Notes under the pieces: generated by a model
Told to the model about the DNA's origin: nothing
The model's database searches: none
What the model saw: only the letters and a program-made list of their open reading frames with translations
Position numbers and translations under genes: made by a program
DNA from: Hysterangium stoloniferum
Taxonomy: Eukaryota > Basidiomycota > Agaricomycetes > Hysterangiales > Hysterangiaceae
Assembly: GCA_015178975.1 (NCBI GenBank)
Contig: WHVD01000205.1
Span: forward strand, 62,001 to 126,000
Length of the DNA: 64,000 nt
Direction of reading: 5' to 3'
Part shown: in pieces, positions 1-64,000 of the stretch
Layout of the letters: the number at the start of each line of letters is the position of its first letter
Numbering within the stretch: position 1 is the first letter of the stretch

Positions 1-2600
1 GAAGAGTGTCAAAGGACTTCTTTGAGAAGACATCATGGAATTCCTGTAGATACTCTGGGACCTTGGCCTCTGTGCTGAAATTGCGGTGGGCAGCTTCTGC
101 CAGACGCTGTGAAGTGGTGGAGCTAGCTGCAATCATTTCTACTGAGGGGGGGATAATGGACAATATTCGATCTCCCGATTCATACAGGGGTGTGGTCAGT
201 TGAGAGTCCTGGGTTGCAAGGTGATGCTCCTCGGACCCTTCTGGACTCTCAAGGTTCTCTAGGTCTTCCAACTCATCTACAAGGAGTGGACAAGGTCCTT
301 GTCGACAGAGTCTGGCTCTATGAGCCTCTCTTTTATGTTCCTGTGTCTCCTTCACTTCCTGTCGGCAGGTGTGGCACTTTGCTGGGCAGCGGCTAAGCTT
401 GACCTGTTTGGTCGGCCAGTCAATCTCTGGGTTGTGTTCCTTGAGCCAGGTGTATCCCAGGATCAACTTTTGGCGACCCAGACTAGTCACTGCCATTGGG
501 GTACGCTCACTGTGATCCTTGTAGCGTAAAATCAAGTCAACCACCTCAGTGATGGATCCTGACTCATTCAGGGTTCCATCTACATTGTGTACTGGAATAG
601 GATGGAGAAGCTTCTGAGTGGTGAGTCGGTTCTGCTTCACAAACTCAGAATCAATGAATGATCCTGTTGCTCCAGAGTCTAGGAGGGCAGATACTCCAAA
701 AACTTCAGCGGTATCTGTGGTTTGGATTTCTACCTTGAGAGACAGGGAATTTGGATTTAAGGTGGCTGCAATGACAAATGGGGTTGGTAATCTTTGCTCC
801 CAACGGGGCTTTCTGACTCTGAGTTTCTTGGGTTGGGAGTTAGGGGGTTTAGGGTTCAGTACGGCTGGAACTATTGAGAAGGGAGGCTGTGATAAGGGAG
901 TGTCATTTTCTACAGCCAAACATTCAAAATGGTTATGTACAGGCAGTGGAGGCACACTTCTCATCCACTGCAAGAGCCAAAATCCTCTTCTACCTCTTCT
1001 TTACCTATTATACCTTGCCCATCCAGATTTTGTGCCATTCCTGCAGCACGCACATCAGCCGCAGCTAACAACTGCTCTAGCATGGATACCTGTTCCTCAA
1101 CTGGGATGACCCGAACATCAAAGGCATGTGGGCAATCTTTGACTAGATGCTCCAGACTGCCACAACGAAAACAAGCACCTGGCACACCATGATTGCGTCT
1201 AAGAGTGTCTACCTCCATAGGTACAGGGAGGTTGGCATGGCTCTTCACAGGGAAGGAATGAGGGGGAGGCCCTGGAGGAGGTGCATAGACAGGGACTGGT
1301 GCAGGCCTACTCAGGGCAGGGATAGGACGATGCAGGGGAGGACCTGATGGCACAGAAGAGCGCCCTGAAGTGTTGAATGCTTGGTTGGCTGCCCGATTAG
1401 CATCAAAGCGGCGTGCAGCCTCATACCAGGCCAAAGGGTCTTCATTGGAGGGGCGGTCTGAGCCTAGCTCAGCAATGCGGTCCTGTAGATGTTTGTCTAA
1501 GCCTCGTCTGAATTTCATCACAATGACTCGGCCTTCTGTATATCTGGCTTCAGTAATCAGCTCTTCGAACTGGTCAATGTAATCCTCAACAGGACGACGG
1601 CCCTGAAAATAGCCAGTTCCTTCTAACTTGGTGAGGGCAGCCATCTCCTCATCCCAAGGGCAGAAGCGCAGTCAGAACTCCTGTTCAAAATCTGCCCATG
1701 AACTAAATGGGAGGGCTCCTGAAGCTTGGGCACTAACGACATGCTGGGCAAAGGTGGCAGCTCGGCCAGTCTTCATGTAGGACAGGGCCCAATGTATACG
1801 GGCCTGCTCGTTTGGGAATTGAGCTGCACAGAGGGAGAAGTACAAGGTGCAGCTAGTGAGGAAGGCCCTCCCAGAAGAGCGGTCCCCGTCGAAGTCGTTC
1901 GGGGCGGCGGCGCGAACGCGAGCGTACGGGCCAATAGGCGCCGGCGCGCCGAGATCGGGTGGGGGGCCGTCGTCGCGGCCACGAGCGGCGTGTGGGGTGT
2001 GGAAAAGGGCGGGGATGACGGGACACGCCTCCTGGGGTTCGCGCCAAGAGGTTTCTCGCGCAGCGTGGACAGGCGCCGCGTTTTGAGAGTGCGCGTGCGA
2101 AAATGGTGGGTAGGGGTAGGGCACGCCGCCTTCGTCGCGCGGCTGGGCAGCGAGCGCGTGCGGTGACCGAGGGTCGTAGGGGTGTGAGGGAGGTGGGGCC
2201 ATCACGACGTCGCTCAGCGACGCGTTTTGAGGCGGCGGCGCGACATTCTGGTTGCCAGTCGGCAGATCGGGCGGGGCGACGTGCGGCGGGATGGCGGGAT
2301 CGCGCGGGGACTCGAGGCGTGAGAGAGAATGGTAGCTAGGAGGGTGTTCGTCTGAGTTCCTGAGTTTCGGAGCTCCGCGATCTCGTGTTCAAGAGCAGCA
2401 AGCCGCGCAAGCGTATTCTCAGTATCAGAGGGGGGGACCTCTCCTAAAGGCTCGAGATCTTCGGAATTGGTCATGTAGATGGAAGGGTGGCTGCTTATAG
2501 GGGTATGGGTGTCTCTTGAGGACTCAGAATCGCTCTGGGGTAACCCGTGTCTCCCTATGTTGTGCAAACCGGCCGGTCCAGGGGGTGAATCCTTTTCTGC
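1..2600 (-). mobile_element. Ty3/gypsy element G0, 5' internal part (gag-protease), broken
   Basis: Read on the minus strand this is the first part of a Ty3/gypsy retrotransposon: untranslated leader (2475-2600), gag (961-2474), then the start of pol with an aspartic protease. The protease shows the active-site triad D-S-G followed by A-T at 665-679, in a context typical of retropepsins. Reverse transcriptase, RNase H and integrase would lie beyond position 1. The 5' LTR is at 2601-2998. GC-rich leader and gag sequence with many CpGs suggests a fairly young copy, but the frame is interrupted a few times, so it is broken. Just inside the LTR, 2589-2598 is the exact complement of 2728-2737 within the LTR, the arrangement expected of Tf1-type self-priming. 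Family assignment rests on protease and zinc-knuckle motifs only. Confidence 0.85.
961..2474 (-). pseudogene. gag of element G0 (CCHC nucleocapsid protein), broken
   Basis: Gag-like polyprotein of the chromovirus type. The N-terminal part (from an ATG at 2474) is polar and predicted helical (ARLAALEHEIAELR). A proline/arginine-rich stretch follows, then the retrotransposon gag core: in 961-1644 the segment FQGRRPVEDYIDQFEELI and a W-Y-E-A-A-R pattern are typical. A single zinc knuckle C-x2-C-x4-H-x4-C (CFRCGSLEHLVKDC) lies near 1155-1195. An upstream ATG at 2567 is open too, but 2474 begins the more gag-like sequence. Gag packages the element RNA in cytoplasmic virus-like particles. The copy has a few breaks and is treated as a fossil. 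Confidence 0.8.
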
Positions 2601-2998
2601 TGTAAGGGCTACCTCTAACAGGACCTGTGGTACTCACACTAGGCTAGCAGAGGGATATCCAAAGTATATTAAGTACCTAATATATACAGGAGACTAAACT
2701 ACTCACCTAGCAGAGGGATATCCAAAGAGAAAAGGATAAGGGGGCGGCCTCTGCTAGGCGATCCGAAACTAGGGGGTGGCTAAAAATAGAATGACAGCTC
2801 ATCCCAACGGTCACTAACTACCTACTCTACCCCGGAGATATTCCTAGGGAGTGTTAGAAGTCATGGAAAAATATGAGAAGATTACAGGAAACAGTACTAA
2901 TAACCCTCTTGGGGCTAGATTACTCAGAGGAACTTATTGGGGTTTTAGCAATATATATATCAACCATATTGAAGGCACAAATTGAACGTCCCCTTACA
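2601..2998 (-). repeat. LTR of family A (5' LTR of G0)
   Basis: 398 bp, bounded by tgtaaggg and cccttaca (perfect 8-bp terminal inverted repeats, TG...CA). It holds an internal direct repeat of about 20 bp (cagagggatatccaaag at about 2650 and again near 2710-2726). Related copies are a solo LTR at 18379-18710 and degenerate copies beginning at 45314 and 55353. The right flank falls inside an LTR of family B (2999-3413), so G0 was inserted into a pre-existing LTR B. Confidence 0.85.
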
Positions 2999-3413
2999 GT
3001 TTCGTTTCATCATTACTGGATTTGGTATGTTATTCATTCCACGGTCTATATAGTCTGGCAGATGTTATACATACAATCCAGTCAAAAAATTGGCTTAGAT
3101 TCCCCCCAGTAATCTAATACATTTTCCGCTCTAAACTCCTCCTTGAATTACACCGCTCTCACGGGTCAGAGCCCACAGGCTCTGACACATCTATCTCTCT
3201 TATTTATCTCAACTCCCGACCTCTTGACCCACAACCTCTGACCTATGGCCCCTTGACCCATGAACCCCACCCAGACTCTCCAGGATTCCCATCCACCTGT
3301 CTGAAATTGGACAACACGATCTCATGAGGGCGCAGCCTATAAGCTGAAGCCAAGTCCTACCAGATATCCCATGGGTTTCTCCGGAAACCTGCCATGTACG
3401 TACCCTAACACTT
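2999..3413 (+). repeat. LTR B, right-hand part, interrupted by G0
   Basis: Sequence matches the second half of the LTR B copies at 6120-8357 and 29732-30573, ending ccctaaca. It carries the shared motif gcagcctataagctgaagcc at 3333-3353. The left part would lie beyond G0, outside the window. Confidence 0.8.
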
Positions 3414-3421
3414 GTGCAAAC

Positions 3422-3587
3422 TGTTAGGGTGATCCAGTATTTCAAACAGAGCAGATAGTATGATAGAGATGAAGTTTAACACTTAGCTTAATTGACTAGT
3501 AGGCTGAAATACTAAGAGTTGTAAGGTAAGAGTTCACAGCTTGTTGAAGAACAGTATGGTGAAGGGAGAAATGAGACTGACTAGTAG
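3422..3587. repeat. LTR D, left part
   Basis: Starts tgttagggtgatccag and matches 46631-46753, the left part of an LTR-like repeat whose right part (ending ggatcctaaca) is found at 6007-6119 plus 8358-8587 and at 47398-47845. Here it is interrupted at 3588 by LTR C and later insertions. Confidence 0.6.
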
Positions 3588-4052
3588 TGTTATGACCGTG
3601 TCACAACCCGATGGTCCCCGAGGTTATCGCCACCTATCGACGATTCAAGTCATCGCTCAAGTCCTCACATCAGAAGCCGTCGGTTTCCCAACGCTGACGT
3701 ATGCCTTCACGGTGATCAAACTCCATTTACGCCCCCATCAAAATATACTTGTATTATCTGGTTAAACTCTGATATGTCCCTTTATTATGATGATCCGTTC
3801 TACTCTATGTTTCACATATGTCTATATATACTTGTAACCCTCAGACTATTTCCTTTTCTCATAGCTCCGCTCTCGGTTATCTTATGGCCTCTGAACTAAT
3901 TGTAACCCTCCCGTTCCTAGTCAAGCTTATTTGTCAATACTGTTCTCCACTCTTCTCCTAGTTAGTATTTCCTAGACACCGAATACTTGTATATGAACCC
4001 ATTGTAGTTGTAGTTATTAGGCAATCAAAATATCGACTCAGAATACCCTCTT
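3588..4052 (+). repeat. LTR C, partial
   Basis: Starts tgttatgaccgtg and matches the solo LTR C copies at 7739-8349, 16427-17146 and 57503-58244 up to the point where LTR E begins at 4053. The remaining 3' part of this LTR is not adjacent; a short inverted piece of the same family lies at about 5560-5708. Confidence 0.75.
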
Positions 4053-4596
4053 TGTTAAGTGCCGTGTCGGGAACTTATTCCGGAACTATCGGAAAGTCAC
4101 TGGGAAGTCGGAAACTGTCGGATAGGGTCAGGACATTGGCTTCAGCTTATGTGCTGCACCTCTACGCAAACGCTCAATGTCCTTAATTTCAGAAGTAAAG
4201 CTTACGATGGAAGATATGGATATTCAGAGTTCCGAAGAGTTCCGAATATTGAGCATACAGAAAGACGGGAGGAGGAATAAGAAACTAAGTTGATATCAGA
4301 TCTAAGGTAAAGTACAAATTTGCGGAAACTAATATAAGTCTACTCGTTATTGTACTACAAACTAAGACCATAATAAGACGAAAACGGAAGTGTTCTTAAA
4401 ATGGAAATACAATAAGACATATTAGGGAGACAATATTCCGAAATGGGAATACAACAAACAAACGAGTGAATACTTGTCAATGGACAAATTACCAAATGTG
4501 GAACAAGGGAAGAATGCGGATGATACGGTAACTATGATCTTCCGTAGTCGGAGATTGGAAGTCGGATATTGAAACATCCGGGAATGGGTCGTAACA
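4053..4596 (-). repeat. LTR E, 3' LTR of a truncated element
   Basis: Bounded by tgttaagtgccgtg and ggtcgtaaca. It matches solo copies at 8620-9191 and 45328-45935. The sequence directly to its right (gtacccccctgtta) read on the minus strand is a polypurine tract ending at the LTR, so this is the 3' LTR of a minus-strand element. The shared LTR hairpin motif is at about 4131-4160. Confidence 0.75.
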
Positions 4597-4776
4597 GTAC
4601 CCCCCTGTTAGGCCGAAATCCCATAGAGGCGATTAGGTACTGAGTGATTGAAGCGACGGTTGATTATTATGTGTCATGAAATTTACGCAATTCTGGAGGT
4701 GAGAGTTTCGGCTGATGTTCTGAGTATAAAAACCTCCAAATATTCGAATTAACGTTTTTGTTTCTTTATCCACAAC

Positions 4777-5638
4777 TTGTATGTCGATTCGTCGGCCTCT
4801 GTTCATCACTACCCCAGAAGATTCAGATACCGAAATTGCCGTTCTACAAAAAATGTCGAAGGTCACAGAACTTCAACAAAAACGACAAAGGATGGAGGAG
4901 TTGAAGTGACGACAAGAGGAGGAGGAGAAGGCATTGATGCAGGAGTTGAAAGATGTGGAAGAGGCAGAAAAACGGGAGTTGGAGTGGGTGAAGGCGGAGA
5001 AGGAAGCATGGATCCGGAAAATGGCGGAGGTTCAGAAACAGAAGGAAGAGGCGGAAAAATTACAGCGGGAGTCAGAGGCGGCGAAGAAACGTGAGGAGAT
5101 AAGGGAAGGAAAGGTAAGTGATATCCATAATTTCCATGGTTTCAACCGATAACTATTGGGTACAGCAAAAAGCCGTGTTGGTGGAGGTAGAGGGAGAAGC
5201 TGGACCTTCAAGTCCTAAAGTAAGTGCATCTACAAGAGGCCAGTAATTGACTAACTTCTGAAACAGAAGCCAAAGGTCAAGGCTCCAGAACAGATGGAAG
5301 TGGTCCATGAAAATCCGTGTTATCAATGTTCCATACGGAGTATGACATGTTGGAAACAGAAGGTAAAATGGGGTGGAACTTGCTATCCCTGTGTGGTTCT
5401 TAAACTTCCGTGCACTCTCGCCTCGAAAAGGGTTCCAAAAGGTGAGAAGCCTCAGAGGACTAATGACACGGAAGGTTTGGGAGCAGCCAAAACTGCAGAA
5501 ACTGAGGTACCACAAATGGATAGTATGGGCATGGAGCTCCTCAAGGACACCATTGATGCATTAGTCTTTATCGGGACGGAAGTTATGAAAATGTGGGTCA
5601 GTGTTGGGAAACCGATGGCTTCTGATGTGAGGACTTGA
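4777..5638 (+). CDS. Antisense accessory gene of an LTR-E element: coiled coil plus Zn2Cys6 cluster
   Basis: A plus-strand gene-like unit beside the 3' LTR of a minus-strand element, so antisense to the expected gag-pol. The first part, from an ATG at about 4783, is highly charged and K/E/Q-rich (about 4850-5115), a likely coiled coil. It ends at an intron donor (aag|gtaagt, about 5115). The second part (5294-5638) holds a cysteine array with the exact spacing C-x2-C-x6-C-x10-C-x2-C-x6-C (CYQCSIRSMTC ... CYPCVVLKLPC), which is that of the fungal Zn(II)2Cys6 binuclear cluster. Matching units occur in G2 (37961-38940) and G1 (28541-29381). The last residues run into an inverted LTR C piece, so the natural 3' end is lost and the copy is broken. 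Known for the motif: DNA binding, mostly in transcription factors. Inferred: an element-encoded DNA- or chromatin-binding protein. Function is unknown. Confidence 0.6.
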
Positions 5639-5708
5639 GTGATGACTTGAATCATCGATAGGTGGCGATAACCTCGGGGACTGTCAGGTTGTGACATGGT
5701 CATAACAG
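5560..5708 (-). repeat. LTR C fragment, inverted
   Basis: The reverse complement of the first about 150 bp of LTR C (compare 3588-3740), ending ggtcataaca at 5708. It lies between the antisense gene and a Tc1 end. No matching 5-bp duplication is visible, so the junctions are rearranged. Confidence 0.65.
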
Positions 5709-6004
5709 TATGCCTAGAAGAGTTGAGGCTGTTTTGAAGGCCAAGGGAGGCTATACCAAGTACTAGATTGTTTGATTTGTGTTCTTTTTATACCAGGGAC
5801 AAAACCCTTCCAATGTGATTTTATTATTATTTTATTTATAGCATGGAAAATACCAGTGCTTATGTCATAATATTTTAATGGCATATAGATAACATATAGA
5901 CCTAACCAACCACCAAATTTCAGGTCTGTATCTACAGCGGTTCTTGAGTTATTGAAGAATCTTTGCACAACTAAAAATCATTGGAAGGGTTTTGTCCCTC
6001 ACTG
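5709..6004 (+). mobile_element. Tc1-like transposon, 3' end only
   Basis: 5711-5764 encodes MPRRVEAVLKAKGGYTKY and a stop, nearly the same as the last residues of the transposase at 24813-25832. A terminal inverted repeat follows whose inner and outer ends are inverted copies of each other (gggacaaaacccttccaatg near 5803; cattggaagggttttgtccc near 5979). It ends cactg|TA at 6004-6006, as in the full element at 24585-26192. The 5' part is missing. It sits within LTR D sequence. Confidence 0.75.
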
Positions 6005-6655
6005 TATATGAAGAAGATTTTATACTACAATGAGATGGATGACCAGAGGCTGATCAAGGAAGTGAAAAATGAAACAGATCATAAGAAGTTGATGACAAGG
6101 CAGGAGGACTAAATGTAAGTGTTACGACCGGAATTCCCACCGGACTCCAGGCACTAACTTATATGCACCTGTGCCCTATATGCACCAATTGTCAGTTTAC
6201 TGGAATTCCTGCCAGACTCTGTACATCAGACTTGTCTACATTTGACTTTGTTACGTTGTGTTTCAGTCACTGGAATACCCACCAGACTCTATCCCTGTCT
6301 ATGTCTGACCCCGTCCCACGCATCAGTCATTGGACCCTGCTCGGAAAACCCGTCATCCCTCTAACAGAGCCCCATTCCCGTTTTAGTCAAATGACCTGTC
6401 ACGATTCAGACTCCACTCCCATTCTGTTTCCCATTATGGTTTATGATTTGTCACGATTCGGACTCCACTCTGTTCCGTCCCATTCCTAACACCAAATTTG
6501 GTGTTTATTATTCTCGTTTTATGTTTTGCTAGTTTCATTTCATTATTACTGGATTTGGTATGTCATTCATTCCACGGTCTATATAGTCTGGCAGATGTTG
6601 TACATACAATCCAGTCAGAAAATTGGCTTAGATTCCCCCCAGTAATCTAATACAT

Positions 6656-7452
6656 TGTTAGGATACGTACAGGGTGGGTCTCCAGAGAAACCCATGGAAT
6701 ATCCGGTAGGACTTGGCTTCAGCTTATAGGCTGCACCCTTGCTAGATCGTGTTGTCCAATTTCAGACAGGCAAACGGGAATCCCGGGGTGTCTGGGCGGG
6801 GGTCGTGGTCAAGAGGTCGTAGGTCAGAGGTCGTGGTTTGTGAGTCGAGATTAGTGAGAGAGATAGATGCGCTGGAGCCTGTGGGCTCCGACTAGTGCGA
6901 GTGGTGTGACTCAAGTAGGGTTTTAGAGCAGAAAATGTATTAGATTACTGGGGGGAATCTAAGCCAATTTTCTGACTGGATTGTATGTACAACATCTGCC
7001 AGTTTAAATAGACCGTGGAGTAAATGTCATACCAAATCCAGTAATAATGAAATGAAGTGAGCAAAACATAAAACGGGAATAGTAAACACCAAATTGGTGT
7101 TAGGAATGGGACAGAACAGAGTGGAGTCCAAATAGTGACAAATCATGAACCATAACGGGAAACGGAGTGGGAGTGGAGTCCGAATCGTGACAGGTCATTT
7201 GACTAAAATGGGAATGGGGCTCTGTTAGAGAGGTGACGGGTTTTACTGAGCAGGGTCCGGTGACTGATGTGTGGGACGAGGTCAGACATAGACAGAACAG
7301 AGTCCAGTGGGTTTTCTGGTGACTGAAACACAATGTAATGAAGATGAATGTAAACGGGTCTGATGTACGGAGTCCGGTGGAAATTCCAGTGAACTGATAA
7401 TGGGTGCATATAAGTTAGTGCCCAGAGTCCGGTGGGAATTCCGGTCATAACA
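6656..7452 (-). repeat. Solo LTR B (B2) inside B1
   Basis: 797 bp, tgttaggatacg ... ggtcataaca, in the opposite orientation to its host LTR. The duplication tacat is exact (6651-6655 and 7453-7457). An LTR of one family has inserted into an older LTR of the same family. Confidence 0.9.
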
Positions 7453-7738
7453 TACATTTTCCACTCTAAACTCCTACTTGAATCACACCGCTCATGCTAG
7501 TCGGAGCCCACGGGCTCTGGTGCATCTATCTCTCTTATCTATCTCGACTCATGACCTCTTGACCCACAACCTCCGACCCATGACCCCTCACCCCATGAAC
7601 CCCACCTGGACTCCCCAGGATTCCCGTCTGCCTGTCTGAAATTGGACAACACGATCTCGTGAGGGTGCAGCCTATAAGCTGAAGCCAAGTCCTACTGGAT
7701 ATTCCACGGGTTTCTCTGGAAACCCTGTACGTACCCTA

Positions 7739-8349
7739 TGTTACGACTGTGTCGCAACCCTATCGGTCCCGAGGTTATCGCCACTTATCAACATTTTCAA
7801 GTCACCACTTCAGAAACCATCGGCCCCCGAAGCTGACGTATGTTTTCGCGATGATCAAACTCCGTTTACGCCCACGTCAAAATAACTCATATTGTCTGGT
7901 TAAACTTTTGATACATCCCTTTTATTATGTTGATCCATTCAATCCTATGTTTCACATATGTCTATCTATATTTGTAGTCCTTGAACTATTTCCTTTTATC
8001 GTAATTCCGCTCTCGGTTATCATTCGCCTCCGAACTAATCATAAACTTCCCGTTCCTAGTCAAGCTTATTGTTAATACCATTTTCCGCCCTTCTCCCGTT
8101 AGTATTTTCTAGATGCCTGTTACTTGTATATGAACCCACTGTAGTTGTAGTTACTAGGCAATCAGAATATCGACTTAGAATACCCTCATACGTCTGTAAC
8201 AGTCTCATACTGAGAATCCCCCCATCTGCCTTCGCGTGCGCTCGCCCACTCCCGGCCCACGGATATTTGCAAGGGCACAGCACATAAGCTGAAGCCAAGT
8301 CCTTCCAATCGGTCCCTGTCGGCCATTAGTCAGTTTTCAGTTCTTAACA
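7739..8349 (+). repeat. Solo LTR C inside B1
   Basis: 611 bp, tgttacgactgtgtcg ... cagttcttaaca. The duplication cccta is exact (7734-7738 and 8350-8354). The shared hairpin motif (cacataagctgaagccaag) is at 8280-8300. Confidence 0.9.
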
Positions 8350-8587
8350 CCCTAACAGTAAGATACTAAATAATACTAAAGGGGTTTGAGGTGGCAAGTG
8401 AGATGTGTAAAGGGAGATGGTGCTGGGGTGTGAATGGGATGGAAGGCTAGGGGGTAAACTAATGAAAACAAATGTCAGGGGTGCCACAAGTGGTGATACC
8501 TTGGGTGGGGAAACCAATAGTGAGTTGATGGAGGGTTTTGAGTCTAAAACAGGTGGTGGGGGTCTGAAATGATGGGATCCTAACAGG

Positions 8588-9435
8588 TTGTAGATATATT
8601 AAAGGCAAAAGGTGGCTATTGTTAAGTGCCATGTCAGGAACTTATTCCGGAACTATCGGAAAGTCACCATAAGTCGGGAACTATCGGATAGGGTTAGGAC
8701 GTTGGCTTCAGCTTATGTGCTGCACCTCTACACAAACACTCAAAAGCCCTTAATTTCAAAGGTGAGACTTATGATGGAAGATACGGATATTCAGGGTTCT
8801 GAAGAGTTCCAAATATCGAGCATACAGAAAGATGGAAGAGGGAATAAGAAACTAAGTTGATATCAGATCTAAAGTAAAGTACAAATTCGTGGAAACTAAT
8901 ATAAGTCTTCTTGTTATTGTACTACAAACTAAGACCACAATAAGATGGAAATGGAAGTCTGAAATGGGAATACAACAAGACAAATTGGGGAGACAATATT
9001 CCAAAACCAAATGAAACAAATAAAGTTAAATCATAAAAGGGGAATATAATAAACAAATGAGTGAATACTTGTCAACAGACAAATTACCAAATGCAGAACA
9101 AGGGAAGAATGCGGAAAATATGGTAACTATGATGTTCCATAGTCAGAGGTCAGAAGTCGGATATTGAAACATCTGGGAACAGGTTGTAACAGCTATACCA
9201 AGTACTAAATATAAGTAGTTTCCTCTCTAACTTTGTTGGCAACAAAAGGCTTCCAATGAACCTTCAATATAAAAATATTCATACTGTTATTATATATGGA
9301 GATTACACAATGGCATTATGCCATATCAAACTATACATGATAGAGCAGGTTCACAAATATTTGGTGATTTCTACTATTTTCTCTACTGATATAGGTTGAA
9401 ACTGCAAAACATTGGAAGTGTTTTGTAAGTCACTG
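8588..9435 (+). mobile_element. Second Tc1-like 3' end, split by LTR E
   Basis: 8596-8619 plus 9192-9210 encode a remnant ILKAKGGYTKY, the Tc1 transposase C-terminus. The TIR follows, with the inner copy acaaaaggcttccaatg near 9243 and the outer inverted copy cattggaagtgttttg near 9408, ending cactg at 9435. Only the 3' end survives and it is strongly decayed. Confidence 0.6.
8620..9191 (-). repeat. Solo LTR E
   Basis: 572 bp, tgttaagtgccatg ... aggttgtaaca. The target duplication gctat is exact (8615-8619 and 9192-9196). It is inserted in the coding end of a Tc1 relic. Confidence 0.9.
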
Positions 9436-9789
9436 AATGTGTGCTATGAGTCCTGCTGCTGCTTATATCAAGGTTTTTTATGCACCTTTTAATGGTATCA
9501 CAGGTGGAGAGTGCTGGCAAATTGTGTTGGCTGTTTGATTTTCAATCATTTTGGGTCTGAGCTGTACAACTCTTATGCAAACTTGAATGTTTCACTGGTT
9601 TTCCTCCTATAATATTTCATCCCATCTATCTTTGCCATTTTTCAAGCCAGTCACATATTGGTGGGCTAAATTCTGCACACACCAAAGGGAGAAGGGGATC
9701 CATATATTAATGAAGATGTGGCAGAATTACAGTTGTGTGAGTTGCACCCCTGGCCCTTGCTCATTATCAAGGTGGAAAACTACACTGAT
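9436..9789. other. AT-rich intergenic sequence, nothing recognised
   Basis: A plus-strand open frame at 9587-9799 has no recognisable motif. The segment is CpG-poor and probably decayed repeat DNA. Confidence 0.4.
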
Positions 9790-10560
9790 TCCAATTTGAA
9801 CTTTCCCCAAGCTAGAGAGTAACAATACCCAAAAGGTGGTAGGAGATGTGGGATGTAATTCACATAATTTGATTCCTTGAGGTTATCCAAACTGGAGAAT
9901 AAAATATCAATTCAATCCTTTTACTGCTGTTCTCTCACCAAACTCACACTGACTTGAAATGTGTGACATTTATCAATGTTTCCAAAAAAATTGAATAAAA
10001 CTTTTGATCTTTTTATCAGGATAAAATAGCAAGAGAGGTAGGTGGGTGATCCATACAGGCAAGGTATGGAGGTTTGACTTGTGTTCATATCCAGTTGCAA
10101 AATTGCTTGAGATCAGCAGAGATGTACTCCTGACTGTTCTTTTGCAACTCTATCCTGTATACTCCACAGGATCTAGTGATATTGTGGTTGGCAGAAGTAC
10201 ATCTGTTATTTAGCAGGTTAGCTATGGGTGGTTGTTATGGTGGTGAATGGCACACCATTGCATCTTTCCAAGCATGCTGGAGGTATTAGGCTGCCAGACA
10301 TCCCACATATTGGGATGAGGCAATGTACTGTGTCTATAGTGAATCATTATTAATTGGATTTGTAAGCTAACTCACTGTGACCTTTCTTCCTCAGTGTCAG
10401 AGATATACATAATTGTCCCTAAACTCTCCAACAATTGTGGCCAGGATTTACCAGTGTGAAGGCAGGCATCAGAGATGGTGTCATAGGCATGACTGGTTTC
10501 AGCCTGAGTTTAGTTTGCACTAGGAGAGGTGGTATGGATGAAACTCACAATGATATAAAG
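9790..10560. repeat. Old, CpG-depleted copy of repeat unit U
   Basis: Order and wording match the U units at 31769-33240, 49060-50640 and 52520-53960: a block like ttccccaagctagag, then caattcaatcctt, then gcttgagatcagcaga near 10109, then catcccacatattgggatgaggc near 10299. Most CpGs of the other copies appear here as TpG or CpA. Confidence 0.6.
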
Positions 10561-11645
10561 AAAGCAAAAGAAAGTTTACTGATACAGCTTCCACACAAGT
10601 GTTGAATTTTGGGAATTAAGTATGTGAGCTACAAGGAAATCAAACCATACAGTCCAGGCTATATAAGAATGAGTCATGTATTGTAGTACTCATCCATTTA
10701 CAACAAGTCAACCACCACCTACTCAGACAAACAGAAAGTTATACAGTCAAAGAACAGCACCATGAAAACTTAACAACAAGTTTTGTCTATTCTGGGGGAA
10801 TAAGAATGTACACAGGTATCACAAGGTTGGCAGGGGCTGCCAGTGGGCTATGGGGTGCTATTGCTGACCTAGACCAACAGGACTCAGTGTTAAGCTTGAG
10901 CTTATGGGCAGATATCCAGGGAAAACCTGCAGATTTTCCAGGGATGAGTAGGGAGTATTAAATCCAGGAAGCAGCTGTCAGATAAGCTGACCTGACGTTA
11001 GCAGGAGAATTTGTGTTACGCATGGACAACTACAAAAGGTGGATAAGAGACGAAGGATAATCCGCTGCCTCAATTTCGTTGTGCCTTGCTTTTATGAGTG
11101 CTTCTCAGAGAGGTGATCATGCTGCGTCATAGGAGACAACCCACGTCTTTAGATGGTCGGAATGGTTGAAGTTATTTCGCAATTAATAGTAGGCATGCAG
11201 CGGCTCTGTTATGAATAGAGTGGATAACTTACCGGCTTGTTGGGCCCTTGATATGTTTAGAACGATATGGTTTGGATAATTGGATTACAAAGGGATAGAT
11301 CTTTGGATCTAATGCGCGATCTGCTGTAAGAAATAAAGAAAGGCGAGGCGGTCGATAGACCCAGAAGCAACCAAGAAAAATGACGAAAGAAAAGATGTGT
11401 TCAAGATGAGAACTTATTACTGGGTGGAAACCAAATAGTTCTAGACTAAAACCAGGTTGAGCGGCCAGTACGAAGCAACATTTGACACGGGAGTTATATC
11501 ACCCATAAGTAAGACGGAAATGAGAGAAGAAGATCCAAAAAGTAGTAAATAACTCTGAATTGAAGACAGAAAATTTCCAGAAAAGGAAACATCGGACTTT
11601 GAAAATTTATTAACACTTGCACCGAAACTGCCAAAGCTCAAAACA
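10561..11645. other. Intergenic region and 5' flank of the UTP16-like gene
   Basis: 10561-11040 shows no gene or recognised repeat. From about 11030 the composition shifts to normal CpG content, continuous with the gene at 11646, so 11030-11645 is probably host sequence including the promoter and 5' UTR. I cannot point to a TATA box or a neighbouring exon with confidence. Confidence 0.4.
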
Positions 11646-12640
11646 ATGGTTTCTCGGCTCTCTCTTACGCATTCGCACTCTGACAGTGAGGATTCCGATG
11701 GTGCTCCGGAGGCCATATCACTATTAAAATCGAAAAAGGCATCGCGTGCAAAGGAGCAAGCTGTCCAGGTGTTTGAGAGTGAGCAAAAGGCGAAGAGGAA
11801 AAGGGAAAACAGGGAGAAGGACAGAGCGTTGAAGGAGGCAAAGGAAAAGAGGGACCAGGCGGGAACTGAAGAGGAGCATGGTGAGCGGAAGGCAAAAAAA
11901 GCAAAGCTGGATAAACGGAAGGGAGAGGCTAGTAGTGCTATTGTGGATCTGGATACGGTGGAAGAAATGGAACATATGACGCCGCATTCCGACGACAGGG
12001 AAAGTGATGGAGATGAAGACATAAATGATGTGGGATCGGGATCAGAAGATGGAGATGGGTCAGAAGAGGAGGAATGGGGCGGTATCGATCCAGCGAATTA
12101 CCTCCCTGACCATCTCTTCTCCGTTGCTCCTACTCCCGCTCCTCCACCGGAAGAAAATATTACTAAATCAATCGTCAAAACACACTCGAGACGACCGAAG
12201 TCAGCAAGAAAGAAAGCTAAGGATCTTATCGTTGGGTGTGTCCCGGTATTATTTGTTTCAGTAAAGTGACCGTACTCAAACCACCGCTTTTTTCGGCGCA
12301 GATCCCGTACAGTCCGAACCATGAAACCTGAAAGTCTCTCGACAACTCCCCTGACATTACCCCCAGCTCGCATCAACAAATTTCTAAAGCGCACCTTGCA
12401 GCTCAAAAAGAGGGAGCACAGCATAGATAAAACTACGCATGGTTCAACAAAGAAATCTACAGGAAAAGGAAAAGCCGATAATAAATCCCCAAGTTGGGAA
12501 AGGAGAGCTGGTGAGAGCTCTAAATTTTTTTTGTTACGGGAAGACACCTTTTTGACGGATAGTTCTTTTGCATTTTAGCCAATATTGGAGTTTTGCGAAA
12601 CGCGAATGGACCTGCACTAAAGTTTGTGAGGGGATCGTAG
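11646..12640 (+). CDS. UTP16: UTP16/Bud21-like U3 snoRNA-associated protein (host gene, 3 exons)
   Basis: Three exons, 11646-12235, 12302-12510 and 12579-12640, joined by GT-AG introns of 66 and 68 bp, give 286 residues. Both junctions keep the frame and restore the family-like stretches VGSRTVRTM and WERRAANIGVLR. Architecture: an N-terminal SDSED-x3-APE motif near residues 12-22; a basic K/E/R-rich helix (about 30-100); an acidic segment (about 110-150); the motif DPANYLPDHLF near 150; and a basic C-terminus ending GPALKFVRGS. This layout fits the Bud21/Utp16 family, a nucleolar component of the small-subunit processome that helps pre-18S rRNA maturation. Low identity is usual in this family, so the name is a recognition from pattern, not a search. 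The start is the first ATG after an in-frame untranslated region. The gene has normal CpG content, unlike the surrounding decayed repeats, and appears intact. Confidence 0.72.
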
Positions 12641-14071
12641 TACTTTATTGGAGCAAGGTTGTATCCAGGAATGCTTACAGTAATCACAAAGTCCCCCCAT
12701 TGCTGCGTAATACTTCACAGGCTGATACCTAAAAAAATACAAGTGATTGTGAATTTTATCGTTAAACCTATCTTGATAAATCGAAAATGACGGGATATTG
12801 ACCAGAAATCATACGATTGGGTTATTATTATTACTGCAGTACAAGCCCTGGCAACAAAGCCGGACTGATGACACATTTCCGGGGAAATTCACATGCAATG
12901 AATATCGGTAATTATTTACATATTTCCTTTGTTCCTATACTAATTGCTATCCTCAGTATGTATACTGTAGCCAGAGCATCCCCACACCTCAGTCTGTTCT
13001 ACTCATATATGAGACTGAGATGAGCCGCTTTAATTTTTATAATGCATTCCAGCATACTTACATGTACTATAGTTTATTATTAGGTATCTTATATATTGGA
13101 ATGGACTAATTCCGTTAGTACATGTTCTTTGTAATGGGAATGTTTCCCCTTTTAATGCCATCATGGAGTCAGCTCCCACTGCCTTTTGTCTCTTGCCCCC
13201 ATTGTCTGAGTGGCCAGCCCTCAAGGATTGCTCAGCCTTTCCTTGAGTTATTTTATTTTTTCTTGGAATCTTCACCCAGACACCACTCTAGTTTTTGACA
13301 CTGCCAATAGAGGGGTCCATTTGTCCTTCCCAGCAGGGGGTTCGGAAAATGGGTGGCACAGATATCCTTCACCTCTTTTGAAGTCCATCCTGCCTTTCTG
13401 AAAACCACTCTGGATCTTTGAACCATAATGGCTTATATTATGACTTCATCACCCCATTGCTGCCATGTTCCTATGATTGAACCATAATGGCTATCCTACA
13501 CTATGCTGACCACATCGGCCCTTTGCAGCCTATGTTCCTATGACAATTCAGTGGCTCTTTGAAGACACAGCTTCTCCTCTTCCCTCTCCTCATCCTGGCA
13601 GGATCCTTCAACTGCATTCTTTTGGTGACATTTGTGATATGTTTGCTCCTGGCCCTCTGTGCCTCCACTCCATTCTTTCATTGGGCTCACTCATGTCCCC
13701 ATCAGCATGTTTTGTACAATGGAGCCTGTGGCCCCTGGATTCGCATCCACTGGGGGTCCACTCACCCAAACATGGACAAACACAAAGAAGTCTGTTATAC
13801 TCATATACGAGACTGAGTTTATTATTAGAGTTACTTTTCTAACAAGTATTAGACCTAGTGGAATCCTATATTATCTTTTATGAAAAACTGATGGCCTGTT
13901 TTAGGCACAAGGCTGCAGTGGGAGGGAGAAGAACAAAATAGGTGATGTATATTTGAAGCTGATGAGTGTGATGATATGGCTAATACCATTGTTTTCCAAG
14001 TCCAAACATGCCAACAGTCTTGCAGCAGTTTCCTGCTCCAGAACTGACAGTAGAATTAGCCATACATGATG
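12641..14071. other. Intergenic, no gene recognised
   Basis: It begins with the 3' flank of the UTP16-like gene. The sequence ctcatatatgagactgag at 13003-13020 recurs with changes at 13799-13816, suggesting a decayed repeat pair about 0.8 kb apart. Short open frames at 13540-13883 overlap one another in several frames and have no motifs, so I do not call them genes. Confidence 0.4.
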
Positions 14072-14076
14072 ATGGT

Positions 14077-14542
14077 TGTTATGACTGGAAAACCTGCCAG
14101 GACCTGGACCCCATCATACATACACCTGACTCTCTATATCTTATGAACAATGCACTGGACCCCACCTGGACATTCCAGAACCCCTTGTTCCCAATCCATC
14201 TTTGCCCATTTGTCATCTGGTTCAGTTTTACCTTTGTTCCTGATTAGTTTTGACACCTGGTTTATTGTATTATTGTCTTCCTGTTATGTCTTTTTGTATG
14301 TCTGAATTAGTAGTACAATAAACTATAGCCAAGTAGTTATTTGTACATACAATCCAATCGGAATATTGACTTAGCATCTACTTGTCTTTTACACCTTGTG
14401 CATTCTCAGAACCCCATCTACTCCTGTTTGAAATTGGACAATGTGATATGCAAAGGCACAGCACATAAGCTGAAGCCAAGCCCATCCCTGGAACTTCCAT
14501 GGGTTTCCCCTGGAGACCCACCTGTGAGCCCTGCACTTAACA
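14077..14542 (+). repeat. Solo LTR J
   Basis: 466 bp, tgttatgactgg ... cacttaaca. The duplication atggt is exact (14072-14076 and 14543-14547). It shares with LTR B the stretch gaaattggacaa (about 14428) and the hairpin motif (cacataagctgaagccaag at 14462-14480), but little else. Confidence 0.88.
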
Positions 14543-14547
14543 ATGGT

Positions 14548-14920
14548 GATATTTGCAGTTGACTTGTGCTGGTTAGGGTTAGCTGCTGCATTCCCCCTTT
14601 TTCTCCACCAGTCAGTGTACTACCCTCCATTCCTCTGTCAGGTTTGAACCACTTGTTGATGGTATATACAATGCGCTTACAGTTTGGGTTGGAACATGTA
14701 TTGGTGGAGCAGTTGGGTCTCATCTGGGCTGTTGTGAGTCCCTGAGAGGGAGGTGATAGAGATGGGAGGCAGTAGAGGTGGTGACAAAATTAAGGAGAAA
14801 GACAGAAGATTTGAAAAAGATGTCAGACTGTCTTCCAGGCAACAACCAGTGTCAGGAGTGTCATGGGAGGTAAACCCTGGTCTTATGCTGTACCTACACA
14901 CCCTCATTTTCACTTTAGCA
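14548..14920. other. Intergenic, no feature recognised
   Basis: No convincing open frame or repeat on either strand. The sequence is CpG-depleted. Confidence 0.35.
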
Positions 14921-15069
14921 AGTACTGTTTAAAGTGGAACACTCTCAGAAGAATCAGATGGGTTGTTGTATTTAGCTCTGCCTCAGTCCTTTCCCATTGG
15001 AAACCCAATGTTTTCCTCATTGTTGAATCTGATGCTTCCAACTTTGAAATTGCTGCTATCTATGTATAA
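14921..15069 (+). pseudogene. Gypsy RNase H fragment
   Basis: The translation around 14985-15055 contains VLSHWKPN ... IVESDAS, matching the start of the RNase H domain of the G2 pol (LSHWKPDFPLIVETDAS). An isolated, decayed fragment of a Ty3/gypsy element. Confidence 0.7.
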
Positions 15070-15318
15070 AGGAACATTCTATTCTTATATTTTTCATTTT
15101 CAAGTTGTCTGCTCCTTCAGGAGTTTCCCTGACTCACCTACTCCTAGTAGACTAATTAGTAGTATTTCTTGTCATTTTCCCATATTTTTCCACTCCAAGG
15201 CTGCAGATTCAGTGTCAGGTGGGGCCAGTACAAGACCCACAGTGCGAACATACAGTATTGAGTAGTCAGGATAAGTGCATTGAGATGTTGAAAAGCCATC
15301 CTGCCTTGATCTGTAAAA

Positions 15319-15597
15319 TTACATAGGGCCCTCTTGTGAGTAATATGAGTAATGGGTCTGTAATGTGTGAATGACACAACAGTAGAAATTGGTGAAACCA
15401 AGAAAAGACTGAATGTCTTTTACTTTGTGGGGTTCCAGCCATTTGCAGATAGTCCAGATTTTTTCTTCATCCATTGTAAGTCCATCAGGTCCCAAAATGA
15501 AACCTAGATATTTGATATGATTGATATCAAAAGAACATTTATCACCATGGGCAAACAGTGTTAGATTTGGAAATACAATATCTATTAGAATGTCCAA
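15319..15597 (-). pseudogene. Gypsy reverse transcriptase fragment
   Basis: The minus-strand open stretch contains KCSFDINHIKYLGFILGPDG and KVKDIQSFLGFTNFY, matching the thumb/connection part of the G2 reverse transcriptase ([34 protein letters not shown]). It is a relic in opposite orientation to the RNase H fragment at 14921-15069, so the old element is rearranged. Confidence 0.8.
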
Positions 15598-15716
15598 GCT
15601 GTTATAAGTCCCTAGTTGGCATCAGTCCAGATGTGACTGTATAAGTCCCAAGGTAGCATCAGAAGGACTTATATAGAATATGTATATATAATCCATAATA
15701 TCTCACTAGACCAATA

Positions 15717-15791
15717 GGTCCAGTAGCTCAGTGGTTAATAGCACTGCTTATATAAAGCCAGAGGTCCTTGGTTCAATCCCAGGCTGGGTCA
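15717..15791 (+). repeat. tRNA-like sequence, likely SINE head or tRNA pseudogene
   Basis: Acceptor arms ggtccag and ctgggtc can pair. An A-box-like tagctcagtggtta and a B box ggttcaatccc are present at tRNA spacing, and a TPsiC stem (ccttgg / cccagg) is visible. The D stem and anticodon stem are imperfect (ctgcttatataaagccag), so a working tRNA is unlikely. It could be the pol III head of a SINE; the tail after 15791 is not recognised. Confidence 0.5.
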
Positions 15792-15889
15792 ATTCTTTGT
15801 TATACCTTTAACAAACAGGCCATACTTTTGGAGGTGCCAAAACACTTCACAAAAAATTTGTCATGTTGTGCCAGGTCTTCTGAATAAAT

Positions 15890-17517
15890 TGTTAGAACTT
15901 ATTGTGTTGCAAGCCATTCTATGCTCTTTTATTATACTATATTAGATGTAGTTTATTTGATGCTTGGCTAGGTAGTACTTTTCAGTAGCTTAGTCATTGG
16001 CTTTATTTTAATAGGGACTTTGTCATCTCCCTCACCTGCATGAAAACCCATCATGTATTTTTACAGGTTATGGGCCCCACCAGTTGCTTCTAATTCACTT
16101 ATCTACTACTGCTATATCTAAACTACATCCCTTCATCATTGTCAACATTGCTGCTCCTCTTTCAAAAAATTTTGTCAGTGCAATGAGAGGTGAACTTATG
16201 AAGTGTGGTATTGGGACTAGTAAAGAAACTGTGGAGTGGCAGCCATATATGGAGTGTGGTTTATTGGGGTTAGACTCACAGATTGTTGTATCTCAAAATG
16301 TGATGCTCCAAGTACATCTATGGGTTTTATGAAGACAACTTTGTTCAACTTCAAGTTCTGTGAACTGACCTTTGCAAAGTAGGCCTGTTGTCCCACAAGT
16401 GGCCAGGCTGAAGTATTCTGTGTTATTGTTAAGAACTGGAAACTGACTAATGTCGGTGGCCGACAGGGACCGATCGGAAGGACTTGGCTTCAGCTTATGG
16501 GCTGCGCCCTCGCAAATATCCGTAGGATGTCCTTAAATTTCGGGCGGGCGAAGACTAGTCCTAGTGAGTACCTTTCGGCGTGATACCGATCGGAATCGAA
16601 GGACAAGTCGGGCGTCGGGCCAAGGGGTTGGGGCCGGGAGTGGGCGAGCGCACGCGAAGGCGGATGGGGGAAGTCTTAGTATGAGACTGATACAGGTGTA
16701 TGAGGGTATTCTGAGTCGATATTCTGATTGCCTAGTAACTACAATTACAGCGGGTTCATATACAAGTAACAGGCGTCTGGAAAATACTAATGGGGAGAAG
16801 GGCGGAACACGGTATTAACAATAAGCTTGACTAGGAACGGGAAGTTTATGATTAGTTCGGAGGCCGATGATAACCGAGAGCGGGATTACGATAAAAGGAA
16901 ATGGTTCGAGGACTACAAATATAGATAGACATATGTGAAACATAAGATTGAACGGATCAACATAATAAAGGGGACGTATCAAAGTTTGACCAGACAATAC
17001 GAGTTATTTGACGTGGGCGTAAATGGAGTTTGATCTTCGCGAAACATTTGTCAGCTTCGGGGCCGATGGTTTCCGAGAGGATGACTTGAAACGTTGACAA
17101 GTGGCGATAACCTCGGAGCCGATAGGGTTGCGACACGGTCGTAACAGTTATTTGCATGGACTAGGAGTTTTGAGCAGGGCTCTGAGGTCTGGCATCTGAA
17201 CTCCAGGAGGTTAGGAGGATGTGTACTAGGAGTTCTGAGCCTGAGGTACAATTCAACACTAACATACTGTAGCAGATGTGTGGTCTGGGAGGTTGGGGAA
17301 TGCATTCTAGGAGCAAGGACACTCTGAGGTTCAATTCGATGCCAAATTGTAACAGACAGATTCTGCATCTAGTGGGTGTAGTGTGTTTCAATTTTCAGAT
17401 AAATTCTGCATCTAGTGGGTGCAGCGGCTGTATGTTGCATTTTTCAGATGGATTCCATGTTTAGTGGGCACAACAGGTGTATGTCTCATTTTTCAGATAG
17501 GTTTTGTGTCAAGTGGG
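15890..17517 (+). mobile_element. Short LTR element H, truncated copy
   Basis: A left LTR (15890-16065, tgttagaac ... ttttaca) is followed by ggttatgggccccacc and an internal region that matches the copy at 36130-36909. A conserved open stretch (16084-16332) includes MRGELMKCGIGT and GLLGLDSQIVV. A tandem motif resembling catctagtgggtgcagc is repeated at 17408-17515. No pol is seen. The right end is replaced by G1 gag sequence at about 17518. Confidence 0.65.
16427..17146 (-). repeat. Solo LTR C in element H
   Basis: 720 bp, tgttaagaactgg ... cggtcgtaaca. The duplication gttat is exact (16422-16426 and 17147-17151), and the uninterrupted site attctgttatttg is present in the other H copy at about 36458. 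It is rich in CpG, so it is younger than its host. Confidence 0.92.
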
Positions 17518-18378
17518 CCCGACCTCACAGGCAAACTCAGACCCGATGGGAAATTGACCTTACAGGAAAGACAACATCATATGGACAATAACCTCTGTCT
17601 CTTGTGTGGGAAACCTGGTCATTGAGTCCCAGAATGTCTGCTGGCAAAAGCAAACTCTGCAAAGGGTCGAACAGCCAAGACCTCCATGGAAACCCCATCA
17701 AAGGACAAACCAGCTTCTGACTCAAAAAAAGAGTGAGCAACCCCACAGACTCTGTGTGGGTTGGGGGTTGCATTGCCTCTCCATGCATTCAAGAGTTTAC
17801 CCACCTCAATGCATCTGCTCTTTCACATTCTGATTCATTTTTTATTAAACTTATGTCTAATATGATTCTGAAATTCATTTTTTCAGCTCTTATAGATTCC
17901 AGCTCGACTCATTGTTTTTTAAATACAAAATTCACGCAAAAAAATCTGTTGTCAACTTATCTGATAAATCCCATCAGTCTCCACCTCTTTGATGGCACAA
18001 ATAATTCAGTTGTCACCCAAGCTTGTGATTTATCCATCTGTTTCCTGTGTGGAACATCTCAGTTGGTCACTTTCTATGTGACCCAGTTAGACTCAAGTTG
18101 CTCAGTGGTCCTAGGACACAACTGGCTTACCTGCTACAATCCGTTGATTGACTGGATAGCTAACAGTATAACATTCTGGACTCCCATGGCAGCCGAGGAA
18201 ACTGTACCCGACATGGCCTCCACGGCACCCATGGCCTTCCTGGCACCTGCAGTCTCGAGGACTCCTGTGATCCCTATGGCACCCATGGCTTCCCCAGAAT
18301 CCACGGCACCTCTGTCTATTTCTCTGATTAATGCTGCAGCTTTTATTAGGGCTAAAAAAATGGATGGGTCCCAGGCGT

Positions 18379-18710
18379 TGTAAGGGCAACCCTAATAGTG
18401 GATATCACACTAGTAGAGGAAATCCAAAGTTATATATAAATGACTAAATACAAAATAACTATCTACTCACCTAGTAGAGGAAATCCAAAGAGAAAAGTCT
18501 AAGGAAACTCTACCAGGTGTGACACGTCAGCTATACAGCACGCAGTGTATTTTCCCACACCTTAAGCGCCCTCTTACATCAGTTCAATGTACCCTAAAAA
18601 TAATAAGGTGTCCTGTTATGGGGAGGTAATAAAATGGAATAGACAATAAGGCATAATCTGGGGGGTACTAATCTGGGGAAAATGAAGTGTGAATGACTTG
18701 TCCCCTTACA
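18379..18710 (-). repeat. Solo LTR A in G1
   Basis: 332 bp, tgtaaggg ... cccttaca. The duplication ggcgt is exact (18374-18378 and 18711-18715). It inserted between codons of the protease-RT linker of G1. Confidence 0.93.
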
Positions 18711-20712
18711 GGCGTTCACTATCAACTTAAAAATTGATGAAGCAACTGGTTGTTTTTCAACCCCAGTATCCACATCTGAGCAAGCCGCTGACCTAGAAGG
18801 CATCCTGGAGAAATATCATGACTTCGCAGATGTTTTTAGCAAGCAGAAAGCTGATCGGCTTCCGCCCCAGAGAATTGATCTTGAAGAAGGCACCCAGCCA
18901 CCCCTAGGACATATTTACCTGCTCTCATCCATGGAACTTTCCGCGATCTGCAATTTCCTGGATGAACATTTGTCCATAGGTTTTATCAGACCCTCTAAAT
19001 CTCCTTTTGGAGCACCTGTTCTGTTTGTCAGAAAAAAGGATGGATCCCTTAGACTATGTGTTGATTTCAGAGAACTCAATACTGTCACCAAAAAGGATAA
19101 GTATCCACTTCCACTTATATCTGATCTGCTCGATGCTCCATGGAATGCCCAGATTTATACCAAAATAGATCTCAAACACACCTATCATTTGGTCCAGATC
19201 TCCATGGGTGATGAATGGAAAACCACTTTTAGAACCCATTATGGGGCCTTTGAGTGGTTGGTGATGCCCTTTGGACTCACCAATGCTCCATCTGTTTTTC
19301 AATGTTTTATCAACGACATTTTCTCTGACATGCTCGATGTATGCATCATTGTTTACTTGGACGACATTATTATCTACTCCGAGGATCCCACAGAACACAA
19401 CAAACAAGTCCATGAAGTTCTCTGGAGACTCAGACAACATGGTTTATTCACAAATGGTAAAAAATGTACTTTTGACACGGACTCTGTGGAATACCTGGGT
19501 TTCATAATGGGACCTGACGGACTCCACATAGATGAAACTAAAGTGCAAGTCATCAAATATTGGCCAGAACCCCAAAAAGTTAAAGATATACTGTACAATC
19601 CTTCCTTGGCTTTGCCAATTTTTACAGACGGTTTATCCACAGATATTCCAACATCACAGTTCCCCTTACCCATCTTACACATGTAGCTTCTCAATATCCA
19701 TAATGATAATTCCACGGACAATGGGATTGATGAGGAAAGTTGCACGGACTGATGCGGTAAGTTGTTGATTCATGAAAATAGGTTTCAGGTTGTGCGGGTT
19801 TACCATGGCATAGTTGTTGCTTCCCTCTTTAGGATAGATGTCCCATCATCTAGTTAAAGTGTCAGGTTTGCTGCCAAGATGGCCGGGTCAAAAGCAGATA
19901 GTCATATTGAAAGCTGATAGGTATTCAGACCAGTGGGCCTGCCGGCGGGTCAAAAGGTTTGTAGTAGAAAAGTATTCCAGGTTTTTGTGATCTGTTACAA
20001 TGTCAATCAGAGTTCCTGAGCCTTCCAAATAGTGTCACCACATTTTGAAAGCTTAAAAGATTGCCAGGAGTTCCTTATCATGAACATCATAATTAAGCTC
20101 TGCTCCGGTGAAAGTCTGGGACAGAAAAGCCACGGGGTGGACTTCTCCATCGGAGTCCTGGATAGACAGAATGGCTCCAAGCACATAGTCCGAGGTGTCC
20201 ATTTCGACAATGAGCGGGAAGTCCGGTTTCCAATGTGACAGAATTGGAGCTGAAGAAAAAGAATCTTTTAAAAGATTGAAAGCTTTTTGACACTTATCAT
20301 TAAAATTCCACGGAGTGACAATCCTGTGGACTCTGATCAACCCCGGTGGTCTCTTGATCAGCATGGTTTCATTAGACTTGATGATCGCATCTATGTACCA
20401 GACTCCAATGGCCTCCACCTCAGGATCCTTCAGTACAAACATGATCACCCACTCTCTGGACATTTCGGGTACAACAAAACTCTATCATTAATAAGTAGAG
20501 AATACACTTGGCCTGGACTCTGTGGATTCGTTAAGCACTATTGTAAATCTTGCACTACTTGTCCCCACTCGAAATCTCAGCAACACAAGCCATACAGCCT
20601 TTTGAAAAACTCCCGGTACCAGAACACACGTGGAATTCCATCTCTATGGATTTCATTGAACACCTACTGGATTCTGAAAGCTTTTCCGCCATTCTAGTTG
20701 TTGTTGACAGAT

Positions 20713-21118
20713 TGTGAAGAGTGGTAGAAGTTCTGACTGTTCTATATATATGAAGAAATGAGCAGAATGGGAAGAAGGATGATTCGAGTGGAGGCCTCGA
20801 CTGCTATAGTTCAAGGCCTGAAGTGTTAGATAGCTCAGATAATGCTACCTATGTGGTAGCTGACATGTTACCCTGATCACCACTTGCTGTAGACCTAGTT
20901 TATGTCTTATGAGTGGTGGTGCTTGGGTAAAAGTGTGTCTCAGTTCTATTTGGTGCTGAGTGCACCCACAAGTATACACAAAGCTTCGAACTAATGAAAT
21001 GGTGCAATATTCGAAGAATATAAAGGATAGAAAAATATGAATAAAATGTGTAAAATATAAATAAAATAGAAGGAGTGTTTTACCACAATGAAACTGTGGT
21101 AAAAGTATACTCCTCACA
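20713..21118 (-). repeat. Solo LTR I in G1
   Basis: 406 bp, tgtgaagagtgg ... ctcctcaca. The duplication cagat is exact (20708-20712 and 21119-21123). It belongs to the family of the 3' LTR of G3 (58501-59094) and inserted in the integrase core of G1. Confidence 0.93.
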
Positions 21119-21593
21119 CAGATTCTCAAAAGAAGGTATATTCATCCCTACATATGATACAATTACGTCCATGCAGTTAGCGGAACTTTTTATTATCCAC
21201 ATATTTTCCAAGCACGGAGTTCCATCCCACGTAACTTTCAACCGAGGATCAGAGTTCATATCTCACTTCTTTAGATCCCTCGGGAAATCCTTGGACATGA
21301 AATTACATTTCATGTCTGGACATCACCTGGAAGGTGACAGACAAACTGAATGCATCAACCAGACATTGGAACAATATCTCTGCGTATATTGCAATTACCA
21401 ACAGGACAATTGGAAATCCTTGTTACCACTTGCAGAATTTGCTTACAACAATGCACCCTCAGCCACTACTGGCATTTCCCTGTTCTTTGCAAATAAAGGA
21501 TATAATCCAAATATTACAGTACATCCAGAATGAAATTTCGCCTCTGCTTGCACTCAAGAGTTCACCACAGACCTCCACAAGCTCCACGAGGAA

Positions 21594-21782
21594 TAGTGTC
21601 GAGTGCCGCACAATCCCTGGCATGCCGGGAGTAGTTCGGCACTCAACGTCCAGCTGAGCATATGTAGGATTCGCACGCCTTGTGTTCTCGTATGACGTCG
21701 CTGTCGATCCTCAGTCCTTTCTGTTTTTTTTCTCATCACTGACTTCTGTTCCTTATCTCTACATAGCTACACAGTTAATTTT
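21594..21782 (+). repeat. Ngaro split direct repeat A1
   Basis: 189 bp, about 95 percent or more identical to A2 (27386-27575). It contains an inverted repeat gagtgccg ... cggcactc (21602-21645). Confidence 0.92.
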
Positions 21783-21803
21783 TTCTTTTCTAAAGCTCAC
21801 TCG

Positions 21804-22460
21804 ATGACATCTGGATCCCTACCTCAAGGCATGTTCGCCCACTTGGGTATCAACATGAACCCTGAAGGGCACCCGCCCCACACCGAAGCAGGACCAGAAC
21901 CTCCTCTTTCGGTGACTGCTGGCATCCCACATTCCCCGGTTGTCCCACATCTGGAGACCACCAGCAACAATCAGGGAGATTGCCAGTCCTCCCCCCCTCA
22001 CGAGATCGATCAACTAGAGGCCCAGATTGCACAATTGGCTGCACGACGAGACCTACTGTTGGCTCAAGGCAGACCAGACATCCATGGCAACAGGGTCCTT
22101 CCAGACGTCTCACCAGATGTGACGAGATTATTCACTGACCCAGATACGATCCAGCTGGCCAACATACGGGCCTCCATGGCTGGCAACACTAGGACCACCA
22201 GGAAGGCAGTGGTTCCTGATATAATGCCAGGATTCAAGGCCAATGCCCTAGAGATCCGTGAGTCCATCTATCTCTCTCTTTGGCCCAATCGGACACAGCT
22301 GCAGCACTCTCAGTGTGCAGCATCATTCAGACAGCTCAGGGGCCGGCCTGTAGGCCGGCGCCCCATTACAGACAGTCCACCACAGGGAGCTGCTGGCACC
22401 TGGGAGGAGCATGAGTTAAGCCGTCATGTGGCTGGCCTGCAGAGTCCCATGGCAATCTAA
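21804..22460 (+). CDS. Ngaro gag-like ORF
   Basis: 218-residue open frame in the gag position of the Ngaro element. A proline-rich N-terminus is followed by a helical stretch (EIDQLEAQIAQLAARRDLLL, about residues 67-86) that may oligomerise, then a basic C-terminal part (RQLRGRPVGRRP). In a downstream open stretch, 22738-22779 encodes a classic zinc knuckle C-x2-C-x4-H-x4-C (CSICFEQDHGAAAC), so nucleic-acid binding is likely. No database family is claimed. Confidence 0.6.
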   Translation: MTSGSLPQGMFAHLGINMNPEGHPPHTEAGPEPPLSVTAGIPHSPVVPHLETTSNNQGDCQSSPPHEIDQLEAQIAQLAARRDLLLAQGRPDIHGNRVLPDVSPDVTRLFTDPDTIQLANIRASMAGNTRTTRKAVVPDIMPGFKANALEIRESIYLSLWPNRTQLQHSQCAASFRQLRGRPVGRRPITDSPPQGAAGTWEEHELSRHVAGLQSPMAI

Positions 22461-22967
22461 CGGATGCCAGGCTCTGGGCCAGTCATACAGTGCAACCCCC
22501 CCTCCCCCCCTTTATGTTGCTTGCCGCACCTTCTATTCATTATTATACCTTGTGTCAGTGGCCAACCAGCTCATTTTTATTGTATCCATTCACAGCCATT
22601 CCTCGGAAGGTAGAGGAAGCCTTCAGGAACCTACATTACGTCCCTTATACAGCCCTCACTACGGAGGCACAGCGGAAGGCAGAGAGAGGCTTGGAAGAAT
22701 TCACCTTCTCGCCTTCACCTGCACCAATGCACACATGTGCAGCATCTGCTTCGAGCAAGACCACGGAGCAGCAGCCTGCAAGCACCTCTGACCCAAGAAG
22801 GGTCATGACGCCACTTGATCCAATCGAAGCGGCACGTACATTAAGTAAATATGGTATACTCGACAGGTGGGAATACGTTATCTCAGGTTTAATCAATGGC
22901 TTCGATATTGGGGTAAAAGACTGCATATCGCGCACTGCCATTTTTCGAAAATCACAAATCCTCTTCT

Positions 22968-24332
22968 TTGGACATGGACTTTATATACAAGTACATAGCG
23001 AGCGAACAAGGGGCTGGATGCTACTCTCAGGGCTTCACCCCAGTGGAGCTAGAGCAGATCATTGGCCCATTTCAGACCTCCCCACTGGGCCTCATCCCAA
23101 AACCAAACTCCAACACTTACCACCTAATCCAAGACCTTTCCTTTCCCCGGGGAGACCCAGAATACCCTTCCATAAACAGCGGAATAAATTCAGACAACTT
23201 CCCCACAGAGTGGGGCACCTTTGCGGACGCCGCAGCATTAATCTTATCCTTACTGGAGGGCTGCGTAGCGGCCACATTCGACATCTCTGCCACATACAGA
23301 GTGACCCCCATAAGACCAGATCAACAGAACGCTTGCTGCATTTCGTGGGACGGCTTGGTATACGTTGACCGAGCAGTAGCATTTGGCCTGGCCTCCAGCA
23401 CTGGAGTTTTTGGCAGCATTGCAGATATGCTGATAGCGCTGTATCGGAAGGCAGGCTTCGGACGGCTACTCAAATGGGTGGACGACTTCCTAGCCATTCG
23501 CCTTCCAGGTCAGATTTGGACAGAAGAGGACTTCATCACCTTGTCTGCCCAATTCGGGGTCCCATGGAGCAGAAGCAAAACACGACCATTTGCAACAGTG
23601 CAGAAGTACATTGGCTTCCTATGGGACTTGAACTCCAAGACAGTTGCTGTGCCACCAGAGAAACTATGCGCAACCCTCACCTTGATCACGCAGTGGATGA
23701 CAGAGGGCACGCAGTTCTCAGCAAATGAGGTGGAGAAGCTACATGGGAAGTTGGTGCACTTGTCAGCCATCTTCCCATGGATCAGGCCCTTTCTCTGGTC
23801 CATTGCGGCATTCGCAAACGGTTTTCATTCTCGCAGAGCACACCTACTGCCAACCCCATCAGTGCGAGCGGATCTCTCCTGGATCCAGTACATACTCCGG
23901 CATCTGCCAAACGAACTCCCAATTCCATCGCCTGACGTAGTAGACATCGGCTGGTGGGGAGATGCCAGCTCATCCTACGGGATAGGCGTCATCATCGACT
24001 GCCATTGGGCCGCCTGGAAATGGGCTCCCAGTTTCAAAGTTGGCCCTCACTGTGAATGCGATATTGGGTGGGCAGAAGCGGTAGCAGTAGAGCTGGGCCT
24101 GAGATTGGCACTGCAGAATGGCTTGCTGCGCCATCAACTCCCTTCTCATTCAACGTTCTTGGTGCGCTCTGACAACAGTGGGGTAGTTGCCGTTATAAAC
24201 AAGGGTCGTTCCCGCAGCAAGGAGACAAACAAGGTCCTAAAAGAGATTTACCGCCTACTAGCCACCCACCGAATACATTTGAAAGCCATTTACATACCCT
24301 CAAGAGACAACGTGTCGGATGCCCTCTCATGA
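22968..24332 (+). CDS. Ngaro reverse transcriptase-RNase H
   Basis: 454-residue open frame. RT motifs in order: GLIPKPNSNTYHLIQDLS (fingers, about residues 40-57), FDISATYRV (motif A, about 108), AFGLASSTGVF (motif B, about 147) and KWVDDFLAI (motif C with the catalytic D-D, about 180). RNase H follows: WWGDASSSYGIGV (first D, about 330), the E of WAEAVAVELG, SDNSGVVAVINKG, and the final D of SRDNVSDALS at the end. These are DIRS-group variants, not LTR-type pol. The upstream frame (22800-22950, with TPLDPIEAARTLSKYG and GLINGFDIG) belongs to the same protein family but lies in another frame. The product copies element RNA into DNA. Confidence 0.85.
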   Translation: MDMDFIYKYIASEQGAGCYSQGFTPVELEQIIGPFQTSPLGLIPKPNSNTYHLIQDLSFPRGDPEYPSINSGINSDNFPTEWGTFADAAALILSLLEGCVAATFDISATYRVTPIRPDQQNACCISWDGLVYVDRAVAFGLASSTGVFGSIADMLIALYRKAGFGRLLKWVDDFLAIRLPGQIWTEEDFITLSAQFGVPWSRSKTRPFATVQKYIGFLWDLNSKTVAVPPEKLCATLTLITQWMTEGTQFSANEVEKLHGKLVHLSAIFPWIRPFLWSIAAFANGFHSRRAHLLPTPSVRADLSWIQYILRHLPNELPIPSPDVVDIGWWGDASSSYGIGVIIDCHWAAWKWAPSFKVGPHCECDIGWAEAVAVELGLRLALQNGLLRHQLPSHSTFLVRSDNSGVVAVINKGRSRSKETNKVLKEIYRLLATHRIHLKAIYIPSRDNVSDALS

Positions 24333-24584
24333 GGACACATCACCGAATTCCTCAGGGGTTTCCCGAGGGCAAACACCTGTGCCGAGATGGATATTCCCAT
24401 CCATTTGCGTCATCGGATTCAATCATCGTAGCACCGGCATTGCTACCAGCACCATTTAACCGAGCATTGAATATATCATCATCTAATCATGGGCACCTAG
24501 CCCCATCCCCACTGAGACCTCCATGCAAAGCAGCAGAGAGGCTGTTCAAGTGGAGAGGCGTCAACACACCCCCGCCCGCTACTA

Positions 24585-26192
24585 CAGTGGGTCAAAAAAC
24601 TGCCCCAATGTTTGTGCATTTTAGAAAGATTGATATTGTGTGAAGGAATGACATCAGCAAAAATTCTGAAGAATTCACATGATATACTAGCACATGTTGG
24701 CTATCTACCAACTTAAGAAATCATGTGATTCCAATCAAAACTCATTGCTCAATAAATCAAACAAAATAATCACTCATTGGGGCAGTTTTTTGACCCTCTA
24801 TTATTTTACAATCTAATACTTTGTATGACCCCCCTTTGCCTTTAAAACTGCCTGTATCCTCCTAGGCATGCTTTCTATTAGCTTCTGACATGTCTCTGGT
24901 AGTATTTCAGTCCACTCCTTTGCCACCCTGTCCCATAATTTATGTACTCCTTTGGGTGATATGTCATATTGTTGGAGTTTGGCCTTGAGGTGTTGCCAGA
25001 GGTGTTCAATGGGATTTAGATCAGGGGATTGGGCAGGCCGATTCATGGGAATGATGTTATTGTCAGATAACCACTGGTCTGCCTTTTTTGAGGTATGTTT
25101 TGGATCATTGTCCTGTTGGAAGTACCACTTATCCTCAGCCATCTCCAAACTTTCAATGCTCTCCTCCACTCCCTCCTCCAAAATCTCATAATAATGCACT
25201 GTATCCATGTTCTTCTGCACCTCTATCAGCTTCCCCACCCCATTCCAGCCCATACACCCCCAAACCATCAAGTTATTCCCCCCTCCATGTTTGATAGTTG
25301 GTGTGGTGGTCCTGTCTGATACTGGTTCCCCTTGTTGCTTCCAAACATATACCTTCCCATCTGACCCAATCCTATTGATTTTTGTCTCATCAGTCCACAA
25401 CACCCTCTTCCAGTCCTCCATAGTCCAATTTTCATGGTATTGGGCAAACTTTAGATGTTGCTGACGATGAGACCCCTTGAACATAGGGACTTTCTTCTTT
25501 GTTGCTGACCTAAAGCCAGCTTCCTTCAACACATTCCTAACAGTCTGAGGAGTGACAGAGGTAGATATGATGGAATTTATAAATTGGGTGGCTTGGACAG
25601 CATTGTCAAGCTTCCCAGAGCTGATTTAATGGATAAATGACTGTTTATCATAAGGGGAAAGCTTGGAAGAATGGCCACCAGGATGATTTTCCTTATCCCC
25701 CTCTACCTCCCTACTGATCCTGCCAATAGTACCCTTTCCCAGACCAGTCCTAGCTTGAATTTGACACTGGGAATACCCCTCATTGAGGAGAAAAATAACA
25801 GAAGAATGCTTTTCTGCAGAGATGGATTTCATAGTGGTGGTAAGGAGTCAAGGAGATGAATGAACAAAATTCAGCATGCCAAATTGATACAAATAAGGTC
25901 ACATGACATGTTGATGATTCATATGATCCACTCCTACCTTATACTGGTGTGTAATATTGAAAATCAGAGAAAATAATAGAGGGTCAAAAAACTGCCCCAA
26001 TGAGTGATTATTTTGTTTGATTTATTAAGCAATGAGTTTTGATTGGAATCACATGATTTCTTAAGTTGGTAGATAGCCAACATGTTCTAGTATATCATGT
26101 GAATTTTTCAGAATTTTCGCTGATGTCATTCCTTCACACAGTATCAATCTTTCTAAAATGCACAAACATTGGGGCAGTTTTTTGACCCACTG
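24585..26192 (-). mobile_element. Tc1-like DNA transposon, full length
   Basis: 1608 bp flanked by the TA target duplication (24583-24584 and 26193-26194). It has 223-bp terminal inverted repeats (24585-24807 and 25970-26192), and each TIR itself begins and ends with inverted copies of gtcaaaaaactgccccaatg, so that motif occurs four times. A single transposase gene lies on the minus strand. It is inserted in the Ngaro element between RT-RH and recombinase. The TIRs look almost identical to each other, so the insertion is fairly recent. Confidence 0.95.
24813..25832 (-). CDS. Tc1-family transposase (DD34E), one in-frame stop
   Basis: Read from the ATG at 25832 to the stop at 24813 the frame spans 339 codons, the usual length of Tc1 transposases. 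A TAA at 25626-25628 interrupts it after residue 68. The N-terminal helix-turn-helix region (SSVIFLLNEGYSQCQIQART) would bind the TIRs. The catalytic triad is D in LWTDETK, D in QQDNDPKHTS, and E in SPDLNPIEHLW, with 34 residues between the last two (DD34E). A G-rich box (HGGGNNLMVWGC) also fits the family. The protein would cut at TA sites and paste the element. Apart from the one stop the gene appears complete, so this copy probably makes no active enzyme. Confidence 0.93.
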
Positions 26193-27234
26193 TATACAGC
26201 ACCCGGTCCTCCAATTAATCGCAACGATCACGTCAGAGGCCTCTTTAAAAGAACCCAAAGCCTACAGTGCCGGCCTACGAAAATTTCACATCTTCTGTGA
26301 CATCTTCTCGATTGCAGAAGTGGACAGACTACCGGCGTCCTTCCTAGTGATCCATTCCTTTGCTCTCTGGGCAGCTGCAGACCCATCATTTCTCGGAAAT
26401 GGCCTGGCTGCTGGAACCAGATTCGAGATAATCTCCGTCAGCGTGACAAGGAAATACCTTTCATCAATCAGGGCATGGCATATAGCACAAGGCTGGCCAC
26501 CACCGCTGTCCGACGAGGAACGCACAAAAATTGAATGGTCACTACGAGGATTGGAGAACTTACAAGGCATGGCACGAAAACGACCCCCACGACCCCCAGT
26601 ACAATTGAGGATGTTATTCGCACTGAAGTCAATCCTGGACCTGAGCGATGCATTCAATGCATGCATTTGGGCCGTGGCTTCATGCGCCTTCTGGGGACTA
26701 ATGCGTTTTGGTGAGGTTACCGTGACATCCAGACCGCACTTTGACACCACCAAACACCTAAAACGAAAGGATGTTCTAATTAGTCGTGACAATGATGGAA
26801 AACGCTACGCACGTTTAGACCTGCCATCCACAAAGACAGCCAAAGTCGGAGAGATTCAGGCAGTATTTATTATGGACCAACAGGGAGTCTGCCCAATTGA
26901 TGCCTTGATCAATTTAGCCAAGGTTGTCCCAGCAGGGCCGGACGATCCTTTATTTTGCTGGCGGGACAACAAGGGAGAGGTCAGACCAATAGTTAAAAAG
27001 GCAGCACTCCACCGGATTAATTCAGTCCTCCAGGCTTGTGGATGGGGAACAACCTTTGGCCACTCTTTCCGCATTGGCGGCACCTCCTTCTTCTTAGCGC
27101 AAGGAGTTGATCCCGAGATAGTATGACTAGCGGGCAGATGGAAATCCTTAGCATACGAAACATACATAAGGGCGTTCGAGCAAATTGCATCACAGCACAT
27201 ATCGAACCTGTCCGCCAGAAATGCAGCTGCCTAG
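26193..27234 (+). pseudogene. Ngaro tyrosine recombinase
   Basis: The main open stretch is 26158-27126, with a short related tail to about 27234. The N-terminal SAM-like part is about 26240-26570. The catalytic part contains the first Arg in LMRFGEV (about 26702), the box HSFRIGGTSF (H-x-x-R, about 27061), then the W in AGRWKS and the nucleophile Tyr in AYETYIRAF (about 27135-27175). The family cuts and rejoins a circular DNA intermediate into the target. Tc1 lies immediately upstream (ends 26192), so the native start region is disrupted. The copy is broken. Confidence 0.82.
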
Positions 27235-27286
27235 GTTGGGTGAGCGGTGTAGTCTCGCCGCGGTAGTAGGCAGGCCTTTTATGGGT

Positions 27287-27385
27287 GAGCGGCGAGTCTT
27301 CCCACACACACGCGGAGAGCTAATGCTCTTCCTCTACCCAACCACTCAGCTCTTCACTGTCTAGTCTGTAATAGTCAATGCTGGA
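27287..27385 (+). repeat. Ngaro split direct repeat B1
   Basis: 99 bp, matching B2 (27709-27806) with few changes. It directly abuts A2. Confidence 0.88.
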
Positions 27386-27575
27386 TAGTGTCGAGTGCCG
27401 CACGATCCCTGGCGTGCCGGGAGTAGTTCGGCACTCAACGTCCAGCTGAGCATATGTAGGATTCGCACACCTTGTGTTCTCGTACGACGTCACTGTCGAT
27501 CCTCAGTCCTTTCCATTTTTTTTTCTCATCACTGACTTCTGTTCCTTATCTCTACATAGCTACACAGTTAATTTT
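27386..27575 (+). repeat. Ngaro split direct repeat A2
   Basis: 190 bp copy of A1, starting tagtgtcgagtgccg and ending cagttaatttt. Confidence 0.92.
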
Positions 27576-27708
27576 ACCCACCCACCCTAGCCCTTTCTTT
27601 AGACAGCGGCAGTAATCCAGTATCAATATTTTGATGTGATATATTTACCGTAGTTAGCGGATTATACAGAACGAGAGCTGTTAATGCGTTATGATTACCT
27701 GCCCTCCC

Positions 27709-27806
27709 GAGCAGCGAGTCTTCCCACGCACACGCGGAGAGCTAACGCTCTTCCTCTACCCAACCACTCAGCTCTTCACTGTCTAGTCCGTAATAGTCGA
27801 CGCTGG
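27709..27806 (+). repeat. Ngaro split direct repeat B2
   Basis: 98 bp copy of B1. It ends gacgctgg at the junction with G1 (ctccagactgc). Confidence 0.88.
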
Positions 27807-28540
27807 ACTCCAGACTGCTATAAAGTCCACCCAAGAGCAATATCAACATTCAGCAGACAAACACCAAATCCCACCACCCAACTTCAAGATTGGCAATCAT
27901 GTTTTTGTCAAAGCTCAATTCTTCCGGACTACCTATCCATCAAAAAAGCTTGCTGAAAAATATTTAGGTCTGTTTGAAATTATCGCACAAGTAGGTTCAG
28001 TTTCTTGGACCCTACGGCTTCCAGATAGCATGCACGTGGTACATCCGGTATTTCATGTTTCTATGTTAGAACCTTGTACTGCTAACACTATCCCGGATCA
28101 CGTGCAATCTCCACCTCCTCTAGTCATTATTGACGGAGAACCTGAGTTTTAAATCTCACAAATTTTAGATTCGAAAATTGACAAGTGTTGACATGCTTGT
28201 AAACTGCTTTACTTGGTCAAGTGGGCAGGTTACAAGGGCACCAATGAAGAAACCTCATGGATTTTGGCCACAGAACTCAGTAATGCCATGGAAATTGTTA
28301 CTGACTTTCATACAGCTTACCTGCTCAAACCCAGACCACTATCATCTCTCTGACCACACTCTGCAGACCACATGTTATGTTTGGACTCATTCTCATTATT
28401 CCCTGTCACCCTATGTCTCTCTGTGCTTTTACAGGTTCTGACATGTTTTCAAGTCCTTAAGTGGATTTTCCACAGACTTTGATTTTTATGTTTTCATGCT
28501 TTACTTTATTTTCAAAAATTATTATCAAGTTTTATTATTT

Positions 28541-29381
28541 CTATTCATCTACATTTATGGGGCTGTCCTTTTTCCCCGCCTCAGCTTTCTCCACCTCCTT
28601 CATCTCCTCAGGGAGCTCCGCTATCTCCAAAGGCACCCCATCCTTGTCCGACCCCTCATCCTTGGAACTCCCGATCTGTGGCTCCTCATAGGCATAGCTG
28701 CTGAACTCCACAAGGAATTTGTAATATTCCATGCAGAGCCTGTGGAGTTCATTCGCCACTACAATCTGGACCTTGTTGCTCTTCCGGAGCAACTTGTTTT
28801 GGGCCTCTATGCCCTCAGCAATCCGTCCCAAGACTTCATCCAATCCAGACATCCCATCTGACCCGCTAATGTCCTGTGCCATGGACCCCGTGGGCTGCTC
28901 GTGAACGAGCAAGCACCTCGCCTTGAGATGTGTGCACTGGTAGCAGCCAGGTCCCTGCCCGGACTTCTGATTGCATTCGGTGTTCCAGTCATTACAACAG
29001 AACACCGCAGGTCATTCCTTGTTGGTAGGTGGACTGGTGCTGCCTTCCTTGCCTTCTGTTGATTTGGTTAGTTCCCCGGACCTCCCACAGATCTGACACT
29101 TACCTTTTGGGGGTTCTCCAGCTCCCCCTCAGACTCCGATTCAACCTCTGTCACCTTGCACTGAAAATGCCAAGTCAGTCAAAAGAAAAAAAAATGACAA
29201 GTTGAACTATAGGACTTACTTTGCCCATGGCAACCACGGCCCTCTCCACAGCCACCCAGGCTTTCTCTGCAGCAACCCACACAGCCTCCTCTTCATCCTT
29301 CTTCCTTTTCTCCTCAGCCGCTTTCTCCGCAGCCAATGCCGCCTGGTACTCCCTGTCCAGGGGCTCCTTGACCTCCCTCAC
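28541..29381 (-). CDS. Antisense accessory gene in G1 (Zn2Cys6-like), broken copy
   Basis: Minus-strand gene-like unit between the G1 chromodomain and its 3' LTR, so antisense to pol. Part one (29175-29381) is an A/E/K-rich helix ending at a conserved donor-like gtaagt. Part two (28541-29005) carries the cysteine region, with the second half-site CYQCTHLKARC clear, then a helical segment LDEVLGRIAEGIEAQNKLLR and an acidic tail ending SPINVDE. These match the G2 unit (37961-38940) over most of their length. The copy is broken. That the two copies keep the same protein-like pattern suggests past selection on this frame. Confidence 0.6.
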
Positions 29382-29731
29382 CTCCTTTTCTGCTTCTTCA
29401 CATTGTCAGCGCTGTTCCTCTCGCTGCACCAGAATCTGGGCTGCACTGAGAGGTGCCTGATATGGAGTGCCCGTGGAGGGCCCGGCAGTCAGCATTGGTC
29501 TTCACAGTATCAGTTTTGGTCCCATAGTGATGATGGGGGTAATAAAGAAGAAGAAATTTCATTTTTTCAAATTTTTATATAGGCTCATCACATCTGAACC
29601 TTACCTTCCAGATCATGTAACTCTTTGCCACATATGTGTAACCAACATGACTTTTGACACATGTGTGTAGCCAACAAGAACCTTATCAAGGTCTAGAGCC
29701 TCTTTGGGACTTTGGCATAAAGGGAGGGTAC

Positions 29732-30573
29732 TGTTATGACCGGAATTTCTGCCAGACTCCGGGCACTAACTTATATGCACCAATTGTCAGTTTACCAGAA
29801 TTCCTGCCAGACTCCCTACATCAGACTTGTCCATGTTCGACTTCATTACATCGTGTATCAGTCACTGGAATACCCACCGAACTCCATCCCTGTCTATGTC
29901 CGACTCTGTCCCACACATCAGTCACTGGACCCCGCTCAGAAAACTCGTCATCTCTCTAACTGAGCCCTGTTTCTGTTTTAGTCAAATGACCTGTCACGAT
30001 TCAGACTCCACTCCCGCTCCGTTTCCCGTTATGGTTTATGATTTGTCATGATTCAGACTCCACTCCATTCCATCCCATTCCTAACACCAAATTTGGTGTT
30101 TACTTATCCCATTTTATGTTTTGCTAGTTTCATTTCATCATTACTGGATTTGGTATGTTATTCATTCCACAGTCTATATAGTCTGGCAGATGTTGTACAT
30201 ACAATCCAGTCAGAAAATCAGCTTAGATTCTCCCCAGTAATCTAGTACATTTTCCACTCTAAACTCCTCTCTGAATTACACCACTCTCACTGGTTGGAGC
30301 CCACGGGCTCTGACACATCTATCTCTTAACCTCCAATGCATCTATCTCTTAGCCTCCGACTTATTTATCTTGACTCCCCGACCTCTCGACCCATAACCTC
30401 TAACCTATGACCCCTTGACCCACGAACTCCACCCAGACTCCCCGGGTTTCCCATCCACCTGTTTGAAATTGGACAACACAATCTCATGAGGGTGCAGCCT
30501 ATAAGCTGAAGCCAAGTCCTACCGGATTCCCCACAGGTTTCTCCAGAAACCCACCGTGTACACACCCTTAACA
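29732..30573 (+). repeat. LTR B, 3' LTR of G1
   Basis: 842 bp, tgttatgaccgg ... cacccttaaca, directly preceded by the polypurine tract aaagggagggtac. Same length as the left LTR of G2 but heavily CpG-depleted. Confidence 0.88.
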
Positions 30574-30599
30574 CAGATCCTCATACATCCTTCAAGATG

Positions 30600-31768
30600 T
30601 TGTCATTTCTTGCTGCTTTGTGTCAGTTATCTTACTGGGTTAATGTTTTTTAAACACCTTTTTGTGGCATCGCACCTGCATTGTCAATAAACTTCTGGCT
30701 ATATCTGTGTTTACTCTTTGAGCTTTGTGGTTGACACTCATAAGATCTTAGTGTCATGTGGCTTTCCTTCTTACTATCCTTCTCCCTGTCTTCTCTATTT
30801 TTGATGTCTTATCTTATCTCTAGGTCAACTCCTATCACCGGAGATGCGAAGAGGAAGCAGAATAAACATAGACATAATAGAGGTGTAACCTTGTAATTCG
30901 CTCCCCTGGCTTTTCCTTGCTGCGGATTCTTAATATTAAGGTGGTTTAAGTGCATCGATATTTAAGGTTTCCCCGAGCCAGGGGGGAAAAATACCGAAGA
31001 GGTGGCAGGGGACGTGCGATGCGATGCATTCACGTGGGATCGGTTTCTTAAGGTTACGCGAAGTCGAAAATCAAACGTATCAATTCAATCCTTACGCCGT
31101 CGTCCCTTCACCAAGCTCTTGCCTTGACTTCAAAGATATGGAAATTGGTAAATATTTGCAAAAAAAAATGAAAGAATCTTCTGATGATCTTTTATATCAG
31201 TAGAGTAACAAGAGGTAATCTGTGGACCAGGTGTGGAAGGTTCTTTAGGTTTAGCTTATGTTTGTGTCCAGTTGCAGGATTGCTTGAGATCAGCAGACGT
31301 GTACCACCGACCGCTCTTTTGCAATCTCCCGCGCTGTCACAGAAAGAGTAACTTCATCCTCTATGCTCCATGGGATCTAATTTCCAAAGGGTCGGTTGGC
31401 GGGCGCGTATCTGTTGTATAGAGAGTTAGCTATGGATGGCGACGATGCGGTGAATAACATACCCTTGTGCTTCTCCAACCATGCAAGAGATAACTGGCTG
31501 TCGTTCATCCCACATATCGGGGTGAGGCGATGTACTGTGGCCATAGTGAAATTTAATGCTATAATCAGTTAAATTTGTATTTTAATGCCTGTGGATTTCT
31601 TCGATGTCTGCTCCCATAGTGGTGGCAGGCGTTGGCGGCGTTCATGCGGAAGTTGGAGGCGGTGCGACGGGCATAGCCGGCTGGGAGAAATAGTAGTAAT
31701 TGAGCCCGCACTAGCACACAAATTATATACAAAGAAATCTTACTGATGGATACGCCAGGTTAATGCGA
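30600..31768 (-). repeat. Repeat unit U, truncated copy U0
   Basis: Matches U1, U2 and U3 from gtggcatcgcac (about 30664) through agcagaataaac (30857) to attactgatggat, then stops abruptly where U1 begins (gcgaaaagaagcagaat, 31768). A partial tandem duplication of about 0.93 kb. The plus-strand open frame at 31233-31421 is not kept in the other copies. Confidence 0.65.
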
Positions 31769-32626
31769 AAAGAAGCAGAATAAACACAGCGTGACAGAAG
31801 TGTGTCGATATTGAGTCCAATTTAAGATTTCCCCGAGCCAGGGAAAAACAATAACAAAGAGTGGCAGGGAACGTGTGATGCATTCACGTGGGATTGGTTT
31901 CTTAAAGTTACGCGAGGTCGAAAATCAAACGTATCAATATGATCCTTAGCCCGTCGTCCCTTCACCAAGCTCTTGCCTTGACTTCAAAGATATGGAAATT
32001 GGTAAACATTTACAAAAAAATGAAGAAATCTTCTGATGATCTTTTATATCAGTAGACAGTAACAAGAGGTGATCTGTGGACCAGGTATGGAGGGTTCTTT
32101 GGGTTTAGCTTATGTTGGTGTCCAGTTGGAAGATTGCTTGAGATCAGCAGACGTGTACCGCCGACCGCTCTCTTGCAAATCTCCCGCACTGTGACGGAAA
32201 GAGTAGCTCCATCTCTATGCTCCACGGGATCTAGTTCAATATGGTTGGTTGGCGGGCGCGTATCTGTTGTATAGAAAGTTAGCTATGGATGGCGACGATG
32301 TGATGAATAACATACCCTTGTGCCTCTCCAACCGTGAAAGAGATAACTGGCTGTCGTTCATCCCACATATCGGGGTGAGGCGATGTACTGTGTCCATAGT
32401 GAAATTTAATGTTATATGTATTTGTATTTTAACTCACTGCCCATGGATTTCCTCGATGTCTGGAACATCGTCATCATCAACTACTCCCATAGTGGTGGCA
32501 GGCGTTGGCGGCGTTGGTGCGGGAGTTGGAGGCGGTGCGACGGGCATGGCCAACTCAGCCTGGTTGGCACTGGAGAAATAGTAGTAATTGAGCCCGCAAT
32601 AACATACAAATTATATACAAAGAACA

Positions 32627-32959
32627 TTACTGATGAATATTCCAGGTTAATTCCAAGTGCTCCTGGAGAACACCTATGTGGGGGACATCATCGATGTCGT
32701 AGACGGTCGTGGGTGTAGTAGGCGCCGCTGGGGGGATATCATCCTGTGGTGCCATTTCACCATCTAGCCTTGATTCAGGATATGGGCCAGGGATAATGTG
32801 TTTGATTATCTCCGACGGAACGATCAGATACCGCTGATCGGCAAGGTACAGCTCTTGGTGTGTTCCAACGCACACTGGAACCCCCGACATCACCTCTAAC
32901 CATTGTGGCGGATTTGATATCCAAATGCTGCATATGGCAAAGCTCCAGTCAAATATCAC
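32627..32959 (-). CDS. Hypothetical 110-residue ORF of unit U (exon-like)
   Basis: Contains ISNPPQWLEVMSGVPVCV, QRYLIVPSEIIKHIIPGPYP and a proline/threonine-rich stretch, ending LELTWNIHQ at a donor-like site. The copy in U3 (53402-53734) differs at only about eight residues, and a third copy (in U2) is rearranged by an inverted duplication. A following exon-like stretch reads ANQAELAMPVAPPPTPAPTP. No family recognised; no signal peptide or membrane segment visible. Confidence 0.45.
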   Translation of the reverse strand: MIFDWSFAICSIWISNPPQWLEVMSGVPVCVGTHQELYLADQRYLIVPSEIIKHIIPGPYPESRLDGEMAPQDDIPPAAPTTPTTVYDIDDVPHIGVLQEHLELTWNIHQ

Positions 32960-33238
32960 ACTTATCGGGTATCAACAGAAAACTCACAGTGTGCGACCGT
33001 TATCTAGGATTACCCAGAGGGTTTCAGCCATCCTGGGAATGTCCGATGGCCCACTGAGTAAAGCAGGTGAACGAGTGATTAACAAGACTACGAGGTATTT
33101 GACTCAACTGATTGAAGGAAGAGGGAGGAGGTACCTGCATGATTCACTTGCTGTCTAAGCCAGGAGGAAGTAAGAAGGAAGAAAGGGATAAACATAAATA
33201 AGAAAATAAGCGATGTCAGTTCGAAGCCGACGCGTGAC

Positions 33239-34725
33239 ACTTTCCGCACGTCCCCTGTTGCAGAAATGCACCACATTGGTGCCATCCTCCCCATCCCCCA
33301 CCTGCTACGCAAACTCTCCACCAATGCCGCCATTCGGTTCAGTCGCCTCCCCGCCTCATCCCAAGTCCTAGCGAGGGCCCCTCCCAGCTGGGAGGGCCAC
33401 CATCCGGGCGGCTACCTCCCCCCCTACCCCCCCAAACGGCTCATGCAACCAAACCACCATCATCCACCACCTCGCCTCTATGTCCAGCCCCAAGACCGAA
33501 CGGATTTTTCCTTATTTCGCCCCCCCACATGCACACCGCCCTGCATGGGGTGACCGCCTTTCAAAGAACATCCTGAGTCCTCCCTTTAGCCCTGAAGAGC
33601 GCACTCACTTCATCGAGCAACTCCGCCTCACCATCCACACTGCCAACCAGGACCCTTCTGCCATCATCATCTACACTGATGGCTCCCGCCGCAAAGCTCA
33701 TGGGAACCACCGACGCACAGGTGCCGGCTACTCTATCCACCACCTTGGCACCTCCATCCGCCATGGGCGCTTCGGCCTAGGCAAACGTGCAGGGATTTTC
33801 AACGCCGAAATGTTTGCCCTGGCTAGTGCCAGCGCCGTTCTACCGAAAATCATGGCTGATTTTCCTGAAGCTAAGCACCTTCTCGTCTTCTCTGACAATC
33901 AGGCTGCGCTCAGATCCATTGATGACCTCTCAGACCACCCCAGCCAGTGTGCCTCCATAATTTTCCGCAAACACATTGATGCTTTCCTAGTTGACCCATC
34001 CCACCATGTCTCCCTCTCCTGGATCCCCAGCCACAAGGGATTCCAAGGCAATGAAGAGGCTGACTTCCTCGCAAAAGAAGCTGTTAACCGCCCCCCCATC
34101 ATCCACTCCACTATCTCCTGGGCCCTGGAACGTGCCAAGTCCCACTCCCTAAAACTTTGGCGACAAGACTGGCTACGCCTTCCCCACACCAACCAAGCTG
34201 CCGTCGCACTCCACAAACCCCCTGCTGTGAAACTCTCAAAGTTCCACAAGGAATATGGTGGTTCCCGCCACGTCCACACACGCGTCATCCAGGCCATCTT
34301 GGGCCACGGCTTCTTCGGCGCCTACTACCAATGTTTCCTTCCCGACCTCCCCACCTCCTGTCCCTGTGGCACAGAAGACATCCAGTCCCACCTCCACATC
34401 ATTTCCGAGTGCCCCCTTCATGAGGAGCACCGACACACCCTCCGCACTGCCTCTCAAGACTTATCACTCCCCATTATCCTCGGCACCTACAAAGGCCTTG
34501 AAGCCCTAGCTGAGTTCATTGACGCCTCTGATGCTTTCCGGAAAGCATAACCGGCCCACCATCCCTGCTCTTCCCTGCCCTTCATTCGACCCTCTCGCCC
34601 ATACCAACCAGCTACATACACATCTTGCCGCCCCCACCTACCATTAGGGTACTTTTCTCCCAACCGCTATGTATCGTAGTTATGCGACGTAGTATATAAA
34701 TGTATTAAAAAAAAAAAAAAAAAAA
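33239..34725 (+). mobile_element. LINE (RNase H-bearing, Tad1/I-like), 5'-truncated
   Basis: A 1487-bp 3' end of a non-LTR retrotransposon with a poly(A) tail (about 34707-34725), flanked by an exact 16-bp target duplication gaagccgacgcgtgac (33223-33238 and 34726-34741). The empty site is present in U2 (about 50668) and U3 (about 54001), with small changes, which proves the insertion boundaries. CpG content is high, so it is young. Confidence 0.95.
33480..34550 (+). CDS. LINE ORF2 C-terminus: RNase H and CCHC-like tail
   Basis: 356 residues in frame. RNase H1 fold: AIIIYTDGSRR (first catalytic D, about residue 63), AEMFALASA (E, about 110), LVFSDNQAALRS (D, about 134), and the C-terminal D/E-rich SLSWIPSHKGFQGNEEADFLAK (about 178-200). 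The C-terminus has the LINE-type zinc-binding pattern C-P-C-G-x5-H ... C (SCPCGTEDIQSHLHIISECP). Upstream, 33266-33480 is the end of the RT domain in another frame (AILPIPHLLRKLSTNAAIRF), with the shift near the C-runs at about 33418-33435. The enzyme domain removes RNA from RNA/DNA hybrids during target-primed reverse transcription. Confidence 0.9.
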   Translation: MSSPKTERIFPYFAPPHAHRPAWGDRLSKNILSPPFSPEERTHFIEQLRLTIHTANQDPSAIIIYTDGSRRKAHGNHRRTGAGYSIHHLGTSIRHGRFGLGKRAGIFNAEMFALASASAVLPKIMADFPEAKHLLVFSDNQAALRSIDDLSDHPSQCASIIFRKHIDAFLVDPSHHVSLSWIPSHKGFQGNEEADFLAKEAVNRPPIIHSTISWALERAKSHSLKLWRQDWLRLPHTNQAAVALHKPPAVKLSKFHKEYGGSRHVHTRVIQAILGHGFFGAYYQCFLPDLPTSCPCGTEDIQSHLHIISECPLHEEHRHTLRTASQDLSLPIILGTYKGLEALAEFIDASDAFRKA

Positions 34726-35352
34726 GAAGCCGACGCGTGACTGTTTTTGTAAGTTCAAACTTGCTGGCGGTGCTGCAAAGTTCACCGGCTCTCAGAGGAA
34801 AAATAACCTGAATCTAAGTTTGGGCCCCCTTCGATGTCAGTGCAGTTTGATAATTCTATCAGATGCTTGAAGTTGTGTACTAATGTAAGAGAGTGAGAGT
34901 CCTGCGATCTTGTTATCAACACGCATGACACATCGTGTTTCATTCCATTGTCTCGAGCTCTTGATGGGCACACATGTCCATTCCCCCCCCATTCTTTTAT
35001 CCCTCTAGGATATATCGTTTCCTTTGTTTTCCCCTTATCTTCATCATTTTCTTTTGTTCTACAACACAGAGCCACCTGCATCTCCCCTATATATTGTTCA
35101 ATGTAGACGGTATATAAAAAACGGACAAAGTTGAGTTACGATTACTAAACTACTGTAAAATAGTACATAGCCGAACTACATCTAGTATAGTAAAATCAAA
35201 AGGGAGCGCAGCAAGACCGTGAGTGTCCTCAACGGCTTGCAACACAATACCATTAATCCCAACATATATATATATATACATCCTAAACCTATCTTCAATA
35301 CAACCAATTTTCTACCTCTGTTCTATTCGAACTCTTGCATTCCTAAGTATAG

Positions 35353-35975
35353 TGATTGTATTGAAGCGAGTGGGAATTAGAAAGATACTCTTTCGCAGTT
35401 TATTCGACTGACTTGTTTGTCTGTTGTTTTCTATCCTATATACTATGTACCGGTAATGGTACATTGCCGGTTCCAAATGGATTCCTAATCTTTTACTAAT
35501 GCTATGTTTTATTTACTATTATGACTGCACTCGGACTTATTCTACATCCAATTTTCAACTTCAAACTCTGACAATATCAACACTCCCCCTCGAGTGCAGT
35601 TATCCCAAGCTTAATCCTTCACATAGTTTCTGAAGACTTGGCCCAGGTAATGCTTTGGTAAAAATATCTGCTATGTTCTTGGAGGTAGGGCAGTACTGGA
35701 GTTGAAATGTGTTATTCTTCACAAGATCATGGATGAAGTGATATCTGAGGTCAATATGCTTGGTGTGTGCATGAAACTTGTTGTTTGATGCTAATGCTAT
35801 TGGTCCTTGATTATCACAGTAAACTGGTATGGCTTCTTCCACCAGCTTGTATAATTTGCTGAGTAGAGTCTTGATATATAGGATTTCACATACTACTGAG
35901 GTGAGTGCTATATATTCTGCTTCAGCAGTTGATAACACAATCAAGGATTGCTTTCTAGAAATCCATGCACCTGAT
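35353..35975 (-). mobile_element. Ty1/copia element, 3' end (LTR and RNase H), first copy
   Basis: LTR 35353-35582 (230 bp, tgattgtattg ... atatcaaca) is preceded on the minus strand by the polypurine tract ctcgagggggag. Minus-strand 35600-35944 encodes the copia RNase H end: VLSTAEAEYIALT, PVYCDNQGPIALASN, KHIDLRYHFI, TKALPGPSL. It continues after the H/G2 insertion at 45203. The insertion point in unit U (tatag before the LTR) is the same as in the second copy at 54620, so the pair arose by duplication after insertion. It is broken. Confidence 0.88.
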
Positions 35976-36909
35976 TGTTAGAGTACATACATTGTATTGC
36001 AAGCCGTTGATGCGTTTTATCTCAATGCTCGGCTATTTCATACTTTACAGTAGCTTAGTCATCACATGTATTTCAGTAGGGACTTTGTCATCCCCTCACC
36101 CACATGAAATCCCATTGCATATCCTTACAGGTTATGGGCCCCACCAGTTGCCTCTAATTTGCTTATCTACTGCTGCTATATCTAAACTACACCCCTTTGT
36201 CATTGTCAACATTGCTGCTCCTATTTCGAAAATTTTTGTTGGCACAATGAGAGGTGAACTTACAAAGTGTGGTATTGGGACTAAAGATACTGTGGAGTGG
36301 CAGTGGTATACGGAGCATGGTTTATTGGGAATGGACTCACAGATTGTTGTACCTGTTCATCTATGGGTTTGATGAAGACAACAACATTCGACTTCTAGTT
36401 CTGCAAACCGACCTTTGCAAAGTAGGCCTGTTGTCCCACAAGTGGCCAGGCTGAAGTATTCTGTTATTTGTGAGGATTAGGAGTTGTGAGCAGGGCTCTG
36501 CAGTCTAGCATGTGAAATCCGGGAGGTTAGGAGGATGTGTACTAGGAATTGTGAGCTGAAGGTACCATTCGACACTAATGTAATGGAGGTGTGGTCTGGG
36601 AGGTTGGGGGAATGCATACTAGGAGCAAGGGATGCTCCGAGGTACAATTCAATGCCAAATGTACCAGAAGATTTTTGCGTCTAGTGGGTGCAGCATATTT
36701 TCAAGTTTTGGATGAATATCACATCTAATCTTGCATCTAGTGGGCACAGCACAGCGGGTCTCTCAAAATTTTTGAGCGGATTCTGCATCTAGTGGGTGCA
36801 GTGGGTTTTCGTGTCAATTTTTGGATGGATTTTGCATTGAGTAGGCACAATATTTTTTGTGTTAAAATTGTTTATTGCTCATTTTTCGTGTGTATGGACT
36901 CACTGCACA

Positions 36910-37751
36910 TGTTAGGATACACACTCAGGCCGGGTTTCCGGAGAAACCCGCGGGATATCCGGTAGGACTTGGCTTCAGCTTATAGGCTGCGCCCTCGCTA
37001 GATCGTGTTGTCCAATTTCAGACAGGCGGACGGGAATCCCGGGGAGTCCGGGCGGGGGTTCGTGGGTCGTGAGTCGTAGGTCGTGAGTCGAGAGTCGTGA
37101 ATCGAGATAGTCGAGAGTCGTGAATCGAGATAGTCGAGAGAGATAGATGCGCCGGAGCCCGTGGGCTCCGACTAGTGCGAGCGGTCTGATAAGAGTAGGG
37201 TTTTAAAGAGGAAAATGTATTAGATTACTGGGGGGAATCTAAGCTAATTTTCTGACTGGATTGTATGTACAACATCTGCCAGTTTATATAGACCGTGGAA
37301 TGCATGACATACCGAATCCAGTAATAATGAGACGAAACGAGCAAAACATAGAACGGGAATAGTAAACACCAAATTGGTGTTAGGAATAGGACGGAACGGA
37401 GCGGAGTCCGAATTGTGACAAAGCATAACCCATAACGGGAAATGGAGCGGGAGCGGAGTCCTAAATCGTGACAGGTCATTTGACTAAAATGGGAACGGGG
37501 CTCGATTAGAGCGGTGACGGGATTCTAAGCGGGTCCGGTGACTGATGCGTGGGACGAAGACGGACATAGACAGAGACGGGGTCCGGGGGAAGTCCGGTGA
37601 CTGATATGTGTCTTAATGAGGTCGAACGTAACGAGTCTTGACGTAACGGAGTCCGGGCGGGAAATCCTATAAACAGACGATTGGTGCTTGTAGCGCGTGG
37701 GGGCGTACGAGTTAGTGCCCGGAGTCCGGCGGGATTTGCCCGGTCGTAACA
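36910..37751 (-). repeat. G2 3' LTR (family B)
   Basis: 842 bp, tgttaggatac ... ggtcgtaaca, with a 23-bp direct repeat (unit gtcgagagtcgtgaatcgagata) present twice at about 37086-37136. Confidence 0.95.
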
Positions 37752-37960
37752 GTATCCTCCCTTTATGCCGAAGTCCCAAAGAGGCTCTAGACCTAAATAA
37801 GGTTCTTGTCGGCTACGCGCATGTGTCAAAAGTCATGTCGGTTACACGTATGTGTCAAAGAGTCATGTGATCTGGAAGGTAAGGTTCAAACGCGACGAGC
37901 CTATATAAAAAATTGAAAAATAGAAATTTCTTCTTCTTTATTACCCCCATCTTCGTCACT

Positions 37961-38940
37961 ATGGGACCAAAACCAACACCACGCAAGCCAATGCCGACAG
38001 CAGGGCCCTCCACGGGCACTCCGTATCGGGCGCCGTGGACGGCGGCCCAATTGTTGGCACGGCGAGAAGAGCAGCGCCAGCTTCCTGAAGCAGCAGAGAG
38101 AGAGGCGAGGGAGGCTGAGGAGGCCCTGGACAAAGAGTACCAGGAAGCATTGGCCGCGGAGGAAGAGGCCGCAAAGGAGAGGGAACGTGAGGCGGAGGAG
38201 GCTGCGCGAGTGGCCGTGGAGAACGCCCAGGTGGCTGCGGAGAAAGCCCGGTTGGCCGCGGAGAGGGCCGCCATTGTTGCGGGAAAAGTAAGTCCCAAAT
38301 TCACTTGTCGATTTTTTACTGACTTGTGATTTTCAGTGCAAAGCGACAGAGGTGGAGTCGGAGTCCGAGGGGGAGCCAGAGAGCCCCCAAAAGGTAGGCC
38401 TCATGTCCATGGAATACCCGCGGAGACTGACCAACTCAACAGAAGGCAAGGAAGGCGGCGCCAGTCCGTCTTCCGACGCGGAACGAGCCGCGGTGTTCCG
38501 GTTGCAACGACCGGAACACGGAATGCAACCGAAAGGCCGGCCGGGGGCCGGGATGTTATCAATGTGCACACCTCAAGGCGAGGTGCTCGCTTGTGCACAA
38601 GCAGGCCACGGGATCCGGGGCGCGAGACATAAGCGGGACGGACGGGTTGTCCGGGTTGGACGAGGTCCTTGGACGGATCGCCGAGGGCATCGAGGCCCAA
38701 AACGAGTTGCTCCGGAAGAGCAACAAAGTCCAAATTGTGGTGGCAAAGGAGCTGTCCGGACTCCGCGAGGAGTTTTGGAAGTTCCTGGCGGAGTATGGCG
38801 GCTATGTCTTTGAAGAGCCGCAAGTTGGGAGTTCCGAGGATGCCGGATCGGATGAGGACGGGGTTGCCGCAGAGGTCGCGGAGCTCCCTGAGGAGGTAGC
38901 TGAGGCAGAGGGGAAAAAACATAGTCCCATAAATGTAGAC
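37961..38940 (+). CDS. G2 antisense accessory gene: coiled coil and Zn2Cys6 cluster
   Basis: Plus-strand gene-like unit between pol and the 3' LTR of a minus-strand element. First segment from ATG 37961 (MGPKPTPRKPMPTAG) is a long A/E/K/R helix to about 38285, ending at donor gtaagt (38288). A short acidic segment (EVESESEGEPESP) follows after an acceptor near 38336 and ends at another donor-like gtaggc. The last segment (about 38440-38940) encodes C-x2-C-x6-C-x9-C-x2-C-x6-C (ending CYQCAHLKARC), then a helix LDEVLGRIAEGIEAQNELLR and an acidic tail ending SPINVD. That cysteine spacing is the fungal Zn2Cys6 signature. A TATA-like ctatataaaa at about 37901 lies 60 bp upstream of the ATG. Known of the family: nuclear DNA binding. 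Inferred: element-encoded regulator or targeting factor. I know no established precedent. Confidence 0.7.
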
Positions 38941-39146
38941 TGAAAAGTAATATAGAAATAAAAGTAATTGAACATAAAAGTAAAGCGTGAAAAACATAAA
39001 AAATAAAAGTCAAAGCCAAAGTCCGCGGAGAATCCGCTTGAAGACTTGACCAGACATGTTAGAACCTGTAAAAGCAAAGAGAGACATAGGGCGACAGGGA
39101 AAAATGAAAATGAGTCCAAACGTAACACGGGGTCCGCGGAGTGCGG

Positions 39147-42100
39147 TCAGAGAGACGATAATGGTCCAGGTTTGAGTGGGTAAGCTGTATGAAAGTCAGT
39201 AACAATTTCCGTGGCATTACCGAGTTCCGTGGCCAAAATCCATGAGGTTTCTTCATCAGTGCCCTCGTAACCCGCCCACTTGACCAAGTAAAGCAGTTTA
39301 CAAGTGCGTCGACGCTTGTCAATTTTTGAATCTAAAATCTGAGAGATTTCAAACTCGGGTTCTCCGTCAATGACGACAGGAGGAGGCGGAGATTGCACGT
39401 GATCCGGGATAGTGTTAGCAGTACAAGGTTCTAGCATAGAGACATGAAATACCGGGTGTACCGCGCGCATGCTATCCGGAAGCCGTAGAGTCCAAGAAAC
39501 TGAACCTACTTGTGCGATAATTTCAAAGGGACCTAAATATTTTTCAGCAAGCTTCTTTGATGGACGGGTAGTCCGGAAGAATTGAGCTTTGACATAAACA
39601 CGGTCGCCAATCTTGAAGTTTGGTGGCGGGATCCGGTGTTTGTCCGCTGAATGTTGGTATTGCTCTTGGGCGGACAATATTGCAGTCCGGAGTTCCTCGT
39701 GGAGCTCGTGGAGGTCCGTGGTGAACTCTTGAGCACGAACAGAGGCGAGATTTCGTTCTGGATGTACTGTAATATTTGGATTATATCCTTTATTTGCAAA
39801 GAACGGGGAAACGCCAGTAGTGGCCGAGGGTGCATTGTTGTAAGCAAACTCTGCAAGTGGTAACAAGGTTTTCCAATTGTCCTGTTGATAGTTGCAATAT
39901 ACGCGGAGGTATTGTTCCAATGTCTGGTTGACGCGTTCGGTTTGTCCGTCACCTTCCGGGTGATGTCCGGACGTGAAATGTAATGTCATGTCCAAGGATT
40001 TTCCGAGGGATCTAAAGAAGTGAGACACGAACTCTGATCCTCGATCGGAAGTCACGTGGGACGGAACTCCGTGCTTGGAAAATTCGTGGATAATAAAAAG
40101 TTCCGCTAACTGCACGGACGTAATTGTATCATAAGTAGGGATGAATATACCTTGTTTTGAGAATCTGTCAACAACGACTAGGATAGCGGAAAAGCCTTCA
40201 GAATCCGGTAGGTGTTCAATGAAATCCATAGATATAGAATTCCACGGGTGTTCCGGTACCGGGAGTTGTTTCAAAAGGCCATATGGCTTGTGTCGCTGAG
40301 ATTTCGAGTGGGGACAAGTAGTGCAAGATTTACAATAGTGCTTAACGAATCCACGGAGTCCGGGCCAAGTATATTCTCTTCTTATTAATGATAGAGTCTT
40401 GTTGTACCCGAAATGTCCTGAGAGTGGATGATCATGTTTGTATTGAAGGATCCTGAGGCGGAGGCCGCCGGAGTCCGGTACATAGATACGATCGTCAAGT
40501 CTAATGAAACCATGTTGATCAAGAGACCACCGAGGTTGATCGGGGTCCACGGGATTGTCCAGATGAGCTTTAGTAACTGGGTCTAGCGGAATTGCCGATA
40601 GAATATCTTGATGTAACTTTTCGATATCCATAATGATAATTCCACGGACAATGGGATTGACGAGGAAAGTTGTGCGGACCGATGCGGTAAGTTGTTGATT
40701 CGTGAAGATAGGTTTCAGGTTGTGCGGATTTACCGTTGCATAGTCGTTGCTCCCCTCTTTAGGATAGACGTCCCATCGTCTAGTTAAAGCGTCGGGTTTG
40801 CCGCCGAGACGGCCGGGTCGAAAACGGATAATCATGTTGAAGGCGGAGAGATATTCAGACCAGTGGGCCTGCCGACGGGTCAAGAGTTTTGTGGTAGAAA
40901 AGTATTCCAGGTTTTTGTGATCTGTTACAACGTCAATAGGAGCTCCTGAACCTTCCAAATAGTGTCGCCATGCTTTGAAAGCTGAAAAGATTGCCAGAAG
41001 TTCTTTATCATGAACGTCGTAGTTGAGCTCTGCTCCGGTAAAAGTCCGGGACAGAAAAGCCACGGGGTGAACTTCTCCGTCGGAGTCCTGGATAGAGAGA
41101 ATGGCTCCAAGTGCATAGTCGGAGGCGTCCGTTTCAACAATGAGCGGGAAGTCCGGTTTCCAATGCGACAGAATAGGAGCTGTGGAAAAAGAATTTTTTA
41201 AAAGATTGAAAGCTTTTTGACACTTATCGTTAAAGTTCCACGGAGTACCCTTACGCGTAAGACGGGTAAGGGGTACCGTGATGTCGGAATATCCACGGAT
41301 AAAACGTCTATAAAAATTGGCAAAGCCGAGGAAGGATTGGATATCTTTAACTTTTCGGGGTTCGGGCCAGTCTTTGATGACTTGCACTTTAGTTTCGTCC
41401 ATGCGGAGTCCATCGGGTCCCATCATGAAACCTAGGTATTCCACGGAGTCCGTGTCAAAAGTACATTTTTTACCATTTGCGAATAAACCATGTTGTCTGA
41501 GCCTCCGGAGAACCTCACGGACTTGTTTGTCGTGTTCCGCGGGATTCTCGGAGTAGATAAGAATGTCGTCCAAGTAAACAATGACGCATACATCGAGCAT
41601 GTCGGAGAAAATGTCGTTGATAAAACACTGAAAAACAGACGGGGCATTAGTGAGTCCAAAAGGGATGACCAACCACTCGAAGGCCCCATAGCGGGTTCTA
41701 AAAGTGGTTTTCCATTCATCGCCCGCGGCAATCCGGACCAAATGATAGGCATGCTTGAGATCTATTTTGGTGTAAATCCGGGCATTCTGCGGAGCATCGA
41801 GCAGGTCAGATATAAGTGGGAGTGGATATTTGTCCTTTTTGGTGACAGCATTGAGACCTCTAAAATCAACACATAGTCGAAGGGATCCATCCTTTTTTCT
41901 GACAAACAAAACAGGTGCTCCAAAAGGAGACTTTGAGGGTCGAATAAAACCTATGGACAAATGTTCATCCAGGAAATCACGGATTGCGGATAGTTCCGTG
42001 GACGAAAGCGGGTAAATATGTCCTAGGGGTGGCTGGGCGCCATCTTCAAGATCGATTTTTAAGTTGTATTCTCTGTGAGGCGGAAGCCGGTCAGCTTTTC

Positions 42101-43004
42101 GCTTGCTAAAAACATCCGCGAAGTCATGGTATTTCTCCGGGACACCTTCTAGGTCAGCAGCTTGCTCAGATTCGGATACTGGGGTTGAGAAACGTCCAGT
42201 TGCTTCATCAATTTTTAAGTTGATAGTGAACGCCTGGGACCCATCCATTTTTGAAGCCCTAATAAAAGCTGCAGCATTAATCAGAGAAATGGACGGAGGT
42301 GCCGTGGGTTCCGGGGAAGCTGTAGGTGCCGTAGGGATCACAGGAGTCCTCGAGACTGCAGGTGCCGGGAAGGCCATGGGTGCCGTGGAGGCCAAGACAG
42401 GCGCAGTTTCCTCAGTCGCCGCGGGAGTTCGGAATGTTATACTGTTAGCTATCCAGTCAATCAACGGATTGTAGCGGGTAAGCCAGTTATGTCCTAGAAC
42501 CACCGAGCAACTTGAGTCTAACTGGGTCACATAGAAAGTGACCAATTGAGATGTTCCATAAGGGAAACTGATGGGTAAATCACAAGCTTGGGTAACAACC
42601 GAATTACTTGTGCCATCGAAGAGGCGGAGAGCGATGGGATTTATCGAATAAGTTGACAAAGAATTTTTTTGCGTGAATTTTGTATCTAAAAAACAATGAG
42701 TCGAGCCGGAATCTATGAGAGCTGAAAAAACGAATTTCGGAAGCATATTAGACATAAGTTTAACGAAAAATGAATCAGAATGTGAAAGAGCGGATGCGTT
42801 GAGGCGAGTGAACTCTTGAATGCGCGGAGAGGCAACGCAACCCCTAACCCGCGCGGAGTCCGCGGGGTTGCTTACTCTTTTTTCGAATCGGCAGCCGGTT
42901 TGTCCTTCGACGGGGTTTCCGTGGAGGCCTTGGCTGATCGACCCTTTGAAGAGTTTGCTTTTGCCAGCGGACATTCCGGGACTCGATGACTGGGTTTCCC
43001 ACAC
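39147..43004 (-). CDS. G2 pol polyprotein (PR-RT-RH-IN-chromodomain)
   Basis: 1285-residue open frame overlapping the end of gag by about 130 bp in the -1 frame, as is known for fungal gypsy elements that use frameshifting. Domains: retropepsin ALIDSGSTHCFL (about residue 95); RT with VYLDDILIYS (about 478); RNase H beginning VETDASDYALGAIL (about 625); integrase zinc region H-x-H ... C-x2-C (HPLSGHFGYNKTLS ... CKSCTTC, about 855-895); core with D in SMDFIEHL, D in TSDRGSEF, E in GDGQTERVNQ (about 930-1020); and chromodomain LLYLVKWAGYEGTDEETSW near the C-terminus, which in chromoviruses binds modified histone H3 and steers insertion to heterochromatin. Confidence 0.95.
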   Translation of the reverse strand: MWETQSSSPGMSAGKSKLFKGSISQGLHGNPVEGQTGCRFEKRVSNPADSARVRGCVASPRIQEFTRLNASALSHSDSFFVKLMSNMLPKFVFSALIDSGSTHCFLDTKFTQKNSLSTYSINPIALRLFDGTSNSVVTQACDLPISFPYGTSQLVTFYVTQLDSSCSVVLGHNWLTRYNPLIDWIANSITFRTPAATEETAPVLASTAPMAFPAPAVSRTPVIPTAPTASPEPTAPPSISLINAAAFIRASKMDGSQAFTINLKIDEATGRFSTPVSESEQAADLEGVPEKYHDFADVFSKRKADRLPPHREYNLKIDLEDGAQPPLGHIYPLSSTELSAIRDFLDEHLSIGFIRPSKSPFGAPVLFVRKKDGSLRLCVDFRGLNAVTKKDKYPLPLISDLLDAPQNARIYTKIDLKHAYHLVRIAAGDEWKTTFRTRYGAFEWLVIPFGLTNAPSVFQCFINDIFSDMLDVCVIVYLDDILIYSENPAEHDKQVREVLRRLRQHGLFANGKKCTFDTDSVEYLGFMMGPDGLRMDETKVQVIKDWPEPRKVKDIQSFLGFANFYRRFIRGYSDITVPLTRLTRKGTPWNFNDKCQKAFNLLKNSFSTAPILSHWKPDFPLIVETDASDYALGAILSIQDSDGEVHPVAFLSRTFTGAELNYDVHDKELLAIFSAFKAWRHYLEGSGAPIDVVTDHKNLEYFSTTKLLTRRQAHWSEYLSAFNMIIRFRPGRLGGKPDALTRRWDVYPKEGSNDYATVNPHNLKPIFTNQQLTASVRTTFLVNPIVRGIIIMDIEKLHQDILSAIPLDPVTKAHLDNPVDPDQPRWSLDQHGFIRLDDRIYVPDSGGLRLRILQYKHDHPLSGHFGYNKTLSLIRREYTWPGLRGFVKHYCKSCTTCPHSKSQRHKPYGLLKQLPVPEHPWNSISMDFIEHLPDSEGFSAILVVVDRFSKQGIFIPTYDTITSVQLAELFIIHEFSKHGVPSHVTSDRGSEFVSHFFRSLGKSLDMTLHFTSGHHPEGDGQTERVNQTLEQYLRVYCNYQQDNWKTLLPLAEFAYNNAPSATTGVSPFFANKGYNPNITVHPERNLASVRAQEFTTDLHELHEELRTAILSAQEQYQHSADKHRIPPPNFKIGDRVYVKAQFFRTTRPSKKLAEKYLGPFEIIAQVGSVSWTLRLPDSMRAVHPVFHVSMLEPCTANTIPDHVQSPPPPVVIDGEPEFEISQILDSKIDKRRRTCKLLYLVKWAGYEGTDEETSWILATELGNATEIVTDFHTAYPLKPGPLSSL

Positions 43005-44164
43005 AAGAGACAGAGGTTGTTGTCCATACGACGTTGTCTTTCTTGTGGAGTCAATTTGCCATCAGGTCCGAGTTTGCCTGAGAGGTCGGGTTTTCCGGCT
43101 TGCTTGCCGGACTGTTGACCCTTGTTGTTGTCCTTATTGTCCTTATTGTTGTTGTTGTTGTTTGAAGACTTTTTATCGTTCTTCTTGTCGGATTGCGTGG
43201 AGTTCTGGTTGCTGGTTGACGAATTGGTGTTATTGTTTTTGTCCTTGGACTTATTTATTTTGTCCACGGATGTCTCGCGGGCAACTTCCGCGCGACGTTC
43301 CCAATAACGTGCGTCTGCGTTTTGAGCTTTGAGGCGCATACGGGACAGGGTTTTTGGCTTGCCATCTTCTCCTTTTGAGACTTCGTCTTTAAGGCGGGAC
43401 GGCAGACCGGCGTAGAATTGGTGGCGGAGAGCGGGATCGCCCCACTGACAACGAGCTGCAAGATTATTGAATTGGACGATGTAGTCCGTGATGCGCTGCG
43501 TGTCCTTCATACGAAGATTTGTGAGACTATTCTCGGCTTCTCCTGTCGGGTCATACGGGCCGAAGTTGGTTTCAAGCTCCTCAACAAAAGCTTCCCAATT
43601 TTCAAGCCAGAGCGGCTCTTCCTCGGTAATCCCGCTAAAAGCCGGTTCGAACCATTTCAACGCGGATCCCGACAAATATGAAAGTGCGTAGTTGACTTTT
43701 CGGGAGTCCGTGGAGAATGCAGCGGCGCGATCGCGGAAATTGAAGCGACATTGCATGAGGAAAGTAGAGAGTTTGTTTGGGTTGGAACCCGTGAAGGGTT
43801 CCGGAGCATTGACTTTTGACCGTGGAGGTTCTTGTTCCTTTCTTTTTCGTTCTTCTAGCAGGTGCGTCATGAATTTATCTATAGTACCTGCTAAAAACTC
43901 AGAAGTAGGATCCCTCGTGTTTGGTCGTTGAAAAGGCGGAGGATTTTCAGGAGGGATTTCGACACCTTTGCCCTTGTCGGGGGCCACGGAATCGTCCTCG
44001 CGCTCGGATTCATCCAGGTCTTCCGGGATTTCTTCGATGCGGGCTTCTTCCATGGGTTCCGACTGGTTCGCAAGCGTCTGACTGGTATACAGAGTTAACG
44101 GGGAATGAAGAGTCGACGGTCCAGGCATTGATGACTGTGCGCGTGTACTTCTTCTTGGTGGCAT
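42872..44164 (-). CDS. G2 gag
   Basis: 430 residues from an ATG 37 bp inside the 5' LTR boundary. N-terminal basic MPPRRSTRAQ, acidic linker, gag core (residues about 115-280, including FLMQCRFNFRDR and YALSYLSGSALKWFEP, typical of chromovirus capsid), an N/K/D-rich low-complexity linker (SNQNSTQSDKKNDKKSSNNN) and one zinc knuckle CLLCGKPSHRVPEC near residue 390. Forms virus-like particles that package element RNA. Confidence 0.95.
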   Translation of the reverse strand: MPPRRSTRAQSSMPGPSTLHSPLTLYTSQTLANQSEPMEEARIEEIPEDLDESEREDDSVAPDKGKGVEIPPENPPPFQRPNTRDPTSEFLAGTIDKFMTHLLEERKRKEQEPPRSKVNAPEPFTGSNPNKLSTFLMQCRFNFRDRAAAFSTDSRKVNYALSYLSGSALKWFEPAFSGITEEEPLWLENWEAFVEELETNFGPYDPTGEAENSLTNLRMKDTQRITDYIVQFNNLAARCQWGDPALRHQFYAGLPSRLKDEVSKGEDGKPKTLSRMRLKAQNADARYWERRAEVARETSVDKINKSKDKNNNTNSSTSNQNSTQSDKKNDKKSSNNNNNNKDNKDNNKGQQSGKQAGKPDLSGKLGPDGKLTPQERQRRMDNNLCLLCGKPSHRVPECPLAKANSSKGRSAKASTETPSKDKPAADSKKE

Positions 44165-44200
44165 AATGAAAACAATCTGCGAGTATTAGTCAGAAAATAC

Positions 44201-45019
44201 TGTTAGGATACACACTCAGGCCGGGTTTCCGGAGAAACCCGCGGGATATCTGGTAGGACTTGGCTTCAGCTTATAGGCTGCGCCCTCGCTAGATCGTGTT
44301 GTCCAATTTCAGACAGGCGGACGGGAATCCCGGGGAGTCCGGGCGGGGGTTCGTGGGTCGTGAGTCGTAGGTCGTGAGTCGAGAGTCGTGAATCGAGATA
44401 GTCGAGAGAGATAGATGCGCCAGAGCCCGTGGGCTCCGACTAGTGCGAGCGGTCTGATAAGAGTAGGGTTTTAGAGAGGAAAATGTATTAGATTACTGGG
44501 GGGAATCTAAGCTAATTTTCTGACTGGATTGTATGTACAACATCTGCCAGTTTATATAGACCGTGGAATGCATGACATACCGAATCCAGTAATAATGAGA
44601 CGAAACGAGCAAAACATAGAACGGGAATAGTAAACACCAAATTGGTGTTAGGAATGGGACGGAACGGAGCGGAGTCCGAATCGTGACAAAGCATAACCCA
44701 TAACGGGAAACGGAGCGGGAGCGGAGTCCTAAATCGTGACAGGTCATTTGACTAAAACGGGAACGGGGCTCGATTAGAGCGGTGACGGGATTCTAAGCGG
44801 GTCCGGTGACTGATGCGTGGGACGAAGACGGACATAGACAGAGACGGGGTCCGGGGGAAGTCCGGTGACTGATATGTGTCTTAATGAGGTCGAACGTAAC
44901 GAGTCTTGACGTAACGGAGTCCGGGCGGGAAATCCTATAAACAGACGATTGGTGCTTGTAGCGCGTGGGGGCGTACGAGTTAGTGCCCGGAGTCCGGCGG
45001 GATTTGCCCGGTCGTAACA
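44201..45019 (-). repeat. G2 5' LTR (family B)
   Basis: 819 bp. On the minus strand it has a TATA box (tatataaa, 44551-44558) 33 bp upstream of agtcagaaaat (44515-44525), the candidate transcript start. The hairpin motif shared by several LTR families is at 44256-44283. Confidence 0.93.
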
Positions 45020-45202
45020 GCACACCTCAACAACTTGCAAAGTGGGCGTGTTGGGGTACATACATTGTATTGCAAGCCGTTGACGTGTTTTATCTCAATG
45101 CTCGGCTATTTTGTACTTTACAGTAGCTTAGTCATCACATGTATTTCAGTAGGGACTTTGTCATCCCCTCACCCACATGAAATCCCGTTGCATATCCTTA
45201 CA

Positions 45203-46535
45203 CTGATGTGCCATGGAACATGATCACATACCCAGACATTGAGTGTCTATGGGGTTGACCTGCCCAATCTGCATCTACAAATGCTTCTAGGCATTGATTT
45301 GTTGCTCCTAAGGTGTAAGGGCAACCCTGTTACAACCCATTCCTGGATGTTTCAATATCTGACTTCCGATCTCCGACTACGGAACATCATAGTTACCATA
45401 TCATCCGCATTCTTCCCTTGTTCCACATTTGGTAATTTGTCCGTTGACAAGTATTCACTCGTTTGTTTGTTGTATTCACTCGTTTGTTTGTTGTATTCAC
45501 TCGTTTGTTTGTTGTATTCACTCGTTTGTTTGTTGTATTCCCATTTTGGAATATTGTCTCCCTAAATATGTCTTATTGTATTTCCGTTTTAAGAACACTT
45601 CCGTTTTCGTCTTATTATGGTCTTAGTTTGTAGTACAATAATGAGTAGACTTATATTAGTTTCCATGAATTTGTACTTTACCTTAGATCTGATATCGACT
45701 TAGTTTCTTATTCCTCCTCCTGTCTTTCTGTATGCTCAATATTCAGAACTCTTTGGAACTCTGAATATCCATATCTTCCGTCGTAAGCTTTACTTCTGAA
45801 ATTAAGGACATTGAGCGTTTGCATAGAGGCGCAGCACATAAGCTGAAGCTGACATCCTGACCCTATCCGACAGTTTCCGACTTCCCGGTGACTTTCCGAT
45901 AGTTCCGGAATAAGTTCCCGACACGGCACTTAACAAACCCCTACTACCTGTAGTACTCACACTAGGCTAACAGGAGGGAATCCAAAGTTATATTAGAACT
46001 GATATATATACAAATAACTACCTAACTCACCTAGCAGGAGGGAATCCAAAGAGAAACAGTCTAAGGAATTCCCCCTGCAAGGTGTGACCCAGTAGTCTAA
46101 AAATAACTTTACCTAATACAGAACAGGGCCCTTCCCACAATCAAACACTAATGCCATGAGCTTCTGAAGTTAGTCACCTACTCCTCAGAGGCATGTATTA
46201 GCCAGAGTAGTTGATATCCACAAGTATTGCCATGGTGAAGGCAATATCGGGTTGTATACTGGTTGCAGCATACATTAGTGATCCAATTGCTCTCTAATAT
46301 GGTATGTCTTTGAATTGAGTGTTTCCCAATTGATCCTACTTCAAGTTCATACCAATTTCTCTTGGCATCTGTGCCATTTTTGCTTCTTCAAGATGAAAAT
46401 GTTCAACAATTGTGTTGATATACACCTCCTGGGACAATGGTATGGTTTGTTCTTCTCTGTTCCTTTTGACCTTGAGTCCCAATAACCAGGTAAGGTCACC
46501 CAAATCAGTTATTTCAAAGCATTCCTTGAGCTAAT
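45203..46535 (-). mobile_element. Ty1/copia element, first copy continued (RNase H, RT)
   Basis: Minus strand: 45205-45313 is the RNase H start (ATNQCLEAFVDADWAG in the second copy), and 46232-46535 is RT (LMYAATSIQPDIAFTM; LTWLLGLKVKRN). Between them lie an LTR A-like repeat starting at 45314 and a solo LTR E. The same A insertion is in the second copia copy. Homology to the second copy stops at about 46535. Broken. Confidence 0.75.
45328..45935 (+). repeat. Solo LTR E with a 21-bp tandem array
   Basis: 608 bp, tgttacaaccc ... cacttaaca, flanked by the exact duplication aaccc (45323-45327 and 45936-45940). It contains four copies of a 21-bp unit (tattcactcgtttgtttgttg, about 45449-45535) present once in the LTR E copies at 4053 and 8620. 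Confidence 0.92.
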
Positions 46536-46630
46536 CGGGGGGCCAACAATAGAGATTGTCCTAGTCAGGAGGTCTGACTCTATAAATGTAGTGGAGCTTG
46601 ACTTCAACTTATGTGTTGCACCATACAAAC
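46536..46630. other. Fragment of an LTR of the B/C/E type
   Basis: Contains gacttcaacttatgtgttgcacc, a decayed form of the shared LTR hairpin motif. No boundaries recognised. Confidence 0.4.
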
Positions 46631-47845
46631 TGTTAAGGTGCTCCAGTATTTCAAACAGAATAGATAGTACAATAAAGACAAAGTTCAACACTTAGCTCAA
46701 TCAGCCAGGTGGCTGAAATACTAAGAGTTGTGAAGTAAGAGTTTGCAGCTTGCTATCAGGGCAATATATATCATATATGGTTGCCATTTATTTTATTTTA
46801 TTTTATTATATTTTTCTATATTTTTCTATATTTTTTCTATATTTTATAAGGTCATATATGCACCTACAAACAGATAGGTGCGAGTGTGATTATGTAATCA
46901 CACTGCCGCCACTGTCACCATCATCAAAAGGCAGCTGCCATCATTGCACAGCCACAACTGCCATCATTGCAAGGCCACTGCAGCTGCCATTGTCACAATG
47001 TCACTGCAGCCGCCATCATTGTAAGGCCACCACCAATGCCCACAGCCTGGTTGACACACAGTGCTTTGCACTGTGTGTCTAAAGCCATCCCTGTGCACAG
47101 ATGTGCACCCTGCCACTGCAGACAAAGTTGGCACCAAGGTGCCAGTTAGGCACCGAAGTGCCAGTTTGCTCAATAGCAGTGCATATGTATATGCACTTTC
47201 TTTTAATTTCTCATAAATAATAAATAAATAGTATAAATAGGGGTATGTACATACATAGCTAGTCTTTAGTTTCAATCTCTTAGGAATCCCACTAAAACAA
47301 GTGTGATCTCCCCTGTCATTGAGCTGTCCCCTCCTCACTTTATATTTCTATATTCTATCTTGTGTTTGGTAGCCTTGTTAGTGTTGCCCTAACACTTGCC
47401 AAGAACATTGTTGAGGGTATTGAGAAGGGAGGAAAGGGACAGGGAACTAAAGAGGGTAATCTAAGTCAATTTTTGAACTGAAGAACTGTAGTATACATGA
47501 AGAGGATTTATACTATGATGAGACAGATGACTGGAGGGCCTGATCAAGGAAGCAAAGGGTGAAACAGATCATGAGGGTGGATGATGAGGTGAGGAGAATA
47601 AATATAATATACTAAACATTATTAACAGGGGTCTGAGGTGGCAAGTGACATGTGTAAAGGAAATAGGAATGGGAGGGTGAGCAGGATGGGGATGGAATGG
47701 AAAAACAAAGGGTCAACTACCATAACAAACAAGTGTCAGAGGCACTGTGAGTGGTGATACTTAGGGCAGGGGTTCTGAGAGTAAGTCAATGGTGGACCTT
47801 AGGCCTAAAACAGGTCACAGGGGTCCAAAATGATGGGATCCTAAC
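46631..47845. repeat. LTR D, split by element L
   Basis: Starts tgttaaggtgctccag and ends ggatcctaaca. Without the insert (46754-47394) it is about 570 bp. The other copy is scattered over 3422-8587. No flanking duplication seen. Confidence 0.65.
46754..47394. repeat. Element L: LTR-like insert with hairpins and a minisatellite
   Basis: 641 bp between exact duplications cttgc (46749-46753 and 47395-47399). Ends are inverted (tatcagggcaat and gttgccctaaca). It holds a (tttta)n-like stretch (46790-46850), a GCCATCATTGC-type minisatellite (about 46915-47035) and small palindromes such as cacagtgctttgcactgtg (47058-47076). It could be a solo LTR or a small TIR element. Confidence 0.6.
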
Positions 47846-48132
47846 AATTCACTGTAGAAGTATATATGGGGTAATGAGTCGAAATTATTGCACAAAGTTG
47901 TGAGAAAACAACAGCTATTATAATAAGACAGAAACTCATTTGAGACATCAAATAGATCCATATAATTTTCAAAATACAGAACATTCAAGACAAACACCTC
48001 ACTGTAAGTGGGCATTGATCATGACTCATCACAAGGGCCTGTGTCAATAAGTCAAAGTAAGTCAAGGCAAAATGCATGTATGGATGCCTAATTGCACACA
48101 AAACACATGCTTCAAGACCCCCCCCATCATCA

Positions 48133-48498
48133 GTAAAATGGTATTAAATGCTGGGAGGAGGTACCCCTATTCTGGGATGCTCCACACGCTCCACAACGTC
48201 CAGGAGCTTCCTAGAATGGGGGGATCTCCTCTGGGAGCCGTGTTAGAATTAAGCTCGGGAGAACAGAGAGCAATAAGGTTCTGTTTGTCTATTTGGCCGT
48301 AAGGCAAACAAATGGCTAGATACATGGACTCTAGGCTACTTATATAGTCTGCTAAACAAAAGGAATACTAAAATAGAGAACAAAAGAGGAATAGAACAAA
48401 GAAAATAAAAACAATGAAATAATGAAACAAAGAGACGAGCTTATGTCACACTCGTAATTCCAACAAGCCGTCCGGAACAAATACCATTTTACTGATGA
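48133..48498. repeat. Foldback MITE, split by LTR K
   Basis: catcagtaaaatggtatt at the left and ataccattttactgatg at the right are terminal inverted repeats. The same family as 48525-48662 and 51943-52073. The copy is interrupted at 48241-48465. Confidence 0.75.
48241..48465. repeat. Solo LTR K
   Basis: 225 bp, tgttagaattaag ... aattccaaca, with exact duplication agccg (48236-48240 and 48466-48470), inside a MITE. Confidence 0.88.
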
Positions 48499-48524
48499 TG
48501 TGCATTGGCTTACATAGGGAATAC

Positions 48525-48662
48525 ATCAGTAAAATGGTATTTGTTCCAGATGGCTCCCAGAGGAGGTACCCCATTCTAGGAAGCTCCTGGATGTTGTGGA
48601 GTGTGTGGAGCATCCCAGAATAGGGATGCCTCCTCCCAGCATTTAATACCATTTTACTGATG
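48525..48662. repeat. Foldback MITE
   Basis: About 138 bp, catcagtaaaatggtatt ... aataccattttactgatg, flanked by TA on both sides, the target preference of Tc1/mariner elements. Confidence 0.8.
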
Positions 48663-50020
48663 TAGCCCTAATAGACACAAATGGATTTTTTTTAAAAAGG
48701 TCTCCCTGCAGGCTTTGTTGTTCAACTGAGAGTTAGCACTCTTGAAGAATCCATCAACACTTAAGCTATGTAAATAATAACACTCTTAATATTCAACTTG
48801 CGTGTTAATCGTTAGTACATAGTATTACAACAACTTATTTCACAGCCATTAATTTGCTACCTATCATCCTATACTTATCTCACTGTATTAATATTTTAAA
48901 ATGTTTTTGTGGCATCGCACTAAGCAAGGTCATATCTGTTTTTACTCTTTAAGCTTTTGTGGTCGACATCTTCCTGTTATATGCGGCTTTTTTTCTTCTC
49001 ACTCTCTGACTTCTCTATTTTCGATGCATTATCTCAAAGCTACCTCCTATCATCGGCGGTGCGAAAAGAAGCAGAATAAACACAGCGTGACAGAAGTGTG
49101 TCGATATTGAGTCCAATTTAAGATTTCCCCGAGCCAGGGAAAAACAATAACAAAGAGGTGGCAGGGAACGTGCGATGCATTCACGTGGATCGGTTTCTTA
49201 AAGTTACGCGAAGTCGAAAATCAAACGTATCAATTCGATCCTTACGCCGTCGTCCCTTCACCAAGCTCTTGCCTTGACTTCAAAGATATGGAAATTGGTA
49301 AATATTTACAAAAAAATGAAGAAATCTTTTGATGATCTTTATATCAGTAGACAGCAACAAGAGGTGATCTGTGGACCAGGGATGGAGGGTTCTTTAGGTG
49401 TAGCTTATGTTTGTGTCCAGTTAGAAGATTGGTTGAGATCAGCAGACGTGTACCGCCGACCGCTCTCTTGCAAATCTCCCGCGCTGTCACAGAAAGAGTA
49501 GCTCCATCCTCTATACTCCACGGGATCTAGTTTTCAAACGGTCGGTTGGCGGGCGCGTATCTGTTGTATAGAGAGTTAGCTATGGATGGCGACGATGCGA
49601 TGAATTACATACCCTTGTGCCTCTCCAACCGTGAAAGAGACAATTGGCTGTTGTTCATCCCACATATCGGGGTGAGGCGATGTACTGTGTCCATAGTGAA
49701 ATTTAATGTTATAATCAGTTCAATTTGTATTTTAACTCACTGCCCATGGATTTCCTCGACGTCTGAAACATCGTCATCGTCAACTACTCCCCTAGTGGTG
49801 GCAGGCGTTGGCGGCGTTGGTGCGGGAGTTGGAGGCGGTGCGACGGGCATGGCCAGCTCAGCCTGGTTGGCACTGGGAGAAATAGTAGTAATTGAGCCCA
49901 CAATAACATACAAATTATATACGAAGAAACATTACTGATGAATATTCCAGGTTAATTCCAAGTGCTCCTGGAGAACACCTATGTGGGGGACATCGTCGAT
50001 GTCGTAGACGGTCGTGGGTG

Positions 50021-50395
50021 CATTTGGATATCAAATCCGCCACAATGGCTAGAGGTGATGTCGAAAGCTCCAGTGCAACACACCAAGAGCTGTACCTTGC
50101 CGATCGGCGGTATCTGATCGTTCCCTCGGAGATAATCAAACACATTATCCCTGGCCCATACCTCGAATCAAGGCTAGATGGTGAAATGGCAGCACAGGAT
50201 GATATTCCACCAACGTGCTGCCATTTCACCATCTAGCCTTGATCCAGGGTATGGGCCGGGATAATGTGTTTGATTATCTCCGAGGGAACGATCAGATACC
50301 GCTGATCGGCAAGGTACAGCTCTTGGTGTGTTCCAACGCACACTGGAGCTTTCGACATCACCTCTAGCCATTGTGGCGGATTTGATATCCAAATG
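50021..50395. repeat. Long inverted repeat in U2
   Basis: Left arm 50021-50195 and right arm 50215-50395 are near-perfect reverse complements (about 175-181 bp) with a 19-bp spacer. The right arm is the normal U sequence, the left arm an inverted extra copy of it. U1 and U3 lack the left arm. Transcripts across it would fold into a long hairpin. Confidence 0.9.
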
Positions 50396-51267
50396 CTGCA
50401 TATGGCAAAGCTCCAGTCACATATCACACTTATCGGGTATCAATTGTCTAGGATTACCCAGAGGGTTTCAGCCATCTGGGAATGTCCGATGGCCCACTGA
50501 GTAAAGCAGGTGAACGAGTGGTTAACAAGACTATGAGGTATTTGACTCAACTGATTGAAGGAAGAGCGAGGAGGTACCTGCATGATTCACTTACTGCCTA
50601 AGCCAGGAGGAAGTAAGAAGGAAGAAAGGGATAAGCATAAATAAGAAAATAAGCGATGTCAGTTCGAATCCGACGCGTGACTCTTTTTGTAAGTTCAAAC
50701 TTGCTGACGGTGCTGCAAAGTTCACCGGCTCTCAGAGGAAAAATAACCTGAATCTAAGTTTGGGCCCTTCGATGTCAGGGCAGTTTGATAATTCTATACC
50801 AGATGCTTGAAGTTGTGTACTAATGTAAGGGAGTGGGAGTCCTGCGATCTTGTTATCAACACACATGACGTACCGTGTTTCGTTCCATTGTCTCGAGCTC
50901 TTGAATGGGCACACATGCCCATTCCCCCCCCCCCATTCTTTTATCCCTCTAGGATATATCGTTTCCTTTATTTTCCCCTTATCGTCATCATTTTCTTTTG
51001 TTCTACAACACAGAGCCACCTGCATCTCCCCTATATATTGTTCAATGTAGACGGTATATAGAAAACGGACAAAATTGAGTTACGATTACTAAACTACTGT
51101 AAAATAGTACATAGCCGAACTACATCTAGTATAGTAAAATCAAAAAAGGAGCGCAGCAAGACCGTGAGTGTCCTCAACGGCTTGCAACACAATACCATTA
51201 ATTCCAACATATATATAAAAGCATCCTAAACCTATCTTCAATACGACCAATTTTCTACCTCTGTTCT

Positions 51268-51588
51268 ATTCGAACTCTTGCATTCCTGAGTACTCGTGTT
51301 CGACTCAACTGTGAGTCCTACTCGGCTCGCTCTATTCCTACTTTCTCACACTCACGTATAGATATTGTGCACGTAGAGCACTTATTATGTGACACTAATT
51401 TTCTGGAAATCCAAGTTGTCGATAAGTATTCCTGCGACAGAGCATATACCCAGACACACTCCGATTTGCAGATGTACTATGTCGTTTCTTTTAATCCGCT
51501 TGCGGAAACCGTTGCTAAATTCCTCTATAAAAAGGATAATCAAAGTCCTCGGGCATGGCAAGTGAATGTCAATCGTAGGAAGGAATAA
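51268..51588 (+). CDS. Hypothetical open frame, C-terminal exon-like
   Basis: An open stretch of about 105 codons without a clear ATG start. It includes HVEHLLCDTNFLEIQVVDKY and ends AWQVNVNRRKE before a stop at 51586. Not recognised. In U1 and U3 the copia LTR lies within the equivalent frame, so only this copy keeps it. Could be the last exon of a host gene or chance. Confidence 0.35.
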   Translation: MRTLAFLSTRVRLNCESYSARSIPTFSHSRIDIVHVEHLLCDTNFLEIQVVDKYSCDRAYTQTHSDLQMYYVVSFNPLAETVAKFLYKKDNQSPRAWQVNVNRRKE

Positions 51589-51942
51589 GTCGTGAAAATA
51601 ATCTTATTTGTAACCTGCCTGTTTTAATTTTGCTGCCATCATTCTCCGTAGAAGTATATACGGGGTAATGCGCCGAAATTATTGCACGAAGTTGTGAGAA
51701 AACAACGGTTATTATAATAAGACAGAAACTCGTTTGAGACATCAAAGATCCATATAATTTTCAAAATACAGAGCATTCAAGACAAACACCTCGCCGCAAG
51801 TGGGCATTGATCACGACTCATCACGAGGGCCTGTGTCAATAAGTCAAAGTAAGTCAAGGCAAAATGCGTGTATGGACGCCTAATTGCACGCAAAACACAT
51901 GCTTCAAGACTCCCCCATGCACATTGGCTCATATAGGGAATA

Positions 51943-52073
51943 CATCAGTAAAATGGTATTAAACGCTGGGAGGAGATCCCCCCATTCTAGGAAGCTCCTG
52001 GACGTTGTGGAGCGTGTGGAGCATCCCAGAATAGGGGTACCTCCTCCCAGCGTTTAATACCATTTTACTGATG
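51943..52073. repeat. Foldback MITE, 131 bp
   Basis: Nearly the whole element is a palindrome, with about 56-bp arms (catcagtaaaatggtatt ... ), flanked by TA (51941-51942 and 52074-52075). Confidence 0.88.
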
Positions 52074-53401
52074 TAGCCTTAATAGACACAAATGGATTTT
52101 GAAAAAAGGTCTCTGCAGACTTTGTTGTTCAACTGAGAGTTAGCACTCTTGAAGAATCCATCACTTAAGTTATGTAAATAATAACACTCTTAATATTCAA
52201 CTTGCGTGTTAATCGTTAGCGCATAGTATTACAACAACTTATTTCACAGTCATTAATTTGCTACCTCCGACATTAACCCTCAAAAGTGCCACCAAACAAT
52301 CCACGACCACGCTATCATCCTATACTTATCTCACTGTATTAATATTTTTAAATGGTTTTGTGGCATCGCACTTCGGTGATATAAGCAAGGTCACTTATCT
52401 GTTTTTACTCTTTTGTGGTCGACACTCATAAGGATCTTCCTGTTATATATGCGACTTTCCTTCTTCTTCTCACTCTCTGACTTCTCTACTTTCGATCCAT
52501 TATCTCAAAGCTACCTCCTATCATCGGCGGTGCGAAAAGAAGCAGAATAAACACAGCGTGACAGAAGTGTGTCGATATTGAGTCCAATTTAAGATTTCCC
52601 CGAGCCAGGGAAGAAAAATAACAAAGAGGTGGCCGGGAACGTGCGATGCATTCACGTGGGATCGGTTTCTTAAGGTTACGCGAAGTCGAAAATCAAACGT
52701 ATCAATTCAATCCTTACGCCGTCGTCCCTTCACCAAGCTCTTGCCTTGACTTCAAAGATATGGAAATTGGTAAATATTTACAAAAAAATGAAGAAATCTT
52801 CTGATGATCCTTTATATCAGTAGACAGTAACAAGAGGTGATCTGTGGACCAGGGATGGAGGGTTCTTTAGGTTTAGCTTATGTTTGTGTCCAGTTGGAAG
52901 ATTGCTTGAGATCAGCAGACGTGTACCGCCGACCGCTCTCTTGCAAATCTCCCGCGCTGTCACAGAAAGAGTAGCTCCATCCTCTATGCACCACGGGATC
53001 TATTTCAACTAGGTTGGTTGGCGGGCGCGTATCTGTTGTATAGAAAGTTAGCTATGGATGGTGACGATGCGATGAATAACATACCCTTGTGCCTCTCCAA
53101 CCGTGAAAGAGATAATTGGCTGTCGTTCATCCCACATATCTGGGTGAGACGATGTACTGTGTCCATAGTGAAATTTAATGTTATAATCAGTTCAATTTGT
53201 ATTTCAACTCACTTCCCGTGGATTTCCTCGACGTCTGAAACATCGTCATCGTCAACTACTCCCATAGTGGTGGCAGGCGTTGGCGGCGTTGGTGCGGGAG
53301 TTGGAGGCGGTGCGACGGGCATGGCCAGCTCAGCCTGGTTGGCACTGGAGAAATAGTAGTAATTGAGCCCGCAATAACATACAAATTATATACAAAGAAC
53401 A

Positions 53402-53734
53402 TTACTGATGAATATTCCAGGTTAATTCCAAGTGCTCCTGGAGAACACCTATGTGGGGGACATTGTCGATGTCGTAGACGGTCGTGGGTGCAGTAGGCAC
53501 CGCTGGGGGAATATCATCCTGTGTTGCCATTTCACCATCTAGCCTTGATTCAGGATATGGGCCAGGGATAATATGTGTGATTATCTCCGACGGAACGATC
53601 AGATACCGCTGATCGGCAAGGTACAGCTCTTGGTGTGTTCCAACGCAAACTGGAACCCCCGACATCACCTCTAGCCACTGTGGCGGATTTGATATCCAAA
53701 TGCTGCATATGGCAAAGCTCCAGTCACACATCAC
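53402..53734 (-). CDS. Hypothetical 110-residue ORF of unit U, second copy
   Basis: Same length and limits as 32627-32959, with about eight residue changes, mostly conservative (for example SEIITHIIPGP for SEIIKHIIPGP). Ends at the same donor-like site. Two copies staying open argues that the frame is or was coding. Function unknown. Confidence 0.45.
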   Translation of the reverse strand: MMCDWSFAICSIWISNPPQWLEVMSGVPVCVGTHQELYLADQRYLIVPSEIITHIIPGPYPESRLDGEMATQDDIPPAVPTAPTTVYDIDNVPHIGVLQEHLELTWNIHQ

Positions 53735-54619
53735 ACTTATCGGGTATCAACAGAAAACTCACAGTGTGCGACCGTTATCTAGGATTACCCAGAGGGTTTC
53801 AGCCATCCTGGAAATGTCCGATGGCCCACTGAGTAAAGCAGGTGAACGAATGATTAACAAGACTACGAGGTATTTGACTCAACTGATTGAAGGAAGAGGG
53901 AGGAGGTACCTGCATGATTCACTTACTGCCTAAGCCAGGAGGAAGTAGGAAGGAAGAAAGGGATAAGCATAAATAAGAAAATAAGCGATGTCAGTTCGGA
54001 GCTGACGCGTGACTGTTTTTGTAAGTTCAAACTTGCTGACGTGCTGCAAAGTTCACCGGCTCTCAGAAGAAAAATAACCTGAATCTAAGTTTGGGCCCCT
54101 TCGATGTCAGTGCAGTTTGATAATTCTATATCAGATGCTTGAAGTTGTACTAATGTAAGGGAGTGAGAGTCCTGCGATCTTGTTATCAACACGCATGACG
54201 TATCGTGTTTCGTTCCATTGTCTCGAGCTCTTGAATGGGCACACATGTCCATTCCCCCCCCCCTTCTTTTATCTCTCTAGGATATATCGTTTCCTTTGTT
54301 TTCCCCTTATCGTCATCATTTTCTTTTGTTCTACAACGCAGAGCCATCTCCCCTATATATTGTTCAATGTAGACGGTATATAGAAAACGGACAAAGTTGA
54401 GTTACGATTACTAAACTACTGTAAAATAGTACATAGCCGAACTACATCTAGTATAGTAAAATCAAAAAAGGAGCGCAGCAAGACCGTGAGTGTCCTCAAC
54501 GGCTTGCAACACAATACCATTAATCCCAACATATATATATATAAACATCCTAAACCTATCTTCAATACGACCAATTTTCTACTTCTGTTCTATTCGAACT
54601 CTTGCATTCCTAAGTATAG

Positions 54620-57502
54620 TGATTGTATTGAAGCGAGTGGGAATTAGAAAGATACTCTATCGCAGTTTATTCGACTGACTTGTTTGTCTGTTGTTTTCTA
54701 TTCTATATACTATGTACCAGTAATGGTACATTGCCGGTTCCATATGGATTCCTAATCTTTTACTAATGCTATGTTTTATTTACTATTATGACTGCACTCG
54801 GACTTATTCTACATCCAATTTCCAACTTCAAACTCTGACAATCTTAACACTCCCCCTCGAGTGCAGTTATCCCAAGCTTAATCCTTCACATAGTTTCTGA
54901 AGACTTGGCCCAGGTAATGCTTTGGTAAAAATATCTGCTATGTTCTTGGAGGTAGGGCAGTACTGGAGTTGAAATGTGTTATTCTTCACAAGATCATGGA
55001 TGAAGTGATATCTGGGTCAATATGCTTGGTGTGTGCATGAAACATGTTGTTTGATGCTAATGCTATTTGCTCCTTGATTATCACAGTAAACTGGTATGTC
55101 TTCTTCCACCAGCTTGTATAATTTGCTGAGTAGAGTCTTGATATATGTGATTTCACATACTACTGAGGTGAGTGCTATATACATATTCTGCTTCAGCAGT
55201 TGATAACACAATCAATGATTGCTTTCTAGAACTCCATGCACCTGATGTGCCATGGAACATGATCACATACCCAGACATTGAGTGTCTATGGGGTTGACCT
55301 GCCCAATCTGCATCTACAAATGCTTCTAGGCATTGATTTGTTGCTCCTAAGGTGTAAGGGCAACCCCTACTACCTGTAGTACTCACACTAGGCTAACAGG
55401 AGACTGATATATATACAAATAACTACCTAACTCACCTAGCAGGAGGGAATCCAAAGAGAAACAGTCTAAGGAATTCCCCCTGCAAGGTGTGACCCAGTAG
55501 TCTAAAAATAACTTTACCTAATATAGAACAGGGCCCTTCCCACAATCAAACACTAATGCCATGAGCTTCTGAAGTTAGTCACCTACTCCTCAGAGGCATA
55601 TATTAGCCAGAGTAGTTGATATCCACAAGGAGAGGAAAAGAGAGGAAAGGCATGGGGTTGAATTGTGGACTCAGGGACTTCAATAAGATGAGGAATGGTG
55701 CTCCCTGGGGTCTGTGACAAAGGGTCCCTTGACATAAGGTGAGTTTTAGATTCTTCCTCCCTTCCAAGTAGCATATGTTTGACTCATTTTGCAGCTTCCC
55801 AATACATTTGCATTGGTTCTCACATGAACTGTGAAAGTATTGCCATGGTGAAGGCAATATTGGGTTGTATACTGGTTTCAGCATACATTAGTGATCCAAT
55901 TGCTTTCTAATATGGTATGTCTTTGAATTGAGTGTTTCCCAATTGATCCTGCTTCAAGTTCATACCAGTTTCTATTGGCATCTGCCATTTTTGCTTCTTC
56001 AAGATGAAAATGTTCAACAATTGTGTTGATATACACCTCCTGGGACAATGGTATGGTTTGTTCTTCTCTGTTCCTTTTCACCTTGAGTCCCAATAACCAG
56101 GTAAGTTCACCTAAATCAGTTATTTTAAAGCATTCCTTGAGCTGATCCTTGAATTTGACAATATGTTTAAGGTTGTTTGATGTTATTCCCATATTGTCAA
56201 CAGATACAGTTACAACTGTGTGCTCTTCATTTTCACATTTGAAGTAAATGGCTTTTCAACCTGTGAGTGGCTATACTCTGCATCCAAAAAGAAAGTTTCC
56301 AGTTCTTCTGACCATTTTAAACCAGTTTTAGTCCATATAGGCTGCATAGCAGTTTCAATGCCTTCCTTTCTTCTCCTGGTTGAAGATATCCAGGTGGCAC
56401 CCTCATGTATATTTATCTCTGAGCTTGGCATTCAGGTATGCACTTTTAATATGCACTTGAGGTATTTCCCAGTTTTGATGTGCTGCCATTGTCAGGACAA
56501 CTGGAATTGCTGACATGTTTGACATGGGTGCAAAGGTTTGTGAATAGTCTATGCTGTATTCTTGATGTTGACCATTTGCCACTAGACAGGCCCATAGTTT
56601 TATCTTCTCTCCATCTGGTCCTCATTTCATTGCAAGTACAAAGTGGCAGGGTATGATATTTGCTCCTTGAGATGCATCTACCTTTTCCCATGTTCCTGAT
56701 TTCTCCAATTGACCTATGTATTTCATAGTCAATTGCTGCTTGCCCCTCAACTGCATCTGGTCCATTCAATGCTTCCTTTAGTGTTGATTCTGCATTTGTG
56801 GCTGCTGCAGCCTAATGGGTTGTGGAGCCTATTTCTTATTCATCTGGTAATTCTTCTATTGCAGCTGATGCTGTCTGTCCTTGGTTCAACACTTTATAAT
56901 AGCCTGCTGGGGGTCACACTCACATTGCTCTTGGGGTTGTTGGTGCTGGAAGTGTTTGCACACTTTGGGGTGGTGTTGCAGGGGTTGGTGCTGATGATAT
57001 GATGTGCTGGATGTTACTCTGGACATTGTCTTCTGGGACTGTTTCCCATGACTCCCCCTCATCCAGTATGTTATTTTGAATATTGATTTGTGCAGGTATC
57101 AAACTGATGTTTCATTCAATGGAAATTCATCATTTCTCTGGCCAATATATTCTAAATGCCTTGCTTTGTTCATCCACACCCACAAATAGAGTTTCCTTGG
57201 CATGTGCTTCAAGCTTTCCTGTGTCGTTTAGGTGGACATATACATTCATGCTGAATTCATGTGCTTGGGCAAGGTTTGCTTTGGTCCCATGTACCAGGTC
57301 ATATGGTGTGTGTCTGGGAATGGCTCTTGAAGGTGAACAATTTTTCAACCATGTAGCATAATTGATAGCTTCAGCCCACAGGAATTTTGGAATCTTCTGG
57401 CCTAGTAACATGGCCCATGCATGTTTAACAAGCATTCAATTTAGTCTTTCAGCAACTTCATTTTGTTGGGGTGAATTATGCACAGTAAGTTGTCTCTCTA
57501 TT
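54620..57502 (-). mobile_element. Ty1/copia element, second copy, truncated and broken
   Basis: LTR 54620-54849 (230 bp, same site as the first copy). Minus strand, in order from the right: integrase end (57130-57435: HAWAMLLGQKIPKFLWAEAINYATWLKN, TPYDLVHGTKANL), linker, RT (55878-56431: LTWLLGLKVKRNREEQTIPLSQ), LTR A-like insert (55353-55628), RNase H (54880-55386: AFVDADWAGQPHRHS, VLSTAEAEYV, CDNQGANSI). gag and protease are absent; the right side is cut by LTR C at 57503. Several breaks. Confidence 0.85.
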
Positions 57503-58244
57503 TGTTACAACTTTGTCGCAACCCAACAGTCCCCGATGATACTATCATCCACCTGCACTTCAAGTTACTGGCCAAAGTCATCATATCGGAAACTGTCGGT
57601 AGCCCGACACTGATGTATACCCTCATGGTGATCAAACCCTATTTATGCCCCTGTTAAGTTATACTCGTACCATCTGGTTATGCTTTGATACGTCCCCTTT
57701 TACTTATGATGATCCGTTCCACACTATGTTTCACCTATGCCCATATATACTTGTAACCCTTGGACTATTTCCTTTTCTCGTAATTCCACTCTTGGTTAAT
57801 CACAGCTTCTGATCTCATTGTCACCTTCCAGTTTCTAGTCAAGTCTATTTGTCAATAGTAATTCTGCTCTTCCCTTAGTTAGTAGTTTCTAGATGCCGAT
57901 AACTTGTATATAAACCCACTGTAATGTAGTTACTGGGCAATCAGAATATTGACTCAGAACACTCATATACATCTCTCATAGTCTCACTCTAAGTATCCCA
58001 CTCTCTGCCTCTGCTTGCACTCACTCACCCTTGGTCTCCAACCCCTCGACCCAACACTCAACTTATCCTTTGGCTTCCAATCGGTAACACACCATGAGGT
58101 ACTCAATAGGACTAGTTTTCGCCCACCCAAAATTTAAGGACACCTGATGGTAACTTGTGAGGGTGCAGCACATAAGCTGAAGCCAAGTCCTTCTGTTCAG
58201 TCCCCATTGGTCTACCGACATCAGTCAGTTTTCTGTTCTTAACA
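57503..58244 (+). repeat. LTR C
   Basis: 742 bp, tgttacaactttgtcg ... ctgttcttaaca. The two flanks (ctatt, cttgc) do not match, so it marks a rearranged junction between copia and LTR D sequence. The shared hairpin motif is at about 58163-58190. Confidence 0.85.
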
Positions 58245-58500
58245 CTTGCCAAGAACATTGTTGAGGGTATTGAGAAGGGAGGAAAGGGACTGGGAACTAA
58301 AGAGGGCAATCTAAGTCAATTTTTGAACTGAAGAACTGTTGTAAATTGAGGCTCATGTGTACTCACAATGACTCATAACAACTCATAACAACTCATCATG
58401 CTCCTTAACGACTAATCATGAATCATAACGACAATAAGCTTGAAGTGATTCAAGCTACGATAAGATTATGATAAGGTCACATTTTACGATCATGTCTTGC
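58245..58500. other. LTR D fragment and simple repeats
   Basis: 58245-58335 matches 47395-47485 of LTR D. 58370-58400 holds the short repeat actcataaca. Nothing else recognised. Confidence 0.55.
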
Positions 58501-59094
58501 TGTGAAGAGTAGTGGAAGTTCTAACCATTCTATATACGAAGAATATCGACCGTTTAGGTACGACACTAAGATGTATTGACTACTCAGTTCAATACGGTAG
58601 AAGGAAGTAGCTATCTAGAATAAGGTAGAGAGCTAAAACCAATAAGTAGAATCGACTGTCTAGTGCGATTCTGAACGACTGCTCGAGAGTAGAGTAGAGT
58701 ACTAGAGAGTCGAATAATAGAATAGCGTGGATGTGGTCCACGCGAGTAGTGATAAGGATTGAGTTTCAACTGGTACAGTTCGAAACTCTGATAGAGTAGA
58801 TAGCTAAAGCCTGTCTATGATGGTCGAGATGATACACCAATCACAACTTACAGGACACTAATGGGTGTCTGGGTAAGTCGTGGTTGTGGTGTAAAAAGTG
58901 TCTGAGTTCTAAACTACGGGCGCTAGAATACATAAGTCTGGCGTCTGTGCGCCCACAAGAGTCGATGTACCGCATACATAGGTCGTCGAACTAGTTATAG
59001 ATATAATAAAAGAGAGAAAATAGAAATAATAAAGGAAATATAATAAGAGCTCATCCGACTATATTTCCTGAGTGTATTTCGCCATACCTCTCAC
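58501..59094 (-). repeat. LTR I, 3' LTR of G3
   Basis: 594 bp, tgtgaagagtag ... cctctcaca. Same family as the solo LTR at 20713-21118 but longer. Confidence 0.88.
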
Positions 59095-59120
59095 AGTGCC
59101 CCCCAGGTTGAAGAGCTATG

Positions 59121-61606
59121 TCAAAGAAGATGTCGAAGGACGCTTGGAACTCCTCCCCATGCGTCCTGCGATGAACCCCCAAGGTGTAGGATAGTGTTGC
59201 CCCAGGCGAGACGCTTGGCACGAAAGGAAAGAGCGATGTCCTCCCGCCTCAAAGCGTCATTGGCGGATGTCAACCCATCCAGTTTTTGGATCGATGAGAC
59301 CCAACGACCATAGGCCTTCTGGCACGTTTGAATTATGGCGCAAACGCAATCAGCGGAAGCGTCAGTTATACGGGCAATGAGAGGGGGTTGAGGGTGTAGT
59401 GATGGCAGGGTAGGAGTGATGAGCAGTGTGGAGCTCATGTCTCCCCCAGAGGGGATTCCTCTCGAGGTGTCCGAATCCAGCAACAGTTGCTCCAACAAGT
59501 CAATGAGGTCCACTGCAGAGTGGGTTGGTGTGTGGTCAGGAAGAACACAAGAAGAGTTGACAAGTAAGGACCGAAACATGGAAAGTTCCACCCGTTCGAT
59601 ATCCTCCATTAAACGCAGCTGTTCCTTAGGGTCATTGATGCATAAATAAAATGCGCTCATGCGGTCCGACAACGTGAGAGACCCGCTATACCCCTGGATA
59701 TGCCCTTTAAGAAGGGGGTGCCGCAGGGTTGGTCCCAGTCGCGTTAATGTGCGTCCCACAGTGAAGATGTCGGAGGGGTAATTAATGGACATGTGCATCC
59801 AACTTGACTGGAAGGGACGGGAGGGGCCAGCCATATCCTCAGAGTGGAGGGGAGAGGACGGCTGCGGCGGGGGCTGCAAATGGGGTGGGCCGGGGGGGGG
59901 GGGTCCATGACAAGGGGCTCATCGGCCTGAGTATCGGTTCTTCATTTCCCTTTTGCTTTTTTGCTTAAGGGGGGAGGCTCCTTGAAGGCTTCCATTGCCG
60001 GGGGGGGGGGGTTTCCTTGGAGACGTCTGTGGCTGAGAGAGGCGCTTCGAGGACTTCCTCCATAGGCATTGCGAGAACTTCTGGGATAGGGTGATCAACA
60101 TCCATTAATGTATCGTTAGGATGCTGTATGGGGCTTCCCAGAGAAACGCAAGGGGAGTAGGGAGAGGCGGGCGGTGGACTCCGCATTGTCAAGGAAGTGA
60201 GGGGAATGTTAGACACCGCAGGGACCAAAGGCGTCGGAGTAGAGTGGGAGGCGACGAGAGGGTCAGGTGACATGCGGAGGGGTGAGATTGGCTGCGGTGC
60301 TGGAGGAGGCTTGGGTATGGATGAGGACGGTGATATAAGAGAATGTCCTGCGAAGGGGAGGGGTAGTGGTATAGGGGGAAGAGAAGGCAGCTCGGAGGAT
60401 GGTACAAGACTTCCCGGTAGCTCCGAAAAGGGTGTAAAGCGCTGTAATGTGGGTACGGAAGAGACCGGTGGAGGTGGAGGGAGATGAGAGGAAGTGGATG
60501 GGATTGCAGTCTGCTGGACGATACCCTCTCCAAACTCTGATGGAAGTTGGTAGCTTTCGTCGTTGGTTAGGATCACTCGTGAAGAAGTGAATGTTGTCAG
60601 GGAGTAGGAAACCTTCATGGCAGTCAGCACTGAGGTACTTGCTGTCGTAGGTGGGTTAGCGAGATTGGTCGTCCTCCGAGTCAGATGAAAGATCATTAGG
60701 CCCCATCTGGTAGGTCCGTTCCTGAGGTCCACGTTGTGAAGGGGGTCTGGGAGGTAATGCAACTCCATCTCCACGTCGCAATGCAATGCTTTGTAATTTG
60801 ATCCTTCGTACTTTGTCCCAATCATAGAAGGTGACCCCATCTTTTCCTTTCCTACTTTTTTGTCCTACACTCCGAACACATGGCGTGCCCCCGTCACTGC
60901 AATCCGTTTCAGCAAAATCTGTCCATTTATGACCCGAAGGGGGAGTGATGATTGAAGGATTATCGTGCCCTTCCATTTTCCTCCATTCCTGCCGTGTCCG
61001 CCTTGAAGGGACATTATCCCTAGCCCCCATCCTCCGCTGTCCTTCCAAGTACTCCTCTCTCCTCTTCCGTTTAAGCGTTTTCAATTCCTCCTGAACCTGC
61101 GTGGAGAAAGCCTCAGACTGCTGTTTATTTTTGATCTCCTCTTCGGTAGAAGGGAAAATACTACGAGAAGGTGGTGGGGTTTCGCTCCATGTTCCCGAGG
61201 GTGCCCCCCAAGTATTAGAGGACCATGGTGCAGCTTTTGAAACAGAGTCTGTCCGCATAGGATTCGTGGACGATGAGGTCTCCTCCACACGCTCGACAGT
61301 TTCTGTTCGAGGTGATGGGGCAGAAGGAACTGTAGTTTGAGGTCGAGGTATTCTTTTAAAATTGGGAAATCGGGGTCTGGGAAGAGGAGCGTATGGAGTA
61401 AAGGCGGTTCCGTTCCCTGAGTTGGTGGACGTTCCTGCAATGTCGCCCTGCACAGTGGAGGGTATTGGCAAAGGCGTTCCAGAATTACTCGTGGAGTGCT
61501 CGACTTGTTCAGTGCTCAACGGCGTGGTAGAGGTATTAATAGGTTGAGGTCGCGGTATTCTTTTGAAGTTGGGGAACTTGGGTTTGGGTTGTTGCTCCTG
61601 CGACAT
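59121..61606 (-). CDS. G3 post-pol accessory coding region
   Basis: Three minus-strand open stretches, 60656-61606 (316 codons), 59965-60840 (291) and 59121-59879 (252), lie downstream of pol, where retroviruses keep env. The first begins MSQEQQPKPKFPNFKRIPRP. The motif FPNFKRIPRPQ occurs twice (about residues 12 and 80), followed by S/T/P-rich sequence and a basic K/R-rich helix (LKTLKRKRREEYLEGQRR). The second is proline/serine-rich (PPPPPVSSVPTLQRF). The third is more folded-looking with aliphatic helices (LSDRMSAFYLCINDPKEQLRL). No signal peptide, membrane span or zinc motif seen, so env is unlikely. Function unknown; treated as a fossil region. Confidence 0.6.
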
Positions 61607-61802
61607 AGTGTACTGATTAGAGAGGTTGACGTGGAGGGAAGAGATAGGGGGAATAAAATTTTCTTTAGCGAATTTACGTATTTTACATTAATTTCAAGCT
61701 CCGCTCGGTTATTGAAGTGAAAGGCCAAGGGGGAAGAAAGTGGGGGGGGTAGAGCTAAAAGTCGATAAACAGTGTTGTTGTTGTAAGGATGTGAAATGAT
61801 CA
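61607..61802. other. Spacer between G3 pol and post-pol region
   Basis: About 195 bp separates the pol stop (61803) from the ATG at 61606. It might serve as a leader for the downstream frame; no clear promoter element is seen. Confidence 0.4.
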
Positions 61803-64000
61803 TTAAATTCGATAAATAGTCTTGTAAGCTCTAAGAAGAGCGGGAGCGTTACGAAGGTCATTGCCATTTAACCAAGTGTCCTCCTCCAGTCCATATCCTT
61901 TCCATCGAACCTGGAAAAGGAGTCGATTTTGATGCTTTTTGTGCCCTACTATAGCTTCTACTTCGTACTCCTCGTCGTTATGATTGAGTTCTCGAGGGTT
62001 CTCGAGTAGCTCCCTGGATCCGAATTCCTTAGGGGAGAGGTGGTACTTTTTAAGATGGTCTCGATTAATCACTGGATGTAATTGATATTCCAAGGGAATG
62101 TGGAGTCGGAAGACTTGAGGATTGATCTTTTCCAAGACCTCGAATGGCCCTATCCGTCTTTGTATAAGTTTTCTTCCGGGTCCCTTGGCTTCGACGAGCT
62201 CGAGAGAATGGGGATTAATCAGAACATAATCTCCCTCTGAGATATCTTCCACTAATCTCCGTCTCTTGTTGTAACTGCGAGCTTGGGTTTCTTGTGCTCA
62301 CGCAATCGAATCCCACACTGCTTGTCGGTGATTTTCCAATTATAAGATCCATTGGTCGGCTACAGGGCTATCCGATAATTCTCTGGGAACCACAGGGTCA
62401 TCCCCTCCTAGACAGCTAGACATTCCTCTTGGTAAGTAGCCCATCAGCAAAAAGGCTGGCACATAGCTTTTTGAGCTTTGAACCGTCGAATTGCAGGTAT
62501 GAGCCACTACTTGAGTCCATTTAGACCATTCCTCCTTTGAAGAGGCACAGTACGCTCTGAGCATTTGCTCCACAATAGCATTAGCGTTCTCCGTTTGACC
62601 GTCGGTCTGAGGATGGTGGGACAAGGATACTGCAAGGGCACTTCCGTATACTTTGCAGACTTCTCTCCAGAACCTACAGGTCCATCTCTTGTCTCGATCA
62701 CAGATTATCCTTGAAGGCAGGCCGAAAGGAGCGGCTACTTTATTCACGAAGATTCACGCGAATCCTTCTGCGGATAGATCTGAAGTGGTGGGTTCACAGA
62801 TTAAGAAACGCGTGAGTTTATCCACGGTGACGAAGATGGCGGAATAACCACCCTCTGTAGAAGGAGGCAATCCGGTAATCAGGTCCATCGAGACAACCTC
62901 AAACGGCCTTAGGGGTACATCCATGGGTCGAAGAGCTCCTTGTCGAGCGGAATGATCAATTTTAGTTTTCTGGCATATATCGCAGCTGCGAGCATACGCC
63001 ACGCAGTCCTGCAACATCCTCGGCCAGAAGAAACGGTCTTTCATCAGATTAAACAGCCTGTGGCCACCTGCATGAGCTCCTTCAAAAGGATTATCATGTA
63101 TCAGCTTGAGTATGGTTGTCGTCATGCTGCTAGGAACACAGATTCGACTTTTCCAGTCCGAATCTCGAAAGAACAATAGCTTATTCTTGCCGATAAAATA
63201 ATGCGAAGGAGTGGCTACCATGTTTGGAGAAATGGGATCGGCGGCATAATAATTCCTGAAGGCGGGATCTTTCTGGTATCCATCGCGAAGTTCCTTAGCG
63301 TAATTCTCATCGATCTCTATAAGCAATTGTGGATTCGAGAGAGTAAAATCTGCCTCATCAGTCTCATTGTTTCTGGGAAGGTTGTGCAAGTCCCATTTCG
63401 TTTGGGGACCTCTTCGACGGTTCTGACAGGTTCAACTAACTCGTGATGAGTGAGAAAGACGGCCTTTTCTGCTGGTTTGTTCTCCCATAACGTCTCGTTG
63501 TCATTCTGGTTATAAGAATCCACTACGATTGGTAAGAGATCGTCTCTCACGGGGCTAGCACAGTCAGGTACTCGAGGAAGTCTAGATAATGGGTCAACGT
63601 TGCTGTGTATCCGTCCTGCTCTATGTAGGATTTCCAGACCGGGGTATGCAGCGTATACTGCCCCCCCATGCAGCCAGTTGACGATTAGTATTCTCGTAAG
63701 ATCTGGCCCATTGTAATGCCGCATGGTCAGTGATCAAAAGGATATGTTCTCCCTCGATAAAGGGCTGGAAATGGACCAATCCTTCTTTAGCAGCTAACGC
63801 TTCTCACTCTGTGGCTGAGTAGTTACATTCCGCTTTCTTGAGCATACAGCTCCAATAGGTGATAATGTGTTCGACTGTGACACTGGTGTCATCAAAATCT
63901 GCGGCCCAGGAATCTGTCCAGGTGAATTCCGGCTCCTTGGTTTTATAACAAGTAACAAAAATGGGGATGTCTCGTGATTGATCGAAAGCTGCCCTTGCTT
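61803..64000 (-). pseudogene. G3 pol, RNase H to chromodomain, broken
   Basis: RNase H end with AECNYSATE (about 63800-63830) and NVDPLSRLPR (about 63580). Integrase zinc region H-x-H ... C-x2-C (HDNPFEGAHAGGHRLFN ... CDIC, about 62970-63105). Core with VVSMDLITGLP, ICDRDKRWTCRFW and QTDGQTENANAIVEQ (62560-62900). C-terminal region FEVLEKINPQVFRLHIP and chromodomain LLFQVRWKGYGLEEDTW (61850-61925). Several breaks. Confidence 0.85.

Follow-up and report, generated by a model that had tools for sequence, protein, structure and literature searches.

The window analysed here is a 64,000-nucleotide stretch of the genome of Hysterangium stoloniferum, a fungus described in PMC7550596 as ectomycorrhizal. 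It holds an LTR retrotransposon, G2, with a gene-like unit on the strand opposite gag-pol, next to the 3' LTR. Is this unit a protein gene that selection maintains, and if so, what kind of protein does it encode and what could that protein do for the element? The original prediction, made from the window alone, had placed such units in G2, in a second element (G1) and in an element of another family (E), and had read their cysteine pattern as a fungal Zn(II)2Cys6 cluster. Genome-wide searches were run against the H. stoloniferum assembly (111 Mb, 554 contigs).

Architecture of the G2 element and its antisense gene

G2 runs along the minus strand from its 5' LTR to its 3' LTR (Table 1) and encodes gag, protease, reverse transcriptase, RNase H, integrase and chromodomain in that order, which identifies it as a Ty3/gypsy chromodomain element. 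The small number of differences between its two LTRs indicates a young copy. The best G2 matches in the assembly often lie within a few kilobases of contig ends, and several of the fetched loci are shortened, a pattern that assembly breaks at young copies would produce.

The plus-strand gene occupies the interval that separates pol from the 3' LTR, antisense to gag-pol. It has three exons and two GT-AG introns, and the flanking pol and LTR agree with the unit as originally predicted. The predicted protein has 294 residues, a pI of 5.06 and a mass of ∼32 kDa. Its charge is unevenly distributed, with a net +10 in the cysteine region and a net -11 in the tail, and the composition of exon 1 suggests a putative N-terminal helix.

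Candidate signals for an independent transcript flank the coding region. A TATATAA or TATAAA word is present in 27 of 28 G2 leaders and in all 18 aligned leaders from the 20 E loci. At the other end, the AATAAA that directly follows the G2 stop codon has a counterpart at most ∼10 bases from the stop in three of the four E loci inspected (L011, L015 and L019, not L018).

Table 1. Features of the G2 element and of related antisense genes in the window. pN/pS was computed over all pairs of 27 G2 copies.
Feature	Position	Strand	Basis or remark
LTR of E copy	4051..4597	-	repeat arms and alignments; outer end approximate
TATAAA of E antisense gene	4725..4730	+	sequence
E-family antisense gene copy	4781..5639	+	TGA in exon 1, shortened exon 3
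G1 antisense gene copy, broken	28545..29525	-	read by eye
3' LTR of G2	36910..37752	-	96.4% identical to 44201-45020; 7 mismatches and 1 gap in an 843-column alignment
Polypurine tract adjoining 3' LTR of G2	37753..37769	- (purine-rich strand)	direct sequence reading
TATA-like box of G2 antisense gene, between polypurine tract and ATG	37902..37909	+	sequence; putative
Exon 1 of G2 antisense gene, ATG at 37961	37961..38287	+	charged, net -8 over residues 26-109; pN/pS 0.370
Intron 1 of G2 antisense gene	38288..38336	+	GTAAGT...TTTCAG; GT-AG in 27/27 copies
Exon 2 of G2 antisense gene, acidic	38337..38393	+	pN/pS 0.095; 57 bases, few changes
Intron 2 of G2 antisense gene	38394..38442	+	GTAGGC...CAACAG; GT-AG in 27/27 copies
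202-codon open frame opposite exon 3	38401..39009	-	non-gene by substitutions; spectrum-corrected omega 2.0-2.2 over exon-3 overlap
Exon 3 and stop of G2 antisense gene: basic cysteine region, helix, acidic tail	38443..38943	+	pN/pS 0.237; in-frame stops in 0/27 copies
Six-cysteine region of G2, C-x2-C-x6-C-x9-C-x2-C-x6-C	38494..38586	+	six Cys codons kept in 27/27 G2 copies
AATAAA directly after stop codon of G2 antisense gene	38957..38962	+	sequence
pol of G2: protease, RT, RNase H, integrase, SH3-like, chromodomain	39147..43061	-	nine Pfam families above curated cut-offs
gag of G2	42872..44185	-	Pfam Retrotrans_gag and Ty3_capsid
5' LTR of G2	44201..45020	-	LTR alignment

Distribution across two families

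The gene is repeated many times in the assembly. Searches with exon 3 scored the best 150 of 1366 candidates for G2 and the best 150 of 794 for E as matches; because only the best candidates were scored, these counts are lower bounds that lean towards intact copies. Among these best-scored matches, the matched part is free of stops in 112 of 150 for G2 and 121 of 150 for E (table count). The copies were located through the antisense gene itself and picked for their likeness to those in the window, a choice biased towards intact genes.

The placement of the gene is highly consistent. The C-terminus of pol lies antisense and just downstream of it in 28/28 G2 loci and 19/20 E loci, and an LTR lies upstream in 28/28 and 18/20, respectively. 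The upstream LTRs of these 18 E loci comprise 16 E LTRs and 2 G2 LTRs (L024, L027). These locus sets include the two copies of the window itself, as L001 and L009, and L008 repeats L029. The G2/E gene thus has the arrangement termed aORF-3R, antisense and between pol and the 3' LTR. At one E locus, L015, there is also a 61% match to the middle of pol on the other strand, which probably belongs to another element.

The E and G1 copies in the window itself are in poorer condition. The E copy has exons at 4781-5113, 5166-5219 and 5267-5639 and a six-cysteine region at 5318-5413, with a middle spacing of x10, one residue longer than in G2. The proposal of the same antisense unit in E stands for 19 of the 20 fetched loci, the sole miss being the window copy, which has no adjacent pol, a TGA in exon 1 and a shortened exon 3. 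The G1 copy, placed by the original prediction at 28541-29381, exists and starts at about 29525, and its gene is broken: read by eye, it carries two stop codons in exon 1 and loses its frame inside the cysteine region. The differences between G1 (about 17518-30326) and G2 seem by eye to fall largely at CpG, as after methylation-linked decay.

Despite their divergence, the two families share the exon plan of the gene. Both introns are in phase 0, after ..GK and after ..PK, matching in the G2 and E proteins as the original prediction had held for the intron position. GT-AG ends are kept at both introns in all 27 G2 and all 16 E copies, with no intron lost in the 43 aligned copies. The G2 set leaves out L001 (the window copy) and L008 (the same place as L029); the E set, 16 of 20 loci, leaves out L009 (the window copy) and L012, L020 and L021, in which the gene alignment is incomplete. 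All three exons are free of stops and frameshifts in 22/27 G2 copies and in 2/16 E copies, so most of the fetched E copies are dead.

Purifying selection on the antisense frame

Substitution patterns among the fetched copies point to a protein product. CpG sites change often in these copies, and a spectrum-corrected omega was therefore used, in which observed changes are compared with the expectation after moving each change to other sites that match it in base and CpG surroundings. In the exons of G2, CpG sites hold over half of the differences between copies.

For G2 exon 3 the corrected omega is 0.275 over all sites and 0.220 without CpG, with 0 nonsense changes observed against 11.1 expected. 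Exon 1 is weakly constrained, given an omega of 0.722 (0.506 without CpG) and nonsense changes near expectation (5 against 5.8). In E, the values for exons 1 to 3 are 0.504, 0.102 and 0.479 over all sites and 0.288, 0.054 and 0.414 without CpG; exon 1 has 19 nonsense changes where 29.0 are expected, and exon 3 has 19 where 32.7 are expected. The original prediction had supposed constraint in two families and proposed a dN/dS comparison of copies: selection among the fetched copies is purifying, not neutral, with exon 3 at 0.22-0.28 in G2 and 0.41-0.48 in E.

Comparisons between copies are non-independent, and omega is given here with no P value attached. A pair-free test on sites, which ignores CpG effects, was applied to exon 3. 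Of the 144 polymorphic sites in G2, 78 are third positions (P=3e-7); in E the share is 120 of 234 (P=2e-8). The expectation is one third.

The pol gene of the same copies served as a control, using 14 G2 loci with nearly full-length pol, each compared with the window copy. Corrected omega (all sites / without CpG) is 0.323/0.215 for exon 3 and 0.435/0.221 for pol. An internal stop codon is present in 12 of these 14 pol sequences. Exon 3 is thus conserved much as other element proteins are. The amount of amino-acid change in G2 exon 3 is 1.1-3.2 times that in pol, and at least twofold in 10 of the 14 loci. Exon 3 also has the higher density of synonymous differences, with 200 in 14 x 498 bases where pol has 651 in 14 x 3915 bases, which hints at recombination or a deeper ancestry of the 3' part of G2.

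The cysteines follow the same pattern as the splice sites. All six Cys codons are kept in 27/27 G2 and 16/16 E copies, as the proposed check of spacing across the family called for; two E copies have a stop codon between the first two. The combination of codon-level selection, kept splice sites and kept cysteines makes it nearly certain that the antisense gene is a real, selected protein gene, rather than a chance open reading frame or mere antisense RNA.

Divergence between G2 and E

G2 and E are sister lineages, with pol C-termini about 76-84% identical in protein (7 E loci). Exon 3 is only 26-36% identical between them (three E loci compared). The two exon-3 profiles nevertheless align across the cysteine region, with all six cysteines matched (hhalign P 2.4e-6, probability 88.9).

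At the DNA level, the similarity between the families ends at the pol stop codon and resumes at the polypurine tract; the segment 37742-37785 of G2 is 84-87% identical to three E loci compared. The intervening cassette (37786-39144) gives no notable G2/E DNA alignment, and its flanks, the pol end and the polypurine tract, align at about 76% and 85%. The antisense module may have been exchanged between elements, or may simply evolve fast. A further reading of this pattern, which we regard as doubtful, is that each family possesses a separate transcription factor of the zinc-cluster type, fitted to that family's LTR, so that gene and LTR would diverge or be exchanged as a unit while pol stays alike, and the sisters would be separately self-regulated. 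If true, such matched cassettes would amount to a self/non-self control system built by selfish elements.

The gene also extends beyond these two families. P0003, a predicted protein of 227 residues from other sequence sources (lgn, ena), retains all six cysteines and is 41% identical to E over 188 columns, and its best match in the assembly is 44% identical; this relative indicates that the gene occurs outside G2 and E. A search of the assembly with P0003 found more open places outside the E list (e.g., C464:400376-400999 and C43:114504-115127), which probably represent more subfamilies. A scan of viral contigs found no P0003 relatives. Protein searches returned two matches for the whole G2 protein (8000 candidates scored), one for a restricted region and three for a mixed G2/E alignment. 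These searches depend on shared exact words, which makes them weak here, and they retrieved no named protein from another fungus.

A six-cysteine region with zinc-cluster-like spacing

The Zn(II)2Cys6 binuclear cluster has the spacing C-x2-C-x6-C-x5-12-C-x2-C-x6-8-C. The antisense proteins fall within this range, with a middle spacing of x9 in G2, x10 in E and x10 in P0003 (read by eye for P0003). In a six-frame scan of the window the pattern matched only twice, in G2 and in E, exactly where the full spacing had been noticed, and it matched in none of 40 dinucleotide-Markov random windows.

The profile evidence does not follow the spacing. Against the Pfam Zn_clus cut-off of 21 bits (PF00172), the G2 fragment scored 14.0, the whole G2 protein 7.8 and the E fragment 10.9. 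The HMM check named in the original prediction thus went against its assignment to the Zn(II)2Cys6 cluster, and membership of PF00172 was rejected, the cut-off having been tested and missed. A canonical Zn(II)2Cys6 protein has a basic loop, R-x-R-K-x-K, between its second and third cysteines. This loop is missing from the antisense proteins, which have NDRNTE in G2, mostly SIRSMT or SIRNMT in E, and SERSII in P0003.

Structural models add little to this picture. AF2 models (4 sequences) have mean pLDDT values of 54.8 and 44.5, with block means of 33-55 over the cysteine region. They place a helix of moderate confidence at residues 67-121 of exon 3 and are poor elsewhere. Profile searches of the PDB found no relative, yielding weak helical matches alone (best E 0.078 and 0.16), and no bZIP match was found among Pfam families up to E=10.

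The antisense protein is best described as zinc-cluster-like at most, although it may still work like a Zn(II)2Cys6 protein. Judged from sequence, its six-cysteine region probably holds zinc, and binding of the protein to nucleic acid is reasonably likely. The region lends itself to direct tests of zinc and DNA binding.

A possible regulator of its own element

The combination of a basic six-cysteine region, a helix and an acidic tail suggests a nuclear regulator bound to nucleic acid. That this regulator is DNA-bound and controls transcription of its own element is the likeliest function considered, though evenly poised in our judgement; analogy is what links binding of nucleic acid to control over gag-pol transcription. 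In such a scheme, the integrated DNA copy would be the template of the antisense transcript, which would start from a TATA promoter belonging to the gene and situated between the polypurine tract and the ATG, and would then be spliced. The ∼32 kDa product would combine a charged N-terminus, a six-cysteine region binding nucleic acid, a helix with the potential for pairing and an acidic tail. It would enter the nucleus, bind element DNA in the LTR or internally and adjust gag-pol transcription, like HBZ or the proposed Retand proteins. The introns would be reversed on the genomic RNA, which cannot splice them in that orientation, and they would therefore be kept through reverse transcription. 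They would also serve as a built-in mark of expression from integrated DNA.

CGG-type motifs were examined as candidate binding sites and are to be read as a lead, not as evidence. The word TCCGG/CCGGA exceeds its shuffled expectation in the G2 3' LTR (11 against 3.0), the antisense gene (9 against 3.7) and pol (28 against 9.0); it is absent from the 209-base leader of the antisense gene and rarer than expected at 58000-64000 of the window (3 against 12.0). For CCACGG, pol has 15 occurrences where synonymous shuffles have 2.4, and none of 500 shuffles reaches 15; the occurrences fall in more than one reading frame. The gag gene shows no enrichment of TCCGG (6 against 6.1) and an enrichment of CCACGG (5 against 0.5). 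The shorter words TCCG/CGGA are abundant in the G2 coding sequence (39147-44185) and LTR (36910-37752). Across copies, retention of the CpGs within these words barely exceeds that of other CpGs (0.87 against 0.86), so CpG retention does not explain the enrichment.

The same basic region (+10) could bind RNA or DNA. In an alternative that we consider somewhat improbable, the protein would act after transcription and have no control over it, serving as a chaperone or nuclear-import factor that binds element RNA, cDNA or the pre-integration complex. The sub-threshold Zn_clus score speaks for such a role. Gag and integrase normally serve the post-transcription steps, however, and the acidic tail (-11) is more like that of a transcription factor. 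On the side of this alternative, import and accessory functions are among those that PMC7264820 mentions as proposed for plant antisense ORF products.

It is quite unlikely that the transcript itself is what matters, acting as a brake at the RNA level or giving rise to small RNAs that target the genomic RNA at its 3' end. The convergent unit, with its TATA-like box and AATAAA, would overlap the end of the genomic RNA, and transposon-derived antisense lncRNAs are reported in a fungus in PMC10648671. Selection nevertheless tracks the antisense codons, with splice sites and six cysteines kept, and the coding part stops at 38943, before pol (39147). As for the original suggestion of an antisense brake on pol, a pure brake leaves protein-level selection unexplained. 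Antisense RNA may still act in addition to the protein.

Chance capture of a host gene fragment that is now drifting is very unlikely. LTR elements are known to transduce genes (PMC7264820), and introns would arrive with captured genomic DNA; against this, the gene occupies the same place in two sister families and is selected like pol. Of the 62 places in the assembly with a Zn_clus match (E<=0.1), none overlaps the listed element copies when compared by eye, which leaves the gene with no evident host donor of the Zn_clus kind.

The notion that the 202-codon minus-strand frame is the true gene and the plus-strand pattern its shadow can be practically discarded, since that frame, open in G2 and stop-free in 19/27 copies over the exon-3 overlap, is refuted as a gene by its substitutions (pN/pS 1.53 over the 27 G2 copies, omega about 2.0-2.2), and the three minus frames of E hold 3 to 11 stops per copy. 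In G2, one minus frame that shares its third positions with the plus frame also looks constrained (omega 0.30), but it has 2 to 4 stops in every copy.

Comparison with known systems

The original prediction knew of no described system of this kind; antisense genes before the 3' LTR are in fact known from plants and from Boty. In the Zn(II)2Cys6 proteins, the likeness to the G2/E product lies in the cysteine spacing and in the pairing of a basic cysteine region with an acidic segment, whereas the G2/E proteins score below the Pfam cut-off, lack the basic loop between cysteines 2 and 3 and have their conserved lysine in the second half. HBZ is a bZIP protein made from a spliced antisense transcript. 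Both HBZ and the G2/E product are encoded antisense at the 3' end of an LTR element, but the latter has no bZIP match. PMC11963269 names HBZ of HTLV-1 as nuclear and antisense-encoded. In HTLV the antisense promoter is located within the 3' LTR (PMC7264820), unlike the TATA-like box of G2, which lies in the internal region.

The closest parallels in layout are retrotransposons. According to the account in PMC7264820, antisense genes precede the 3' LTR in the plant elements Grande, RIRE2, Retand and PvRetro13 and in Boty of Botrytis. The same account describes these ORFs as conserved like other element proteins and their function as not known, and gives gene23 of Grande its own promoter and a nuclear product. 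For Retand, antisense ORFs of the TRP28 type are reported in 97% of clusters, with DNA binding predicted and a regulatory role proposed (PMC11963269). The plant aORF-3R genes (Grande gene23, RIRE2, Retand TRP28) share with G2/E the antisense position between pol and the 3' LTR. They differ in that G2/E is fungal, encodes a six-cysteine protein where the plant products are of TRP28 or unknown type, and has two conserved introns. Among fungi, an antisense gene, brtn, is named in the title of Zhao et al. 2011 for Boty-like retrotransposons of Botrytis cinerea. With brtn, compared by description only, G2/E shares an antisense gene in a chromodomain-bearing fungal LTR element, the host of Boty being an ascomycete. 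The Boty gag-pol includes a chromodomain as described in PMC4227169.

Among the titles and abstract openings listed by searches of open-licence PubMed Central articles, none describes a six-cysteine or Zn2Cys6 antisense gene in an LTR retrotransposon. The layout and the regulatory idea are thus already known, and the type of protein appears to be new; the distinguishing features are the basidiomycete host, the six-cysteine protein and the conserved introns. The G2/E gene is fungal, compact and intron-bearing, occupies at least 150 scored places per family and is selected much as pol is. If it does regulate its own element, it would be a counterpart, in a cellular element, of the retroviral antisense regulators.
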